Of a DNA stretch of 64,000 nucleotides, positions 1 through 64,000 are shown one piece after another. The DNA lies in NCBI RefSeq assembly GCF_003589595.1, contig NW_020653337.1, forward strand, positions 1,464,149 through 1,528,148, in the 5' to 3' direction. Every line of letters begins with the position of its first letter. The first letter of the stretch is position 1. Source of the stretch: Hyposmocoma kahamanoa. Taxonomy: Eukaryota; Arthropoda; Insecta; Lepidoptera; Cosmopterigidae. Position numbers and translations under genes: made by a program. Below the pieces are notes generated by a model. It was not told the origin of the DNA. It did not search any database and saw only the letters and a list, made by a program, of their open reading frames with translations.

Positions 1-632
1 AAATTTTCATTTAGGTGAAGGTACACTGCAACTCGTCGAAGACACCCGAAACCCTGACCACATTGCACCAGCACATTATGCATTGTAAAAAGTATAGTCA
101 TCTCTTTAGAAGCAATTCATAACTTGATTCACTATTATCATTTTCCTAAATACGCTAACTTTAAAAGCTATTGTAACATTAACAATATTTCGGGATCTTA
201 TACAAAACCCTTCACAATCACCGACACTGTTTCTTATCACACAGACTCCATGGTGAGCAAGATCACATATCGAAATGTAATTTCAAGCACGCATTTTCAC
301 ATGAGGTAACTTTTGCCCTTCAGTAATTTGCTAACCTACCCTCAATTAAGTCCACTACCAATAACTATATTTAAGTTGTAAAAGGAAACTTAACGATAAT
401 GCCTGGTTGAAATAGCTTGGTAGTCGTTGCACTCCCAGCGGTGAACACATCTACAATAACTCGCAAAGCAGAAGTATCACATCCTTGTTTTCTTTGGATA
501 GCCGATTCTCACTGTAGTCTATCTACATTAAAAAAAAAGAAACAAATATTTAACACTTCATCGGGCATTCTAAGCACATTAATCTTATCAATAGTTATCG
601 ATTGCAGTTAACGCTGATTATTATTAGACATC
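1..632. other. No gene recognised (left edge)
   Basis: AT-rich sequence with only short chance reading frames on either strand. The first 90 bases contain an acceptor-like TTTAG followed by a short open frame that stops near 90, but nothing in it resembles the channel exons to the right. The C-linker exon expected before the cNBD exon at 1148 was not found here, so it probably lies beyond the left edge. Confidence 0.5.
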
Positions 633-1010
633 GAGTACATAACCAGAAATAGAGACGAAATGTCATTTAATTTGTTTGAAAACTGTACTGTCATATCATT
701 ACAGTGACAACAGCGCTCCGATTGGCTAACCCGAATTCGAAACAACAAGGGTGTTGTGAATTGTTTCACTTCAAATTGACCAGTTTAACTTGAGCTTTTC
801 TATAATGGACGAAAATTGAAAAATTACATATTTAATATTTCATTACCGATGAAATGTGATTCCGTTTGTTTTGTAATTACATGTTTTGCTGTTTTTCCCA
901 CACCACCGAATGGAACTGCCCCCCAGTAGTATTATCTTTATTACTGTCAGTTGTTGGCGCAGTACTTTCTAATTTGTGATTTCAGTGCAAACGAGAGTTG
1001 ATATTTACGT
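633..1010 (+). mobile_element. Truncated TIR element, family A copy 1
   Basis: This stretch begins with GAGTACATAACCAGAAATAG and matches, in inverted orientation, the longer copy at 10993-11515. The similarity ends near 1010 inside the homologous element, so the copy lacks its second terminal repeat. No transposase is present, so it is a non-autonomous DNA element of unknown superfamily. It sits in an intron of gene A. Confidence 0.6.
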
Positions 1011-1147
1011 GATGAAATATTCAAACACATTACAAGTAAATTACATTCTGGTAACATTACACAACTCATAGAAAAATTAACAAATCAAACTGACGAACTC
1101 TACAGTACACATACACATGGAATTAGGAAGATCATAAATGTGCGCAG

Positions 1148-1347
1148 TGCCCGGTGCTTTTGGATTGCGACCTCCCGCTGCTGGGGCTCATTGGGCGCGC
1201 CGTCAACAGCATCTACTTCCTCGCTAACACGCGCTTTATCGAGAAGAACGACGTCATCGAAGATATGTACTTCGTTAATAAGGGTACCGTCGTAGTCAGG
1301 GACTCGAACGACGATAACCTCCAAATTATGAAGTTGCCTCGAGGAAG
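1148..1347 (+). CDS. Gene A exon: cNBD of repeat I, first half
   Basis: The acceptor TGTGCGCAG precedes a phase-0 frame beginning CPVLLDCDLPLL, the usual start of a cNBD after the C-linker. It continues through the beta-roll segment FIEKNDVIEDMYFVNKGTV and ends LPRG plus two bases before the donor GTATTT (phase 2). The gene B exon at 50949-51142 is the clear homolog, with CPVL and ERDDVIAEMYFVDYG at the same positions. The exon is 200 bases, against 194 in gene B. Confidence 0.93.
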
Positions 1348-4300
1348 GTATTTTTTTTAATTTTGTATACTTCGTACTTACAGCTAGTTTTACAGAATCG
1401 ACCTAATACAACTGTGAAGCATTTCTAAAAAAAAATATTATAATTAATTAGGTACAGTACATATCACAGAAACTGTTACCTTTACGAATTGGCTTTCAAA
1501 ACAAGTGAAATTGTTTTACTACTTCAGCTACACGATTTAGGGTGTGTATGGTGCGAATAAAGGACATCTTGTTGAGTAAACTAGACCTGCCAGCAGCCGT
1601 GGCCACCAGCTCCTGTACACATACTCATTCGGTATACATAAATTTACTGCAGTACTCCTGGCTTTGAAGATACCTATTCCACCTTGCAATGGACAATCGT
1701 CTTCTCACTTTGCTTATATTTCTGAACTTCAGCAGTGCCTTCAACGCTGTTGACTATGATGTATTGCTTGCTTCTCTTCGTTCTTTCAATGTTTCTCCTT
1801 CGGTTTTAGCTTGGTTCGATTCCTATCTTAGAGGCCGCTTGCAGTGTGTTCGCTCTGAGGAGGCTTCCTCTGATTAATGTGACTTAGCTGCGGGCGTCCT
1901 TCAGGGTGGTGTTCTTTCCCCTCTTATCTTCTCCATTTTTATTAACTCTGTCACTTCTGTGTTGTCCTCAAACTTTCACCTCTATGCTGACGATTTGCAG
2001 CTCTACCGTAGTTTTGAAGCTTTCGTTGTCGTTGCAGCCGTTGAAGCTGTTCACGCTGATTTACGAAGCATCGCTTATTGGGCTGAATCTTTTGGGTTGG
2101 TGGTAAATCCCAAAAAGTCGCAGGCCATGATTGTGGGAAGTGTACATATGCGTGACACATTGGATCTAGATTCTGAGCCACTTATATAATATAATTTCAC
2201 GCCTATTGCTTATACTTCTACTGCATCTAATCTTGGTCTACTTGTGGATTGTAATTTGGCTTGGACTCCGCGTATTAATGAAGTCAGTCGAAAAGTCCAT
2301 TTCTCCTTGCACTCGCTTAAGCGGTTCCAAAACTTTCTGCCTTTAAAATCCAAAATATGTTTAGCCCAATCTCTTCTTTTACCCTTCTTAGACTATGCTG
2401 ATTCTTGCTATTTAGATGCTACTGAAGAGCTGCTAAATAAACTTGAACGGTTACAAAACCTGTGTATAAGGTTCATCTTTGACGTTCGTAAATATGACCG
2501 AATCTCACAGTATCGCAGTCAACTCAAGTGGCTTCCCATTCGTCTCCACAGGAATTTGCATACTGTCTCTGTTTTCTATAATATTCTGCACAACCCTATG
2601 TCTCTCCCGGGTATCTGAAAGAGCGTTTCAGCTTTTTCAGGTTCCAGGATAATCCCCTGTCACTTTCTCGTTAGGTCCCAGTTATCTTTTCCATCCTTCA
2701 GTTCCGGTTTTTATTCTCACTCCTTCACTGTTCATGCGGTCAGACTTTAGAATGCACTTCCCATATTAATGGGAAGTCTATGATAGCAAATCCTTAGCAA
2801 TTTTAAAAATGGGAGTTATGGAGCACTGTTTATCAACTGTTCCATCCATTTTATAGGTATTATAGTACAAAATATGTATTTATCTAAGTATTTATATTGT
2901 TTTAATAATTTTATGTTTTTGATATTGTTTTTCTTTATTATAATTTTTGTTTTGTTGTGCACGTAAATCCGTTATTGTAATTATTGTCTCCTGTATTTTG
3001 GTCTGCAGGAAGAAATTTCTGTTAGAAATAAGCACTACCTTGTGTTTGTGTTTTCCTTGTTATTGAATGTGCTTTTGTTTTTTTTTCTGTACAATAAATA
3101 ATTAAATAAAATTAAGTAATACCACGCAACACTCGAATTAATCGTAGCTAGCGAGAGCCTATTATTGGGTAAACTATCACAAACTCGAATTTATTTTTTC
3201 CGAATTTCATTACTCCGAAAACGGTTCGACTTTTTTTCATTAGAGCGATGAGAGTTTTGATATAAATTTGCAACACAGAAATATCTTACAGCAGAAGTAT
3301 CATTTGTCCGAAAACCTATTATTAGAATAATTATTACACATACTAGTAATCATGTTTGTTATACTGTCTGTTTTCCATATAATTTAGATTTCTGAAAATT
3401 CGTTTCGACAAAATTATTATTCTTAGATAAAATTGTACCGCCATACAATTTTACCGTACAGCTCCAAAATTCTGGACTATACTTTGCTGGTGCACAGCAA
3501 GTCCACTTACGTAATTTTCGTCATACCATTGTGCTATGTTTTTGCGGCCATTGCGGCCGGCGGGCGAGTGCCAGAGCCGAATTTATCTGCATTACCTAGA
3601 CGGTACCACCCCCTCCTGTGGGTTTAGGTTAGGTTAGTATATGAAAACGCCGCACGAGCCGAACGAGCGAAGCGAGCGACTACAACTCGATCAAATTAAC
3701 TTGCATCTCGTTTACCATATTTTCTAAAGATGCGAGGTGCTTTAATTTGACGTATTTTGCGACACGTTCTAATACTTTTAATATTTCTTATTAATAATAT
3801 AACAAAAATGTATCATGAATATCGTTTTTTTCACAAAATAAAAATCTTCAATGGTGATATGGTTTATTAGGGAAATAAAAAACGGGAAAAGAATAACTTG
3901 TCAATATGTCAAAATAGTAAAACATTAAATGGTATTCATTAAAAATCTAAAGGTTTTCGGAGAAACAAAATTCTATAAATCTTTGTATTAATAATTATAA
4001 CAAACTAGTGAAGTAATTTCACAAAAAAATAATTGAATATCTATTCAATAAAAATTTCTATAAATCATGTTTCTAGCTTGTGATAGGTAACCCGATTATC
4101 AGTGTCAACTTGTTATATCCAACCAACCACACCCAGTGCAAAAAAGGTTGGACACATCAGGGATTGAAAGATTTATACCTTATAAATTCTAAGGTATCTT
4201 GCGGAGACGTAGGCGCTAACCATGATATTACTGTTCCGGAAACACTGACCAATATTTCTATTAATATCTACTTACCAATATCCAGCATTTTCGGAAACTT

Positions 4301-7300
4301 AGAACAGAAGAAGAGAGTGAGGTGCATGAACACATTCATGGCCGACAGCAATGTGCATTTGCTCAAGATTAACGCATTAGTATTCTACAAAATCATCTCA
4401 GAATTTCCTAAAAACAAAACTCTCATGGAACAATATCGTGTAAATAATGAGGTAAGTGACTAACCAACCTATACGACTGTTAGGTGACATTTGGGTCTGT
4501 ATGAGTAAGCATTAAGGGGTTAAAGTGAAGACGGGTAGGACATTTGGTTATGAGAAAAGAGGGACGATGGACCAAAGCAGTCACGGAATGTTGGCCAAAA
4601 GGAGCGAAATGGCCAATGGACACATCACCGACCCGACGGTAAATAAGTAACACCTGACTATTTTCCTAGAAGAACATAAATATGCTTACGCATTTGAATT
4701 CCCATTGAAATTGACGGAGACTATCGATTACCACTTTGCACGGTCCTGGTAAAACTCTCTTGTTTCACGTACATTCATCAATCTTTTCATACAAATCGTC
4801 TTATTCTTCTCAGTATGAGCTCCAACCATTTTAAGAATATTCTGAATTTCATCTAATAAGTTTATAGTGGACTTCCTTTTTTAATGTTGCTTTCATCGAT
4901 TGCTTTCCATAGGCTCTTACTCACTTTCGTTCTTCCTATATTATGTACGATGTACACTATAGAATAACTCAGTCTGTACCAACGAAGCAACCTATTAGGT
5001 AACTTATATTTTTTCGCTTTGTGTCCAAAAGGATGATTATTTTTACAAAACTTATCGGTCTGCTGAATATGGTCTAAATTGGACATAGTTATGCAAACCC
5101 ACAAAATGTCACTTTCGAGATAATTAGATATTTGTAAAAAGAGTGTGAAGAAATAAATAGGTAAGTTATTAGAGACAAACAACGTGAATTATGTGTAGCA
5201 TTGAGAATGATATAGGGAAACTATATTATATAGCAATAAATAGAAAACATTATGCATCTTTTTATTTAGTTAACGAGAACCATGTTCTAGTTTTCGTAAT
5301 AAAAAATCTAAAGATCTACAGCACTTCAGTGCATGTGACATGGATCCATTTAGCTTATTTTAAAAATACATTATAAGAAGTTAAGCAGCATGGTTCTTTT
5401 TAGCTATTAAAAAGTTACTTATTTAGGGTTGGCATCCTGAAGGACTTTTATTTTCTCCGTTTTGGCTTGATCTATTGCCAGGATCTTTTGTGAGCGGGTA
5501 AAGGACATGTCTGGTGTTCTACCTAAATACATAACTCAATTTCACTCGAGGTGTGGGTTGGTTCTTGTTTGCATAACTATGTCCAATTACAGATATCAAT
5601 TTCAAGTAGATCTTTTTGTTGACGAACTTTGCGAGTGCAGTAACATATTTTACTAGGTATACCTAGACTAAACACGGTAAGAAACACGTCGACACTATAT
5701 TTACTAGCAGCAGAGCCCCTTGTGAAAGAGTTCGTCCAGGGAATTACTGCCACCTTACCTATTTCAACCTCCTAGAAGGGTAAGGGTGATGGTAAAATTA
5801 CAATCACATGAGACTTGTCAACTTATGTCTCAAGGTGACGGGCGTAGTGGCAGTGCCTCTCAGATCCTTGCGGTTTAATGCTCTGAGTGGCACTGCCTCT
5901 GTAGTCGAACAATTACCGTGCCGGATTGCCACGCAGAGGTCCCAAGTTCGATTCCCGGGCCGGTAGAAATACTTGTATGGCCTACATTTATTTCTCCCCT
6001 GAGTTTGAGTGTAATTTGTAGTTGTCTGTGTGTCCATGGCACACGCGACACAGGGTTTCCTTAGTGCGGGGCTATGTTTAAGGTGTGTAATAGTGCAACT
6101 GCTAAGGCCAGGCTTGTAGCTTACAATCAGGTGCACTACTTGTTCGTCCCGTTACTTGATATTATAAAAAAAGTCTGAAGCTAAGATAGCTGCGGTAGAG
6201 TACTCGTGTGTGTGAAATGTGCATTTTAATTCTTATCCAGAATTACATCATCGGAGGACAAATGGACACTAGAGCGATGCCGATTTGGAAAGAACGTACG
6301 CCCAGCTCAACTAACCTCTATGAGACGCACGAAGGCACGTTCAAATACTGCGATATGCAACGCTCCAATATCATGCATATATACTTAATCATTGTCAGCC
6401 TTTTGTCCATCTACACCGAAACTTACAATATCACCTTTCAAGACAACAGATTGCCACTCGTCGTAATCCTCTACCTGCTTGACTTCTTATTCTTTTTAAA
6501 GATGGTTATAAATTATGCTATGGCCAACGGCGTATTTGACACTAAAGTCAAATTGAACCTACTTAACGCGACAAAACGGTGAGTTTACTAGTTTTCCTTT
6601 ATATTTTGAATTTTATTAGTCAGTATTAACATAATTGATCCAATCCAAAAAAGATAATTTCTAGGATCTACCAAAACAAATACGGTGACAGCCCAGTGGG
6701 AAAAACAGTTGGTTCCCAATTAAGAGGTCGATGGTTCGACTCCTGCGTCATTTGTGTATGTTTAGTAGTGATATTTTCGCCAACAGTAATGGGAAATTAT
6801 TATGTTGACATCCACCCAAGAAGGTGTCTTATAAAACTCGTAAAATTCAATCGTCAGTGGACGCTTGTGCACTATGGTTAACGTGACCATACGTCCCGCT
6901 TTGAGCAGGACAGTCCTGCTTTTAAGCTTCTTATCTTGCTGTCCAGAACATACTTAGAAATGGAAATAGGACAAAATATATATAGCCAGCGCAGCAGACT
7001 ATACAAGTTATTTTTTTACATTTTTGATCATTAAACATTTTTAGAAGTTTTTAAATTCTTTTTTTCATCATTAAACACAGTAATAATATTTAACTTATGT
7101 AATAATTATTAATACAAATATCGAACACTAAGAAAAAATTCCTTCGATCCGGCCGGATTCGAACCGACGTCTCCTAGACCTAGCAAATCGTACCAGACAC
7201 TATGCCAACTAACCCACGGAATGAACCAGTGGACCTCACGAATTTTCCTACGTGCTTGTTGTTGGTTCTTTGTATTTGTCTGGCACTGTTTGCTAGGAGA

Positions 7301-10300
7301 CGTTGGTACGAAACCGGCCGGTTCGAAGGAATATTTTCTATAAAATATCATAAACATGTTTTTATTTTTAAAACAATATAATAAATTCACAGGCGTCCCA
7401 CTCTGAAGGAAAAAAATAATGGTCACTTTAACTATGGCCTAAACTATTTTCTTAAAGTATATCCGTGATTAGAAAAATGGGTTGAACGATGGTAATGATG
7501 ACTAAAAACGACACATTGTTACGTAAAATAAAATGTTCAATATGAAAGCAATGGTGGATTCTATAGTTTTTTCCATAACTACGCCTGACGATGTCTTTAT
7601 CACGGCTACCTATCAATAGTCCGAAATGACATTTTCCAGAAATAACCAATTGGTCGAAATTTCATAGCCTCGAAAGTAATTTTGAGAGAAAAATGTTTTT
7701 TATTTTAAAATTTTTTTTTTCTCTCTGGGAAACGCGTTACGCGTACCGCTCGGCTCGGGGGGAGCTGCAAGCGGTTATGTGTGACTCCCGGGCTCTAGCC
7801 CGGTATACACACTAAAACCCAGCGGTTAACCCCCACCGCCATAGCGAGGCACCCTGGATCCGCTTACGCATACTACAGGAACGCCTCGGCGGATGGTCCG
7901 CGTGAGCGGCCCCGGCCTTCTGAGAGTGCCCTGGGTCAACACAAAGGCACCCTCAAACTTGTGAGCATAGACTTGGAGATAGGGTCCCCCGACTCCTGTC
8001 CCCACGGCTCACTACAGCGAGGGAAGAAGGTGGGCGTACTGCCTCCTTCGTCTCCCCAGCCGCCGTCTTCGGAGCGGGTCGTCCTCTCTGAGCCGTTCCG
8101 AGGCCTCCTTGTGCGAAAGTACGCTTTCACAGAAGGAGGCCATTGCATTCCAACACCTCTGACTGTCGAGCATCGCGCTCACGATGGTCGACAGCGAGAG
8201 ATCTCCGCCCACTACCGCGGTCAGGGAGTGCCGCTGGGGGCCCCATGCCGCACATTCTGCCACGGTATGACGCACTGTATCGACGGAAGCGCCACACTCG
8301 TGACAGACAGGGGTCGTCTCCCGACCTGCAACCCGGTGCAGGTATTCGCCGAAACATCCATGTCCGGTGAGAACCTGCACCAGTCTGTAGGACAGAGACC
8401 CATATCGCCGGTCGACGCAGCGGATTAGGTGGGAGCGAACTGCCTCCACCGTCACTAAGCCCGCGACTGGGGCCTCTAGATCCTCCGTCCATTTTCGGAT
8501 TAAGGCAACGCAGCCCGCTGCCCTGATCCTCCCCAGGTCTTCGGCGGCCTTTCCCCCCTGGCCTGCATGGCCGCTCGGTATCGGTACACTTCCGCGAGCA
8601 CCTCCGCCTGGAGTTTCCAGGGAGGATCGCCCGCCAGAAGAGTGGCCGCCGTCCACGACACCGTGCGATAACCCCGGATCGCTCTCACCGCTATGACCCT
8701 CTGCGGCCTCCGCAAGAAGGGTTTAAGTCGAGCGGTTTCGTTATAATTCGGCTTTCGGTGTAATGAAAATTCGAACAAACGTCATTTCGGAGAGAAAAAA
8801 TTTCGACTTTGTTGTGGGTTACGCTTTATTACTAATCAATGACCGTAGATACTGCAAAGGAGTGTTCAAGTACGACGTCATTTCCTGTGTGCCCTTTGAG
8901 TTGTTCTGTTTTCTCGCACAAAATAAGTGGATGGCATTCTCTTGCTTAAGACTTAACCGGCTATTCCGAGCGGTGAGTATGGCGTCATTACCAGTCCCTG
9001 TTCAACCGTTGTAACTAGGATTAAGTAAATATCTCAGGGCAAGATATTTTAGATGTACTACTCCATATTTATGCACTGCAAAGGTGTAGAATCATTGGCA
9101 ATATGACTGGTTTCGTACACCAAAGTCAAAGAATCATTGATTCCATAGGTAAAATAAATTTACACTTGAAAACGTCACTTTTACGCTACTGCACATTCAC
9201 TACGCCGATTTCCCTGAGAAGAACGACCCACAAATTCTAGGGATGCTCTTTTCAAATAAACTTAAATGCTATGGAATACACTTTGAATCATATTTGTCTA
9301 TCATATATATAACTTTATCTAACACGTAGTCTTCAATTTTGTAATATGACTTTTCAATTAAAATATTTTTAATATAGTGTTCAAACTTAGGAAATGATAA
9401 TCTTAATATATGCTCCGGAATCTTATTGTAAAAACGTATACAGTTCCCCATAAAAGAATCGTTTACCTTGGTTAAACGAAATCGTGATACCATGAGTTTG
9501 GAGTTAGCTTTAAAGTTAATATTATGTATACTAAAACGAACATTAATTGTCGTATGTCTGAGTCATGATTCTTTTATATGTGAATTAAATTCATTGATAG
9601 AACGAGATTGACAAGATATGTTAAAAGCTAAATGGAAAATACGTTGCCCTGATACCTCTTTCGACTCTCTGAATTTCGACAAGTCCGACTATATGTTACT
9701 TCGACATGACTTTACTCAGGCACTATCCTACTCCGACAAAATGGTAGACCGTCAGTACATAGATAGTACGCTACTTCAAATTCAAATTCAAAATAATCTT
9801 TATTTCATAGGTAAGCATTATTACACTTGAAATCGTCACAATGGTTAAACTCTACCGCTCATTCGTAAGGCAGATTCCCCTGAGAAGAATGAGCAAGAAA
9901 CTCTAGGGGTTGCTCTTTGTAAATAACATTTACAATATTTTTTTTTTAATTTGAAACATCAGAGATCGAGACTACCTCCATGAGCTAAATGGGTTACTAC
10001 CACGGATTTTTGTCATCCAAGTACGCAGAAGTTGTATAATAATCTTTAGTATAAAGTTTTTGTTTCACTATAGTTTTAAACCTCGTGAAAGGCAAATTTT
10101 GTATATCAACCGGAATCTCGTTATAGAAGCGTATACATTGCCCCTTAAATGATTTTTTGACTTTGTGAAGACGACTATCAAGAAAAGCTAGTTTATTTCT
10201 ATTCCTCGTATTAATAAATTAAATCTAATAAATTATCCATAGCCTGTGTGTGCTCCTTAATCTCCTGTTGCGCAGTTTCATATTTCTGTGTTATTAATTT

Positions 10301-13300
10301 TAATGAATTTGTTACACTAAGTAATTCTGCCTGGAGGCGCTGTGTGTCACATTCATAGCTAAGCCTATTTTTCTCAAGACTTCGATAATAATGTTACATC
10401 GACATGATTTTTTTTACACGGGCACTTTAGGATGACACTACATTAAAACACTCAAGTTTACTTCGGGATTTCTTGCTTAAATACGAGAATCTAAGCAAAT
10501 TCACCATATTTTATAAACCTCAGCTTTAGTTAGGCGATATATCAAAAAAATTGTGTAGAAATTTGTTAACAAAAAAGAAACTAAAATGTAGAAGTAATAA
10601 ATCATTGAATATTTATTTATTGCTTTTCATATTGCACATGCACACCCAATCAGGGTTCTAAAATTATAAAATGAGATCAATGTGAGCGAGTGACTTTTTT
10701 TTTCAGTTGGAAATTCATTTACAAAACAGTATGATTTTAAGACGAGATATTGTTTTGATTTATTTTTAAATGAGTTAATGTTATGTTCTTTTTTAAATAA
10801 TTAGTAGTGAGAATTTATTACAGTCCATACAATGGCTATTATTATATTTCTAATTTAGATTCGTACAGGGTCCGTAATGTTATGTACTACACTATTATGG
10901 TCTGCAATAAAGTATTGACTAGATTCAGGGAGGATCAGGTGACGGGTAGTTTAATTAAATTCAAAATATAGTAAATGTTGATTGCTTACCTACATGAGTA
11001 TATAACCAGAAATAGAGACAAAATAAGGGCCATCCATCCCTGGCCACTTATCAGGCAAATGGGCCTTATATCAGTTTTAAATATCAACTCTCGTTTACGC
11101 TGAAATCACAAGGTAGAAAGCTGAAATAGTACAGTGCCAACAACTGACCTGTGTGTACGTCTCAGTATATTCCAAAAATATTCTGTATTTATTGGAATAA
11201 AGATAATATCTCTAACTATGAGGGGCTGTTCCATTCGGTGGTGTGGGAAAAACAGCAAAACATCTAATTACAAAACAAACGGAATCACATTTCATCGGTA
11301 ATTAAATATTAATATGTAATTATTCAATTTTCGTCCATTATAGCAAAGTTCAAGTTAAATTGGTCAATTTCAAGCGAAACAATTGACGACACTCGTTAAT
11401 TGTTTCGAATTCGGGCTGGCCAATCGGAGCGCAGTTATCACTGTAATGATTTGGCAGAATAGTTTCAAACAAAATTAAATGACATTTTGTCTCTATTTCT
11501 AGTTATATACTCGATGCTTACGTACGACCATGCTACTTCCATGATATAAAGGGATTGGATAATAAGGGAACACTTAAGGTGGTCTTCTACTGGCGAGGCA
11601 AGACGAAACGAGTAGAGAGGAGAATTGAAATTTCGTCGACCTCGTTCCACCAAAAATTGCCATTAACAGCTGTTCAGTTCATCTAGCGATAGCTAAAGTA
11701 ACATGTTCTGTAAATTATTATTATTAAATATGTTAACAGAAGAAGAATCAGATGAAACCATCTTTTTTCTGATTGATACTTATAGCCATCACGAAAAATC
11801 GTATTTTCGCTGTAGAATGTAACACTGTATGTAGACAGCAATACGGTTCAATATTACATCAACAAATATTTCAATTCTCACTTCGCCCATCCTCGTCAAT
11901 CCAGACCTATTCCACCAAAGATGCGCGAGGAGACAACAAACACGAGGAGTGAACAAACTTGTTTTGCCTTGTCTCGTCTCGCCACGCCGTTGAAAAATCA
12001 CCTTTATGCAGGTGACAATCAGCGAATGCATGAGAAAGCATCGCACCAAACCAAACATCAACCTGGTGCTAAGCATGCTCGTGTCGATGATCATTTGGTT
12101 CATGTTGTACATACACTGCATGACTTGCGCCTGGTGCTTCATCGGAAAACTTGAAGACGAGAGGGCGCCCAACTCATCGTGGCTACATTTGAGTTAGTGT
12201 TCCTCTTCTATCATTATCTTTAAGTTTGAATCGTAATAGATGTCCAAAACGTAAACACAGGGGATAATCTAACAAAAAACACATTTTAAATAGTAGTTTC
12301 CTATTTTTGACGATAATTAACGTTATGAATTATTTACAAACTGTAATTTAATAAAACTGAGAACAATTCATAGACTAAAAGACGATGTAAGGTTGTAAAT
12401 AATTATATAAGGCTGTTAACACAATCGGGATAAAAAACATTTTTTTCCGCCATTTTGGCGTGTCACAGATGTCATCCATGTTACAAAGGATTCAAGTGAT
12501 TTCAGTTCCTAGGGAGAACAATTCATTACAATAAACAATTAGATTTTTTCATAAATATTTTTAATTTATTAATTTTAATTATAATTTATCAGAGAGGTAC
12601 CAAAACCTATATAACTATATAATGGAGAAATCAGTTTGAATAATCTTCTTTACATAATCTGTCGGCTCGATAAAATTATCGGAGCTAAAGTGTACGTCGC
12701 CCACGTCGCTTTAACACAGTAAAGAAAAAAACAGTGTCCATGAAGTATTCCATTTTTTCTGTTTAGGTTTGTCTATCAATAATAATTGAACTTCAAAGGC
12801 ATGCTATGTCAAAAGTAAAATAAATGGTTTAGTAAAGACCTATCGTATCGTAGTACCCTAAGTGTAATAAGGCCACATCTGTAAAATATCAACTTTTCTG
12901 TAAAGAGGTTTGAAGGTTCTACGAACGAAATTCGTTGATAACTTACGATGTCCATAACAGTTGCAGTGCCACTCAGAGCTTTAAATCTCAAAGATCTGAG
13001 GGGCACTGCGCCCGTCACCCTGAGACACAAGTTGACAAGTCCCATGTGCCTGTAATTTCACCAGCACCCTTCAAAACCGGACCACATGCTGACATTACTG
13101 CTTGGCGGCAGAAATTGGTAAGGCGGTAGTACTAACCTGGACTAACTCTTTCACAAGGAGCTTTTCTAATGCTACTAAACTTTCGAATGGCCGTTGATGT
13201 AAATCCAAAAAATACTTAGCGAATATTAAATCAGTTTTAACATATCTTTTATTATACACAAAACACCTGTGACCAGCTGTGGGTGTTAACGGACTAAGAT

Positions 13301-16300
13301 GTTGATGGTGATGATAATAAACATCAGTACTGAGTACTAAAGAAACCAACCTCAAAAGTCATTCATCCCCTAGTTTGCCACCCTTGGAGATAGAATATTT
13401 TTTTCTTCAAATTTAAATGGGACAACTACTGAGGTTCCTTTCCACCAAAAAATAATCATCAATATCGGTTCACAAATCCGGCCGGAGTTATCGTGTAACA
13501 TACATACAAAAAGACAGTCGAATTGAGAACCTCCTCCTTTTTTTAAAGTCGGTTAATAAAGAAAAGACAGACTATGAAGAAGCTACAGAGACCTATCACG
13601 TGACCATGCTTTTGGCCGGTTTATATGTAGTTGTTACAGTCAGCAGCAACCAGCCTATGAAAACAAAGTTTTAAGTTCCGAAAAATAAGATTTAGTGTTT
13701 ATTTTAGAACGTAGCCCCGCACTAGGAAAACCCAGTGTCACGGGTGCCATGGACACACACATAGACAACCACAAATGTTGAGTGTGTGCGTTATTTACGG
13801 GAGAAAATATATGAAAGTCTATTTCGAATTTGTTTATTTTAATTCAAATTCCAAATTCCATTTACACTTGCCACTAACATATATGTACGTAGTAATTAAA
13901 AACACAAAATTATATCTATGGTCATAGATGTATGGCGAGGATTCTGACCTCATTTATGTTTGCACAACACTGATTTTCAGCATGAACCTCTCTGACAGGA
14001 ACTGCGGTCTCACGTTTGTGTAACATGTACTTTACGAAACAAAATAAGCACAGACAATTAATTAAGCTATTTAGGAGGAGCGCGAAAGTAGAAAAGAAAA
14101 CAAAATAATAATTATAATTTACACAATAAAAACCAATAGCGATTGTCAATTTTCAAACAAGATAACATTTCTTTAAATGGTAAAAAGCGGAATAAAAAAG
14201 AATGAAAAAAACGTTTGAAAGGAAACAAAAAAAACACAAGCACAACAGTTATCCCAAACAGATACTTACAAAATGTGTCTAAAATTTACAGCATATTTTA
14301 ATGACCCGGGAGTGATTCAGCATACTTCTTTTGGGCAAAATATTTTCCTCAGTTTCATGCAAGGGTGGTGGTAAATCACTCCAGATCGTGACTGCTGCAT
14401 GCTTGAAACCCTCTCTAAAGCCAGCAAACATTTAAGTCCAAACTTAAGTTTAATTTAGTTATTTTAACCATTTGTGTTGCAGATACGACTACGGCACCTT
14501 GCCAATGGCCACTCTAAAGCCAGCAAACTTTTAAGTCCAAACTTAAGTTTAATTTAGTTATATTAACAATTTGTGTTGCAGATACGACTACGGCACCTTG
14601 CCAGTGGCCATATTTGTGTGCGTTTTACTTTACACTGACCACGTTCACGATTGACGGCGTGGGTGACATCTTACCGAAAGTACAATCAGAGGTATCAATT
14701 TCAATATCGTGTGTTTTTTACTGAGACAGTATGGGGAAATCCGAACCCAAAGAAGATACGAGGAAACTGTCTTAGGAAAAAATTAAGTATTTTATCTACA
14801 CACATATCATAAACTCTGTATATTGTGTTCAAAAGCAAAAATACTCAAACATCAATATCATATAAAATCTTAGAGGATGGAACATAAAATACTATATTAA
14901 GTATGGAAAACAACTTTGACATTGTCATGATTTTTGGTCAAGTTGGAGTTGTCCATTTATTTTTTGAAAACACCTCACCGTACAAGGTTTTTGTTTAAAT
15001 CATTGGTTAAATTTTTATTGAATGTTAGAATGTTTCACCATCACGATATAATTTTTTTTTGTGAAATAAGTCCACTAGTTTGTTATAATTATTAATACGA
15101 ACACTTAGGAAAAAATCCTTTGATCCCATTGACTTACAAATAAATGGACGACGGGTCTAATACAAAAACCACGAAAAAAATGTCCCAAGTCAACCTATTC
15201 GAAATTTAAATTGTAATGTCATCGCAGTATCGCGCTGTCAGTAGAACAAATGAAGACTAAAGCGGAGTTTGGCGCTCTGTATACGATTTTAGCGCCCTAC
15301 AAGTGCGGACACTTTTTAGCGCGGACCCGACGTCCATATATTTATTTATTTATTAAACTTTATTGACCACAATACAAAGGGTACAAAAGGCGGACTTAAT
15401 GCTAAAAGCATTCTCTACCAGTCAACCTCTGAGAAAAACGAAATTCACGAACGCGGTAAATAAACAGAATATTACGGTTATATTAAAATAAATGAAACAA
15501 ATTCATAATTATATATATAACAAACTAACCTAATACCTTACTTAATAATATAATACATACACTTACATACATACAAATATACTATACATATACAAAATAC
15601 TTACAATAACAGAATATGATGATGATTATTGCTGTGACAAACAATTTAGAAGATGCTCATGGACATTATTTTTAAAAGAAAATATATTAGGAGACCGTCT
15701 GATGGCGTCCGGTAGAGCGTTCCAGAGCCGTATCGAGTGGAGAGTAAAAGAATCTGACATGAAGCCAGAATGAAAGAGAGGTACAGAGAGTGATAGTGAA
15801 TTCATGGAACGAAGTGGGAGGTCATGAGAGTCACAGAGATACTGAAATTTACATTTCAAGTATTCTGGATAGTGGGGATTGAAAAGAACGGAGTACAACG
15901 TACAGAGAATTCTTTTCTGTCTGCGTTGACGAATAGGGAGCCATTTAAGTTGAGACCTAAAAGAAGAAACATGATCAAATTTCCGAAGGCAGAAAATGAA
16001 ACGAATAGCATTATTGAGCAGGCGGTCCAACTTGTCTAATAGATTTTCGTTGAGATCAGGATAACAGACATCAGCATAATCAATGAGTGGGAATATAAGG
16101 GAGGTGACGAGCAGGGTCATATAATTCATATCGAGAGGAGCATATAATTGTAAGTCAATGTTTGATCCGGCCGGATTCGACCCGACGTCTGCTATCAAAC
16201 CGCTCCTAACTAAACCACGGAAAGAACCACCTTACGAATTTTTCTGTGCTTGTTATCGGATCTTTGTGTTTGGTTTTCAATGACTTAGCCGTAGCGCCAT

Positions 16301-19300
16301 CTATGAAAAATCTATGAAAGTATTTCGTCACCCGGTTAGGTACCTTTACAGCTGCCAACCCTGCTAAAAATGCGCTATTAACTGTAATTATTTTTTTATT
16401 GAATTTCAGAATGTTTCTACCATGATATCCAATTATTTTTTGTGAAATTCGAATCCGGCCGGCTCGAAGGACTTTTTTCTAAGTGGTCGATCTTTGTATT
16501 ATTATAAAATTCGTTGGTGTTAAAAAAAACATTAAACAAAGCTGATTTCTAGTAATGAAGAAATACGTGCTTGAGACACTTTTGATGTGTGTATATAACA
16601 TACGCGTTTTTTTTTGTACAGCTAATTAATTTTAGTCATATAGCCTGAGAGCGCTGGTTCGAACCCAGCCGGATCAAATCGGTACTTGGTACTTGGTGTA
16701 ACGGGCTGGTGTCCGGATCAAATGATTATGTCTAAGTGTTCAATTCGATCTTTGTTATTAATAATTACAATAATACTGAAACTAAATAAGATATTATAAT
16801 TGTCTTATATTGGACAAACAAAGCGAAGTATTTGTACCCGCGTCAAAGAACATATAGCTGATGTCAAACACCGTCGCGTAAACAAGTCTGCAGTCTGCGA
16901 GCATGTCATGGATAAACCTACACATTCAATGAAGTTTGACAAACCCCAGGTCCTTGCAAAAGAAGTCCGTTATCTGCCCAGGATGCTGCGAGAGGCCATT
17001 GAAATTAAAAAACATCCTAATTTCAACAGGGAAGATGGTTTCTCCGTACCACCAGTTTGGGATCCAGTATTTCCTCTAATGAAAAATCCCAAACAGACAT
17101 AATACTGCAGTACTAATTAATATGTTTTAGTTTATTCTAATTTCTATTAATAATTAATAATAAATTAAACTTAATAAAAATTCATTCAATAAAATGATTT
17201 GTAAAACTTAATGTAGCGTAAATTGGAATGTTTTCTTTGTAAAATTAAAAATAAGGTATTTAATTAATAACTATTGTAACTATAGTGAAAAAATAGGGTG
17301 GTTTGCATTAATATTAGACATAACTGGTTGAAGACTGTACCACCTCAGTCAACCGTGACCATGGGACCTGTAAAGGGCCCGAAACGTCGGTTTGTTTGAA
17401 AAAACAAATATACGCGATTTAAATCCGGAAAAATAGTTTCATTTTCTATGTGTAACAATCGCGAAAACCTAAGAACTCAATAAAAAAAAAAATTTCGAAA
17501 TCGGTCCCCAGTTGGTGGAGAAATCGATGAGAACACTGAATTATGCATATAAAATTTGAGAATTTTCCTCGATTTCACTGAGATCTCCTCATTTTTCGGA
17601 TCGGATTCTCACTTGGTGACTATGGGACCACCTCGAGAGTGCATACTTTCAAACAAAAAATAACTTTCAAAATCTGTCCACAATTGACGGAGAAATATGA
17701 CAACATACATACAGCCGAACGTATAACCTCTTTTTTTTTAAGCCGGTTCATAAAAACGGCAGATTTACTTACTAGCAACATCCAGTTCATTAATTGAATT
17801 CGGTTTCTATCAGTTATCTTTATCCATTATATTATAAAATATATATGTATTAACGTTATTGCTGCAGGTCATCTTCACGTGCTTCCTGCAAATAGTTTCC
17901 GTTTTGCTGTACATGATTTATGTGGGCGGATTTTCCTACATTATACGGTACAAGTCTTTCAGATTCTTTGAGTTCTGCGCCAAATACGCGGAGCTCTTGG
18001 TAAGTGCCATAAATGACCACATTTAAATGTTCTTGCATGTCTGGAACATTAAATTATTGTTTTCACTAAACTAGTTATACGTTAATAAGTATATTATTCA
18101 TCAGTCGCGCTCGCAATTTTGCACTCCACGACGCACCAGTTTCACGTGGTCTAGCCTTTACACGTACGCTCTTTCCGTTGTAACAAAAAAGGACACGAGC
18201 AATCGTGCGCGAAAGAACTATTAAAAAATTTATTACTATTATATTAAAAAATTCCAACAGGTAATCACGCGCGATAGAGTGAATGTGTAAAGGGGGGGGC
18301 TAATGTTTGATTACAAAAAGAAGGCCCTCAGGCTAATTATAAATAAACAAGCCTTTTCGATATCTAGCGCTGCTTTCTTTTGTTGATAAATTTGACACAT
18401 TATAACAAATACCAATCAATACGCCATTTAATTGAACCTACATAGCCTCAGAGAAAAATGGCTTCCCACGGCCCATAGTTTCACATGTAGCACCAAGCGA
18501 GTTCACACCAACGTGCCGTGAGAAGAGTGCAAACAGACATGGGCGACGCCGGCGCAGACTTGCCTGTAGAGGCGTTTTTGTTCTTCCGTGGTAGAGGCCC
18601 GTCGGATGCGCAGTGTGTCGATAACTGCAAGGGCGCGCGGCGCGGCCCTTGGGTAACCACCACCACTATATAGATCAACATTTGATTTATAGTACGAAAT
18701 TCTTTACGTGTTAACAATTCTGCAATCTGCGAGCATGTCATGGATAAACCTGCACATTCAATGAAGTTTGACAAACCCCAGGTCCTTGCAAAAGAAGTCT
18801 GTTATCTACCCAGGATGCTGCGAGAGGCCATTGAAATTAAAAAACAGCCTAATTTCAACAGGGAAGATAGTTTCTCAGTACTACCAGTTTGGGATCCAGT
18901 ATTTCCTCTAATGAAAAATCCCAAACAGACATAATACTGCAGTACTAATTAATATGTTTTAGTTTATTCTAATTTCTATTATTAATTAATAATAAATTGA
19001 ACATAATAAAAATTCATTCAATAAAATAATTTGTAAAACTTAATGTAGCGTAAATTGGAACGTTTTCTTTGTAAAATTAAAAATAAGGTATTTAATTAAT
19101 AACTATTGTAACTATAGTGAAAAAATAGGGTCAATCAATATTAGACATAACTGGTTGAAGACTGTACCACCTCAGTTAACCGTGACCATGGGACCTGTAC
19201 AGGGCCCCAAACGTCGGTTTGTTTGAAAAAACAAATATACCTACGCGATTTAAATCCGAAAAAATAGTTTCATTTCCTATTAAGTAACTTTTTAAATTTG

Positions 19301-22300
19301 TGCGTTTTTAGTCACTTTTATAATGAATACTAGGTAATTTGTCCTAAATTTTCACCACTTTCATGTGTGATATTTATTTTGTCATAGTGTTTTTGAGTAT
19401 CTTCGTGTTTATATTAAATAATGCGTAAGTTTTACTATCCATCTCGAGGACTGCAATCATACTGTGAGCTAATCGTTTTAGGCTTATATGAAAAGTACTC
19501 GCGTGTCGAAGAACCTAATGAAAATGATAAACAAGTATTCCCTGCACCTGTGGCGGGAATCGCGCGGCGTGCAGATGCCATACTTTTTGGAAACGGCGCC
19601 GCAACACCTGCAGACGAAGGTCATGAGCGCCGCTTATATGACGCATCTTACTCAGGTGCGTATATGAATACTGCTTTAAATTCCAGATCTTCCTGTAGAA
19701 AAATGTTTGTCAGTTCCAGATATCGCTTCAAACGTAATTTAACAGAATTTGATTTATAGTTTACGTAATGTATTTTACAAAGTCTTAGATAACATTGTTA
19801 GGTGTTGTTTTCTAATTATTACAGCGTTATCTACGAATCACATTAACTAGTCTCGATTACGGTTTCTTTGTTTACAAATGTCAGTTTCAACGATCAAATT
19901 GCTGAGTTGGCGTAAGAGGTGGAGCTGGTGTCGTTTGAATCTATTCAGTTTAATCAGTCATCTGACTCAGCTCAGATCATGTAACGCATGATAATCGTTG
20001 GCTGAGTTACCATATAATAATAAGTAGTAACGTTGATGGTGAATGCTTTACCATGTCAACGCGAACAAGATGGGCTATTTTGTGTGAGTTACTCGGAAAG
20101 TGAACTGTCGAGCGCGGCCATTCCCTGTGAATTTACAGCGTGACATAAAAATCTATTTTAACCTGATCCATCTTTTGTATTTTTGATTAATTAAGCTGTG
20201 AAAAGTGGATAAACGAAATAAATGCAATAAAGTGACATTGTTTCACCACTGTTCGTATTGATAACGAAGAGTGAATAGGCGAATTATCAATGTACGAACG
20301 TTTCTTATTTCATTCCTGACTAAATATAATTAGCGTGTTTCGCTCAATGCCTCCCCGACAACTATATTCCGACATTATGATGGCTAGATACGTGATAATA
20401 ACATAAATATGCTCTGTTGCAGCATCCTACGTTCAGAACTTGTGAGCCTGCATTCAATCGCCAACTTGTGAGGCATTTGCGAATGTACTTTTATGATGAC
20501 GGTACGTCTTTACAAATTTTTGGGGTAAATAGATTGCTAGTTTCAACCAACTAGTTTTTTTACTTTTGCGAACTAAAAAAAAAACCATATTTAATTGACA
20601 TGCAAAATACATGATACAAGCAATTTGAAAATATTAAATAATTCGTTCATAAATACAAAGAAAATAATAGGGAAAAAAATAATAATAGAAAAAAGTTAAA
20701 ACAAATAAGCAAAAAAAAGCATGTCAAAAAGGTCCATGACTCAGTATTTGAGTTGTTCATAGAGCAGGTAGCCGATGGGGCCAAAGAGTACTCGAATAAC
20801 AACCGCATACCGGAAGACGCAGCGTCAGACTACCCACAAGGTCGACCGAACCTGCTGAAGGTTGTGGGAATCCATGCAAGCTACGAAAGACCGGTGCAGC
20901 GATTTTTGGTTGAGGTCTATGTCGTGAAATGATGATGAAGACCGTATAACCTGGACGTGGGAAAAATTTGGAAGTTATAATTATTTATACAAAGATCGAA
21001 CACTCAGAAAAAACACTCAGAAAAAATTCCTTCGATCCGGTCGGATTCGAACCGACGTCTTCTTGCATACCGTGCCAGACGCTATACCAACTAAGCCACG
21101 GAACGAACCAACGGACCTCACGAAATTTTTGTGTGCTTGCGTCGTGTCTTTGTACTTGGTCTTTCAACGACTTTTTAGTCGTAGCGCCATCTATGAGAAA
21201 TCTATGACAGATTTATCACCCAGTTAATACCTTTACAGCTACCAGTCCTGGCGAGAGATGTCGCTATTCACTGTATTAATTAAATTTTTATTGAATTGAT
21301 ATTCAATTATTTTTTGTGAAATTACTCCACTAGTTTGTTATAATTATTTATACAAAGATCGAACACTCAGAAAAAACACTCAGAAAAAATTCCTTCGATC
21401 CGGTCGGATTCGAACCGACGTCTTTTTGGATACCGTGCCAGACGCTATACCAACTAAGCCACGGAACGATGAACGTCTTATGAAGTCCCTAACTCCCGTT
21501 AGACCAGCCACTGTCTATGCCTCTAATTAAACCCTATTTTCAGACGAGACCCGTACTCAGTAATGAAAATACAACCCATTCCCAATAAATAGTAAATACT
21601 GAGTACACGGATGAATACACTACATAGCCTATGTTTTGTTTTGTTATTTTTGGAATTACATCTATTTGCCAAGTTTTATTGATATCGATTACCGGAAAGT
21701 GCGCGAAACCGGATTCATCCCCCAGTTTGACCCAAAAAAAGTACTCTCTTTCCAACAAAAAAAAGAATCAACAAAAACGGTTCAAAAAACCAAATACAAA
21801 GACACAACAACAAACACATAGAAAAATTCTCGCTGGTTCGTTCGGTGGCTTAGTTGGTATAGCGTCTGGCACGGTATGCTAGAAGACGTCGCCGTCGGTT
21901 CGAATCCGGCCGGATCGAAGGAATTTTTTCTTAGTGTTCGTTCTTTATATTAATAATTATAACAAACTAGTGGAGTAATTTCACGTAAAAAATAATTGAA
22001 TATCAATTTAATAAAAATTTCAAATCAGGTTTCCTCGCTTTTTTTTCATTTATTGCTATTGCTCTTCTGAATAGGTGGTCTGGTTAGTGTTTCTCAAATT
22101 TACATGATTCTAAAATATACAACTGAATTAGGAACTAACACTACAGATCGCTCGTGTTTTAAATTTGCTATTTTAAAGGAAATAAATTCTTCCTGAACCA
22201 TGATTCATTATTAATAACGTGTTTACAGCTATGTACGTGGTAAAACAGAACGAGATCACCGATTCAATGTATATGATCCATAGAGGCACCGTGGAAGAGG

Positions 22301-25108
22301 TAGCTGAAGACCTGGAGGAACAAACACAGCTGCTCAACGACGGTGATAATTTCGGCATTGTGAGTGTTCTATATCAGCAGATATGTTATATACCTTTTAT
22401 ATACAAACACTATGACTTTTTGATATTATTATATAAAGATTATAGTTTCTTAATAAAATGTTTTGCTTCAGCCGCAGGGATTAGAGCGCAACACGCCATT
22501 CACGTTCTCCTACCGAGTCATTGGCAAGGCGCAGATTCTCACTCTAAGTCTCGATGATTGGAAGTATTTAGTGAAACATTTCCAAAAAAGCAAAAATGTA
22601 ATATTCAAGGACAAAGACATAGATCAAGACAGAAAACTGGATCATGTAGTAAAGAAGGCAACAGTGAAGTCTACACCGGATAAATCAAAAACAGATGATT
22701 TACAAGCAAAATTGAGCCCCGATATCGATATTGCAAGAAGTTTGGATGATCGCCAAGAACTTACAAACGTAGTGCCAACAGTTTCATCACCACCTGCAGA
22801 GCCTGAAATAATAAAGGCTGTAGTCGAAGCTCCACTTACATTTAAAGACACGATTAAAGAGCCTGTCAGTGCTCAAAAGCCATCGGACACTAATTCAGGT
22901 CTTAATGTGGAAACGACAAAATTTTTGGAAGATCACCAAGAAACGGAAGTATTTCCCGTTGGAACTATTGCTATACCGTCATCTGAATCAATAAATACAG
23001 TTACTACAACAATGCCAACAACGCTTGGTACCACAGCAAAAACCATGACAAAGCCTATCACACCTGAAAGGTCAGTTAGTGAAACGAAACCTTTGATTTC
23101 TGCGGAAACTTTAAAAGATCTTCAATCAAATAGCAAATTAAGAGTTGGAAGGGAAACAGCTAACACTTTTGAAGAACAAGCACAAATAGAAGAAACTTTA
23201 ACAGATATAACGCCATTTAAATATAAAGTTGATGCAGAAGTTGATATACAAAAATATACAGAAGAACCGCCACTCAACCAACTTAAATCGGAAACGGATA
23301 TAGAAGATGGAGAAAATATACCACTCAAAAAAGAGAATCTTGGTCAGCTACCTGCTAAAAGTACTGAAAAAATATCGTCAACTAGTAGTAGTATACGTGC
23401 TTCCAAAGAATCTTTAAAATCAGAAAAAGCTATGACACTGGAACTCCCGGTGGGTTATTTTACTAACCCTAAATCGTCAAAAACAAATTTGGAGTCATTT
23501 TTTATTGGTGAAAATCAGGACGTAAGTCCCGTTGCAAAAGTAGCACGAGATCTTTTGCCTACGGAAAACCTACAAAAATCTGATGACATAGAAGTACACA
23601 CGCGCTTCGAAGCAGGTGAGGATGAAGATTCTAAGTTTACTGTTAGACGCAAATCTACACTTACCATTAACAGAGACGAAATTGACGTAGAATTAAAAAT
23701 GTTAGAAAGTGACAATAAAGAGGAAACTGAAAATGATATTCCCAAATTCTTTGATCCGGTAACAGATAAGGGTTCATCGCAACCAGGTTATTCTCATAAC
23801 AGGAGGAAAACCGAGTTCTTTACCCTAGACCCACATGATTTTGCAAGAGTAACAGGAAATGAAAAAAACAAAGAATATCAAGATTCACCACTCAAAACCG
23901 AGAACCTTGATCAATTACATGCTAAAACTGCAGAAATATCATCAGTCGGTATACGTCCTTTTAAAGAATCTGTAACTTCCAATGTCACACCCGAAAAGGA
24001 TGAATCAGTGGAACTTCCGATAGGTAATTTAAGTGACCCTAAAATCAAAACTGAATCAATACGTAATAATAACCTGTTTTCTTTAAAACCAAAACCCAAG
24101 CCGCTTTCTAGTCCTGAAAAGGAAGCCATGGATCCTGTTGACGATATAACACATGATCTTTTGAATAAAGTTAACCGAGAAAAATCTAGCGATACCGAAA
24201 CACGCTTGAACACGCACTTCAAATCTGATTTATATGAAGACACCAAGTTTATTGCTAGACACAAATCTACTACGTTCGATGTTAACGGAGAAGAAATAGA
24301 AGAAGAATTAAAAATGTCAGAAAATGAAAAGGACACTGGATCTGATATTACCAAATCCTTTGATCCGGTTACAGATGAGACTTCATCGCAACCAGGTTAT
24401 TCTCACAACAGGAGAAAATCTGAGTTCTTTGATTTAACAAGCAAAACAGAAGATGAAAAAGGCATCATCATATATCAAGATTCATCGCGCGAAAACGAGA
24501 ATGTTGATCAATCACATACTATAACTATATCTGAAAAATTCATTAAAGGTCAACCATCGCAAAGTAGTATTCCCAAATCATTTTCAGCGGCAAAAGAAAG
24601 TTCACCGGAAACAAATACCTCTCATAATAGACAGAAGTCAACCTTTTACACCACAGACTCACATTATTTAGACACGGGGGTAAAAGAAGACGTAGACGTG
24701 TATTCAGATAAACCACACAAAGAAGCGACTTTAAATGTTTTACTGTCACCGACAACACAAATATCGCTTGAAAGTTACAAATACGAGCATTCTACAACGG
24801 AGCTAACTACTCATCCAACACAGGCCACAACAACCAAAAACCCGTCGGCAATGCCTGGACCCGACTACAAAACATTTGATGCTGGATATAAACATTCACT
24901 CTTTCTCTCCTTCAGGGACAAGATTGATACTTTTGAAGTATCGAATGATGACGCTGAAGTTCGTTCTGATGAAGGCGTTACACATGTAAATGAAAAGGAC
25001 AGTGTAGCGTCAATGATTGCTTACGCCGACGGTGTTGCGATGAAGAAAGAAAGGGCCGAACTGTCAAAAAGCAAAAAGTCAGAAGACAGCGACAAAAAGA
25101 AAGATTGA
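1148..25108 (+). CDS. Gene A: two-repeat cyclic-nucleotide-gated-like channel (5' part off window)
   Basis: Eleven exons were assembled by splice sites and phase: 1148-1347, 4286-4451, 6241-6578, 8849-8972, 12012-12192, 14582-14691, 17868-17999, 19482-19655, 20423-20501, 22229-22359 and 22472-25108. Their 4272 coding bases form one open frame of 1423 visible residues. The order is the cNBD of repeat I, then S1-S6, C-linker and cNBD of repeat II, then a long cytoplasmic tail. Family knowledge (HCN/CNG/EAG) predicts a plasma-membrane tetrameric-type cation channel; a two-repeat chain would assemble as a pseudo-dimer of dimers. S4 is poor in Arg, the filter is DGVGD and the cNBDs lack key ligand residues, so both ion selectivity and cNMP control are uncertain. 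The paralog, gene B, lies opposite. Repeat I S1-S6 should lie left of the window. It remains possible that the two repeats are separate transcripts. Confidence 0.85.
1600..3115 (+). pseudogene. Decayed non-LTR retrotransposon (RT domain), CR1/L2-like
   Basis: Broken plus-strand frames encode reverse-transcriptase landmarks: NFSSAFNAVDYDVLL near 1730, GVLQGGVLSPLIFSIF near 1893, and the catalytic YADDLQLY near 1985. A C-terminal part with DYADSCYLDATEELLNKLER and LKWLPIRLHRNL follows at 2390-2560, then RLWNALP-like sequence near 2750. Stops near 1875 and 2187 and later frame changes make it inactive. It ends in an AT-rich 3' tail with ATAAATAAT near 3100. Similar tails occur at 15341-16140 (minus) and 33870-34226, so the family is repeated here. 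It lies within intron 1348-4285 of gene A. Confidence 0.85.
3116..4285. other. Intron sequence, no gene
   Basis: This is AT-rich intron of gene A. It holds a very short TTAGG-type run (TTAGGTTAGGTTAG, about 3627-3640) and AT-rich ends resembling the SINE arms seen elsewhere (near 3960-4060, with sequence like ATTGAATATCTATTCAATAAAAATTT). Nothing coding was recognised. Confidence 0.5.
4286..4451 (+). CDS. Gene A exon: cNBD of repeat I, second half; joins repeat II
   Basis: The acceptor ATATCCAG is followed by a codon completed from the previous exon (AG+C, Ser) and IFGNLEQKKRVR. The frame runs through NTFMADSNVHLLKINALVFY and ISEFPKNKTLM (end of the beta-roll and the helical region) to VNNE, immediately before GTAAGT in phase 0. 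There is no stop. The length, 166 bases, and both phases equal those of the gene B exon at 49540-49705. The phosphate-binding cassette is degenerate: FGN replaces FGE and no RTA-type Arg is present. The next compatible exon is S1 of repeat II at 6241. Confidence 0.93.
5077..5594. repeat. Inverted-repeat element (family D copy 1)
   Basis: Arms TTGGACATAGTTATGCAAAC near 5079 and GTTTGCATAACTATGTCCAA near 5568 are reverse complements about 500 bases apart. A related arm pair occurs at 35127-35400 next to gene B. The minus-strand frame 4862-5182 overlaps the left arm, has no recognised domain and is not called a gene. This is probably a non-autonomous transposon or fold-back repeat in the intron between repeat I and repeat II of gene A. 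Confidence 0.5.
5700..6165 (+). repeat. SINE composite with tRNA-like head
   Basis: The first part (about 5700-5900) is an interspersed repeat with the palindromic core GCAGTGCCTCTCAGATC...CTCTGAGTGGCACTGC, also present at 12950, 45487, 49060 and 50845. It is followed by a tRNA-like module with TCGAACAATTACCGTGCCGG and a B-box-like GTTCGATTCCC near 5945. A tail shared with minus-strand copies at 34227-34430 and 38297-38505 follows. No Pol II coding content is present. Confidence 0.65.
6241..6578 (+). CDS. Gene A exon: S1-S2 of repeat II
   Basis: The acceptor TTCTTATCCAG is followed in phase 0 by NYIIGGQMDTRAMPIW. There is no start Met, so it reads as an internal exon. Two hydrophobic stretches follow: S1 (IMHIYLIIVSLLSIY, about residues 52-66) and S2 (LVVILYLLDFLFFLKMVI, about 77-94). 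It ends LLNATK plus two bases before GTGAGT (phase 2). The gene B counterpart at 46377-46726 starts NFIVG and has the same phases. It joins 4286-4451 without a frame change, the basis for the tandem-repeat model. Confidence 0.92.
6685..6760 (+). repeat. tRNA-like SINE head
   Basis: CCCAGTGGGAAAAACAGTTGG followed by GATGGTTCGACTCC has the spacing of A-box-like and B-box promoter elements. It does not fold as a full tRNA with an aminoacyl stem by eye, and it is embedded in intron repeats. It is therefore called a SINE fragment, not a tRNA gene. Confidence 0.4.
7095..7345 (-). repeat. Fold-back tRNA-derived SINE (family S)
   Basis: The minus strand carries the family S module GGATTCGAACCGACGTCTCC...CCAACTAACCCACGG at 7133-7215. 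A second inverted copy of the B-box region reads on the plus strand at 7278-7335 (AGGAGACGTTGGTACGAAACC). The pair can fold back. The same family occurs at 16161, 20985, 21805, 27576, 31395, 42680 and 46790. Confidence 0.7.
7711..8762 (-). pseudogene. 5'-truncated R1-like non-LTR retrotransposon
   Basis: This is a GC-rich minus-strand block. Reading frames start at the truncated end with PQRVIAVRAIRGYRTVSWTA and TLLAGDPPWKLQAEVLAEVY. A one-frame change leads to YRLVQVLTGHGCFGEYLHR and a CHECGAS...TVRHTVAEC zinc-knuckle-like motif typical of R1-type RT C-termini. The minus strand ends with an A-run (T-run on plus at about 7709-7722). Base composition is sharply richer in GC than the flanks, as expected of a recent insertion. 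The long plus-strand frames here (7961-8428) are antisense shadows. It lies in gene A's intron, about 85 bases before exon 8849. Confidence 0.88.
8849..8972 (+). CDS. Gene A exon: S3-S4 of repeat II
   Basis: The acceptor is ACCGTAG with a TACTAAT branch-like motif 17 bases upstream. The phase-2 codon is completed as Arg, then YCKGVFKYDVISCVPFELF (S3) and FSCLRLNRLFRA (S4), and the exon ends in phase 0 before GTGAGT. Gene B has YFVHGLKYDIISCLPIELF and FLRLNRVFRI at 44741-44870. S4 shows only three Arg in the visible helix (RLNRLFR), fewer than a typical voltage sensor. An upstream in-frame acceptor-like AG at 8793 was rejected because the gene B homolog starts at the Tyr. Confidence 0.9.
9130..9500 (-). 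mobile_element. LINE 3' fragment (minus)
   Basis: The minus frame 9269-9493 reads VNDSFMGNCIRFYNKIPEHI and FPKFEHYIKNILIEKSYY, the C-terminal segment of a Jockey-like RT polyprotein. The plus-side sequence CAAAGTCAAAGAATCATTGATTCCATAGGTAA corresponds to the family's 3' UTR end. Related fragments lie at 9775-10215, 47700-48080 and 49250-49445. Confidence 0.65.
9775..10215 (-). mobile_element. LINE 3' fragment (minus)
   Basis: This is the same family as the preceding entry: CAAATTCAAAATAATCTTTATTTCATAGGTAAG, then CCCCTGAGAAGAATGAGCAAGAAACTCTAGGGG. On the minus strand it carries a decayed C-terminal RT segment with KGQCI.FYN.IP-like residues near 10130. It is truncated and non-coding, within a gene A intron. 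Confidence 0.6.
10993..11515. mobile_element. TIR element, family A copy 2 (both ends present)
   Basis: The left end GAGTATATAACCAGAAATAG and the right end CTATTTCTAGTTATATACTC are reverse complements with few differences. The interior matches 633-1010 in the opposite orientation. At about 523 bases it has no coding capacity, so it is a MITE-like non-autonomous DNA element. No clean target duplication was recognised. It lies in the intron before exon 12012. Confidence 0.7.
12012..12192 (+). CDS. Gene A exon: S5 of repeat II
   Basis: The acceptor TTTATGCAG leads in phase 0 to VTISECMRKHRTKPNINL, then the hydrophobic S5 (VLSMLVSMIIWFMLYI, about residues 19-34), CMTCAWCFIG and the start of the turret (APNSSWLHL, with an N-S-S sequon). 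The exon ends after one base of a codon before GTTAGT. The gene B exon at 42346-42526 has exactly the same length (181) and phases and shares QPNSSW. Confidence 0.92.
12950..13165 (-). repeat. Interspersed repeat with palindromic core
   Basis: The core GCAGTGCCACTCAGAGC...TCTGAGGGGCACTGC, then CACCCTGAGACACAAGTTGACAAGTCCC and ACTCTTTCACAAGGAGC, match in inverse orientation the copies near 5700-5900, 48890-49170 and 50800-50935. It is probably a SINE or SINE-associated module. Confidence 0.6.
13166..14412. other. Intron with repeat fragments, no gene
   Basis: Contains a fragment resembling other repeat tails in the window (GAACCTCCTCC, a T-run and AGTCGGTTAA near 13525-13556; compare 17715-17750). 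It also contains a SINE tail fragment near 13710-13800 (GTAGCCCCGCACTAGGAAAAC, shared with 38318). No exon-like sequence was recognised. Confidence 0.5.
14413..14610 (+). repeat. 99-bp tandem duplication of splice acceptor plus exon start
   Basis: Unit 1 (14413-14511) and unit 2 (14512-14610) differ at about four positions by eye. Each contains the intron end TTTGTGTTGCAG and the first 29 bases of the pore exon. Only the second copy continues into the pore sequence. If the first acceptor (exon start 14483) were used, the frame would read TTTAPCQWPL and then hit TAA. The duplication is therefore recent and potentially disruptive, or it generates an alternative poison isoform. Confidence 0.95.
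14582..14691 (+). CDS. Gene A exon: pore helix and selectivity filter of repeat II
   Basis: The acceptor TGTTGCAG completes an Asn codon. The exon then reads TTTAPCQWPYLCAFYF, the pore helix LTTFTI and the filter DGVGD followed by ILPKVQSE, ending in phase 0 before GTATCA. Length, phases and sequence match gene B's 41847-41956 (LTTFMHDGIGDILPKV). In K+ channels this position is usually GYGD, in HCN CIGYG and in CNG TIGE, so the filter is unusual. The NTT at the exon join is a possible glycosylation sequon. Confidence 0.92.
15127..16160 (+). mobile_element. TIR element family B, copy a, split by a LINE
   Basis: The element starts CATTGACTTACAAATAAATGG at 15127, runs to 15340, and resumes at 16141 to finish ATTGTAAGTCAATG at 16160. 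The 8-bp target duplication TTTGATCC is intact at 15119-15126 and 16161-16168. The target was the B-box region of a family S SINE. Between the halves lies an inserted LINE (15341-16140). The element has no ORF. Confidence 0.9.
15341..16140 (-). pseudogene. LINE fragment inserted in element B copy a
   Basis: The minus-strand frame (15626-16140 within the insert) encodes the C-terminal part of a CR1/L2-like RT: IDYADVCYPDLNENLLDKLDRL, LKWLPIRQRRQKRIL and SIRLWNALPDAIRRSP. The 3' end is an AAAT-type repeat (TTTATTTATTTATTAAA on plus at 15341). The target duplication CATATA is present at 15335-15340 and 16141-16146. It is 5' truncated and non-functional. Confidence 0.85.
16161..16480 (-). repeat. 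Family S SINE, right part
   Basis: The minus-strand tRNA-like module GGCCGGATTCGACCCGACGTC...CTAAACCACGGAAAGAACC is followed by the family body with GTAGCGCCATCTATGAAAAATCTATG. Its left part is at about 15070-15126, separated by the family B element. A plus-oriented B-box fragment (GGTTCGAACCCAGCCGGATC) follows near 16655. Confidence 0.7.
16797..17480 (+). mobile_element. Penelope-like element, copy 1 (GIY-YIG part and 3' end)
   Basis: The 5'-truncated frame encodes the GIY-YIG endonuclease domain of Penelope-like elements: YIGQTKRSICTRVKEHIAD, then MLREAIEIKKHPNFNREDG and a stop at 17100-17102. The 3' part carries GGGCCCGAAACGTCGGTTTG and AAATATACGCGATTTAAATCC near 17375-17430. No RT domain remains. 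The element is a near-direct duplicate of copy 2, and the two flank the S6 exon. Confidence 0.88.
17868..17999 (+). CDS. Gene A exon: S6 of repeat II
   Basis: The acceptor ATTGCTGCAG precedes VIFTCFLQIVSVLLYMIYVG (S6) and GFSYIIRYKSFRFFEFCAKY, with AELL before GTAAGT. The exon is 44 codons, phase 0 to phase 0. Gene B's 40287-40418 is the same length, with YMIYVGEFSNIIQYQSF. It lies between two direct Penelope copies (16797-17480 and 18722-19281), a configuration prone to deletion by unequal recombination. Confidence 0.93.
18722..19281 (+). mobile_element. Penelope-like element, copy 2
   Basis: The 5' truncation is slightly further in than copy 1. It encodes ICEHVMDKPAHSMKFDKPQV and MLREAIEIKKQPNFNRED, ends at the same stop (18932-18934), and has the same 3' region with GGGCCCCAAACGTCGGTTTG near 19201. 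It differs from copy 1 at scattered positions only. It lies in the intron between S6 and the C-linker exon. Confidence 0.88.
19482..19655 (+). CDS. Gene A exon: C-linker of repeat II
   Basis: The acceptor ATCGTTTTAG precedes a phase-0 frame AYMKSTRVSKNLMKMINKYS, then LHLWRESRGVQMPYFLETAP, QHLQTKVMSAAYMTHLTQ and the donor GTGCGT. The sequence is C-linker-like (short helices, WRESRG, AP.HL.TK). Gene B's 39467-39640 is exactly the same length (174) and nearly identical in pattern. The longer ORF covering this segment in another frame (19421-19759) is a shadow. Confidence 0.92.
20423..20501 (+). CDS. Gene A exon: start of cNBD of repeat II
   Basis: The acceptor CTGTTGCAG precedes HPTFRTCEPAFNRQLVRHLR and MYFYDD plus one base before GTACGT (phase 1). 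This is the A-helix and beta-1 region of a cNBD. The gene B copy at 38950-39028 reads HPVFRNCEPAFLRQLVRHF and has the same length (79). It is too short for ORF-based detection. Confidence 0.93.
20725..20940 (+). mobile_element. LINE/RTE-type 3' fragment
   Basis: GTCCATGACTCAGTATTTGAG, GGTTGTGGGAATCCATGCAAG and the end GTCGTGAAATGATGATGAAG resemble the 3' ends of RTE-type elements of insects. No usable frame. The similar minus-strand tail at 59735-60140 carries the complementary hallmark (CACTACTGAAAATAGGCCTC). Family assignment is from memory of common repeat ends. Confidence 0.45.
20985..21480 (-). repeat. Family S SINE, full copy plus second partial copy
   Basis: A minus-strand tRNA-like module (GGATTCGAACCGACGTCTTC...CTATACCAACTAAGCCACGG) at 21040-21100 is followed by the body and the AT-rich arm to about 21330. 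A second copy of the module follows at 21340-21475. Both contain the duplicated phrase AACACTCAGAAAAA. They could be misread as tRNA pseudogenes. Confidence 0.72.
21805..22020 (+). repeat. Family S SINE, plus orientation
   Basis: GGTGGCTTAGTTGGTATAGCG (A-box-like) and TCGGTTCGAATCCGGCC (B-box) are spaced as in a tRNA-derived promoter. The AT-rich end TAATTGAATATCAATTTAAT follows near 21990. Opposite orientation to 20985-21480, so the two copies form a large inverted pair in the intron before exon 22229. Confidence 0.72.
22229..22359 (+). CDS. Gene A exon: middle of cNBD of repeat II
   Basis: The acceptor GTGTTTACAG completes an Ala codon. The exon reads MYVVKQNEITDSMYMIHRGT, then VEEVAEDLEEQTQLLNDGDN and FGI before GTGAGT (phase 0). 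The beta-roll pattern (ITDSMYMIHRGTVE) is clear. The phosphate-binding cassette is broken by the intron directly after FGI, and the usual Glu of FGE is absent. The gene B copy (38715-38845) is also 131 bases and ends FGT. Confidence 0.93.
22472..25108 (+). CDS. Gene A last exon: end of cNBD and 840-residue repeated tail
   Basis: The acceptor TTTGCTTCAG precedes PQGLERNTPFTFSYR and KAQILTLSLDDWKYLVKHF, the end of the cNBD. The tail is long, low in hydrophobic residues and rich in Ser/Thr/Glu/Lys, so it is probably disordered and cytoplasmic. It contains a tandem repeat of about 190-200 codons starting near residues 284, 473 and (degenerate) 671 of the exon. The markers are LKxENLxQL and SSQPGYSHNRRK, the latter at about 23776 and 24388 with a shortened SHNRQK near 24620. 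It ends SKKSEDSDKKKD and TGA. Basic RRKS/RRKT motifs could be kinase sites. The gene B tail is only about a third as long and not obviously alignable. Confidence 0.93.
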   Translation, partial: PQGLERNTPFTFSYRVIGKAQILTLSLDDWKYLVKHFQKSKNVIFKDKDIDQDRKLDHVVKKATVKSTPDKSKTDDLQAKLSPDIDIARSLDDRQELTNVVPTVSSPPAEPEIIKAVVEAPLTFKDTIKEPVSAQKPSDTNSGLNVETTKFLEDHQETEVFPVGTIAIPSSESINTVTTTMPTTLGTTAKTMTKPITPERSVSETKPLISAETLKDLQSNSKLRVGRETANTFEEQAQIEETLTDITPFKYKVDAEVDIQKYTEEPPLNQLKSETDIEDGENIPLKKENLGQLPAKSTEKISSTSSSIRASKESLKSEKAMTLELPVGYFTNPKSSKTNLESFFIGENQDVSPVAKVARDLLPTENLQKSDDIEVHTRFEAGEDEDSKFTVRRKSTLTINRDEIDVELKMLESDNKEETENDIPKFFDPVTDKGSSQPGYSHNRRKTEFFTLDPHDFARVTGNEKNKEYQDSPLKTENLDQLHAKTAEISSVGIRPFKESVTSNVTPEKDESVELPIGNLSDPKIKTESIRNNNLFSLKPKPKPLSSPEKEAMDPVDDITHDLLNKVNREKSSDTETRLNTHFKSDLYEDTKFIARHKSTTFDVNGEEIEEELKMSENEKDTGSDITKSFDPVTDETSSQPGYSHNRRKSEFFDLTSKTEDEKGIIIYQDSSRENENVDQSHTITISEKFIKGQPSQSSIPKSFSAAKESSPETNTSHNRQKSTFYTTDSHYLDTGVKEDVDVYSDKPHKEATLNVLLSPTTQISLESYKYEHSTTELTTHPTQATTTKNPSAMPGPDYKTFDAGYKHSLFLSFRDKIDTFEVSNDDAEVRSDEGVTHVNEKDSVASMIAYADGVAMKKERAELSKSKKSEDSDKKKD

Positions 25109-25113
25109 AAGAA

Positions 25114-25153
25114 AATAAATATAATAATAATCAACGGTAATTAATATAATAAA
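25114..25153 (+). promoter_or_regulatory. Candidate polyadenylation signals of gene A
   Basis: AATAAA occurs at 25114-25119, only six bases after the stop, and again at 25148-25153. The second is the more reasonable signal for a very short 3' UTR. A Penelope 3' fragment begins about 75 bases later, so any longer 3' UTR would include transposon sequence. Confidence 0.45.
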
Positions 25154-25227
25154 CGACAGAAAACATAAAAAAATGAACTATTAAATTACATAGTAATAAA
25201 AAACATGCCTGACGCGATTTAATAAAT

Positions 25228-25345
25228 TAAAACGGCCCGAAACGTCGGTTTGTTTGAAAAAACAAATATACGCGATTTAAATCCGGAAAAATAGTTTCAT
25301 TTCCTATGTGTAACAATCGCGAAAACCTAAGAACTCGATAAATTA
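25228..25345 (+). mobile_element. Penelope-like 3' fragment
   Basis: GGCCCGAAACGTCGGTTTGT, then AAATATACGCGATTTAAATC and GTGTAACAATCGCGAAAACC, match the 3' ends of the copies at 16797 and 18722. Only the last ~120 bases of the element are present, 120 bases downstream of the gene A stop. Confidence 0.8.
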
Positions 25346-27080
25346 AAAATTATTAAATTTTTGTATTATACAACAATTATTCCATTACATAAAGCGTTAT
25401 AAAATATTATTTTCCCATGCGTTGTGGCTCTTTTTCTTAATTGACTTATTTTGAATTGAAACTGGAGCGCAACGAGTCGCGACACACTATGTGAATGAAA
25501 TATTAATTTTCATGGAGACGCGGTTCCAAGACATTCGGGCCGTTGTTACATGCAGCGTAATTTACGAGAACTCGGTTCTCGGTCGGTTTATCCTGAAGAA
25601 CACAGTTCTCAGTCTATGGTGGCCCCAACTAATGAGTTTGGGCCACCATTGTTACGCGAGTGGTTCTTGGAATTATCACAAAAATATTGTGGTTATTGCC
25701 TAATGCAGATGAAATTAAATATGCCTGTTTAATTTCTTGGTGACTGGGCTGCTCCGGATTCGTTCAGATTTTTCTGCCGTAATTTGTTCCAACGGCCACC
25801 GGACCTGTGCTCCAACTAGGTTCTCCATCTAGGTAAAACATTTAATACTTACGGGTCCTCATGCTTCCACTGTCAGTAAGTAAGAGTCATCTAATCGAAA
25901 ATTGAAACGAAACTAGTGTACCATGTTTTCTTTTGACAAATTAAAATGACCATTACATATTACCAAAGTAAACTATAACAGAAAGTTCATTGGGACCTAG
26001 ACTGTTACCGTAGTTTTTCCAAACTATGACCCAGTGAGATTTAATTGTGATTTTGAGCATCTAAAACAAATGGGAGAGAAAATTCTCAGTAGTTCTCCGC
26101 AGAAAACTGTCTATTTATTAACAGAAAAAATGGGAAAAAGTACCAGTAGGTAATTAATATTATATAGATTCAGGCGTCACTTTGCAAGTCCATTCATTTG
26201 AAGTCCACGTTAATAAAAATGGAAATTAATTAATTTGCTACTCTAAAAAATATTATTCAACACAAGCGCACCTAATTTGCACGATTTAACCTTCACTAGG
26301 TTCGCGGAGTAGCAATTAATTATCTTCCGTTTTTATTAACTACCAGTAGTTCTGTTAATAAAACTAGTGGGAATAATGGAAATCAACTCGTCTCTTTCAC
26401 TCATTGACTAAAGTCAATGCTTTCACTGTATTTTCTGTAACATGTTTTTGCTTATGTATATTCTTTTCAATATTCTTCTCAATTCCTTATGCTTCGGGAT
26501 CGCGCTCGTACTAAATTCTCCTACTGGTAGGAAGCACGAAGACATCAACACTCTCAGCGCCATAGAACAAATTTTGAAACAAACATTTTTATGATGCAGC
26601 AGGCCATGTGGGAGGCATGCGGGACACGCATTTTTCACTGCACGCCATACCTGATCTCGAGTAACTTTTGTAGCAGACCATGGGCTACCGGCGGGACACC
26701 TTTAAACTTTACTAGCAGGCCGCCTGTTACGCCGTGATTCCACTAAAACAGACAGATGTCACCCCTAGGGGCGAGATTGATACTTGATTAAGAACCAAAC
26801 AATTGGCAATTCGCCGAATGCACAGCTTATATTGTCGGCCTGGCGATGCAACCTTTAACTGGTCAGGACTACAAAAATCGAAAATAAATTGTAATTCCTA
26901 TTTGTGGTACGCTGGCGGCCCACATGGCCTGCTAGATAAAATTCGAAAATACATAGTGGCCTGCAGCAGTCAAATTTTTGTGGGCAGCCCATATGGCGCT
27001 GAGAGTATTGTCCTGGTTGTCCTACTACACAAAAAGACATTAAGGAATAGCTACTTATTTTGCAGGTTTTCTGATTCCGG
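25346..27080. other. Intergenic, no gene recognised
   Basis: No coding exon pattern was found. A repeated motif CAGGCCATGTGG/CCACATGGCCTGCTAG occurs near 26601, 26714 and 26911 in both orientations, suggesting an old fold-back element. The frame 26803-27267 crosses this and the hairpin and has no recognisable domain. Confidence 0.5.
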
Positions 27081-27081
27081 T

Positions 27082-27185
27082 ATCAACTTCATGCAGTCGA
27101 GGTCTCGGATAACGACTTCACGCATTAACTGCATGCAGTCGAAGTCGACTTCATGCAGCCGAGACCTCGATTGCATGAAGTTGAT
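27082..27185. repeat. Long hairpin (27-nt arms)
   Basis: The arms 27082-27108 and 27159-27185 are reverse complements with one mismatch (ATCAACTTCATGCAGTCGAG against CTCGATTGCATGAAGTTGAT). The 50-base loop contains further copies of the same words (GACTTCA, CATGCAGTCGA). No coding signal. Confidence 0.85.
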
Positions 27186-27340
27186 TATGACTTCACGAAT
27201 TAACTCCAAACAAGCAGCACAATCTGTTAGCAGCCTTACGGCTGATACCATGGATGTCTATGTCTGATGTCAATTTTTTTAGAACTGTTCCAAAGATTTT
27301 GTGTGAAATCAGTATAGCATCATATTTTAGCGAAAAAATC

Positions 27341-27567
27341 ATTGACTTACAAATAAATGGACGACGGGTCTAACACAAAAACCACGAAAAAAATGTCCCA
27401 AGTCAACCTATTCGAAATTTAAATTGTTATGTCATCGCAGTATCGCGCTGTCCGTAGAACAAATGAAGACTAAAGCGGAGTGTCGCGCTCTGTATACGAT
27501 TTTAGCGCCTTACAAGTGCGGACACTTTTTAGCGCGGACCCGACGTCCATATAATTGTAAGTCAATG
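27341..27567 (+). mobile_element. TIR element family B, copy b
   Basis: 227 bases from CATTGACTTACAAATAAATGG to ATTGTAAGTCAATG, with the perfect 8-bp target duplication GAAAAAAT at 27333-27340 and 27568-27575. It is the shorter form, lacking about 60 internal bases relative to copies d-f, like copy a. No ORF. Confidence 0.93.
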
Positions 27568-27575
27568 GAAAAAAT

Positions 27576-27830
27576 ACTAAAAATACACGTGACAAAATAC
27601 TTTCATAACTTTCTCATAGATGGCGCTACGGCTAAAAGTCGTTAAAAACCAGATGTAAAGATCCAACTAACAAGCATATAGAAAATTTCGTGAGGTCCGC
27701 TGGTTCGTTCCGTGGTTTAGTTGGCATAACGTCTGCCACGCTTTGCTAGATGACATCAGTTCGAACCCTGGCCGGATCAAAGGAATTTTTTCCAAGTGTT
27801 TGATCTTTGTATTAATAATTATACTAAAAA
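27576..27830 (+). repeat. Family S SINE, plus orientation
   Basis: The body has TCATAGATGGCGCTACGGC, then CGTGGTTTAGTTGGCATAACG (A-box-like) and CAGTTCGAACCCTGGCCGG (B-box), and the terminal GATCTTTGTATTAATAATTA. Immediately adjacent to family B copy b. Confidence 0.7.
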
Positions 27831-27852
27831 TACATTTGCAATCTTGAATGTA

Positions 27853-27889
27853 GATGACGATGACGATGACGACGACGATGACGATGACC
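27853..27889 (+). repeat. GATGAC microsatellite
   Basis: About six units of GATGAC/GACGAC from TAGATGACGATGACGATGAC. On either strand it gives a short acidic or Val/Ile repeat in chance ORFs (27667-27963 minus, 27796-28059 plus), which are not genes. Confidence 0.85.
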
Positions 27890-28409
27890 CGAAAATACTC
27901 CTTCACCCAGGTGGGGAACCGATAGAATGTGTTGAACTGACGTGCACCATACTGATCGTCCATGTTGCACCATACACAGACGTGGGCTGGGATTCCATTC
28001 CTATGTTGTGGATATTCCCGGAATTCCCTGCCTGCGGACGTATTCCCCGAACGCTATAACTTGGACCTTTTCAAGTCATGAGTGAATAATGCATGCTACA
28101 TCGTCGATCTTATCATCGCTGTCCATTAGGTGAGATGGAGGTCAAATGCGCAAAAAAACAAAAGAAAAAACATGAAAAAGGATATCATTGTGTCGCACCA
28201 TGCACCAATAATATTAAGAGGACTGCTCCTCTCCATACTCCAGATCGTAATTCTGAAACGTCAACATTGTCTTAAAACTAGATGGCGCTGATCTGAATAG
28301 CCTGGAACTAGTTTATCGTCGCCTTTCTCAAACTCGTATCTTATAGCACAAACTAAAATGCATTGTATGCACAAATGTTCTTCTTGGCGTGTCGAATCTG
28401 AGGTTTATA

Positions 28410-28850
28410 TTTGTGAGGGTACTTAGCTACTGAGATAGCATTATCAGTAGCGTTGTACAGGTCCTTGCGTGTGCAGGTGTAGGGACACGCAGGGCAGGAC
28501 AAAAGATTGTCTGGGGAGAGACACCCGAGCTGTAACCCCAACCGTGCATGCACTCCTTGCTTTGGTCCACTTGGGTCCGCAGCCTATTTAGAGACTTCCA
28601 AGTTTGGTAGATCATGCCCACGAGAGAGGTGTACCGACAGCGGGCTGACTGACGCCGTGGGGCACCTCTTCGTCCAGAGACTTATTCGGGACTGCTTAGT
28701 TTCCCCGTCCAGAGGGTATACTTCTTTAATGAAGCTATGGCAACTCTTTAGCCTCTGGATTACCGGCGCGTGATAATGTAATGGGTGCCGCGGGTCAGTC
28801 TTCTTTTTTACAAATGCTGTACAAATGTTGCAGGCTGATTTCTCTTCACA
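28410..28850 (-). pseudogene. Non-LTR RT C-terminal fragment (minus)
   Basis: Minus frames in sequence: VIQRLKSCHSFIKEVYPLDG, ISLWTKRCPTASVSPLSVHL and SRGHDLPNLEV, then in another frame TWKSLNRLRTQVDQSKECMH, then CPACPYTCTRKDLYNATDNA. Together they match the layout of non-LTR element C-termini (WKSLNRLRT then a Cys-rich motif). Two frame changes show it is dead. Confidence 0.6.
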
Positions 28851-29822
28851 TTTCATATTCACACACTTTTACCTGTTAAAGCAATGCATTCGAATTAACA
28901 CCCTTGATAAGAAATTTAAAATAAAAAGTTTTGCTATCTCCAGTACAATCAGTCTAAGATCCGTGTTTGAGAAAGTAAGGCATTTTTTCCTTGAATGTTG
29001 ATCATGAGCGAAAATAGTTTCCTGAACTTCGACAATATGTGTGTCTATAACCGCTCACGTGATACATGCAGCCGTAGACACATACCACACCTAGAGGTAC
29101 CGGTGATGGTTTTATACCGATTTATCGGATATCGAAGTTATAACAGGTAAAAGAACTAATATTAATTGCTATTTCGGTAACTACTCTAGCAAACCATAAA
29201 GTTTTTAATGTCTGGGTCTGTCATTTAAAAAAAAACAACTTCAAAAATACGTCACGACAATCGTGTGTGTTATTGTTTGGGCTGGTGATTTCGGTGTTTA
29301 TTTATTGAAAACATACCGTAAGTAGCATTTTTTTAAGTTTACCCTGAATATAAATGTTTATTAACTATACATTAAGGAGTAATTTCATGGTAAACGTTAG
29401 AACCACTCTCCGTTATCATATTTATCCAAGTACACCAAAAATTTCAATAGTGCTTTTTAAGTGCAGGATTTGCCGTGTATTACTGCATTTTATTTGAGAT
29501 GTTTTTGTTGGTAGTACGGAGGGTATTTATTTAGCAATGCAGAATAATAATTTTTATTTTTAAAAACTTGTATTTAAACTGAATGCTTTTCTAATTTGCG
29601 AAACCAAATAACCGCCATTTTGCGGTAGGAGGAGCGCATCGCGTGAGCGGATAAGTTAACATTACCAATTATGGGTACAGAAGAAGCTAATCCTAAACAG
29701 AAAAGAATAACCTGCACTATCCATAAGAATATGTGCAATAAGCACCATCTAGTTGATTTATTTGTTGTTAGAGATTATAGTTTTGATAAATTGCAACTCG
29801 TCAATACAAAACAACAATAGAA
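28851..29822. other. Intergenic, no gene recognised
   Basis: AT-rich sequence without exon-like pattern or recognised repeat ends on either strand. Confidence 0.5.
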
Positions 29823-30465
29823 CTTCTTGCCCGTGGACCACCTGGCTGGTTCACCTGGATGAACCACGGGCAATTATTTCTTCCTGTGGTTCACCTTTTA
29901 CGTATAAAATAGAAATACTCAAAACTTATATTGGTGGTGGTCCACCTCTTACATTAAAGTTTGATGCTGGCCATTATATTTATCGTTTTAAAAAAAAATA
30001 TGATTAATTTACAGTTTGATACACAGAAATTGTTTTAACATTATTATTATTATCTAACTAAAGCCACAAATTTTACATAAAATTGTCTCTAGCAACAATG
30101 TTTTCTAAATTTGTTTTTACTGCCACCTATTCTCGGAATAAAATTAAATTCTACACTACTCATTATTATACTTTTTTTATTTAATTTATTCGTATTTTAG
30201 TCCTTCAGCAAACAACTGCCATACATTAACAAATTCAATTCATCAATTGTCAATTAATAGACATTAAAATAGTCTTATATAATATCTTTGTAATCGAAAC
30301 GTTATTTAATAACAAGGTGACTACGAGAAAAGAAAACTCTCTAGGTGAACCACGGGAAGAAATAAGTGCCCCTAGTCCACCCAGGTGGACATAGACGACC
30401 TACGGGAAGAAATAATTGCCGTGGGCCACCCAGGTGAACCAGACAGGTGGTTCACTGGCAAGAAG
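29823..30465. mobile_element. TIR element with long compound inverted repeats
   Basis: The left end CTTCTTGCCCGTGGACCACC and the right end GGTGGTTCACTGGCAAGAAG are reverse complements with a few differences. The inversion continues inward for roughly 70-100 bases, including AATTATTTCTTCC-type words repeated in each arm. The interior is AT-rich and non-coding. It is a non-autonomous, MITE-like element with an unusual compound TIR. No target duplication was obvious. Confidence 0.75.
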
Positions 30466-31204
30466 CGAAAAATAGCTATTTGTTACACGTCGCGACATCT
30501 TGCATACCAATAGGTACTAAATACCCGACTACGCTTTATTGAATCCGATTACCAGTCCTCTCGAATTATTGGTCCATGATCGCACTGATTAGGTCTAAGC
30601 CCACCTCTACGTAGAGCATGTCAAATTAAATAAGTGTTGTCTAAGAACAGCAAGTTTTTTATTAAAATGCATTTAATATTTTACACGAAAACTTTAAAAA
30701 AAATCATCTTTTCTTCCTTAAAACAATGAACACAGACGTCTTATAAAACTTTTCCTTTGTAACAACATTAACCTTTTACCAGGCCACGGAAAACCAGAGT
30801 GACTTCGTATCATACATTTGCATCCCTAACAATCTGTTATTCGAAATGGTAACAAAAGTCAGATATATTGCTGCTAGCCATAAAAAAAATAATAAGAAAA
30901 ACAGTAATCCCAAAGCCTGCCTGTACTGACACAAAATATTCCCTTTCGGACTATTGGTTCTACTCTTGGTTCCACTGGTGGGTCCAGTAGGTTTTTGATA
31001 ATACTTCAGTGTAATAATACCATATTATCGAGTATCTAATATTTTATTTCTAACCTAACCTAACTGAATACCATAATGCAAGAACATAAATAAGCTCAGT
31101 AAATATAGCAAGACACGACAATTCACCGGACATTTCATAAGATCAAAATCCGACCAGGAAATGGTAACGGTTCTTCCCACGTCCTAATTCTGGTCATGTT
31201 GTAA
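30466..31204. other. Intergenic, no gene recognised
   Basis: No coding signal. A short CCTAACCTAAC run near 31053 resembles two telomeric-type units but is too short to mean much. Confidence 0.5.
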
Positions 31205-32490
31205 AAAACTTGAGTCCGGGAGTCAAATTCACAAGACTCGACTCATAACGACAGAGACTCTACTGCTCGATGTATTACGAGCCTATCAAGTTTCCGAATA
31301 GACTCGAGTTCGACATTAGTGCTCGAGTCTGTTTACGGGCGGTGTTGTAGTATTGTCATTAAACAGTATTATGATTCGGTATTAATATACCTTACATTTT
31401 TATTGAAAGTCCGAATGCTTCACCACCATGATATTCAATTATTTTTTGTGAAATTACTCCACTAGTTTGTTATAAACTGTGCCCAGTATGGTGATTTAAA
31501 AAAATATATTAATACAAAGATCGAACACTCAGAAAAAATTCCTTCAATCCGGCCGGATTCGAAACGTCTTCTAGTAAACCGTGCTAGATGCTATGCTTAG
31601 TTGGCATAGCGTCTGGCAAGGAATTATTTTTGTGTTCGATCTTTATATTAATAATTATAGTAAACTAGTGGAGTAATTTCACAAAAAATAGTTGATTATC
31701 ATGTTAAGAGGGAGCAGAGGAAAAATTTCTAATCTTCGATTTGATTTTAGAGGGGTATATCCACTTTAAAGTTAAAAATAAAATATTGTATGAGTAACTA
31801 CACGATATATTCAAGCACAGACATTAATCAGAAACATAAAACAATAAAGTTTCCTGGATAGATAAAAATCACGAAATGACCTCTAATTTGCACATTTTTT
31901 CGATTTATCTTCGAAATGCTACAGGTTATTAGGACAAAAATTAGATAATTAATTATATTTATGCATGATCGACAACTGTCACTACGGATTTTTTTTTAAT
32001 CCCTTTAGTTTCAGAGTTATTCCGCTAAAACGAATTTGGTACTTTTAATGCGCAAAATTCAACATCTCCTGTCGCATGTCACGCGCACTTCAGACATATA
32101 TTTGTTTTACAAATTTGCCCAAATTTGTAAAACAAATATGCCTGACGTCAAAACTTTTTTAGCATGCTCCCTCTTAATAAATCATCGTGTCGAAATCTCG
32201 AACTCGAGTTTTATTCAAAACGCGAGATAAGTTTACGACTCGAGTTCTTTTTAAACAAGAGTCCGTGCTCGATTACTTGCACTAGACTATCTGTAAAATT
32301 TAACCCTGCTTGGCGAACTCGAGATTCTGTAGATTAGAAGTCGCTTCGACTCGAGTTTTCGCACGCTTAAAAATTCGAAATAAGTTTAGTTTACGACTCG
32401 AGTTCTTTTTAGACTCGAGTCCGTGCTCGATAACTTGCGCACGACTTGACACGGACTCATGAGTGTTTTAGACCTCCGAGCCGTGAGTCC
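31205..32490. repeat. CTCGAG-rich repeat region interrupted by a SINE
   Basis: The palindrome CTCGAG occurs about eight times, six of them between 32198 and 32422. A block GTTTACGACTCGAGTTCTTT near 32231 is repeated about 160 bases later near 32391, followed in both by GAGTCCGTGCTCGAT. A related motif lies near 31300-31335, and a family S SINE (31395-31700) separates the two parts. Probably an old element with internal tandem repeats. Confidence 0.55.
31395..31700. repeat. Family S SINE, fold-back copy
   Basis: The AT-rich arm (ATATTCAATTATTTTTTGTG at 31431) and the minus-strand module CCGGCCGGATTCGAAACGTC are followed directly by the inverted phrase CTTAGTTGGCATAGCGTCTGG and the opposite arm ending near 31700. 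The centre of the SINE is deleted. Confidence 0.65.
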
Positions 32491-33171
32491 AAAATTGAGT
32501 CGATTTTATAAATGTACACTCCCGATGAATTCAAATAATTGCAAAAGATACATTAGTGCTGCTACACGAGTTTTGGGAATGTAAATCGTGGGATTTCGGA
32601 GTTAAAACCTGCCTATAGTTAACGATTCCCCATTGGCCTGGTTAAAGGTTAATGCGTCATTAGATAAAATCAAAGTATATCTAAAAAGTAATAACTCATA
32701 CCAGCACAGTTTTCACGAAAAACATAATTATAACCTTCTTATTTATACATTTAACTGAATCACGAAACAACTTCTTCGCTAGTTCGAGCACTTTGGTAAA
32801 ACGGAAATAGAAAAAAGAAAACTTTACAATACATTAGTAAATGAAACAACGTTTAAAATGACATTTACTTGCCACACCTTTTACGGGACTTCTCATGGCT
32901 ATTTGTATTCGCTATTGGGTGTTTGATGTACTTTGTCAAATATTTCGCGTGCAGACAAACATTTAAGTAGATACTGACAAATATGACCGTCTATCAAGTG
33001 TCTACACACGGAGTTACACAGAATAATAAATACAGTAGAAATGATAAGTTAGCGTCCAACATATGCCAACTACAGGTCTCGAAAGACCTATCTGAGCTAA
33101 GCCCGCCATTTTCACTTTGTATGGTATGGTTGTGTCATTCTTTCGTGCAAATTCTGTAAAATCCTAGAAAC

Positions 33172-33400
33172 ATGCCTTATTGTGCTGTTTTGGGAGTACA
33201 AAAATGATACCCGCACCAAAAATATTTCATACCATCGGAGTTTTCAATTTTCTGTTTATCGAAATATTTTTTTATTACAAGAAACGAAAGTAAAGCTTAT
33301 ACCCCAGCAATACGCTTCGCTTGTTGTTTGGAGAACTAAATTAATAACTCCAATTCGTCGTGGTTCAGAAATTACTGCTAGATGGCAGCACATTGATTGA
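33172..33400 (+). pseudogene. Relic of a THAP zinc-finger start
   Basis: The sequence begins ATG with MPYCAVLG. After a one-base frame change it continues YKNDTRTKNISYHR, the order seen in THAP domains (MPxCAVxGCxN...SYHRFP). The second Cys is replaced by Tyr and the frame is broken. Downstream residues show no transposase motif. THAP domains occur in P-element transposases and in host proteins; this is a decayed fragment of either. Confidence 0.5.
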
Positions 33401-33494
33401 TGTTTCAATTTAATTCCACAACATCGTAACTTGTAATAATAGGTATTGATGGTATTAAACTTTCAACGATATGTCAAAAGGGTAAAGTTTAAAT

Positions 33495-33600
33495 ATAATA
33501 ATCATTTAATTATTTCATCATTTAATCATTTATAATCATTTAATCATTTAATCATTTATAATCATTAAATCATTTATAATCATTTAATCATTTATAACAG
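33495..33600. repeat. AT-rich tandem repeat (AATCATTT units)
   Basis: AATCATTTA and TAATCATTTAATCATTTA units are repeated across about 100 bases with slight variation in unit length. Simple-sequence array. Confidence 0.9.
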
Positions 33601-33869
33601 TTAAGATTTAATGGACATTTTGTTATGGATTGATTTAATTTGACTTAAATTTATTTTGTTTTAAAATTTTGACATGTATTATTTATTATTTTTGTTATGC
33701 TGAGCTATCTGCGACTAAAGTTGTACCTTAGTTTCTTAATAGACAGTAATAAATAGTACCAAGTCAGTAGTAGAATATAAGTATTAACATAGTTTTAAGT
33801 CTGTACTAACATTTTATGGATCACTGTTGTCCCAAATAAAGAACTATTATTATTATTATTAAATTATAT

Positions 33870-34226
33870 TAACAATCTGGAATGTGTTATTTCTTTTTAA
33901 ATTTGAAACTACGATCCACGAACCTGTCTAATTGCGCCGTGAGAAGCACGTTCTCAGCTTTCTCTATAATGTTCTATACGAGCTTCGTACTCCGCCATAC
34001 TTCAAGGATCGTTTTTGCTTTCTCAGGGATGATTACAACCGTGAACTTAGGTCTAAAATGGATAACCTAATGAAGCCTCCTTTCACTCGCTCTGAGTATT
34101 ACAAAGATTCCTTTACGATTAAGGCTGCACAATTGTGGAACGGTCTCCCATTTGAAATCCGACATTCTAAGTCGCTACCTATTTTCAAAAGTGGATCGCG
34201 TAAATAATTAATAAATAAATAAATAA
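33870..34226 (+). pseudogene. LINE 3' fragment, CR1/L2-like
   Basis: The plus frame encodes REKHVLSFLYNVLYE, LRTPPYFKDRFCF, KDSFTIKAAQLWNGLPFEIR and a stop, then an AAAT tail at 34204-34226. It matches the C-terminal end of the elements at 1600-3115 and 15341-16140. Confidence 0.75.
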
Positions 34227-34430
34227 CGCACACACTCAACACATATAGTCCCGCACTAGAGAAAACCTGTGCCGCGGGTGCCATGGACACACACATAGAC
34301 AACCACAAATTACACCCAAACTCACGCGATAAATAAATGTAGACCTTACAAATATTTGTCCCGGCCCGGGGATCGAACCTGGGACCTCTGCGTCGCAGTC
34401 ATAATAACCGTTCGGCCACAGCGGCAGTTA
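34227..34430 (-). repeat. tRNA-derived SINE (minus), family T
   Basis: The minus strand carries a tRNA-like head with TGGCCGAACGGTTATTATGAC and GGTTCGATCCCCGGGC near 34365-34425, then the tail GTGTGTCCATGGCACCCGCGG. Sister copies lie at 38297-38505 (minus) and 5900-6100 (plus). Confidence 0.75.
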
Positions 34431-34554
34431 ATCTTCTAATACGGTCCTAGTCTGCAACGTGTGTATATTTATCAGTGAGTATAAGTTTATTTACGTATAT
34501 ATTTAAGTATAATATACCGTTATTAAATATTTGATTAATTATGTACTATGTTTT

Positions 34555-34772
34555 TTATTTCATTTATTTACCTTGTATTTTTTTATTTATACAATTTTTT
34601 TTTATTTGTAAAACTGGCACGCTACGTCTCCCGCTCCGATTAGCTTTCCTCTACCTCAAAGGTTGTCTGGGCGATAAGACAGCCTTTGCCTACATTAGTT
34701 TTAGTTATTTATGTACTATTCTTGTTCTTGTGCGTAAGCAATAAAGTGTTTATCTATCTATCTATCTATCTA
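34555..34772 (+). repeat. Retroelement 3' end with CTAT tail
   Basis: GGTTGTCTGGGCGATAAGACAGCC, then AATAAAGTGTTTATCTATCT and a run of CTAT to 34772, are typical of an insect LINE/SINE 3' end. No coding frame. Confidence 0.6.
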
Positions 34773-35126
34773 CGACCAATCAATATATAAATATTTTTTG
34801 TAGTGTTCCAAATTGAGAATGTGTGAGTTTTGGCGACACATCGATTCTGATAGTAAGCGAGGCTTAAGGTACTTCCATAGGTTTTTTTTAAAGAAGTTAA
34901 AATAATGAATATGACCATAACGTTAACGGTTTACATTTGCCAATTTGGATCCTTTGATGTGCGTCGAGAAACAGACCAGCGCACTATCACGCGAGTTCGG
35001 TATTGCTGTATTTATCGAATAGGTAAACAAGGCAAACACTTTGTCACACATGCCATTTACACATGGTAATTGTTTGCCAAATGTATCAAATACGCGAATA
35101 TAAACAGCCATGTCAAGTGCCACCCT

Positions 35127-35400
35127 AAATTGGACGTAGTTAAGCAAAAAGGATCCAATCCACAAAATTATCATCATATATGTATAGGTACGTAACGGTT
35201 CCTAAAGTCTAATCTCTTAGATCAGCAAAACAAATCCACCGTAATAAACAAATAAATATCTTTGGATATAAATATCTTACATGACATTATAAGTTTTGAA
35301 AATAAAACAAAAGCGAGAAACACTTTTAAACTTTAAAATGCCATATCTCGAAAGGGAGTGGATGTGGATTGGATCCTTTTTGTTTAACTACGTCCAATTG
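35127..35400. repeat. Inverted-repeat element (family D copy 2)
   Basis: AAATTGGACGTAGTTAAGCA near 35127 and TTTAACTACGTCCAATTGTG near 35384 are arms of an inverted repeat that includes GGATCCAATCCA/TGGATTGGATCC. The motif is shared with the element at 5077-5594. The minus frame 34923-35177 has a hydrophobic start but no identifiable domain and overlaps an arm, so it is not called a gene. Confidence 0.5.
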
Positions 35401-35423
35401 TGAGTCTCAAACACCAACATAAA

Positions 35424-36293
35424 TTACTTTTTAGAATTTTCCCCATCGTCGGAATGTTTTTCTTCTTTCGTATCCTCCTCTTCGAGCTGTTTCTCTTCAT
35501 CACCACCACTAGCTATGGGCTGCTTATCCGTAGCTTTTGTTTCAACGTCGTCGATATGTTTATCTATCTGCAATTGTATATGCTCTGGAGCGTTATCATG
35601 ATCATCTGGTCGAGATAAGCCTATCGTGGTGTAAGTCTCCTGGTAGCTTACCGCTACCTCCTTAAACTTATCTAAACTAGACTCGAACTCGCCTATAAAT
35701 TCTGTTATTTTATCTTTCTCCCTTTCGATGGTCAAATTAGTTTCACTGTCAAATTTTTGTTCACTTTCTGGTTGTCTTTTCTTAGATTGAGGAGACGCGG
35801 TCACATCTTCTGAAATACCCCGTCTGCTGTTAATTGGAAGGAGATTCGACATTTGGTCAACATTAAATAAACTCGATGTAGGTCCCATATTTGACAATGT
35901 TTTTGCAGGCAATACTTCTGTGAGCGATTGTGAATTCTGACTAAGGGGTTCTGTTAATGTTTGTGAAACTGGCGCCATGACCGAAGAGTTTGATTTAAAC
36001 TTTTTGGGCAGTTTTTTAAAGGCATGAAATCGCATTTTTCTGTCAGAGCCTATTTTTAGTGTCGGTTCGTGCAAATGTCCAGGCTGTTTAGTTATTTGCA
36101 CCCGTTTCCTATCCTTATCTGGAAATTTATCATCGTCGTCGAAAGAAGTCTTGCTGTACTCTTCGAAAATATACGCTTTGCTTTTCGGGAAATGTGTCAG
36201 TAGATATTCCCAATCGTGCAAACACAAAGTAAGAACTTTTGCATTGCCTTTTGTCCGGTATGAAAAATTGTAAGGAGTATTACGGTACAGGCC
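35424..36293 (-). CDS. Gene B last exon: end of cNBD and short charged tail
   Basis: The minus acceptor GTTTCAG precedes GLYRNTPYNFSYRTKGNAKV, LTLCLHDWEYLLTHFPKSK (end of the cNBD) and FDDDDKFPDKDRKR. A tail of about 230 residues follows, rich in Ser, Lys, Glu and Asp, ending DTKEEKHSDDGENSKK and a stop. The cNBD part aligns closely with gene A (GLERNTPFTFSYR...DDWKYLVKHF). The tail lacks the SHNRRK repeats of gene A, so the paralogs differ most here. Confidence 0.93.
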   Translation of the reverse strand, partial: GLYRNTPYNFSYRTKGNAKVLTLCLHDWEYLLTHFPKSKAYIFEEYSKTSFDDDDKFPDKDRKRVQITKQPGHLHEPTLKIGSDRKMRFHAFKKLPKKFKSNSSVMAPVSQTLTEPLSQNSQSLTEVLPAKTLSNMGPTSSLFNVDQMSNLLPINSRRGISEDVTASPQSKKRQPESEQKFDSETNLTIEREKDKITEFIGEFESSLDKFKEVAVSYQETYTTIGLSRPDDHDNAPEHIQLQIDKHIDDVETKATDKQPIASGGDEEKQLEEEDTKEEKHSDDGENSKK

Positions 36294-39200
36294 CTGAAAC
36301 TGAACTCCGAATCGTTATAAAATTGTGTGAATTAATTAATTATGAGGTGCGCAGAATGACGGAAACTGTACCGAGTGGTACATCTCGGCGACTTTAGTAC
36401 ATACAATAAAAATAGTAGTCTGCTTTATCTATTTTTATTGTGTTGTGTGTAAAGACCCAACTTTGTGTCACACGGATGTGTGATTAGTGCACAGTTATAG
36501 GGCAAGGCAGCAGCGGTATTAGGACCGACAAGTCTCAAACGCTTGAGTGCCGTTCAGTGCCAGATACAGATGCTGGTATTAGAAATATTATGAGTTTTAT
36601 TTATACTATTTCTATACCTCCAATGAACACTACGCCAACTGAATGTTTCTAACTGTTCTGTTTTTATTTTGATTCTTTATTTTTTTCACAAAAATCGTTT
36701 TTTTTTTTTGTTTTTCTTTTCGAATATTCCTTTTTCACAAACCTTTACGGGTAGCATAATATTAGTAAATAAATATGGCTGTTTACAAAAATAACAAAGT
36801 ACGACCAAAAAATAAAGTGTTCATTGGAGGCATTGACTTACAATTATATGGACGTCGGGTCCGCGCTAAAAAGTGTCCGAACTTATAGGGCGTTAAAATC
36901 ATATACAGAGCGTCATTCATGCTTTAGTCTTCGTTTGGTCGACTGACAGCGAAGCAAGCAAAATTAGACAGTACAGCGATGACATTACAATTTAAATTCA
37001 ACGTTTTATAAAAATAAAAATAAAATAAAATAAAAATATTTTATTTCGGACCACAGTAATCCATATAAATTAGTAGGTTAGTAACATAACAACTTATAAC
37101 TATGTTAGTTATTAGGGTTATTACAATTACATAACTAAAAATTAATAAAATTAAAAATAAAATGAGACGGCTCACCGATTTACTGCGTGCGAATCGGTGA
37201 GCCGCTTGGACAGCAATTTGGTGAACCTCTGGAAAACTGCTGCATCCATCCTGTTTGCAATTAGCTTTAGGATCTTGTTATTGCTTCCCCTCACCCTTTG
37301 TACCAGCGCTGCAGACATTTTGCGCATGATGGCATAAAAATCCTTAACAGCAGCATCCGCAAACATGCCAGATGCGCTGCAGAAACGTGGAAGCCTCAAC
37401 AAGACCCTAAAGGTATTATTATATTGGATTCGCAAGGCACTGTACGATCTCTGTGTGAAATTAGACCACAGGGCACACGTGTAGAAACTTTGGCAGTATG
37501 CTCTGAAGAGCGTAAGTTTCACTCCAATTTTAGCTTTTAGTTTTAGCTTTTTCATATTCCTTTACATGTCACTACGTTTAAATAGGTTAAATTGGGACAT
37601 TTTTTTCGTGGTTTTTGTATTAGACCCGTCGTCCATTTATTTGTAAGTCAATGATTGGAGGTATCGATTTATATACTATAGAAGTAAAAAAAACTAAATT
37701 AAATAGCACTCCTATTAATAATTGTTACAATGACATAGTGATACTAGCTGGTGAAGTGTTTATGCATATACTTCGGGTAGCCTACTGATTACCCCTTAAA
37801 GTGAAATAGGGGTATTTCACTTTGAGGGGTAATTGATAAAAAACTGTAACGGTAATTTCTTACAAAAGGCATAAATATGAATGAAAATATAACATACAGA
37901 GTTATTCTCGCATTCATAATTACAGTTTGGATTGTCTTTAAGGTTAACCCAAGTATTGCCCTTAAGGCGGCTTCCCACGGCCCGTGGACCGTTTCGCGAA
38001 GTGCGAAGCCACGTTCGGATCCGCCACAGGTCCGTAACTTCGAAGACGCGGCCTAAGCTCTCGACACACACCCGAATACGCGTCGCCACGCGTGTAGACC
38101 CTAGGACTCATTCAGAAAGCACGTGCGGGCGCGGCGGCGGCGGGCGCAGGCGCGCCGGTCTTGGCGTCTTCCCTTTTACAATGCCGAAGTGGCTACGAGC
38201 GGGTAGGAGTCACAAACAAACGCTAGACGAACAAGCACTGCGCTGCGCGGGTGGCCACTGTGAACGCAAGGAGAGTCTACATACATTGGATTTACATAAT
38301 AACGCACACACTCAACATAGCCCCGCACTAGGGAAACCCTGTGTCGCGGGTGCCATGGACACACACATAGACAACCACAAATTACACACAAACTCACGAG
38401 ATAAATAAATGTAGTCCATACAAATATTTCTCCCGGCCCGGGGATCGAACCTGGGACCTCTGCGTGGCAGTCCAGCATGGTAACCGTTCGGCCACGGAGG
38501 CAGTTACATGGACCCACGCCCGCACCCGCGCCCGCCGCCAGTCTTATTAAGAGGCCTTAGGCTGCCGACACTTGCCCGTGTCGCGAGATCGCCCGTTTAA
38601 ATCGGCGTGTTTGAAAACACGGGCCATGGGAATGCACCGTTAGAAAATTATCCCTTAAATACCTCTAATCTCGAATTATATAATTTATTTAAATATACGG
38701 AAAGTTTTCTTTACCGTTCCAAAGCAATCACTGGCTCGAAAAACGTTCACCGTCTCCTCAAGGTCCTCGGCAATTTTTTCGACGAGTCCTTCGTGGATTA
38801 CATACATTGCGTCTGTTATCTCGCTCTCCTTCACGACATGTACGCCTGTAGACGTATTTATTAATAAAAGATCGTTAAATATGAAGTAATCGTAGAAACT
38901 CCTCACGATGACGCATAATTAAAATAGTTAAAGGTAAAGAACTAGGTACCTGAGTTATACGTATATAATTTGAAATGTCGAACCAACTGTCGAAGGAAAG
39001 CAGGCTCACAGTTGCGGAACACGGGATGCTGCAGACAATGAAGCAGAAGTGTATAGAGTGACAGTTTACGTAACAGCTATGTCGCGCTGCACACGGGATA
39101 ATTTCAACAACATTTTCCTCATGATTTTCCATCAATTTGTCATTGAATATCGTCAGAAAAATCTTGTTGAAACCATCCCGTGTGGAACCGACTCAAGCGG

Positions 39201-42200
39201 TAGGCCTGTAATAATATATCTTTTAGATAAATATCTACAGTTTTTTTCAATTTGCGTTGTCGCGAAATGGAATAGAATCGATTTTTTGTCATCACCCTAT
39301 TTAAGAGTCAGACTCTTGTCAGTGTAGCCTCCTCCACTCTTCACGGTTCACATCCAGCTCCTTTGCCCGTTTATATAATCACATACATGGACTCTTCGTG
39401 ACTAATGCTTCCTATTCGGGAGAATAAAAAGTAAACCGCTGAAATTCATCAATAAAATGTTTTTACCGCGAGTAAATGACGTAGGTAGGCGGCACACATG
39501 ATTTTAGTGCGCAGGCATTGCGGCGCTTTTTCCAGGAATTTGGGCGTTTGCATGCCCCTCGACTCTCGCCATAAGTGCAGCGCATATTTGTTTACCAACG
39601 CCACCAAATTCTTCGTCACCCGATTGCATTTCAAAAATTGCTAAAATAACAACAACGATCATTAATATTGCTGTAAAAACATAGCTTACCGATAGATATA
39701 GAATATCCGTGCCACTGAGATCTTTGCGATTTTAATCTCTGAGTGCCACAGCAATTTGTTAAGAGTAGGAGTGTCACTTACCACCGGGCCTATGAATTTT
39801 GGATTTATATTTCTATGACGTGTCGCTATCGGTTTCATACGTTTAATAAGGTGAGATTTATATTAGTGAGCTGCAATGGGTTTTGATGGCTTGTGTTGTG
39901 TCTGATCGGAAGCAATCCCAATTTGCTTCAGAACGGAGGAGGTCGGCCGAGTGCCGGCCGCGTCACGACTGGGCAGGCGGTGCTTTTGGTGTGTTGTGTT
40001 GCGTCAGAGCCTTGGACAATCTAAAATATTCTTTACATATATCAGCAAATCTCTCAAGTTCTTTTAAAGAGACAAACTCTCCTTTAGTCTCTCTTTTTCT
40101 ATTTACTACATGAACCCGATATCTTCGTGCGTTTCTTCCTTTTCTTTTGCAGAAGTCATCAAAACGCGATACACTAGATGTGACAGCCATCACGTCAGAG
40201 AAGATAACGATATGACACGTCAGCCAAATATAAATCCGGCGCTATTCGTCTCGTTACACGATATCATAACAAAGAAACCTTATTACCTGAAGCTCCACGT
40301 ATTTCCTGTAGTATGTAAACGATCTAAAGGACTGGTATTGTATGATGTTGGAGAACTCGCCCACATATATCATATATAGTATCGTGGAGATAATTTGCAG
40401 CAAGCACGTGAATACAATCTAGTTAACATAATCAACATTGAGTTTTAAATGCTCTGGGTGTATTAAAATTTAAAAAAACGGTTAGGTTTCAGATAACCCA
40501 GTGTAAAACACAGATTTAAAAAAAAATTTCAACTCTATAATGTCTAAACTACATGCGTAGGGTCGTGATAGACCATCTATATCTATGTGATAGACGTGAT
40601 AGACAGGCAGGAAATACAGTACATCGATGAGTATATTTACTTGAGCCAGTTAGCAAGCTTTAAAAACAGGCAAAACAAGAAGATCGTTCGTCGCATCGAG
40701 AAAAGAGCTACTCGTCCTTGAAGGACACATGCACATGAAGGCTGACCTTTGAATGCCACTTAAGTGCCAACTCACCGATATATGTATCCTACCCATCCTA
40801 AACTACGGTGTGCAAACTTTTTTTTTTTTTTTTTTTTATAATGTGGCGTTACAATAAATGGTTTCTATTCTATTCAAACTTGGTCGCTGACCGAGTTCCA
40901 GAAATCCAAACACAAGATCTGCCAGAGAGCGATGGAACGCAGCATTCTGGGCTTTAAACACATTGACCAAGTGCTCAAGTAAAGCTGACGCTCTTTAAAG
41001 CATATTGTCAGAGCTTTTACACGTGCAGCCTGTGGACTAATTTTACACAGCGGGCGTACAGCGCACTGCGTGTACAATACAACGATGCGCTCAGAATTCT
41101 GTTGAAAATTTTAAAAAGATTCTGTAGCGCCTCCGCCATGTTTGCAGAAGCTCACATTGATGACTTTTATGCTATAATACGCAAACGGAGCGCTTCACTA
41201 ATGTCGCGCCTACGGTCTAGTACTAATGGAATTCTGAGCGCACTGTCCGAGCGCTGGGACTCGGATATGATGTGTAGGTGGTTGCGGTTGCATGCCAGTG
41301 CATCCCGCTTCGTTAAGTAAGTTTAGTTATTTTATATTTTTCAATTTGAATATTTAATTTTGGATTCTTTTTATTGTTTTAATTTTAACTTATTGATAAT
41401 GAATTTTAAATTATTTTTATTTTTGTCTTTATGTTTTTATTATTCACCAACTTGTAATTAATCATTAAATGTAATTACTGTATTCAATTAATATGGGCCA
41501 AAATGCCTGAAACAAATGATTATTATTATTATTATCAATACAATTCTACGACTGGATTTGATGATGTGAAGAGCAAAACAACTTTGTTCGAATGGGATTG
41601 AGCGGGCCACCCGCCGGATGCAACACGAGAATTGGCGAACGTAGTCACTTCTTGGGTACCCGAGGAAAGAAGGCGACGACGGCGGGGACGGCCGAGAAGG
41701 CGTCGCGTTGGCGGGACGATCTTTATGGGTTTGCGAATGGGTTGTGGCAATTCGAAAGACACAGGGAGCAGTGGAGGATTTTGGGGGAGACCTTTGCTAC
41801 ATTATGTTAATAAAAGAAAGAAAAAGAAGCAAAAAAGGTGTCTTACCTCGATGTGTACTTTGGGCAGAATATCTCCAATGCCGTCATGCATGAAAGTCGT
41901 TAAAACAAAGTACAACGAACAAAAATATTCATCTCGACATTGAGGAACGCCTTCATCTAATAAAAAGTCGAAGTGTTATATGAGTAAGTTGTCAAATGCC
42001 TGAACTAGAGTTTACCGGCACCGATCGTAAAATTGTCGGCGGCGGCGTATAATGGTTTTTCGATCGGCGACGGTGTCATTGAAATCGACTTGACATATAT
42101 TTTTCAACCATTGTACTCATTTTCAACGTAACTCGACAGGGAGCAGGATATAATATGGAGTTTGACAGTTTAACATCAGCATTTATGCGCGATCTAATGG

Positions 42201-45200
42201 GAGAAATAATGTACGTCCCCGTTTTAATCGAGTATGAATATGACATACATATGTAGGCAGGAGCGCAACTCAATTTTAATTGATTGTATTTAAATATAGC
42301 AAATTATTAACAAAGAAGTTAAACCACTGCGAATTAATGCGTTACCTGTGTATCTCCACGATGAATTAGGTTGATTCTCGTCCGCGATCTCCCCGAGGTA
42401 ATACCAGATACATGACGTGGTGTGTATAAATATGGTGAACCATATAGTCACGGAAGTTAGGGTGCTGCACACCAGGTTTATATGGAGCTTCTCTTGATGT
42501 CGCGCCAGGCATTCTTTTATAGTCATCTACAACAGTCGTGGATATAAAACTAAAAATGTTTACATGTACCCTACACTAAAACCACACACAAATAAAATCG
42601 AAGTTTCTACATTCCGTAACAACAAAATTCCGTAACTATATATAGTCAAATATTAACGACTCGAATTTTCAAACCAACTTCTTAAATTAAATTTTTATTG
42701 AATTGATATTCAATTATTTTTTTGTGAAATTACTCCACTAGTTTGTTATAATTATTAATACAAAGATCGAACACTCAGAAAAAACACTCAGAAAAAATTC
42801 CTTCGATCCGACCGGATCAATAAAAAATAATTGAATATCAATTCAATAAAAATTTAATTAATACAGTGAATAGCGACATCTCTCGCCAGGACTGGTAGCT
42901 GTAAAGGTACTAACTTGGTGATAAATCTGTCATAGATTTCTCATAGATGGCGCTACGACTAAAAAGTCGTTGAAAGACCAAGTACAAAGACACGACGCAA
43001 GCACATAGAAAAATTCGTGAGGTCCGTTGGTTAGTTCCGTGGCTTAGTTGGTATAGCGTCTGGCATGGTATGCAAGAAGACGTCGGTTCGTATCCGACCG
43101 GATCGAAGGAATTTTTTCTGAGTGTTTTTTCTGAGTGTTCGATCTTTGTATTAATAATTACAACTTCTTAAAATTAACTTTTTCGCATTACATGCAAAGG
43201 ATTTACCAAAGTTCGTGCAGTCTTTGCCACTAGCTAACATTGAACAAAAAAAGTATTTTTTTTTTGTTTAAAATGCTTTATTTTCTTTTTTGTTTATGGT
43301 CACATAAAAAAATAATGAAATTTATCGCGCAATCGCGCATTTTAGGAATAGGCGCTAAACTTTTAAACTCATGATAAATATAATTTTGGCGCGCCCCGGA
43401 ACTGGTGAATCGTAAAGGTGACATATATCATCCTGGTACTACCAGGCCACACACAAAAACTATGATACTTAGTACTTTGGTATGTGTTACCTTCATCGAC
43501 CATATTCGCTCAAAACAGTCCCTTCAGAATTAAAAATCACCGAAACAAGTGAACTTGTTCTGAATGATCTCGTCGCGCTGTAGTCGCGCATTTTGATAAC
43601 AGATAGATTTGATTTAAGTTTTATTTGTCAATTTCAGTTATTTTTGAAAGGAATCAACTATATGAAATTCTCGAAATTTATAAATCGGAAGTAATTACTT
43701 TGCTATCGCGCATTTTGATAAGAGATAGTTTACTTTTAGTTTACTTTGTTAATTTCAGTTATTTTTTGAAATGAAGCAACTACATGAAATTCTAAGTGTA
43801 AGCTCCAATGGAGCGTATAAGCTTCTTGCGCGTGCTATAATCGATTCACTGCGCGTTTGCGACGCGCGTATAAAATACGCAGTGTGCATAGGCTTTTTGC
43901 CAACGACGAGACCTTCAAACGGCACTTAGGCAACCTTCAAATTAGATGTTTATAACGCAATCGCAGCGCCACTGTCGTTGCTCTTGCGCGCCTGTATTGC
44001 AGTCACAATTAATGAAGTAAGACGTAACGCGCAAACGTGTGACTCGTGTTGGATACAAGCAACCGGCAACTAGAAGCAAATATCCTATTTTCACACAACT
44101 GATGTGAAATCGATACAGTCGCCCCGGTTGCAGCAACCGCAATTTGTATGAAAATAGAATATTCGCTACTAGTTGCCGTTTCCATCCAACACAAGACAGA
44201 CGTTTTCGCGGCGCCTAAGGCTCAATTTCTATTTTGGCGGAACGGAACGGGAGCGAATTTTTGTTAACGATATTGTACATTGCATAATTAACTTTATGGT
44301 CAATTGTGCCCAATAAACGTCTAGACTGAAGGCGCCTTTAGAGCTATATTTTATACCGTTTTTCATTTATGATACCGCCTGGAATTTTTGGTCAACCCAA
44401 TGTTTAGACAAATTCGAAATATTATGCTCTATCTTAAAGATAATTAGATCTGTTATTTATAATCTGTCGCCGTTAGTTGAAAAGGCGCATGTGACAAACA
44501 CTCAAAACCGAGAATATAATGTGTTTCAAGAAATGAATTTGAAAAATATCTACATTTCTCTTGCGATAACTTCATGCCTTATCCGCCTAGGACAATAATA
44601 AAAAAAAATTACTTGAATTGATCGTTTTTATTGATGACGGCAGTATACATAACAAAATTGTAGAAAAAATGTCAAATGCGCCCTTTCAACTAACAGCAGT
44701 ATTACGCTATTAGGAAAAAAATTAACGTTACAGTACTTACAATCCTGAAAACCCTATTGAGTCTTAAAAATGCAAATACAGACCATCGTTTGTTTAACGA
44801 TACGACGTAACAGAATAGTTCAATGGGTAGACAAGATATGATGTCATACTTCAAACCGTGTACAAAGTACCTGAAATTTGAATAAAATATTTAAGACATT
44901 CCATACTTCACCTTTGTGTTCATAATTTTTTTTATTAACTTTCATCCATGAGCGGGTTAATGTAATAAAACGCACATGTTTACGAGCTTATGAGGCAGAA
45001 TGAATTTAATAATATTTCGATTGATTCCTTTAAGATGCACTTGATAAGAATAATTTTTCTTACGCTTTGGATCAAGAAATGCCCAGTCACTTTAGCTTTG
45101 AATCGCTCTAAATTTAACAGCAAAAAAACTCCATGTAAAAGAATTCGTCCGGGGAAATACTGCCACCATACCTATCACTGCCGCCACGTTGTAATGTGAG

Positions 45201-48200
45201 CATTACTCTGCCGCTGCCGCTGTTAGTGGAAAGGGCGCATGTGACATTTTTCAACAATTTTGTTATGTACACGACCGTGATCAATAATAACGGCCAATCT
45301 ATCACTATTTTTATTATTTTCCTAGGTGGATAAGGTATGAAGTTACCGCAAGAGAAAAGTAGATATTTTTGAAATTCATTTCTTGAAACATTATTTTCTC
45401 GGTTACGAGTTTTTGATACATGCGCCCTTTCAAATAACGGCAACAGTACTGCGTTCCGGCTTTATATACACAACTCTCAAGGGCGCAGTGGCAGTTCCAC
45501 TCAGATCTTTAAGTCTTAAGTCTTATGCATCTTGACTCGCCATTCCTATTCTTCAAACAAACAACGTAAGTTAATTTGTTTGCGTACACTTTGCATAAAA
45601 AAGCAAAACAAAATCATAGGTATCATTGATTTGTACGAGTACGTGGTCAAAAAAGTATTGTAGTAGAACAAAAGATTTGATTTTTTTTAAATTATACAAA
45701 TACGAGTACAATGTGAGAAAATCCAGGTTAGGAAACCATGTCGGTTTTATACCTCTACTGTGATTATTTTGGCGTCTAAAATCTATGAAAGTTACCTTTA
45801 CAGCTACCAGCGGCTACCTAAAGATGTCGCTTCATTTTTGTAATATTAAGTAGTAATCTGTCAATCAACAACCAAAGCATTTCTATCTTACTCCACCACG
45901 ACACATGTCTGTCCCATGGCACAATATTATTCATCTATATTTTTTCAATTTAAAATTTTATTCAAGCTGACTAACAGCCAACTTACTAGGAACCTATCCG
46001 TCTCTTGATAATCCCGGCTTATGTGTGTAACATTGCACCTATTTTTATCAGTATTTATGTCGCTGTGTAAGATTTATATTCTTATTGAATTGTTTTAGTA
46101 TGTTTATTATAGTATTCTTTTCATTATTATGACCCCTTGATTGTTCTCCATTTATTATTGTTTTAGTATTGTTGTAAGTCTGCCCCGCATATGCTAAGAT
46201 GGTGACTTATTCAACGGGGCATGCGGAGTAGCATGCAATGATTGGTTGTTTTTGTCAAAGCTAATTTTTATTCTGTCTTTCTCTTTTTTTTCTCCATGTT
46301 ATTACATTTTATTTTATGTATTTTTGCCTTCGTCAAATAAATTATTTTCTATTCTATTCTATATAATAATACTCACATCTTACGGGCAATGTACATGAAA
46401 TGTCTAGCCTCTTTGTCCTTATAAGTTCTTGGAAGCACACATTTAACTATAATCTTGAAATAAAAACACACGTCGAGAACATACAATAAAAATATCATTA
46501 TGAAAGTGTTATTTTTGAACGTTGCGTTATAAATGTCGAGGTAGCAGACCATCGATGAGATGGTAATTAAATAAACGTGCATGACTTTAGAGTGCGATTC
46601 GAAGTACTTAGCAAACCCTTTCTGGGGTAGGAAATGAAGAATTCCCAATTTAAGATCTATTCCCACAGGCTTCTTGTTAAGAAACTCATAGTCAGGCTGG
46701 AATCCTTCAACGCCAACGATAAAATTCTATAAAACAGAAAAGATATTGTTATTACGTAATATATTCAGAATATAAACATTATTATTATTATTATTAATAC
46801 AAAGATCGAACACTCAGAAAAAATTTCTTCTATCCGGTCGGATTCGAACCGACGTCTTCTTGCATACCGTGCCCGACGCTATACACCAACTAAGCCACGG
46901 AACGAACCAACGGACCTCACGTATTTTTCTATGTGCTTGCGTCGCGTCTTTGTATTTTGGTTCTTTCAACGACTTTTTAGTCGTAGCGCCATCTATGAGA
47001 AATCTATGAAAGATTTATCACCCAGTTAGTACCTTTACAGCTACCAGTCCTGGCGAGAGATGTCGATATTCACTGTATTAATTAAATTATTATTGAATCG
47101 ATATTCAATTCTATTTTGTGAAATTACTCCACTAGTTTGTTATAATTATTAATACAAAGATCGAACACTCAGAAAAAACCACCAAAATACAAAGACACCA
47201 CGCAAGCACATAGAAAAATTCGTGAGGTCCGTTGGTTCGTTCCGTGGCTTAGTTGGTATATATAGCGTCTGGCACGGTATGCAAGAAGACGTCGGTTCGA
47301 ATCCGACCGGATCGAAGGAATTTTTTCTGAGTGTTCGATCTTTGTATTAATAATTATAACAAACTAGTGGAGTAATTTCACAAAATAGAATTGAAAATCA
47401 ATTCAATAATAATTTTATTATTATTATCGTTGTTAGTACGAGTTGGGAGTGGTCCTATTATACCTCTCAGAGCACGCAACGAGCACAAAGCTTAACCACC
47501 ATCAGCACCAAAGTTTACGCCAGAGGTTCCCAAACTTTTTGGCGCACCACCTGCTTAGGCAAGATAAAAAAATTCCAACGCCCACCATCACAAAAAATAA
47601 TTGAAAACACGTATTTTTTACATTATCTTAACACAAAAATTCACAAGGAAAAAAATTATATATAAGTATGTAATGTAATGTAGTTTATATAGATAATTGT
47701 TTTTTTTTTCAAAGTCAAATAATCATTTATTCCATAGGTAACATTTTTACACTTGAACGCGTATTTTTTTACGCTGACATCCCCGAGAAGAACGAGCAAG
47801 AAACTCTATTGCTCTTTTCAAATAAACTTAAATGCTATGGAATACACTTTGAATCATAATTGTGTGGAATCTAGACTCTTGTTGTTTTTCCATACATTTT
47901 TAACTAAAACATACTCTTCAATTTTGTAATATGACTTTTCAATTAAAATACTTTTAATGTAAATTTTAAACTTAGGAAATGATAATATATTCTCCGGAAT
48001 CTTATTGTAAAAAACTATACCTACTGTTCCCCATAAAAGAATCGTTTAACTTAGTTAAACGAAATCGTGGTACCATGAGTTTGGACTTTAAAGGCGGTAG
48101 AACCCCCTGGAAGCTCCTACCGCCTCCCTAGGACTCATCAACTCCCACTGTGGGTCACTATGGTTTAGGCCATAGTCCGCCACGCTGGGCCAATACAGGT

Positions 48201-51200
48201 TGGGGACTTAACATGTTTTTTTTTTATAAAATTTAAGTGCGCATTTGACCTCCATCTCACCTGATGGAAAGTGACGATGAGGTCGACGACGGAGCATTCA
48301 CACCTAAATAATGCCTATTCACTCTCGCCTTATAAATGTTCGCAATATAAATGTGGATCGTGCGAATCTTTGGAATATCCACAACCTAGGGGTGGACCCC
48401 AAACCTACGCCTAGTCCCTCGGTGATGGAAAGGGGAAGGCGGAATTAAATCGTGTAATTCCATCGCACACTCTCCGCGATTTGAGTGAGTGAGTGACTCC
48501 GTTTTCCGAGGGTTGTGTAAACCTTCTTCTACGTGTAGGTTTCATAATGATATTTCCCTTCATCGAATAGTTCATGATAAATGTCACACATAAATTCCGA
48601 GAAACTCCGAGCTGCGAGCCTGTGCTCGAACCCATGGCCTCTGCTTTAAAGGCAGTAGTTCAAACCATTTCCACGCAACCATCTTTCTAAATCTTAATTA
48701 TGTTCTAGTAAAAATGTACAACGCATGCGTGTGTAGTGTGTGTTTTATTCACATTTTAGTATACGTGTGGCGTACATTGTGTACATTCTTCGACATGCAG
48801 ATTTCAATACAATGTTTTACTTAACTGTTAACGAGAGGCATTGTTACTAGACATTGAGGAATGTACGTTACTTAGAAATTTTTTGTAGCAGTAGACCTCC
48901 TTGTGAAAGAGTTCGTCCAGGAAAGAACAGCCACCTAAACTATTTCTGCCGCCAAGCAGTAATGTAATCACTGCTGCGTTCCGATTTTGAAAGGTAACGG
49001 TTCTGGTGAAATTACAAGTAGGTGCATAACACTTGTTAACTTACGTCTCAGAGTGGCGGGCGTGGTGGCAGTGCCCCTCAGATCTTTTGTGATTTAAAGC
49101 TCTGAATGACATTGCATCTGTTATGGACAGACGTGTCGCTTACCACACGGTGCACGACTTGTTCATCGCCTCACTTGATATCATAAAAAAAAATTAAGAC
49201 ATAGTGTCCTACCGAGACAGGTATTCGAAACATCTCGTTTAGCTCTTGCAGGCATTTTCTATCTGTTTCAAATAAATATTGTAAATGATAAATGTATTCA
49301 AATGTATATTTACAAAGAGCAACTCTTACAGATTCTTGCTCATTCTTCTCAGGGAAATCTGCCTTACGTATGAGCAGTAGAGTTTAATCAGTATGACTAT
49401 TTCAAGTGTGTATTGTTTACTTATGAAATAAAGATAATTGACTTTAACTTTGTTAACTTCTTAACTGATAAGCAATTGTCGTCTGGGCTACCACCGCTCG
49501 TCCTAATACATCGAAGTTGACCATATAGTGCGTACAAACCTCTTTTTTGGGGCGCAACAAGTCCAACTGCATCTTAACGCTGGGAAAATCGCTGGTGATG
49601 CGGTAAAACTTATCCGTGTTGAGCATGAGCAAGTGCACGTTCGTGCGCGCCACGAAAGCATTCAAGCTCCGCAGTGTTGTCACCTCTTCTAAATTGCCGA
49701 ATATGCTGTTGGCGACACAAATATTTTAATATAAAAATGTGGTAACCCGGTCCTCTTCCAACGTTCAACTTTAATATTGTAATATGTGTGTGCAGTAATA
49801 AACGTATAAAACAAATTATCTTTATTCTTTTACGTAAGGCTTCCAACATTTGTTCTTCGAGCCAGAAAAGTTTCAGATTTTTGTGCTAAATAAGAAATAT
49901 CTCCTTTGTAGCATTGCGGCGACAACGGCGTGCACCTTCGAGTTTTTTGTACGGCGATTGGCTGCAAGCGAGTCAACTTTGTCCGCATCATCGCGACAAA
50001 GTCTGTGTGCGCATTGACAAACATACCTGACACCTTACAGTGGCGAGGAAGGCCCTTGTGGCGACTAAAAGATCGCACACTATTAGAGCGAACGAAGTTC
50101 GCACTGGTTTTGGGCGAATGATTAATAACGCGGTTTCCGCCACTAGTCGGGAACGTTCGTGAGATGCACCGAAGTTGAGACTTCGGCCGCCGTCGTGAAC
50201 TCCGCCGCTGGCCATTGTTTTGCTCGCTCTGACGCTAGACGCACGCTCGCATTGCCTTTAAAATTTACCGTTATCGCCGCCATTACGTGAATAAATGGTG
50301 TTTAGTATTTTGCACATAGCTTGCGCTTATTGCCATCCGTTCCATGCCTAGCTTTCCACACTGAACTGTATCTTCTGTGCCTTTCGTGCTGTAATTGTAA
50401 AAGTGTATAGTGTCTTATTGTAATTAAACAGCGTAAATCGAACTTGACTGTTTTCTTTGTGTTCCGGACTATAAACTGTAAATTGCTGTGACTCGCATAG
50501 TGTACAACCTAAACCCTTAAACGTGAAAACCGCCCAGTTACGACGCCTTTATGTACATTAATAGCGAATCTGAATTCTACTTACTAGCCAACAACATTTA
50601 AATTCCTCTGAATAATACAACCGCGCGGGTCGCCGCGTAGACCAAAATCAAGCCAGTCTCGCCCGCGTGCCCGAGACACTCATTTAAGTTAAAACATAAA
50701 AGCTTTAAAAATTTATTTATAAATAGAATGTATAATAATAACAATAATAACGCTCACACTCAACAACAACAATTCGTGTCCAATAAATGCGCTCTTACTG
50801 AAATTACAGGCACATAGGACTTGTCAACTTACGTCTCAGGGTGACGGGCGTAGTGGCAGTGCCCCTCAGACCTTTGCGGTCTAAGAGTGGCACTGTAACT
50901 GTCATGGACAGGCGTGTCGCTTCCCACCAGGTATTATAAAATTTTCACCTTCCCCGAGTCAATGCACCCATACTGAAATCTTCTTCTGGGTCCCTGATTT
51001 CTATTAGGCCGTAATCGACGAAGTACATCTCCGCGATGACGTCGTCCCGCTCGATGAGTCGCGTGCCTCTTACCAAATACACACTGTGCACTGAACGGCC
51101 TACCAGCCTTAACAGCGCGTGGTCCTGCTGCAGCACAGGACACTGCCAAATATAAAAAACGAGATGACAAGAGGTATTTCTTGACAAAATCAGAATATCA

Positions 51201-54200
51201 AAATGCACCGAGGACATCCGACTCCACTGCCATTCCAATTAATATTATAAACAGCAACAAAAACCCATGAAGGCTTACCTTGCTGAATGTTCCTCCGTAG
51301 ATGTGGAGGATAGCGTCGGTGCGCAGAGTTATCTGATCGCAAAGTTTCAGAACGCTGCGGTAGTCAACGCCCCCCATCTTGTCCCAACTGTATGTGTAAT
51401 ATTCATACACCTCCCTGACGACAAAGCACTAAGCTCGTTAAAAGAAAATAAATAAAATAGAACCAAAATCATTTATTTCTTTTTTTTATTTGGTTATGTA
51501 GCAATCAGCCTTAGGTATGGTATCATTTTTTGACGAAATGCACCGTACATTGAACGCATATTCAAAGCTCAAAAAAGATGTATTCGGGTTATACACGGTT
51601 TGAAAAAAACAGATAACTGTAAACCACATTTTAAAAATTTGAAAAAACTGTCTCTACCATGCTTATAGCATATATTTGAATTTCACTTTTCGTAAAGCGT
51701 CATCTTTATTTGAATTCGTCACACGGCCGCCCCGTTCAATAAACTGAAAACTTGATCTTGTAAAACTACTCTACTTCAAAAGAGTGCAATAGTAATGACT
51801 ACGAAGGTCTACAACAAATTTCCACGTGATATTAGGAATTGCAATGATTGTGCAGAATGTAAGAAATTATTATTTAATTACCTGAATGACATGACATTGT
51901 ACAATATTGAAGAATTCTTATAAAATTTGCATTTCATATTAAATCTGTTATTGATTATAAAAATTATTAAAGCTACAAGTTCTTACTCACTGATAGAAAT
52001 AGAACGCATACTTCCCGATATGGTGGAAAAAAGATATTTATACCGTTGTACGCGGATAGATTCCAAAGCAAAGAATCAAATATGAGAAGACCTAAATGTG
52101 GAAAATATGAAACAGTGATCAACGGCCTGCAAAAACTATAATTTATGGAGGGAATATTTGTGCACTTTTATGAGGTACACGCTGGTCAATTTCCGCCGGA
52201 AGTAAAAAATGTTCGAAATTCAAATAAATAAGATGACCACCCATACAAGTTTCAAAGTCTCCTATCACGGAAACTATTAGAGCTAGGTAGGAGGTGCTCG
52301 AAGGAATGTCATAGAGATTAATAGTGGTCAACTGCCTGGGTTAAAAAAAACAAGATGGCGAATTCAAAACTTGCTTCGATCCGGCTGAAAATTGGTATGC
52401 AAGGGTCTTTAGGAGTCCTTAACCATAATTTGGGGTCAAGTGCTTCTTTTCGCCTTTTTTATATGGCTGTCATATAAGCGTTTTTTTCGTCAAAAGTTGT
52501 TGCCGAAACGGACTTGCTCTGATTCGACTGAAAATTACACAAAAATACCAAAAATCTGCTCTCGCAACCTTGCCACCCAGTTCTGAATATAAGAGAAGAC
52601 TATGTGTTGCTGTTTCACAATTTAGAGCAAATTTCGCGCAAAGACAATTTCGATTTAGAGGTCGCTTTCTATATAGGAACCTTAACAAGAATGTAGACAT
52701 TATAAAATTGAATAGATTCACATTAAAAAGAACAGTAACTTATATTGTCGAAACTGAACTATGAACAAACTGAAAAACTTTTACATCCAATACAATGACA
52801 AATGCGTAGGTAAACCACACGCACACGCGCACACACATGCACACGCGCACACACACGCGCACACGCAAAAGCACACACACACACACAAACACATGTGAGC
52901 ACATAACAAATTCTTTAAGTACTAAAAAATATATATTAAAATAAAGCAATACTCTAACAATAATAATAATATAATAACAGGTTTACTGATATTACTAGTG
53001 TTAATACTTACGTCCTAAAATTTGCTACCATCTGCCTTACTCGTTATATAATAATACATACTTCAATTGTGATACATTGATTGGGAAGGTACTGCTTCCC
53101 AAGATACAGGTTCGCCTAGTTTGGGAGATAGGGTGATAATGTGTATGTACTTGCTCTTGTATGAATAGAAACATTTCATTTCATTTGTGATACGCAATGG
53201 TATACAGGCAGTACAACTCCTTGGGCAAGAGTTCTCCCATGTACTGCCGCCATACCTATTTCAGCTGCCAGGTGAAAGGCGAGCTTTGCTACGCTCCAGT
53301 TTTAAAGAGTAAACAATCGAAACCTGCATGATTTCGTATAATAGGTTGACAACACTGATGTAATCACAGAATTGAAGGTACTCGTACTTTTGGAGTTGCA
53401 TGCTTAGTTTCTCTTGCCGCATGTATCTAGTCACGTCCCGCATATGATCCTGGAACGCGGCGAGGGCTTGGTTGACATTAGCTCGGATACTTATAACTCG
53501 CACCGAGAAGTACGTTATTATCATTGTACCTAAAAATCAAACCAATCGTTATAATAGCAAAAAAATTGTTATTTTTATCAAAATTATGTACAGAGATGGG
53601 GAAGCACTCGTATTTTACCGTGCGTACAGATCTGGCGAATGCGCCGCGAACGCGCTGCATGTTAGACGTTTGTCGATCGTGATCGATCGAATGAAAATGA
53701 TTCAAATAGCACCTGTGACCCAATAACCTGAGTTACTAGATTCGCCTTTATCGCTATAATTTTAGAGATTATTCACAGTATTATTGTTGTCTCGTTCACT
53801 CTCACGTGAAGTCCCCACACACGACACGGTTCGCCTTCTAACTCTTCGTTCGGGTCGAACATTTGTACGATAGAGCGTTCGTTCGATCGAACCAAAAGGT
53901 CAAGCAATCGATCAACGAGTTAACGCAACGAGTCAACAGATCAACGGATCAATGAGTCTATCAATCATTCATCCTACCTACTCCGTGACGTAGTGTCAGT
54001 TACGTGGTAATTTTGTAAGTTTAGTCTATTTTTCGGTATATTGTGATTATTTATGAGTGCACTAGCTAATATTAAAATATGAATGAATAATAAATTTTAT
54101 TTTTGTTTCGTAGGTGTTACTTGTGTGTGGTTTATCATTTAACTTTATACACACTACCCATCAGCAGGAAAGAATGAAAGCTAATATATAATTTGACACT

Positions 54201-57200
54201 TTTAAACGCCATATGGAAGTATCGTGAGCGACGAGTGACCCGCTAAAAGATCGAACTTATGATCGAATCATTTACCCCGATCACATTGGGCATGGGTCAT
54301 GATCGACCCGGGTTATCAAAAATGATCGACCGACACAGGTCTACTACATGTGCGTTGCGAGCGCGCTGTGCAATTCCATAGATTTGGATACTAAATCTAT
54401 GCGCAATTCATATTTATCCCAAAATTTGGAAATTACCCAGCGGTTTAAACACACCGCGCCGCCCTCTGCCCTGACAGGCGCTTATCGCGGCCGGATCTGT
54501 GTCAAATTTTCTCTACCTGTTCTTATATTTTATTCAAATTAATTTATAGCGCGCGGATTGCGGAACGCGAGGGGCGAAACCACCTCACCTCCTTAAATCT
54601 ACGGTCGCATTGAAATACCTCGCCTTAAAAGTACAACCTCAAATGGCTCAAATTAATTCCGCATAACTGTGGAAGCGTTGAATCAATTGATTAATACACG
54701 GTGTGAAAACACGATTACCTAAAAATTTTCACGATAGGAAAGAAAACAAACTTACCTCGAAATTTTAGAAGAAAACCGCTGTATTCAATATGTATTTTAC
54801 ATATACCAATGATTTTTTTATATCAACTGAACTAAACAGAACACATATAGTATACGACATACATTTCTCAAAAGGGTTTAATTTTGTTTGTAAAAAAATC
54901 TGAAATAAAGCCCGTGTCTTTCTCGACCTGAGCAATCACAGAGAAGCCGCAATGTATTACTAACCATGAGGCATACACTCGGTTGCATATTTGCTGTCTC
55001 GAAATCCATACAAAACAAAAATAATTATTTTTAAAATACATTACGCATCTTCTGATTACAAAATCACTTTCTTATGCATTTTTCACGTTTTCGACTGGTG
55101 TTTATGTACGATAACGGTCGAGCGCATTCTGAAGTGTAGCAGCGGCCAAGTAAACGAAATTTACTTACTTTGGGCACGCGAAGTACGTACAATTGAGGCG
55201 TCTATCTAGATATGTGCGCGCCATTGACTTACAAATAAATGGACGACGGGTTTAATACAAAAACCACGAAAGAAATGTCCCAAGTCAACCTATTTAAACG
55301 TAGTGACATGTCAAATAATATGAAAAAGCTAAAACGTTGAATTTAAATTGTAATGTCATCGCAGTACTGTCTAATTTTGCTTGCTTCGCTGTCAGTCGAA
55401 CAAACGAAGACTAGAGCGTGAATGACGCTCTGTATACGATTTTAACGCCCTATAAGTTCGGACACTTTTTAGTGCGGACCCGACGTCCATATAATTGTAA
55501 GTCAACGATCTAGCCATTATAATTTTACTTTGGAAAGTAAGTTACTCCTACTGAACCTTGCAGGGTTTTGGTTTAAGACGAGAGAAAATCATTTTTTATT
55601 ATTAAAATTTGAGTCGCGATAAATGTTAGCAGACCCCCGCTTCTGAGACATTCGCCCGATCTAAGAATTTTCACTAACTCAGGCGCCCCGCAATACTGTA
55701 CTGCATTTCGCGCGCGTAAATTGTCAAACCAAAAGACTGTATTGCTGTGTACCGTGTTATGTCAAAATAATCTCTAAATTTTAAAGCTTACAGTGTATTT
55801 TAGTTCTTAATATCTCATTCAAAAACACTAATACCGCCAAAATTGAAATGTCAGGGTACAGATTAGGCCTAGAGAAATGAGCGCTGTCAAATCAAAAACA
55901 CTGTAAGTGACTTTACAGTGTATTGGTTGAACAAGGCAGCAAACGGGTAGGTTGGTGTAAGATGGCGCACCTTTCAAACAACTAGCCACAAAAAAATAAA
56001 AATAAACACTATCAAAATCAACTGTATTTATTTTTGAGCTTTGACTAATTGGTAATAAAAATGTAATTATAAAAAGATCTCAACTTGTATCGTTAGGTGA
56101 ATGTAAACCAAAAATTAGAAAATAAGAAATACGCACTTTTACACAACCCTGAGAGTAAGGTGACGCAGCAAAGTTGATAAGATGGCGCAGCTTAGACATT
56201 GTCATTTTTACATCAATTATTGAAGACATAATGACACCTTTAAATACAACAACTCTAAGATATACTATAGACTTCTCATGCCACCCTTCCTGACAAACAG
56301 AGTATTCAATCTAGTCTTCTCCAATAGGTTCCTTAGATATTTCATGACACCCAGCACATGTCCAAACCTTCTTTGTTTCACTTTTCTTTGGTGCTTTGAA
56401 AGATTTTGCATTAGCATTAACATTGCATTAGCCTTCTCAACGCGGATTCTGGCATTCGCAAAGATTTTGCCTTGTGTGTTTCTGCTATAACAGAAGGTGC
56501 CCATGGTTGTTTATCACTCTTCCTTTCGGAGTCCAAATCCCAAACATTCAAATAATGTTTTATAAGTTGGCGCGCGCCGTCTTATGGTCTATCCACACAT
56601 ATCCGTGCCGTGCCCGGGACGTGGACGGGCCGTGCTCCGTCACCAGCTAAAAAATAGCGTTGCGTTTATTTTTTATGAACTCGTTCACACATGTCCGTGT
56701 CCGGGCCGGCGCTGGGACGGGCCCGCAGTTCATACAAACTAGCACGCCCCGGCCACGTCCCGGGCACGGCCCTGATGTGTGTGGATAGTCCTTTAAACAA
56801 CCACTCAGTGCGCGTTACAGTTACAAATTTTGCTTTAGTTAAGACATTGAAATGCTAACACCATCTTTTATAAGAAGTCGAAACTTTTTCGTTTGTTAAG
56901 CCAATGTTAAAGACTTTTTTGGTCAATAATCAAGTCGAAGAAAATGTGGCTATATTTAGAATAACATTAATTTCAAATGACGATAAAATTAGATCAAAAG
57001 TAGTTAAAATCTGTGAACTTACCTGGAAGCAGCGTTTCGTATCCAAATTGAATATTTTTTTGGAAGAACGTACCGGTATAAAAACTCAACAAAATACGAC
57101 TGAGGTTAGACGCGAACCTCACTCCAAAATCAGCCAATCACTAATGCGCCAACTGATCGCCCGCTTCATCTTACACCAACCTGCCCTATGTCGACTTCCT

Positions 57201-60200
57201 TCAATATCATGCAAGTGGCATTACCTACGATCACCCCCACGTATATGATTTGATTAAGAGTCACGGAACTTGCGTTGAAAATATTGTATCCAGTAGATGT
57301 GGTCTCGTACACCACCCAGAAGTAAGCTGCTAAATAAAAATTCCACGACGATCCGGTTATGTTGAATCGAACTGCAAACAAAACAACAATAGGAAATGAA
57401 ACTATTTTTCCGGATTTAAATCGCGTATATTTGTTTTTTGAAACAAACCAGTTATGTCTAATATAAATGCAAACAACTTGAAGACTGTAACCTCAGTCAA
57501 CCGTGACCATGGGATCTGTAAAGGGCCCGAAACGTCGGTTTGTTTGAAAAAACAAATATACGCGATTTAAATCCGAAAAAATAGTTTCATTTCTTATGTG
57601 TAACAATCGCGAAAACCTAAGAAAACAACAATAATTACCAACTATAGTCGATTTTTAATTACATATATCTAATAGACTGATGTTTAACGAGTGGCTAGGT
57701 TTTGATGAAAGTTAAATTTTATTACACAGGATCAAGTTCACAAGACTTAGTCAGAACTTCAGACGATCATCAAGGTTCTATTCTATTATACTCAATTCAT
57801 GGCAATATGTGTTTTAAAAGGGAAACTAAGAGAATTACTGTGTTATAGCAACACATTAAAACCATAATCGCCTAATGGATTGACTACCGCCTTTCAAGCA
57901 GAGGGCTATGGGTTCAAATCCGGAGGATCGCACCTCGAATTCAACTGAAAATCGGCGTGTGGGGATCTCTATGGGTGTTTAATAATAATTTGCGGTCAAC
58001 ATTCACTTTTTGACATTTTTCAATACGGCCGCCATTAAAGAACTACGAAATTTTTTTTAAAGTCATTAGTGCCGAGCCCGCGGTCCAAGGTTTATCGGAG
58101 GGCGAGGCCCGAAGCGTCCGCACATACGGAGGTTCTATTACGAGCGCAAGATCTCACAATTATTCCAACTGTAAGGCACATTTCTCGATGTAGTGGAAAT
58201 GAGATATTTATAGCGTTGTTGTATCTCAACCGTCTCTCTGTTACATTCTTTTTTCTTAGAAACTATGCCAAAGAGAACTGTTTACGGAAACAAAATGCCA
58301 GGCAATCACACCAAATTTCTGGTCTCAACTCAGGGAATTTCCTGTACTATGAGTACCAGAATAACGATAACTCTGAAGGCAATACCTAGAATACCCAGAC
58401 CAGAACCAACTTAAAAATCTTTGTTTAATAAATTGGCTCAAATCGGGTATCGAATCTGGAACCTCCTCATCAAGCGCTCATAGTACTAATCGCTGTGCCA
58501 CCGAAGAGCATAAGCACACCCCGTAATCTGAACCCGACCACGCGCCTCAGGCCGAACCCGACCCCACCGTAGGTCCCCACAGTAGGGCTCGTACAATATA
58601 TGATAAGTATACTTACAAACATTCTTGTTCTGAATCAACCAGCTGGTATTATTCTCTTTCTTCAACTCAAATACAAAGTACCCTCCTTCCGGAGGCGCAT
58701 ACATGTTCCCAGAATCCATCACCACTGCTGACGTCGTCGCATTCAGCAACGCCATGAACAGCGGCAGGCCTTTAATGCTGCAAGTAAAAGTACGCACACA
58801 AAAATTGACCATATTCACACGGGATTCCTTAAGCGGGTCAGGAAAATCGATTACTTAATAGATACATCGCTCTCATACAAAATCGAAAATATAGCGTAGG
58901 CGCTATAATAGCCTACTAAATCTGACATATGAAACCAGACGCTTACTATGAGGAAAAAGGAACCTAAGCACGTGCTCACAGAGGTAACAATAACGTTGCC
59001 CGCCGTGTGCAGTCGTGCGGAACCGAATGCTGAGGTTGTACAAGGATTGTTATATAAATGAAAGACTTGTCCAGGCGCTTGCAGTGTCGGCGGCACACTC
59101 AATTGTAGGCACTGAGCCCTGCCTTTATGTCCATGCAATAAGAACGAGAAAAACGTTGCGCGTTTCGTTTCAACATAACAGAAAGATTTTCTAACCGGCT
59201 TAATGCGATTCCATGTCGATGATGATTCCCTAATACTTGCTCATGTTTTGACAACTTCAGTGGCCCAACGGTTTGCACTTTGAGTGTTTTATGTGGAAGT
59301 CCCGGGTTCGATTCCCGGTAGGACCAATTTGTGCCCAAAGTGCCCTCGAGGTAATTCAGTTACTCTGATACTCATAGTACAGGGAAATCTCTAGTTTGAG
59401 ATCAGGTTAGTTTTTTCCCAGCTCAGCAGCTGGTTTTACCTACGTTTACATACTGAAATCAACTAAATAACTGCGGTACGGTGTGAATCGATGTTAAGGG
59501 TGCGTTGGTTGGAAGGTTAGGTATTTCCTTTGTCGCGAAAATGCACATAGAAAGAGCATCGAGCCGAGCAAGTAGTCGAGACGGTTGTAGCGGGCGGCCT
59601 CTCAATCGAATATTAGCAAAAATGCAGGTGAAATCATATAGTGATTCGCCGACGTATTACAAGACTACCCACGAACGCAAAATAATGAAAGATTGTTAAC
59701 ATTATTTACGAACAGTTGTTATCATATCAGCCGGAAAACGTCCACTACTGAAAATAGGCCTCCCCCAAAGGTTTCCAGACAAGCCCGTCAGAAGTGACGT
59801 GCATCCTTCGGCTACCCGACGCCCTTGCCAAGTCTTCCGTCCGTCTGCAAGGGGCCGCCCCAGAGAACGCCTTCCGGTTCATGATTTCCATTCGAGAATC
59901 TTTTATTTATTTATTTTTTTTTTTCGAGAACCTGCCCCAACGACCGTTAGTTGTAAGAGCTATGGACCCTGCCTAATGACACTTCAACTTGCTAATCCTT
60001 TGAGCTTTGTCAGTGACTTTCGTTCTTATACGGATCTCCTTATTTCTGATGCGATCACGCAGGGAAATGCCATAGTAATTGACCACGTCTCAGAGCCGTA
60101 GGTCATCACTGGCAACACGCACTGCTCGAAGACCTTTGTAAAGAAAACCTATTTCGTCTTCTTTTATTCTACACCAACTTTCTGATATTTCAGGATTACA

Positions 60201-62383
60201 ATTTACCCTTATTACTATTGTTATACCTAGGATTAAATAAACGCTTACATGAGAAGAATATCCTGTCTTTCGATGTACGCGGAGAGCGTGTTGAACGCGC
60301 TGGGCAGCCGATACAATTGAACCAACCGGTTGAACATCAAGTACTGTATTGTTCCCAAGATCCGGTAGAGTATCTTCCCTCCGTAGTACCGCTCTAATAG
60401 CAAAAAAAGACGCTTTACACATTGGAGGACACAACTCGATAACGATAATGGGAATGAACCTAAATGCGAAGCCCTATTAACAGAGTAGTACCATAGGATA
60501 ATAAAGACTAGTAAGACAACTCCCGCCGGTTCAAGTATAGGGTTAACAATAATAACAATAATATCGCGGGTGCCATAGACACACAAACCGCAAATTAGAC
60601 CCAAACTCACGAAAGAAAACTAATAGTGCATTGCATATTATTTATTACTATAATTCCCCAACAACAACGAGCACAACAGCAAAAGTTTCATTTTATCACT
60701 ACATTTTAGAGCACACAAACAAAAACAACGCAAAAAATCTTTAGAAGCCATTTTCGCAAAACCACAGATTACTTAATAGTTAACTACGTAACAGATACAT
60801 GAATCTCATATCAAAATCGAAAATACCTACGGTATAATAGACCTGTAGTTACAACCTGTAGGTTGTAAACACATTTTTTCTTTAAATGTGTTCATCAGTT
60901 TGCCACGAGAACACTTCTCGTGGTATACTGAAATAACCTTTGTTAAATACAGTACTTACGTATTTATATTTTTATACCAACATCGCGGAACGGTATCTCG
61001 ACTATGGGAGTGAAAGATCATGAAATATAATTGAAATGGTGAACAATTCTGACCTTGAGTCGCTCTTGTTCGAACAACCATAAACACAAACATAAACACG
61101 CCTACTACTTGATGTAATTTTTAAACAGAATGTCGCGTGAGACGACTCGCTGTACCGCCTTTAGTTAAAAGGGCGCATGTGACAAAAGCTCAAAAGCGAT
61201 AAAATAATGTTTAAAGAAATTAAATTTAAAAAATATTTACTTTTTTCTTGCGATGACTTCATACCTTATCCACTTAGGAAAAAATGAATATAGTGACAGA
61301 TCGGCCTTTTTTACTGATCACGGCTGAAAACATAAAAAAATTTAAAAAATGTCACATGAACCCGTTTAAGTAACTGCGGCAGCGCTCTATACAACGCGTT
61401 CAAGGCGCACGGTGGGCGTGCACACATCCTCACCTGTCTTATTATACTATGGTAGTGCAGAGTAATAGATGGCGCTGATTTTATTTTAAAAATTCTTGAT
61501 CAAAATCAAAACATTTTCTGACCGGCTCAAGCAGATTTCGCATCGGTGAATGATTTAATTCTTTTTTTTTTTTTTTTTTTTTTTTNNNNNNNNNNNNNNN
61601 NNNNNNNNNNNNNNNNNNNNNNNNNNNNNNNNNNNNNNNNNNNNNNNNNNNNNNNNNNNNNNNNNNNNNNNNNNNNNNNNNNNNNGGGGGGGGGGGTTAG
61701 TTAGAGGGATTCTCTAACTTACCAATAAATCTGGTGCGTCCTTTATCTAAAACTTCCATCGGCAAAGCACCTAAGACATCAAGTGCAAAGCCGCCCTTAA
61801 GGTAGTGCGCCGCCGTCCTGGCCGGGTGGTATACCAAGATACCCTGGTCGTCGTAGTACCCCACCAACATTCGTTGAATGCTATTGTATTTATATAATAG
61901 TGTTAAAGGCTTGACTGTCACCACAATGGTGTATTATTTAATATCGGTACAGAAATACTTGCATGTCATAGTAAGCAGAATAATCCAAAAAGTAGTAAAA
62001 GTACACCAGCCTCGGGAACTGAAGACACATGTAAGTATAGCTGGGGAATATAAATGAGGTAAGCAATGCGCACACAGCGCGGAACCATTCATAGCGCTGC
62101 ATGTAGCGTCCATCGGGGCGAATTGTCCATCTCGGGAACACATACCTGCCAAACACAGCACTATGTTAGCACCAGAAGCTTGGAATCACCAACATCACCA
62201 AACAAATTCATAATCTTCAACTTGCCTGAACACTGAAAGGTAACCCAATCGTTGGAAGGGTACAAGAAAATTCACGTCTACTTCATACTTCCTGGGCAAT
62301 GGGAAAAGACTTCGACTTGGTGCCATTGGTAATGGTTCGTACTTGACGAAAGGCTCTCGAGGCTCTTGAAGTCGGACGTACTC
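35424..62383 (-). CDS. Gene B: two-repeat cyclic-nucleotide-gated-like channel (5' end off window)
   Basis: Twenty exons, 3' to 5' on plus coordinates: 35424-36293, 38715-38845, 38950-39028, 39467-39640, 40287-40418, 41847-41956, 42346-42526, 44741-44870, 46377-46726 (repeat II); 49540-49705, 50949-51142, 51279-51414, 53388-53529, 57225-57371, 58617-58777, about 58879-59118, 60249-60393, 61723-61880, 61963-62145, 62226-62383 (repeat I). Apart from the uncertain S5 exon, all phases are consistent. The protein has N-terminal region, S1-S6, C-linker, cNBD, then S1-S6, C-linker, cNBD and a charged tail. It is expected in the plasma membrane as a cation-channel subunit by family knowledge. The first coding exon was not found. 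A 100-N gap lies in the S3/S4 intron of repeat I, but phase continuity suggests no exon is missing. Confidence 0.87.
36831..37653 (-). mobile_element. TIR element family B, copy c, split by a LINE
   Basis: Inverse orientation: CATTGACTTACAATTATATGG at 36831 and TTTGTAAGTCAATG ending 37653, with the perfect 8-bp target duplication ATTGGAGG at 36823-36830 and 37654-37661. A LINE fragment interrupts it at about 37010-37545, near the internal word AACGTTTTA. It lies in the intron before the last exon of gene B. Confidence 0.92.
37010..37545 (-). pseudogene. LINE RT C-terminal fragment (minus)
   Basis: The minus frame reads KIGVKLTLFRAYCQSFYTCA, LWSNFTQRSYSALRIQYNNT and LPRFCSASGMFADAAVKDFY, a non-LTR RT C-terminus related to the fragments at 40860 and 49850. 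Its 3' end carries an AAAAT-type repeat (plus 37010-37050). It is nested in family B copy c. Confidence 0.8.
37966..38296. other. GC-rich repeat-like block
   Basis: GGCTTCCCACGGCCCGTGGACC and nearby GC-rich sequence recall 18460-18620 (GGCTTCCCACGGCCCATAG). The overlapping frames on both strands have no identifiable domains. It is probably part of a dispersed element; no gene is called. Confidence 0.4.
38297..38505 (-). repeat. tRNA-derived SINE (minus), family T
   Basis: The minus strand reads GCCTCCGTGGCCGAACGGTT (A-box region) and GGTTCGATCCCCGGGCCGGG (B-box), followed by the family body ending GGGGCTATGTTGAGTGTGTG. Closely similar to 34227-34430. Confidence 0.8.
38715..38845 (-). CDS. 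Gene B exon: middle of cNBD of repeat II
   Basis: The minus acceptor ACGTCTACAG completes Gly, then VHVVKESEITDAMYVIHEGL, VEKIAEDLEETVNVFRASDC and FGT before GTAAAG (phase 0). Length 131, identical to gene A. The cassette position reads FGT rather than FGE. Confidence 0.93.
38950..39028 (-). CDS. Gene B exon: start of cNBD of repeat II
   Basis: The minus acceptor TTGTCTGCAG precedes HPVFRNCEPAFLRQLVRHFK and LYTYNS plus one base before GTACCT. Length 79 and phases 0 to 1 equal gene A. Overlapping longer frames are shadows. Confidence 0.93.
39467..39640 (-). CDS. Gene B exon: C-linker of repeat II
   Basis: The minus acceptor GTTATTTTAG precedes QFLKCNRVTKNLVALVNKYA, LHLWRESRGMQTPKFLEKAP and QCLRTKIMCAAYLRHLLA before GTAAAA. 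It has 58 codons, phase 0 to 0, exactly as gene A. It is C-linker-like, with the conserved LHLWRESRG shared by the two paralogs. Confidence 0.93.
40287..40418 (-). CDS. Gene B exon: S6 of repeat II
   Basis: The minus acceptor ATGTTAACTAG precedes IVFTCLLQIISTILYMIYVG (S6) and EFSNIIQYQSFRSFTYYRKY, with VELQ before GTAATA. 132 bases, as in gene A. GEFSNIIQ resembles the GN..AI.Q region at the end of S6 in CNG/HCN channels. Confidence 0.93.
40810..41535 (+). pseudogene. LINE RT C-terminal fragment (plus)
   Basis: After a T-run, broken plus frames read KLTLFKAYCQSFYTCSLW, FTQRAYSALRVQYNDALRIL and RFCSASAMFAEAHIDDFYAI, ending at 41318-41320. An AT-rich 3' UTR and an ATT tail near 41518-41535 follow. 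Same family as 37010-37545 and 49850-50110. Confidence 0.78.
41590..41840 (+). pseudogene. RTE-like LINE 3' end
   Basis: Plus frames include the terminal motif RWRDDLYGFANGLWQFERHR and EQWRILGETFATLC, the usual end of RTE-like polyproteins (GRP..RW.DDI...W...A.DR..W..LGE.F). An A-rich tail reaches about 41839, only seven bases from the splice donor of the gene B pore exon. Confidence 0.7.
41847..41956 (-). CDS. Gene B exon: pore helix and filter of repeat II
   Basis: The minus acceptor TTTTTATTAG completes Asp, then EGVPQCRDEYFCSLYFVLTT, FMHDGIGD (filter) and ILPKVHIE before GTAAGA. Length 110 and phases equal gene A. The shared LTTF..DG(I/V)GDILPKV block is the strongest protein signature of repeat II. 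Confidence 0.93.
42346..42526 (-). CDS. Gene B exon: S5 of repeat II
   Basis: The minus acceptor CTGTTGTAG precedes MTIKECLARHQEKLHINLVC, the hydrophobic TLTSVTIWFTIFIHTTSCIW, YYLGEIADENQPNSSWRYT and one base before GTAACG. 181 bases, as in gene A. The Met is internal, not a start. Confidence 0.92.
42680..43170. repeat. Family S SINE, fold-back double copy
   Basis: A partial minus copy (TTGATATTCAATTATTTTTTTGTG to CGACCGGATC, 42690-42815) is followed head to head by a complete plus copy (ATAATTGAATATCAATTCAA at 42828 to GATCTTTGTATTAATAATTA at 43160). The plus copy holds GGCTTAGTTGGTATAGCGTC and GTCGGTTCGTATCCGACC. Confidence 0.75.
43585..43795 (+). repeat. Degenerate direct repeat (about 115-bp period)
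   Basis: CGCGCATTTTGATAACAGATAG near 43585 recurs as CGCGCATTTTGATAAGAGATAG near 43705. Each is followed by AATTTCAGTTATTTTT, ...GAA..AACTA.ATGAAATTCT. Non-coding, between gene B exons. Confidence 0.7.
44047..44182. repeat. Inverted repeat, about 50-nt arms
   Basis: The left arm GTGTTGGATACAAGCAACCGG to CTATTTTCACACAA and the right arm TTGTATGAAAATAGAATATT to CCATCCAACAC are imperfect reverse complements, with a short loop containing CGACTGTATCG/CAGTCG words. A small fold-back element. Confidence 0.75.
44464..44704 (+). mobile_element. TIR element family C, copy 1
   Basis: The terminal repeats GCCGTTAGTTGAAAAGGCGC and GCGCCCTTTCAACTAACAGC bound a 240-base AT-rich interior with ATAACTTCATGCCTTATCC. 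Copies lie at 45205-45452 (inverted) and 61150-61392. It ends about 36 bases from the donor of gene B exon 44741-44870. Confidence 0.8.
44741..44870 (-). CDS. Gene B exon: S3-S4 of repeat II
   Basis: The minus acceptor CAAATTTCAG completes Met, then YFVHGLKYDIISCLPIELFC, YVVSLNKRWSVFAFLRLNRV and FRI before GTAAGT (phase 0). Homologous to gene A 8849-8972 but two codons longer in the S3-S4 loop. S4 shows the pattern RLNRVFR, few charges. Confidence 0.93.
45205..45452 (-). mobile_element. TIR element family C, copy 2
   Basis: The ends CTGTTAGTGGAAAGGGCGCATG and CATGCGCCCTTTCAAATAACGG bound the family C interior in reverse orientation (GGATAAGGTATGAAGTTACCG). Non-coding; the minus frame 45114-45443 is fortuitous. 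Confidence 0.8.
46140..46362 (+). repeat. Retroelement 3' end with TTCTA tail
   Basis: GTAAGTCTGCCCCGCATATGC, GGGGCATGCGGAGTAGCATGC and the terminal CAAATAAATTATTTTCTATTCTATTCTAT are typical of an insect LINE 3' end. It stops about 10 bases before the donor of gene B exon 46377. Confidence 0.55.
46377..46726 (-). CDS. Gene B exon: S1-S2 of repeat II
   Basis: The minus acceptor CTGTTTTATAG precedes, in phase 0, NFIVGVEGFQPDYEFLNKKP, then the S1 region VMHVYLITISSMVCYLDIY and S2 FIMIFLLYVLDVCFYFKIIV, ending YIARK plus two bases before GTGAGT. There is no start codon context. It follows 49540-49705 (phase 0 donor) exactly as in gene A, joining repeats I and II. Confidence 0.93.
46790..47410. 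repeat. Family S SINE, inverted pair
   Basis: A minus copy (46796 to about 47160) and a plus copy (47180-47410) face each other. Module words include GGTCGGATTCGAACCGACGTC and its complement GACGTCGGTTCGAATCCGACC. The plus copy has a small TATATA insertion after TTGGTATA. Confidence 0.78.
47520..47600 (+). repeat. hAT-type terminal sequence remnant
   Basis: CAGAGGTTCCCAAACTTTTTGGC resembles the consensus end of many hAT elements (CAGNGGTTCCCAAACT). No matching opposite end or transposase was found nearby, so it is a fragment. Confidence 0.4.
47700..48080 (-). mobile_element. LINE 3' fragment (minus)
   Basis: CAAAGTCAAATAATCATTTATTCCATAGGTAAC, AAGAACGAGCAAGAAACTCT and a minus-strand decayed RT end match the fragment at 9130-9500 closely, including GAATACACTTTGAATCATA. 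Non-functional. Confidence 0.65.
48590..48665 (-). repeat. tRNA-like SINE head (minus)
   Basis: The minus strand reads GGAAATGGTTTGAACTACTGCC (A-box-like) and GCCATGGGTTCGAGCACAGG (B-box-like), with CCTTTAAAGC between. The surrounding sequence is repetitive, so it is treated as a SINE head rather than a tRNA gene. Confidence 0.45.
48890..49170 (+). repeat. Interspersed repeat with palindromic core
   Basis: CCTTGTGAAAGAGTTCGTCCAG, AACTTACGTCTCAGAGTGGCGGGCG and GGCAGTGCCCCTCAGATC match the elements at 5700 and 12950. A further copy lies at 50800-50935. No coding capacity. Confidence 0.65.
49250..49445 (+). repeat. LINE 3' fragment
   Basis: AAAGAGCAACTCTTACAGATTC, TTGCTCATTCTTCTCAGGGAAATCTGCC and TATGAAATAAAGATAATTGAC are the reverse complement of the 3' end seen at 9775-9960. 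Truncated. Confidence 0.6.
49540..49705 (-). CDS. Gene B exon: cNBD of repeat I, second half; joins repeat II
   Basis: The minus acceptor TTGGCCAACAG-type end completes Ser, then IFGNLEEVTTLRSLNAFVAR, TNVHLLMLNTDKFYRITSDF and PSVKMQLDLLRPKKE before GTTTGT in phase 0. There is no stop. 166 bases, exactly as gene A 4286-4451. The usual FGE is FGN and the phosphate-anchoring Arg position is Asn (LNAFVA). Confidence 0.92.
49850..50110 (-). pseudogene. LINE RT C-terminal fragment (minus)
   Basis: A minus frame with RHCKVSGMFVNAHTDFVAMM resembles FCSASGMFADAAVKDFYAIM at 37010-37545, so it is the same LINE family, shorter and more decayed. Flanked on the right by GC-rich unrecognised sequence to about 50700. 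Confidence 0.5.
50111..50799. other. Intron, GC-richer unrecognised block
   Basis: No exon of the channel and no recognisable domain. The GC-rich start (GTGAGATGCACCGAAGTTGAGACTTCGGCC) and the later sequence look like transposon 5' or LTR-type material, but no paired repeat was found. Confidence 0.35.
50949..51142 (-). CDS. Gene B exon: cNBD of repeat I, first half
   Basis: The minus acceptor ATATTTGGCAG precedes CPVLQQDHALLRLVGRSVHS, VYLVRGTRLIERDDVIAEMY and FVDYGLIEIRDPEED, ending LTRG plus two bases before GTGAAA. It is homologous to gene A 1148-1347; gene A has two extra codons near SNDDN. Confidence 0.93.
51279..51414 (-). CDS. Gene B exon: C-linker second part, repeat I
   Basis: The minus acceptor TTTGTCGTCAG completes Lys, then EVYEYYTYSWDKMGGVDYRS, VLKLCDQITLRTDAILHIYG and GTFSK before GTAAGC (phase 0). 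YYEY.W...GG is the typical C-linker B'-C' pattern of the CNG/HCN family. The gene A counterpart is not in the window. Confidence 0.92.
51540..51925 (+). pseudogene. Jockey-like RT C-terminal remnant (plus)
   Basis: Broken plus frames: RVIHGLKKTDNCKPHFKNLK and KLSLPCL, then after stops TTKVYNKFPRDIRNC and NYLNDMTLYNIEEFL. This is the usual end of an insect non-LTR RT polyprotein. Many stops. Confidence 0.6.
52815..52895. repeat. CA/CG-rich microsatellite
   Basis: ACACGCACACGCGCACACACATGC and related dinucleotide repeats over about 80 bases. They explain the odd Val/Cys/Arg-rich minus frame 52740-52949. Confidence 0.92.
53388..53529 (-). CDS. Gene B exon: end of S6 and C-linker start, repeat I
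   Basis: The minus acceptor TTGATTTTTAG completes Gly, then TMIITYFSVRVISIRANVNQ, ALAAFQDHMRDVTRYMRQEK and LSMQLQ plus two bases before GTACGA. The intron interrupts S6 (IIYVGVIV|GTMIITYF). The helix FQDHMRDVTRYMRQEKLS is the classic A' helix of the C-linker. Confidence 0.93.
53600..54360. repeat. GATCGA-rich, partly inverted repeat region
   Basis: Clusters of GATCGA/TCGATC near 53675-53690, 53885-53960 and 54248-54330, with similar GC-rich ends (CGAACGCGCTGCATGTTAG and ATGTGCGTTGCGAGCGCGC). Probably a DNA element with subterminal repeats; boundaries not resolved. Confidence 0.4.
55222..55507 (+). mobile_element. TIR element family B, copy d
   Basis: A 286-base copy from CATTGACTTACAAATAAATGG to ATTGTAAGTCAACG. 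Unlike the other five copies, no matching 8-bp flanks are present (GTGCGCGC against ATCTAGCC), so one flank has changed since insertion. Lies in the long intron before the S6/C-linker exon of gene B. Confidence 0.9.
55945..57185. mobile_element. TIR DNA transposon remnant, 1.24 kb
   Basis: The left end GGGTAGGTTGGTGTAAGATGG and the right end TTCATCTTACACCAACCTGCCC are inverted repeats with a few mismatches. Internal words such as GATAAGATGGCGCAGC repeat the end motif. The minus frame 56265-56504 (KIFANARIRVEKANAMLML, KYLRNLLEKTRLNTLFVRKG) and the plus frame 56904-57160 may be decayed transposase parts but cannot be assigned. The right end is 39 bases from the donor of the repeat I pore exon. 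Confidence 0.65.
56587..56815. mobile_element. GC-rich inverted-repeat element nested in the 1.24-kb transposon
   Basis: The left arm CTATCCACACATATCCGTGCC...GTGCCCGGGACGTGG and the right arm CCACGTCCCGGGCACGGCCC...TGTGTGTGGATAG are reverse complements of about 38 bases. Inside is a second set (GTCCGTGTCCGGGCCGG). Much richer in GC than its surroundings. Confidence 0.75.
57225..57371 (-). CDS. Gene B exon: pore and S6 start, repeat I
   Basis: The minus acceptor TTTTGTTTGCAG completes Phe, then RFNITGSSWNFYLAAYFWVV, YETTSTGYNIFNASS (filter STGYN) and VTLNQIIYVGVIV plus one base before GTAATG. NIT and NAS are possible sequons on the outer side. Phase 1 to 1. The acceptor is only 19 bases from a Penelope fold-back insertion. 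Confidence 0.92.
57391..57627. mobile_element. Penelope-like terminal fold-back fragment
   Basis: The inverted copy GAAACTATTTTTCCGGATTTAAATCGCGTATATTTG (57398) pairs with CAAATATACGCGATTTAAATCC...ATAGTTTC (57555-57590). Between them lie AACCGTGACCATGGG and GGGCCCGAAACGTCGGTTTG. The end near 57391 abuts the acceptor of gene B exon 57225-57371. Confidence 0.85.
57855..57935 (+). repeat. tRNA-like SINE head
   Basis: AATCGCCTAATGGATTGACTACC (A-box-like) and GCTATGGGTTCAAATCCGGAGG (B-box-like), about 35 bases apart. A related reversed module lies near 58445-58505. No full tRNA fold was established. Confidence 0.45.
58617..58777 (-). CDS. Gene B exon: S5-pore turret, repeat I
   Basis: The minus acceptor TTTTACTTGCAG is followed by one base, then IKGLPLFMALLNATTSAVVM, DSGNMYAPPEGGYFVFELKK and ENNTSWLIQNKNV plus one base before GTAAGT. 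The NAT and NNTS sequons fit an extracellular turret. The outgoing phase 1 fits the pore exon. Confidence 0.85.
58879..59118 (-). CDS. Gene B exon: S5 of repeat I (boundaries uncertain)
   Basis: The minus frame contains a clear membrane helix, VIVTSVSTCLGSFFLIVSVW and FHMSD. Using the acceptor ATAAAGGCAG (exon start 59118) keeps the frame from the S4 exon. The alternative acceptor TACAACCTCAG (start 59029) would give an Arg-rich S4-S5 start but needs a one-base shift at GGCGGGCAAC. The 3' end could be TT|GTATGA (58879) or AT|GTCAGA (58927). Both are phase 2 and fit the next exon. Confidence 0.55.
59245..59335 (+). repeat. tRNA-like SINE head
   Basis: CAGTGGCCCAACGGTTTGCAC (A-box-like) and CCCGGGTTCGATTCCCGGTAGG (B-box stem-loop) in the order and spacing of a tRNA-derived SINE, followed by a T-rich body. 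Possibly mistaken for a tRNA by scanners. Confidence 0.5.
59735..60140 (-). mobile_element. RTE-like LINE 3' fragment (minus)
   Basis: ACGTCCACTACTGAAAATAGGCCTCCCCCAAAG is the reverse complement of a widespread insect LINE 3' end. The rest carries decayed coding of the polyprotein C-terminus in the minus orientation. The T-run near 59911-59926 may mark an internal insertion. Confidence 0.55.
60249..60393 (-). CDS. Gene B exon: S4 of repeat I
   Basis: The minus acceptor TTTGCTATTAG completes Glu, then RYYGGKILYRILGTIQYLMF, NRLVQLYRLPSAFNTLSAYI and ERQDILL plus two bases before GTAAGC. NRLVQLYRL is the S4-like segment with widely spaced Arg. The incoming phase 1 matches exon 61723-61880 on the other side of the assembly gap. 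Confidence 0.9.
61150..61392 (+). mobile_element. TIR element family C, copy 3
   Basis: CCGCCTTTAGTTAAAAGGGCGCATGTGACA at the left and TGTCACATGAACCCGTTTAAGTAACTGCGG at the right, with the family C interior. More diverged than copies 1 and 2. Confidence 0.7.
61586..61685. other. Assembly gap of exactly 100 N
   Basis: The gap is flanked on the left by a T-run (61562-61585) and on the right by eleven G (61686-61696). The round length indicates a placeholder of unknown true size. It lies in the intron between the S3 and S4 exons of gene B repeat I. Confidence 0.97.
61723..61880 (-). CDS. Gene B exon: S2-S3 of repeat I
   Basis: The minus acceptor ATACAATAG completes Ile, then IQRMLVGYYDDQGILVYHPA, RTAAHYLKGGFALDVLGALP and MEVLDKGRTRFI plus one base before GTAAGT. 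QxxVGYYxxxGxLVxHP...AxHYxKGxFxxDxLxxLP is a strong signature of S2-S3 in CNG/HCN-like channels. Confidence 0.92.
61963..62145 (-). CDS. Gene B exon: S1-S2 of repeat I (GC donor)
   Basis: The minus acceptor TGTTTGGCAG completes Arg, then YVFPRWTIRPDGRYMQRYEW, FRAVCALLTSFIFPSYTYMC (S1) and VYFYYFLDYSAYYD, ending after AT with a GC donor, GCAAGT. With this donor the next codon is Ile and the frame continues into IQRMLVGYY. The GT donor one base further in would break the frame. Confidence 0.87.
62226..62383 (-). CDS. Gene B exon: N-terminal region before S1, repeat I (GC donor)
   Basis: The minus acceptor TCTTTACTCAG precedes EYVRLQEPREPFVKYEPLPM, APSRSLFPLPRKYEVDVNFL and VPFQRLGYLSVF plus AG, before the GC donor GCAAGT. 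It is polar with a Pro-rich middle, as expected of the cytoplasmic region before S1. It has no Met start in context, so at least one exon precedes it outside or undetected. Confidence 0.82.
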
Positions 62384-62639
62384 CTGAGTAAAGAATAACT
62401 TTTACTCGCAGCACACCTGTTTGTTACGGTATTAGGAAAAAGCAAGATATATCAGTAACGATATATTTAGTCCAACAATTTAATGAAGAATCAATGGCAA
62501 ATATTGAAAACGTGAAATCTCTAACTCACACAACAATGTGGAGACCCGTGCCCAACACTGGGACGTATGATAAATTGACGGTGATAAGGATGATAAAAGG
62601 CAAAGGCAGGCGCTTTAAATCAAACAATATGTTCGTATA

Positions 62640-63170
62640 GGAAATGAAAGTATTTTTCCAGATTTAAATCTGTATATTTGTTTTTTCCACAGACCACGTA
62701 TTTCTTTTTTCTGTGGTTTTTTCATTGACTTACAAATAAATGGACGACGGGTCTAATACAAAAACCACGAAAAAAATGTCCCAAGTCAACCTATTTAAAC
62801 GTAGTGACATGCAAAGGAATATGAAAAAGCTAAAACGTTAAATTTATATTGTAATGTCATCGCAGTACTGTCTAATTTTGCTTGCTTCGCTGTCAGTCGA
62901 ACTAACGAAGACTAAAGCGTGAATGACGCTCTGTATACGATTTTAACGCCCTATAAGTTCGGACACTTTTTAGCGCGGACCCGACGTCCATATAATTGTA
63001 AGTCAATGGGTTTTTTCAAACAAGCCAACGTTTGACAGTCAACCGTGACTATGGGACCTGTAAAGGGCCCGGAACGTTGGTTTGTGTGAACAAACAAATA
63101 TACGCGATTTAAATCCGGAAATATAGTTTCATTTCCTATGTGTAACTATCGTGAAAACCTAAGAACTTAA
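62640..63170. mobile_element. Penelope-like terminal fold-back split by element B
   Basis: The inverted terminal part AATGAAAGTATTTTTCCAGATTTAAATC (62643) and the forward part GGGCCCGGAACGTTGGTTTG to AACAATCG-like sequence (63050-63165) match 57391-57627. Family B copy e (62723-63008) is inserted between them with an 8-bp duplication. Confidence 0.85.
62723..63008 (+). mobile_element. TIR element family B, copy e
   Basis: 286 bases, CATTGACTTACAAATAAATGG to ATTGTAAGTCAATG, with the perfect target duplication GGTTTTTT at 62715-62722 and 63009-63016. Nested in a Penelope fragment. Confidence 0.94.
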
Positions 63171-63532
63171 TATGTTCGTAGCTATTGAACCGCAACTAGG
63201 TGTCGATTCAGAACCTCACGATAACTGAGTTGTCGACCGATTTCTTTTCATTTTTATTCACAACATCCGAATCGGACGTCAAACTGTCGTATTCGAAACC
63301 GAACCGAAATGACGTAACACCCGTAAGATTACTTTATTCTCGACCGGCAAAGGCTACAAACGTTATTCAGAGCACACTTATCGATGAAAGTTACCGAACG
63401 TCCTATTGTTTACAAAGAAAGAATGTAATATGGAAATCTCTTATTATTTTAAATAAGTCTGAATTTTATTCCATTTTTATTAATTTATTTTAATGCAAGA
63501 CTAGTGAATTCCTATATTTTAGGCATTTAAAG

Positions 63533-63813
63533 CATTGACTTACAAATAAATGGACGACGGGTTTAATACAAAAACCACGAAAAAAATGTCCCAAGTCAAC
63601 CTATTTAAACGTAGTGATATGTCAAAGAATATGACAATTCTAAACGTTGAATTTAAATTGTAATGTCATCGCAGTACTGTCTAATTTTGCTTGCTTCGCT
63701 GTCAGTCGAACAAACGGAGACTAGAGCGTGAATGACGCTCTGTATACGATTTTAACGCCCTATAAGTTCGGACACTTTTTAGCGCGGACCCGACGTCCAT
63801 ATGTAAGTCAATG
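63533..63813 (+). mobile_element. TIR element family B, copy f
   Basis: 281 bases with the same ends (the right end shortened to CCATATGTAAGTCAATG) and the perfect target duplication ATTTAAAG at 63525-63532 and 63814-63821. It lies only 525 bases from copy e, in the same orientation. Confidence 0.94.
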
Positions 63814-64000
63814 ATTTAAAGTCTTAAAAATTTATATAAAAGAATTTTCATTTTTCTTCTAATCTATTTTACCGACTAACGCTGTTGGATACTCTGAATG
63901 TTCTGAATAGCTCGGGAAGCATCTTTCGATTCGAGAACGATATACAATTCGGTTAAAATTCGTAAATATTTTAGAGTTCTGCGTCCTGATTTTGATTCAA

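Follow-up and report, generated by a model that had tools for sequence, protein, structure and literature searches.

The window (the whole 64,000-nucleotide stretch analysed here) probably carries two diverged duplicates, genes A and B, inverted and arranged tail to tail, each of them giving one transcript that codes for a polypeptide with two or more CNBD-channel repeats. This tandem CNBD architecture, proposed earlier in a sequence-only reading, fits the sequence best, because both paralogs read on in frame from repeat I into repeat II and the gene B intron at that junction lacks a candidate start exon. The proposal is partly supported in that 'two' has to be taken as a minimum, since more repeats may lie upstream. 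The sequence-only reading had further credited both genes with two complete repeats. This is so for gene B, but in gene A the membrane part of repeat I lies outside the 64-kb window and only its cNBD lies within.

Gene B was modelled with 19 exons and 18 introns, which join to give 1248 in-frame codons with no stop inside. All 18 acceptors are AG, the donors are GT in 16 introns and GC in 2, and all are in phase. At the level of the gene model, two 6TM-CNBD repeats, each comprising S1–S6, a C-linker and a cNBD, thus occupy one open frame, followed by a charged tail:

62226..62383, minus strand, exon 1, N-terminal to S1 of repeat I, acceptor phase 0, GC donor (gene model)
61963..62145, minus strand, repeat I S1 and start of S2, GC donor (gene model, structure match)
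61723..61880, minus strand, repeat I S2-S3 (gene model, structure match)
60249..60393, minus strand, repeat I S4 (gene model, structure match)
58617..58777, minus strand, repeat I S5 and turret (gene model)
57225..57371, minus strand, repeat I pore with filter STGYN and start of S6 (gene model, structure match)
53388..53529, minus strand, repeat I end of S6 and C-linker (gene model, structure match)
51279..51414, minus strand, repeat I C-linker (gene model, structure match)
50949..51142, minus strand, repeat I cNBD exon 1 (gene model, Pfam)
49540..49705, minus strand, repeat I cNBD exon 2, phase 0 end, donor GAG/GTTTGT (gene model, splice-site check)
46377..46726, minus strand, repeat II linker, S1 and S2, phase 0 entry (gene model, splice-site check)
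44741..44870, minus strand, repeat II S3-S4, LRLNRVFRI (gene model, structure match)
42346..42526, minus strand, repeat II S5 (gene model, structure match)
41847..41956, minus strand, repeat II pore with filter HDGIG (gene model, structure match)
40287..40418, minus strand, repeat II S6 (gene model, structure match)
39467..39640, minus strand, repeat II C-linker (gene model, structure match)
38950..39028, minus strand, repeat II cNBD exon 1 (gene model)
38715..38845, minus strand, repeat II cNBD exon 2 (gene model, Pfam)
35424..36293, minus strand, repeat II cNBD end and charged tail, stop (gene model)

For exons 1–8, in repeat I, the window offers no paralog as confirmation, and of the six segments of this repeat only S1, S5 and S6 are marked in a hydropathy scan. 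A run of 100 N lies inside intron 3, away from the repeat I/II junction. Introns of the locus reach 3.7 kb and carry transposon-like copies.

Gene A faces gene B on the opposite strand; all 10 of its introns are GT-AG and in phase, and the spliced model has a single stop, at its end:

1148..1347, plus strand, repeat I cNBD exon 1, CPVLLDC...PRG (gene model)
4286..4451, plus strand, repeat I cNBD exon 2, phase 0 end, donor GAG/GTAAGT (gene model, splice-site check)
6241..6578, plus strand, repeat II linker, S1 and S2, phase 0 entry (gene model, Pfam)
8849..8972, plus strand, repeat II S3-S4 (gene model)
12012..12192, plus strand, repeat II S4-S5 linker and S5 (gene model)
14582..14691, plus strand, repeat II pore with filter IDGVG (alignment with gene B)
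17868..17999, plus strand, repeat II S6 (gene model)
19482..19655, plus strand, repeat II C-linker (gene model)
20423..20501, plus strand, repeat II cNBD exon 1 (gene model)
22229..22359, plus strand, repeat II cNBD exon 2 (gene model)
22478..25108, plus strand, repeat II cNBD end and long charged tail, stop (gene model)

The two genes share 10 introns, every one in the same phase, and 7 of the 11 shared exons are of the same length. Identity between them is 50.3% over 441 aa of repeat II and 46.7% over 122 aa of cNBD I, with pN 0.30 against pS 0.83 (406 codons) and pN 0.31 against pS 0.66 (120 codons), respectively. Judged by these proportions, both genes are under purifying selection. S5-P-S6 of repeat II, including the residues flanking the filter, is largely identical. 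Repeats I and II of gene B, compared with each other, are identical at 92 of 451 aligned residues (~20%). A tblastn search (E<=1) with the first 600 residues of A and 1020 of B found no match outside the modelled exons, and none of 161 pattern matches in viral contigs codes for a relative.

Both junctions are as previously described. The second cNBD exon of gene A has no in-frame stop and ends in phase 0 at a donor with 8 of 9 consensus letters; the exon at 6241 opens AAT TAC ATC in phase 0, preceded by TTATCCAG. The gene B donor, also in phase 0, is mediocre (6 of 9, the remaining gene B introns ranging from 5 to 8), and the exon that follows opens AAT TTT ATC, preceded by TTTTATAG, to give the protein ...KKE/NFIVG. 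The donors occupy the identical codon position within a 166-base exon. In the linker exon of gene B no Met precedes S1, and an in-frame stop lies directly upstream of the exon. Gene A carries an in-frame ATG at 6217, which precedes the acceptor when the frame is followed back unspliced. Because of that stop in gene B, a start at 6217 is not conserved. Both genes conserve a Met right at S1 of repeat II, from which a separate repeat II product might conceivably be started. Translation continuing unspliced past the donor would run into a stop 3 residues on in gene A and 28 residues on in gene B, and a short alternative terminus could arise by intron retention. A sequence scan for a separate start exon ahead of 6241 or 46726 gave, by the criterion used here, no candidates in gene B and three in gene A, none with a counterpart in B. 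The junction introns contain four (A) and five (B) AATAAA/ATTAAA motifs, as expected for AT-rich DNA.

The linker before S1 of repeat II is open in both genes, as are ~9% of random intron windows of equal length. It is weakly conserved after the junction (pN 0.47 versus pS 0.88); among 300 random open intron pairs aligned likewise, 13 reach this pN, 27 the identities and 30 the gap between pS and pN. The p value of 0.0004 that a Fisher test gives for the linker was dropped as standalone evidence: the test is biased by aligning on protein similarity, and the control with random introns gives a far weaker result. The same arrangement in two paralogs had been called hard to explain by chance. In-phase joining alone has a chance of 1 in 3, and the two junctions are not independent draws, A and B being paralogs; that argument gains its weight from the agreement of the whole models, with 10 of 10 shared intron phases and no matches outside the modelled exons.

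The domain content of the repeats places them in the CNBD-channel superfamily (6TM, C-linker and cNBD), gene A repeat I being judged on its cNBD only. Pfam cNMP_binding is above cut-off in both gene B repeats and in the two-exon cNBD I of gene A (E-value 7.3e-08), and slightly below it in gene A repeat II. Ion_trans matches gene A repeat II (3.4e-15) and, at E<=10, neither gene B repeat; gene B repeat II has a weak Ion_trans_2 match (0.017) below cut-off. NCBIfam returned bacterial families only, all far below cut-off. Against solved structures, gene B repeat I matches SthK (2.5e-20) and, across S1-cNBD, GORK (1.9e-13), which its membrane part alone also matches (1.8e-08). Gene B repeat II matches KCNH1 (1.7e-28), and a profile of repeat II from both genes matches KCNH1 (3.6e-33) and CNGA1 (8.4e-33).

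The selectivity filters of both repeats are unorthodox: STGYN in repeat I (B), and HDGIG (B) and IDGVG (A) in repeat II. The repeat II filter bears an Asp and its S4 retains Arg; the S4 of repeat I, read by eye, is charge-poor. The cNBD of CNG channels has a phosphate cassette with a Glu and an Arg. Opposite the cassette Glu of SthK stand Asn (B-I), Asn (A-I), Thr (B-II) and Ile (A-II), and opposite the Arg stand Ser (B-I), Cys (A-I), Tyr (B-II) and Phe (A-II), the gene A residues being taken from the A/B alignment. Loss of the Arg in repeat I is alignment-dependent, as the residue just ahead of the aligned site is an Arg. With that proviso the cNBDs seem to be without the canonical Glu and Arg of CNG channels and to have degenerate pockets. 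HCN channels differ in having a single repeat and a CIGYG filter. Because their filters differ and their cNBD pockets look degenerate, the predicted repeats do not count as generic units of the HCN or CNG type.

Could the locus instead hold ordinary single-repeat genes in tandem, duplicated as a block, with an in-phase junction that is accidental or the product of occasional read-through splicing? The stops 3 and 28 codons past the unused donors, the polyadenylation-like motifs (for all that AT-rich DNA should contain them), the conserved S1 Met and the ATG at 6217 shortly before the gene A acceptor are all consistent with this. We nevertheless regard it as unlikely, as both paralogs share the donor codon exactly and the acceptor phase, the gene B intron has no candidate start exon and the three of gene A are unmatched, and the linker is open in both genes. 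It is less probable still that the two repeats seen in the window are the end of a longer protein, such as a diverged four-repeat channel of the CNGK type, with the first repeats lying beyond 64000 (B) and before 1 (A), an arrangement compatible with 'at least two repeats'. Exon 1 of gene B is entered through an acceptor in phase 0, as at the I/II junction, the 5' end of gene A is outside the window and that of gene B may lie further upstream; furthermore, an animal four-repeat CNGK exists in which repeats I/III and II/IV are related (PMC7576140). However, gene B exon 1 has a single in-frame ATG, at 62326 (residue 20), with a stop in the same frame shortly before the exon begins, a few codons away, and this candidate start led us to lower our estimate slightly. 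By tblastn, no further channel-like match lies in the 1.6 kb ahead of exon 1 of B or in the 1.1 kb ahead of the first exon modelled in A, although introns here can exceed these lengths. The repeats of CNGK are described as nearly identical (PMC6259924) with a GYG/GFG pore (PMC4749565), in contrast with the ~20% identity and other filters found here.

The tandem protein might also be a non-conducting pseudo-channel with a regulatory or scaffold role, which is compatible with the tandem architecture and is a minor but real prospect. The odd filters in both repeats and the apparent loss of the cassette residues would fit, but the identity between A and B of much of S5-P-S6 and of the filter flanks of repeat II, and the purifying selection on repeat II, speak against it. 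An assembly artefact or a pair of pseudogenes, which the N run and the transposon-like copies might suggest, is very improbable: the 30 modelled exons have no frameshift or internal stop, pN is well under pS, and the junction is clear of the N run.

On the preferred tandem reading, a polypeptide of at least two repeats would dimerise, with repeats I and II alternating round one pore as a two-fold pseudotetramer. The repeats are non-equivalent, repeat II having an Arg-bearing S4 and an Asp filter and repeat I a seemingly charge-poor S4 and STGYN. Since the cNBDs seemingly lack the cassette Glu and Arg, we would sooner expect gating by voltage, or by some ligand, internal or not, than by cAMP or cGMP. 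Our guess is that the pore would be a non-K-selective cation pore.

Two-repeat CNBD channels have been published for dinoflagellates and oomycetes (PMC7576140, 2020), and are reported in protists only. Their repeats are <=30% identical and the dinoflagellate cNBDs are partly degenerate, so that they resemble gene B in having two 6TM-CNBD repeats per polypeptide, low identity between repeats and seemingly degenerate cNBDs; they differ in their filter consensus, TVGY/FG (PMC7576140), and in the charged tail present here. CNGK (tetraKCNG), reported for marine invertebrates, fish and choanoflagellates (PMC4749565, PMC8835908), is also an animal CNBD channel whose single chain holds several 6TM-CNBD repeats. 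Its four repeats are near-identical and its pore is K-selective, whereas two repeats are seen within this window. The tandem layout itself is known from protists, with two repeats, and from animals, with four. No insect or arthropod two-repeat CNBD channel was found among the matches listed in the open-access literature, most subscription papers lying outside it. It is quite possible, although we would not yet favour it, that these genes represent a new animal family undescribed in the open-access literature searched, with non-equivalent repeats, a two-fold pore, two filters (one with an Asp) and cNBDs independent of cyclic nucleotides. If true, this would mean that tandem CNBD channels had arisen here independently. 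Any two-repeat CNBD channel in an animal would be a rare intermediate form, standing between the single-repeat tetramers and CNGK with its four repeats, and would show naturally how gating and selectivity are divided among non-equivalent repeats around a common pore. Chained channel subunits are also the basis of Nav, Cav and TPC channels.

Individually, the repeats resemble different single-repeat channels. KCNH (EAG/ERG) and CNGA, the best solved-structure matches of repeat II, are single-repeat tetramers with canonical filters; KCNH channels have an N-terminal PAS domain and an intrinsic-ligand strand. SthK from bacteria and GORK from plants, the best matches of repeat I, are also single-repeat channels with ordinary filters (TIGYG in SthK), and the phosphate cassette of SthK is intact. 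The W-x-x-SRG of the EAG1 C-linker is also found in repeat II, and its S4 motif, LRLNR.FR, resembles that of CNGA.

The two predicted channel genes, diverged paralogs on opposite strands, are each read as encoding a first and a second S1-S6, C-linker and cNBD unit (repeats I and II). Their regions were compared by six-frame peptides and explicit exon models were then built, the DNA reading covering both regions with the exception of 24001-31999:

1148 to 25108, plus strand: gene A model, 11 exons inside the window, the membrane part of repeat I lying outside it
62383 to 35424, minus strand: gene B model, 19 exons and 18 introns

All 10 introns of gene A are GT-AG and in phase. In gene B every acceptor (18/18) is AG, with 16 GT donors and two GC donors (introns 1 and 2); the intron phases are consistent and the spliced frame runs for 1248 codons up to the stop. 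Exon 1 of gene B has a phase 0 acceptor, an in-frame stop a few codons 5' of the exon and a single in-frame ATG at 62326 (residue 20), a candidate start. From cNBD I on, the two models agree in all 10 intron phases and in 7 of 11 exon lengths, with amino acid identities of 50.3% over 441 residues in repeat II and 46.7% over 122 residues in cNBD I. In repeat II, pN is 0.30 versus a pS of 0.83 (406 codons), and therefore the protein sequence is under constraint in both genes. They are oriented tail to tail, their stop codons 10,315 bases apart, and so form an inverted duplicate. A tblastn search of the window with the first 600 residues of A and the first 1020 of B gave no match beyond the modelled exons at E<=1.

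The sequence-only reading held that the last cNBD exon of repeat I is joined in frame with the opening exon of repeat II in both genes, and at the level of gene models this is borne out. The cNBD I terminal exon (4286-4451 in A, 49705-49540 in B) is 166 bases long in both and closes with a phase 0 GAG before a GT donor, which agrees with the consensus at 8 of 9 letters in A and at 6 in B; the following exon (6241-6578 in A, 46726-46377 in B) is entered in phase 0 in each. The simplest reading of these models is that A and B are each transcribed as a single unit that carries at least two channel repeats, the repeat number being a minimum because the start of A lies outside the window and that of B is only a candidate. 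The alternative, a separate start exon feeding repeat II, was sought as phase 0 open stretches that run from an ATG to a donor of >=7 letters over at most 600 bases. The junction intron of B contains none; that of A contains three, absent from B. An in-frame ATG at 6217, 5' of the acceptor, also occurs in A; in B the acceptor TAG is itself an in-frame stop immediately 5' of the exon, which carries no Met ahead of S1. The linker from the acceptor to the conserved S1 Met is open in both genes (44 codons in A, 48 codons in B), as are ~9% of length-matched random intron windows. The linkers share 11 identities over 39 aligned codons (pN 0.47, pS 0.88); among 300 control pairs the observed pN was reached by 13, the identity count by 27 and the pS-pN gap by 30, which is no more than suggestive of conservation.

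Pfam cNMP_binding matches B repeat I (7e-07), B repeat II (5e-07) and A cNBD I (7.3e-08), with A repeat II just under the cut-off (4.6e-06). Ion_trans matches A repeat II (3.4e-15) but, at E<=10, neither B repeat; a weak Ion_trans_2 match in B repeat II (0.017) stays below the cut-off. Comparison with solved structures pairs B repeat I with SthK from pore to cNBD (2.5e-20) and with GORK from S1 to cNBD (1.9e-13). Of the 324 residues of its membrane part taken alone, 5-320 match GORK, at 4.1e-07 for that stretch and 1.8e-08 over the full sequence. For B repeat II the match is KCNH1 (1.7e-28), and a repeat II profile of both genes matches KCNH1 and CNGA1 almost equally. With segments assigned by us, a simple hydropathy scan marks only S1, S5 and S6 of B repeat I, so that S2-S4 rest on the GORK alignment; it marks five of six segments in each repeat II, missing S4, which retains LRLNR.FR. 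The two repeats of B share 92 identities over 451 aligned positions and have one intron common in column and phase, at the C-linker/cNBD boundary; none of the other introns (eight in repeat I, seven in repeat II) coincides exactly.

The filter STGYN of B repeat I aligns to TIGYG of SthK, and HDGIG of B repeat II to SVGFG of EAG1, gene A having IDGVG there by the A/B alignment. In canonical cNBDs the Glu and Arg of the phosphate cassette touch the nucleotide. At the site of the SthK Glu stand Asn (B-I), Asn (A-I), Thr (B-II) and Ile (A-II), and at that of the Arg Ser, Cys, Tyr and Phe in the same order, A being placed by the A/B alignment. Loss of the repeat I Arg is alignment-dependent, since both genes have an Arg one position earlier and a one-residue shift restores the match; loss of the Glu carries no such ambiguity. 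Two copies of a two-repeat protein would complete a four-domain pore; this dimer is inferred, as are its gating mode and ion selectivity.

Pozdnyakov et al. 2020 (PMC7576140) describe dinoflagellate and oomycete CNBD channels with two repeats in tandem, and four-repeat CNGK in metazoans and choanoflagellates. CNGK pores are GYG or GFG according to Fechner et al. 2015 (PMC4749565), whose CNGK sequence list has no arthropods, and the repeats are termed nearly identical in a 2018 review (PMC6259924). Excerpts of PMC8835908 and PMC6660944 make no mention of an insect multi-repeat channel. Among the matches listed from searches of the open-access literature, none is an insect two-repeat CNBD channel.

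The tails differ in length, 228 residues in B versus 829 in A. The A tail exon has internal direct repeats at 23313-24597, the longest of 111 bases, 85% identical, 609 bases apart and in frame. Two successive short introns of B, 62226/62145 (80 bases) and 61963/61880 (82 bases) on the minus strand, both require the GC donor GCAAGT, and a run of 100 N at 61586-61685 in intron 3 marks an assembly gap near coding exons. Between the two cNBD I exons of A lies a reverse transcriptase fragment (1878-2186; RVT_1, 7.7e-12). A 99-base tandem duplication at 14413-14610 in A (95% matches) copies the pore exon acceptor and first exon bases, possibly creating a decoy splice site. Six intronic tRNA-like Rfam matches (21032-21105, 21395-21468, 21839-21918, 43033-43106, 46829-46904 and 47238-47315), four recovered by ARAGORN and three of these called Thr, have flanks that recur within the window and give the impression of tRNA-derived short interspersed elements.
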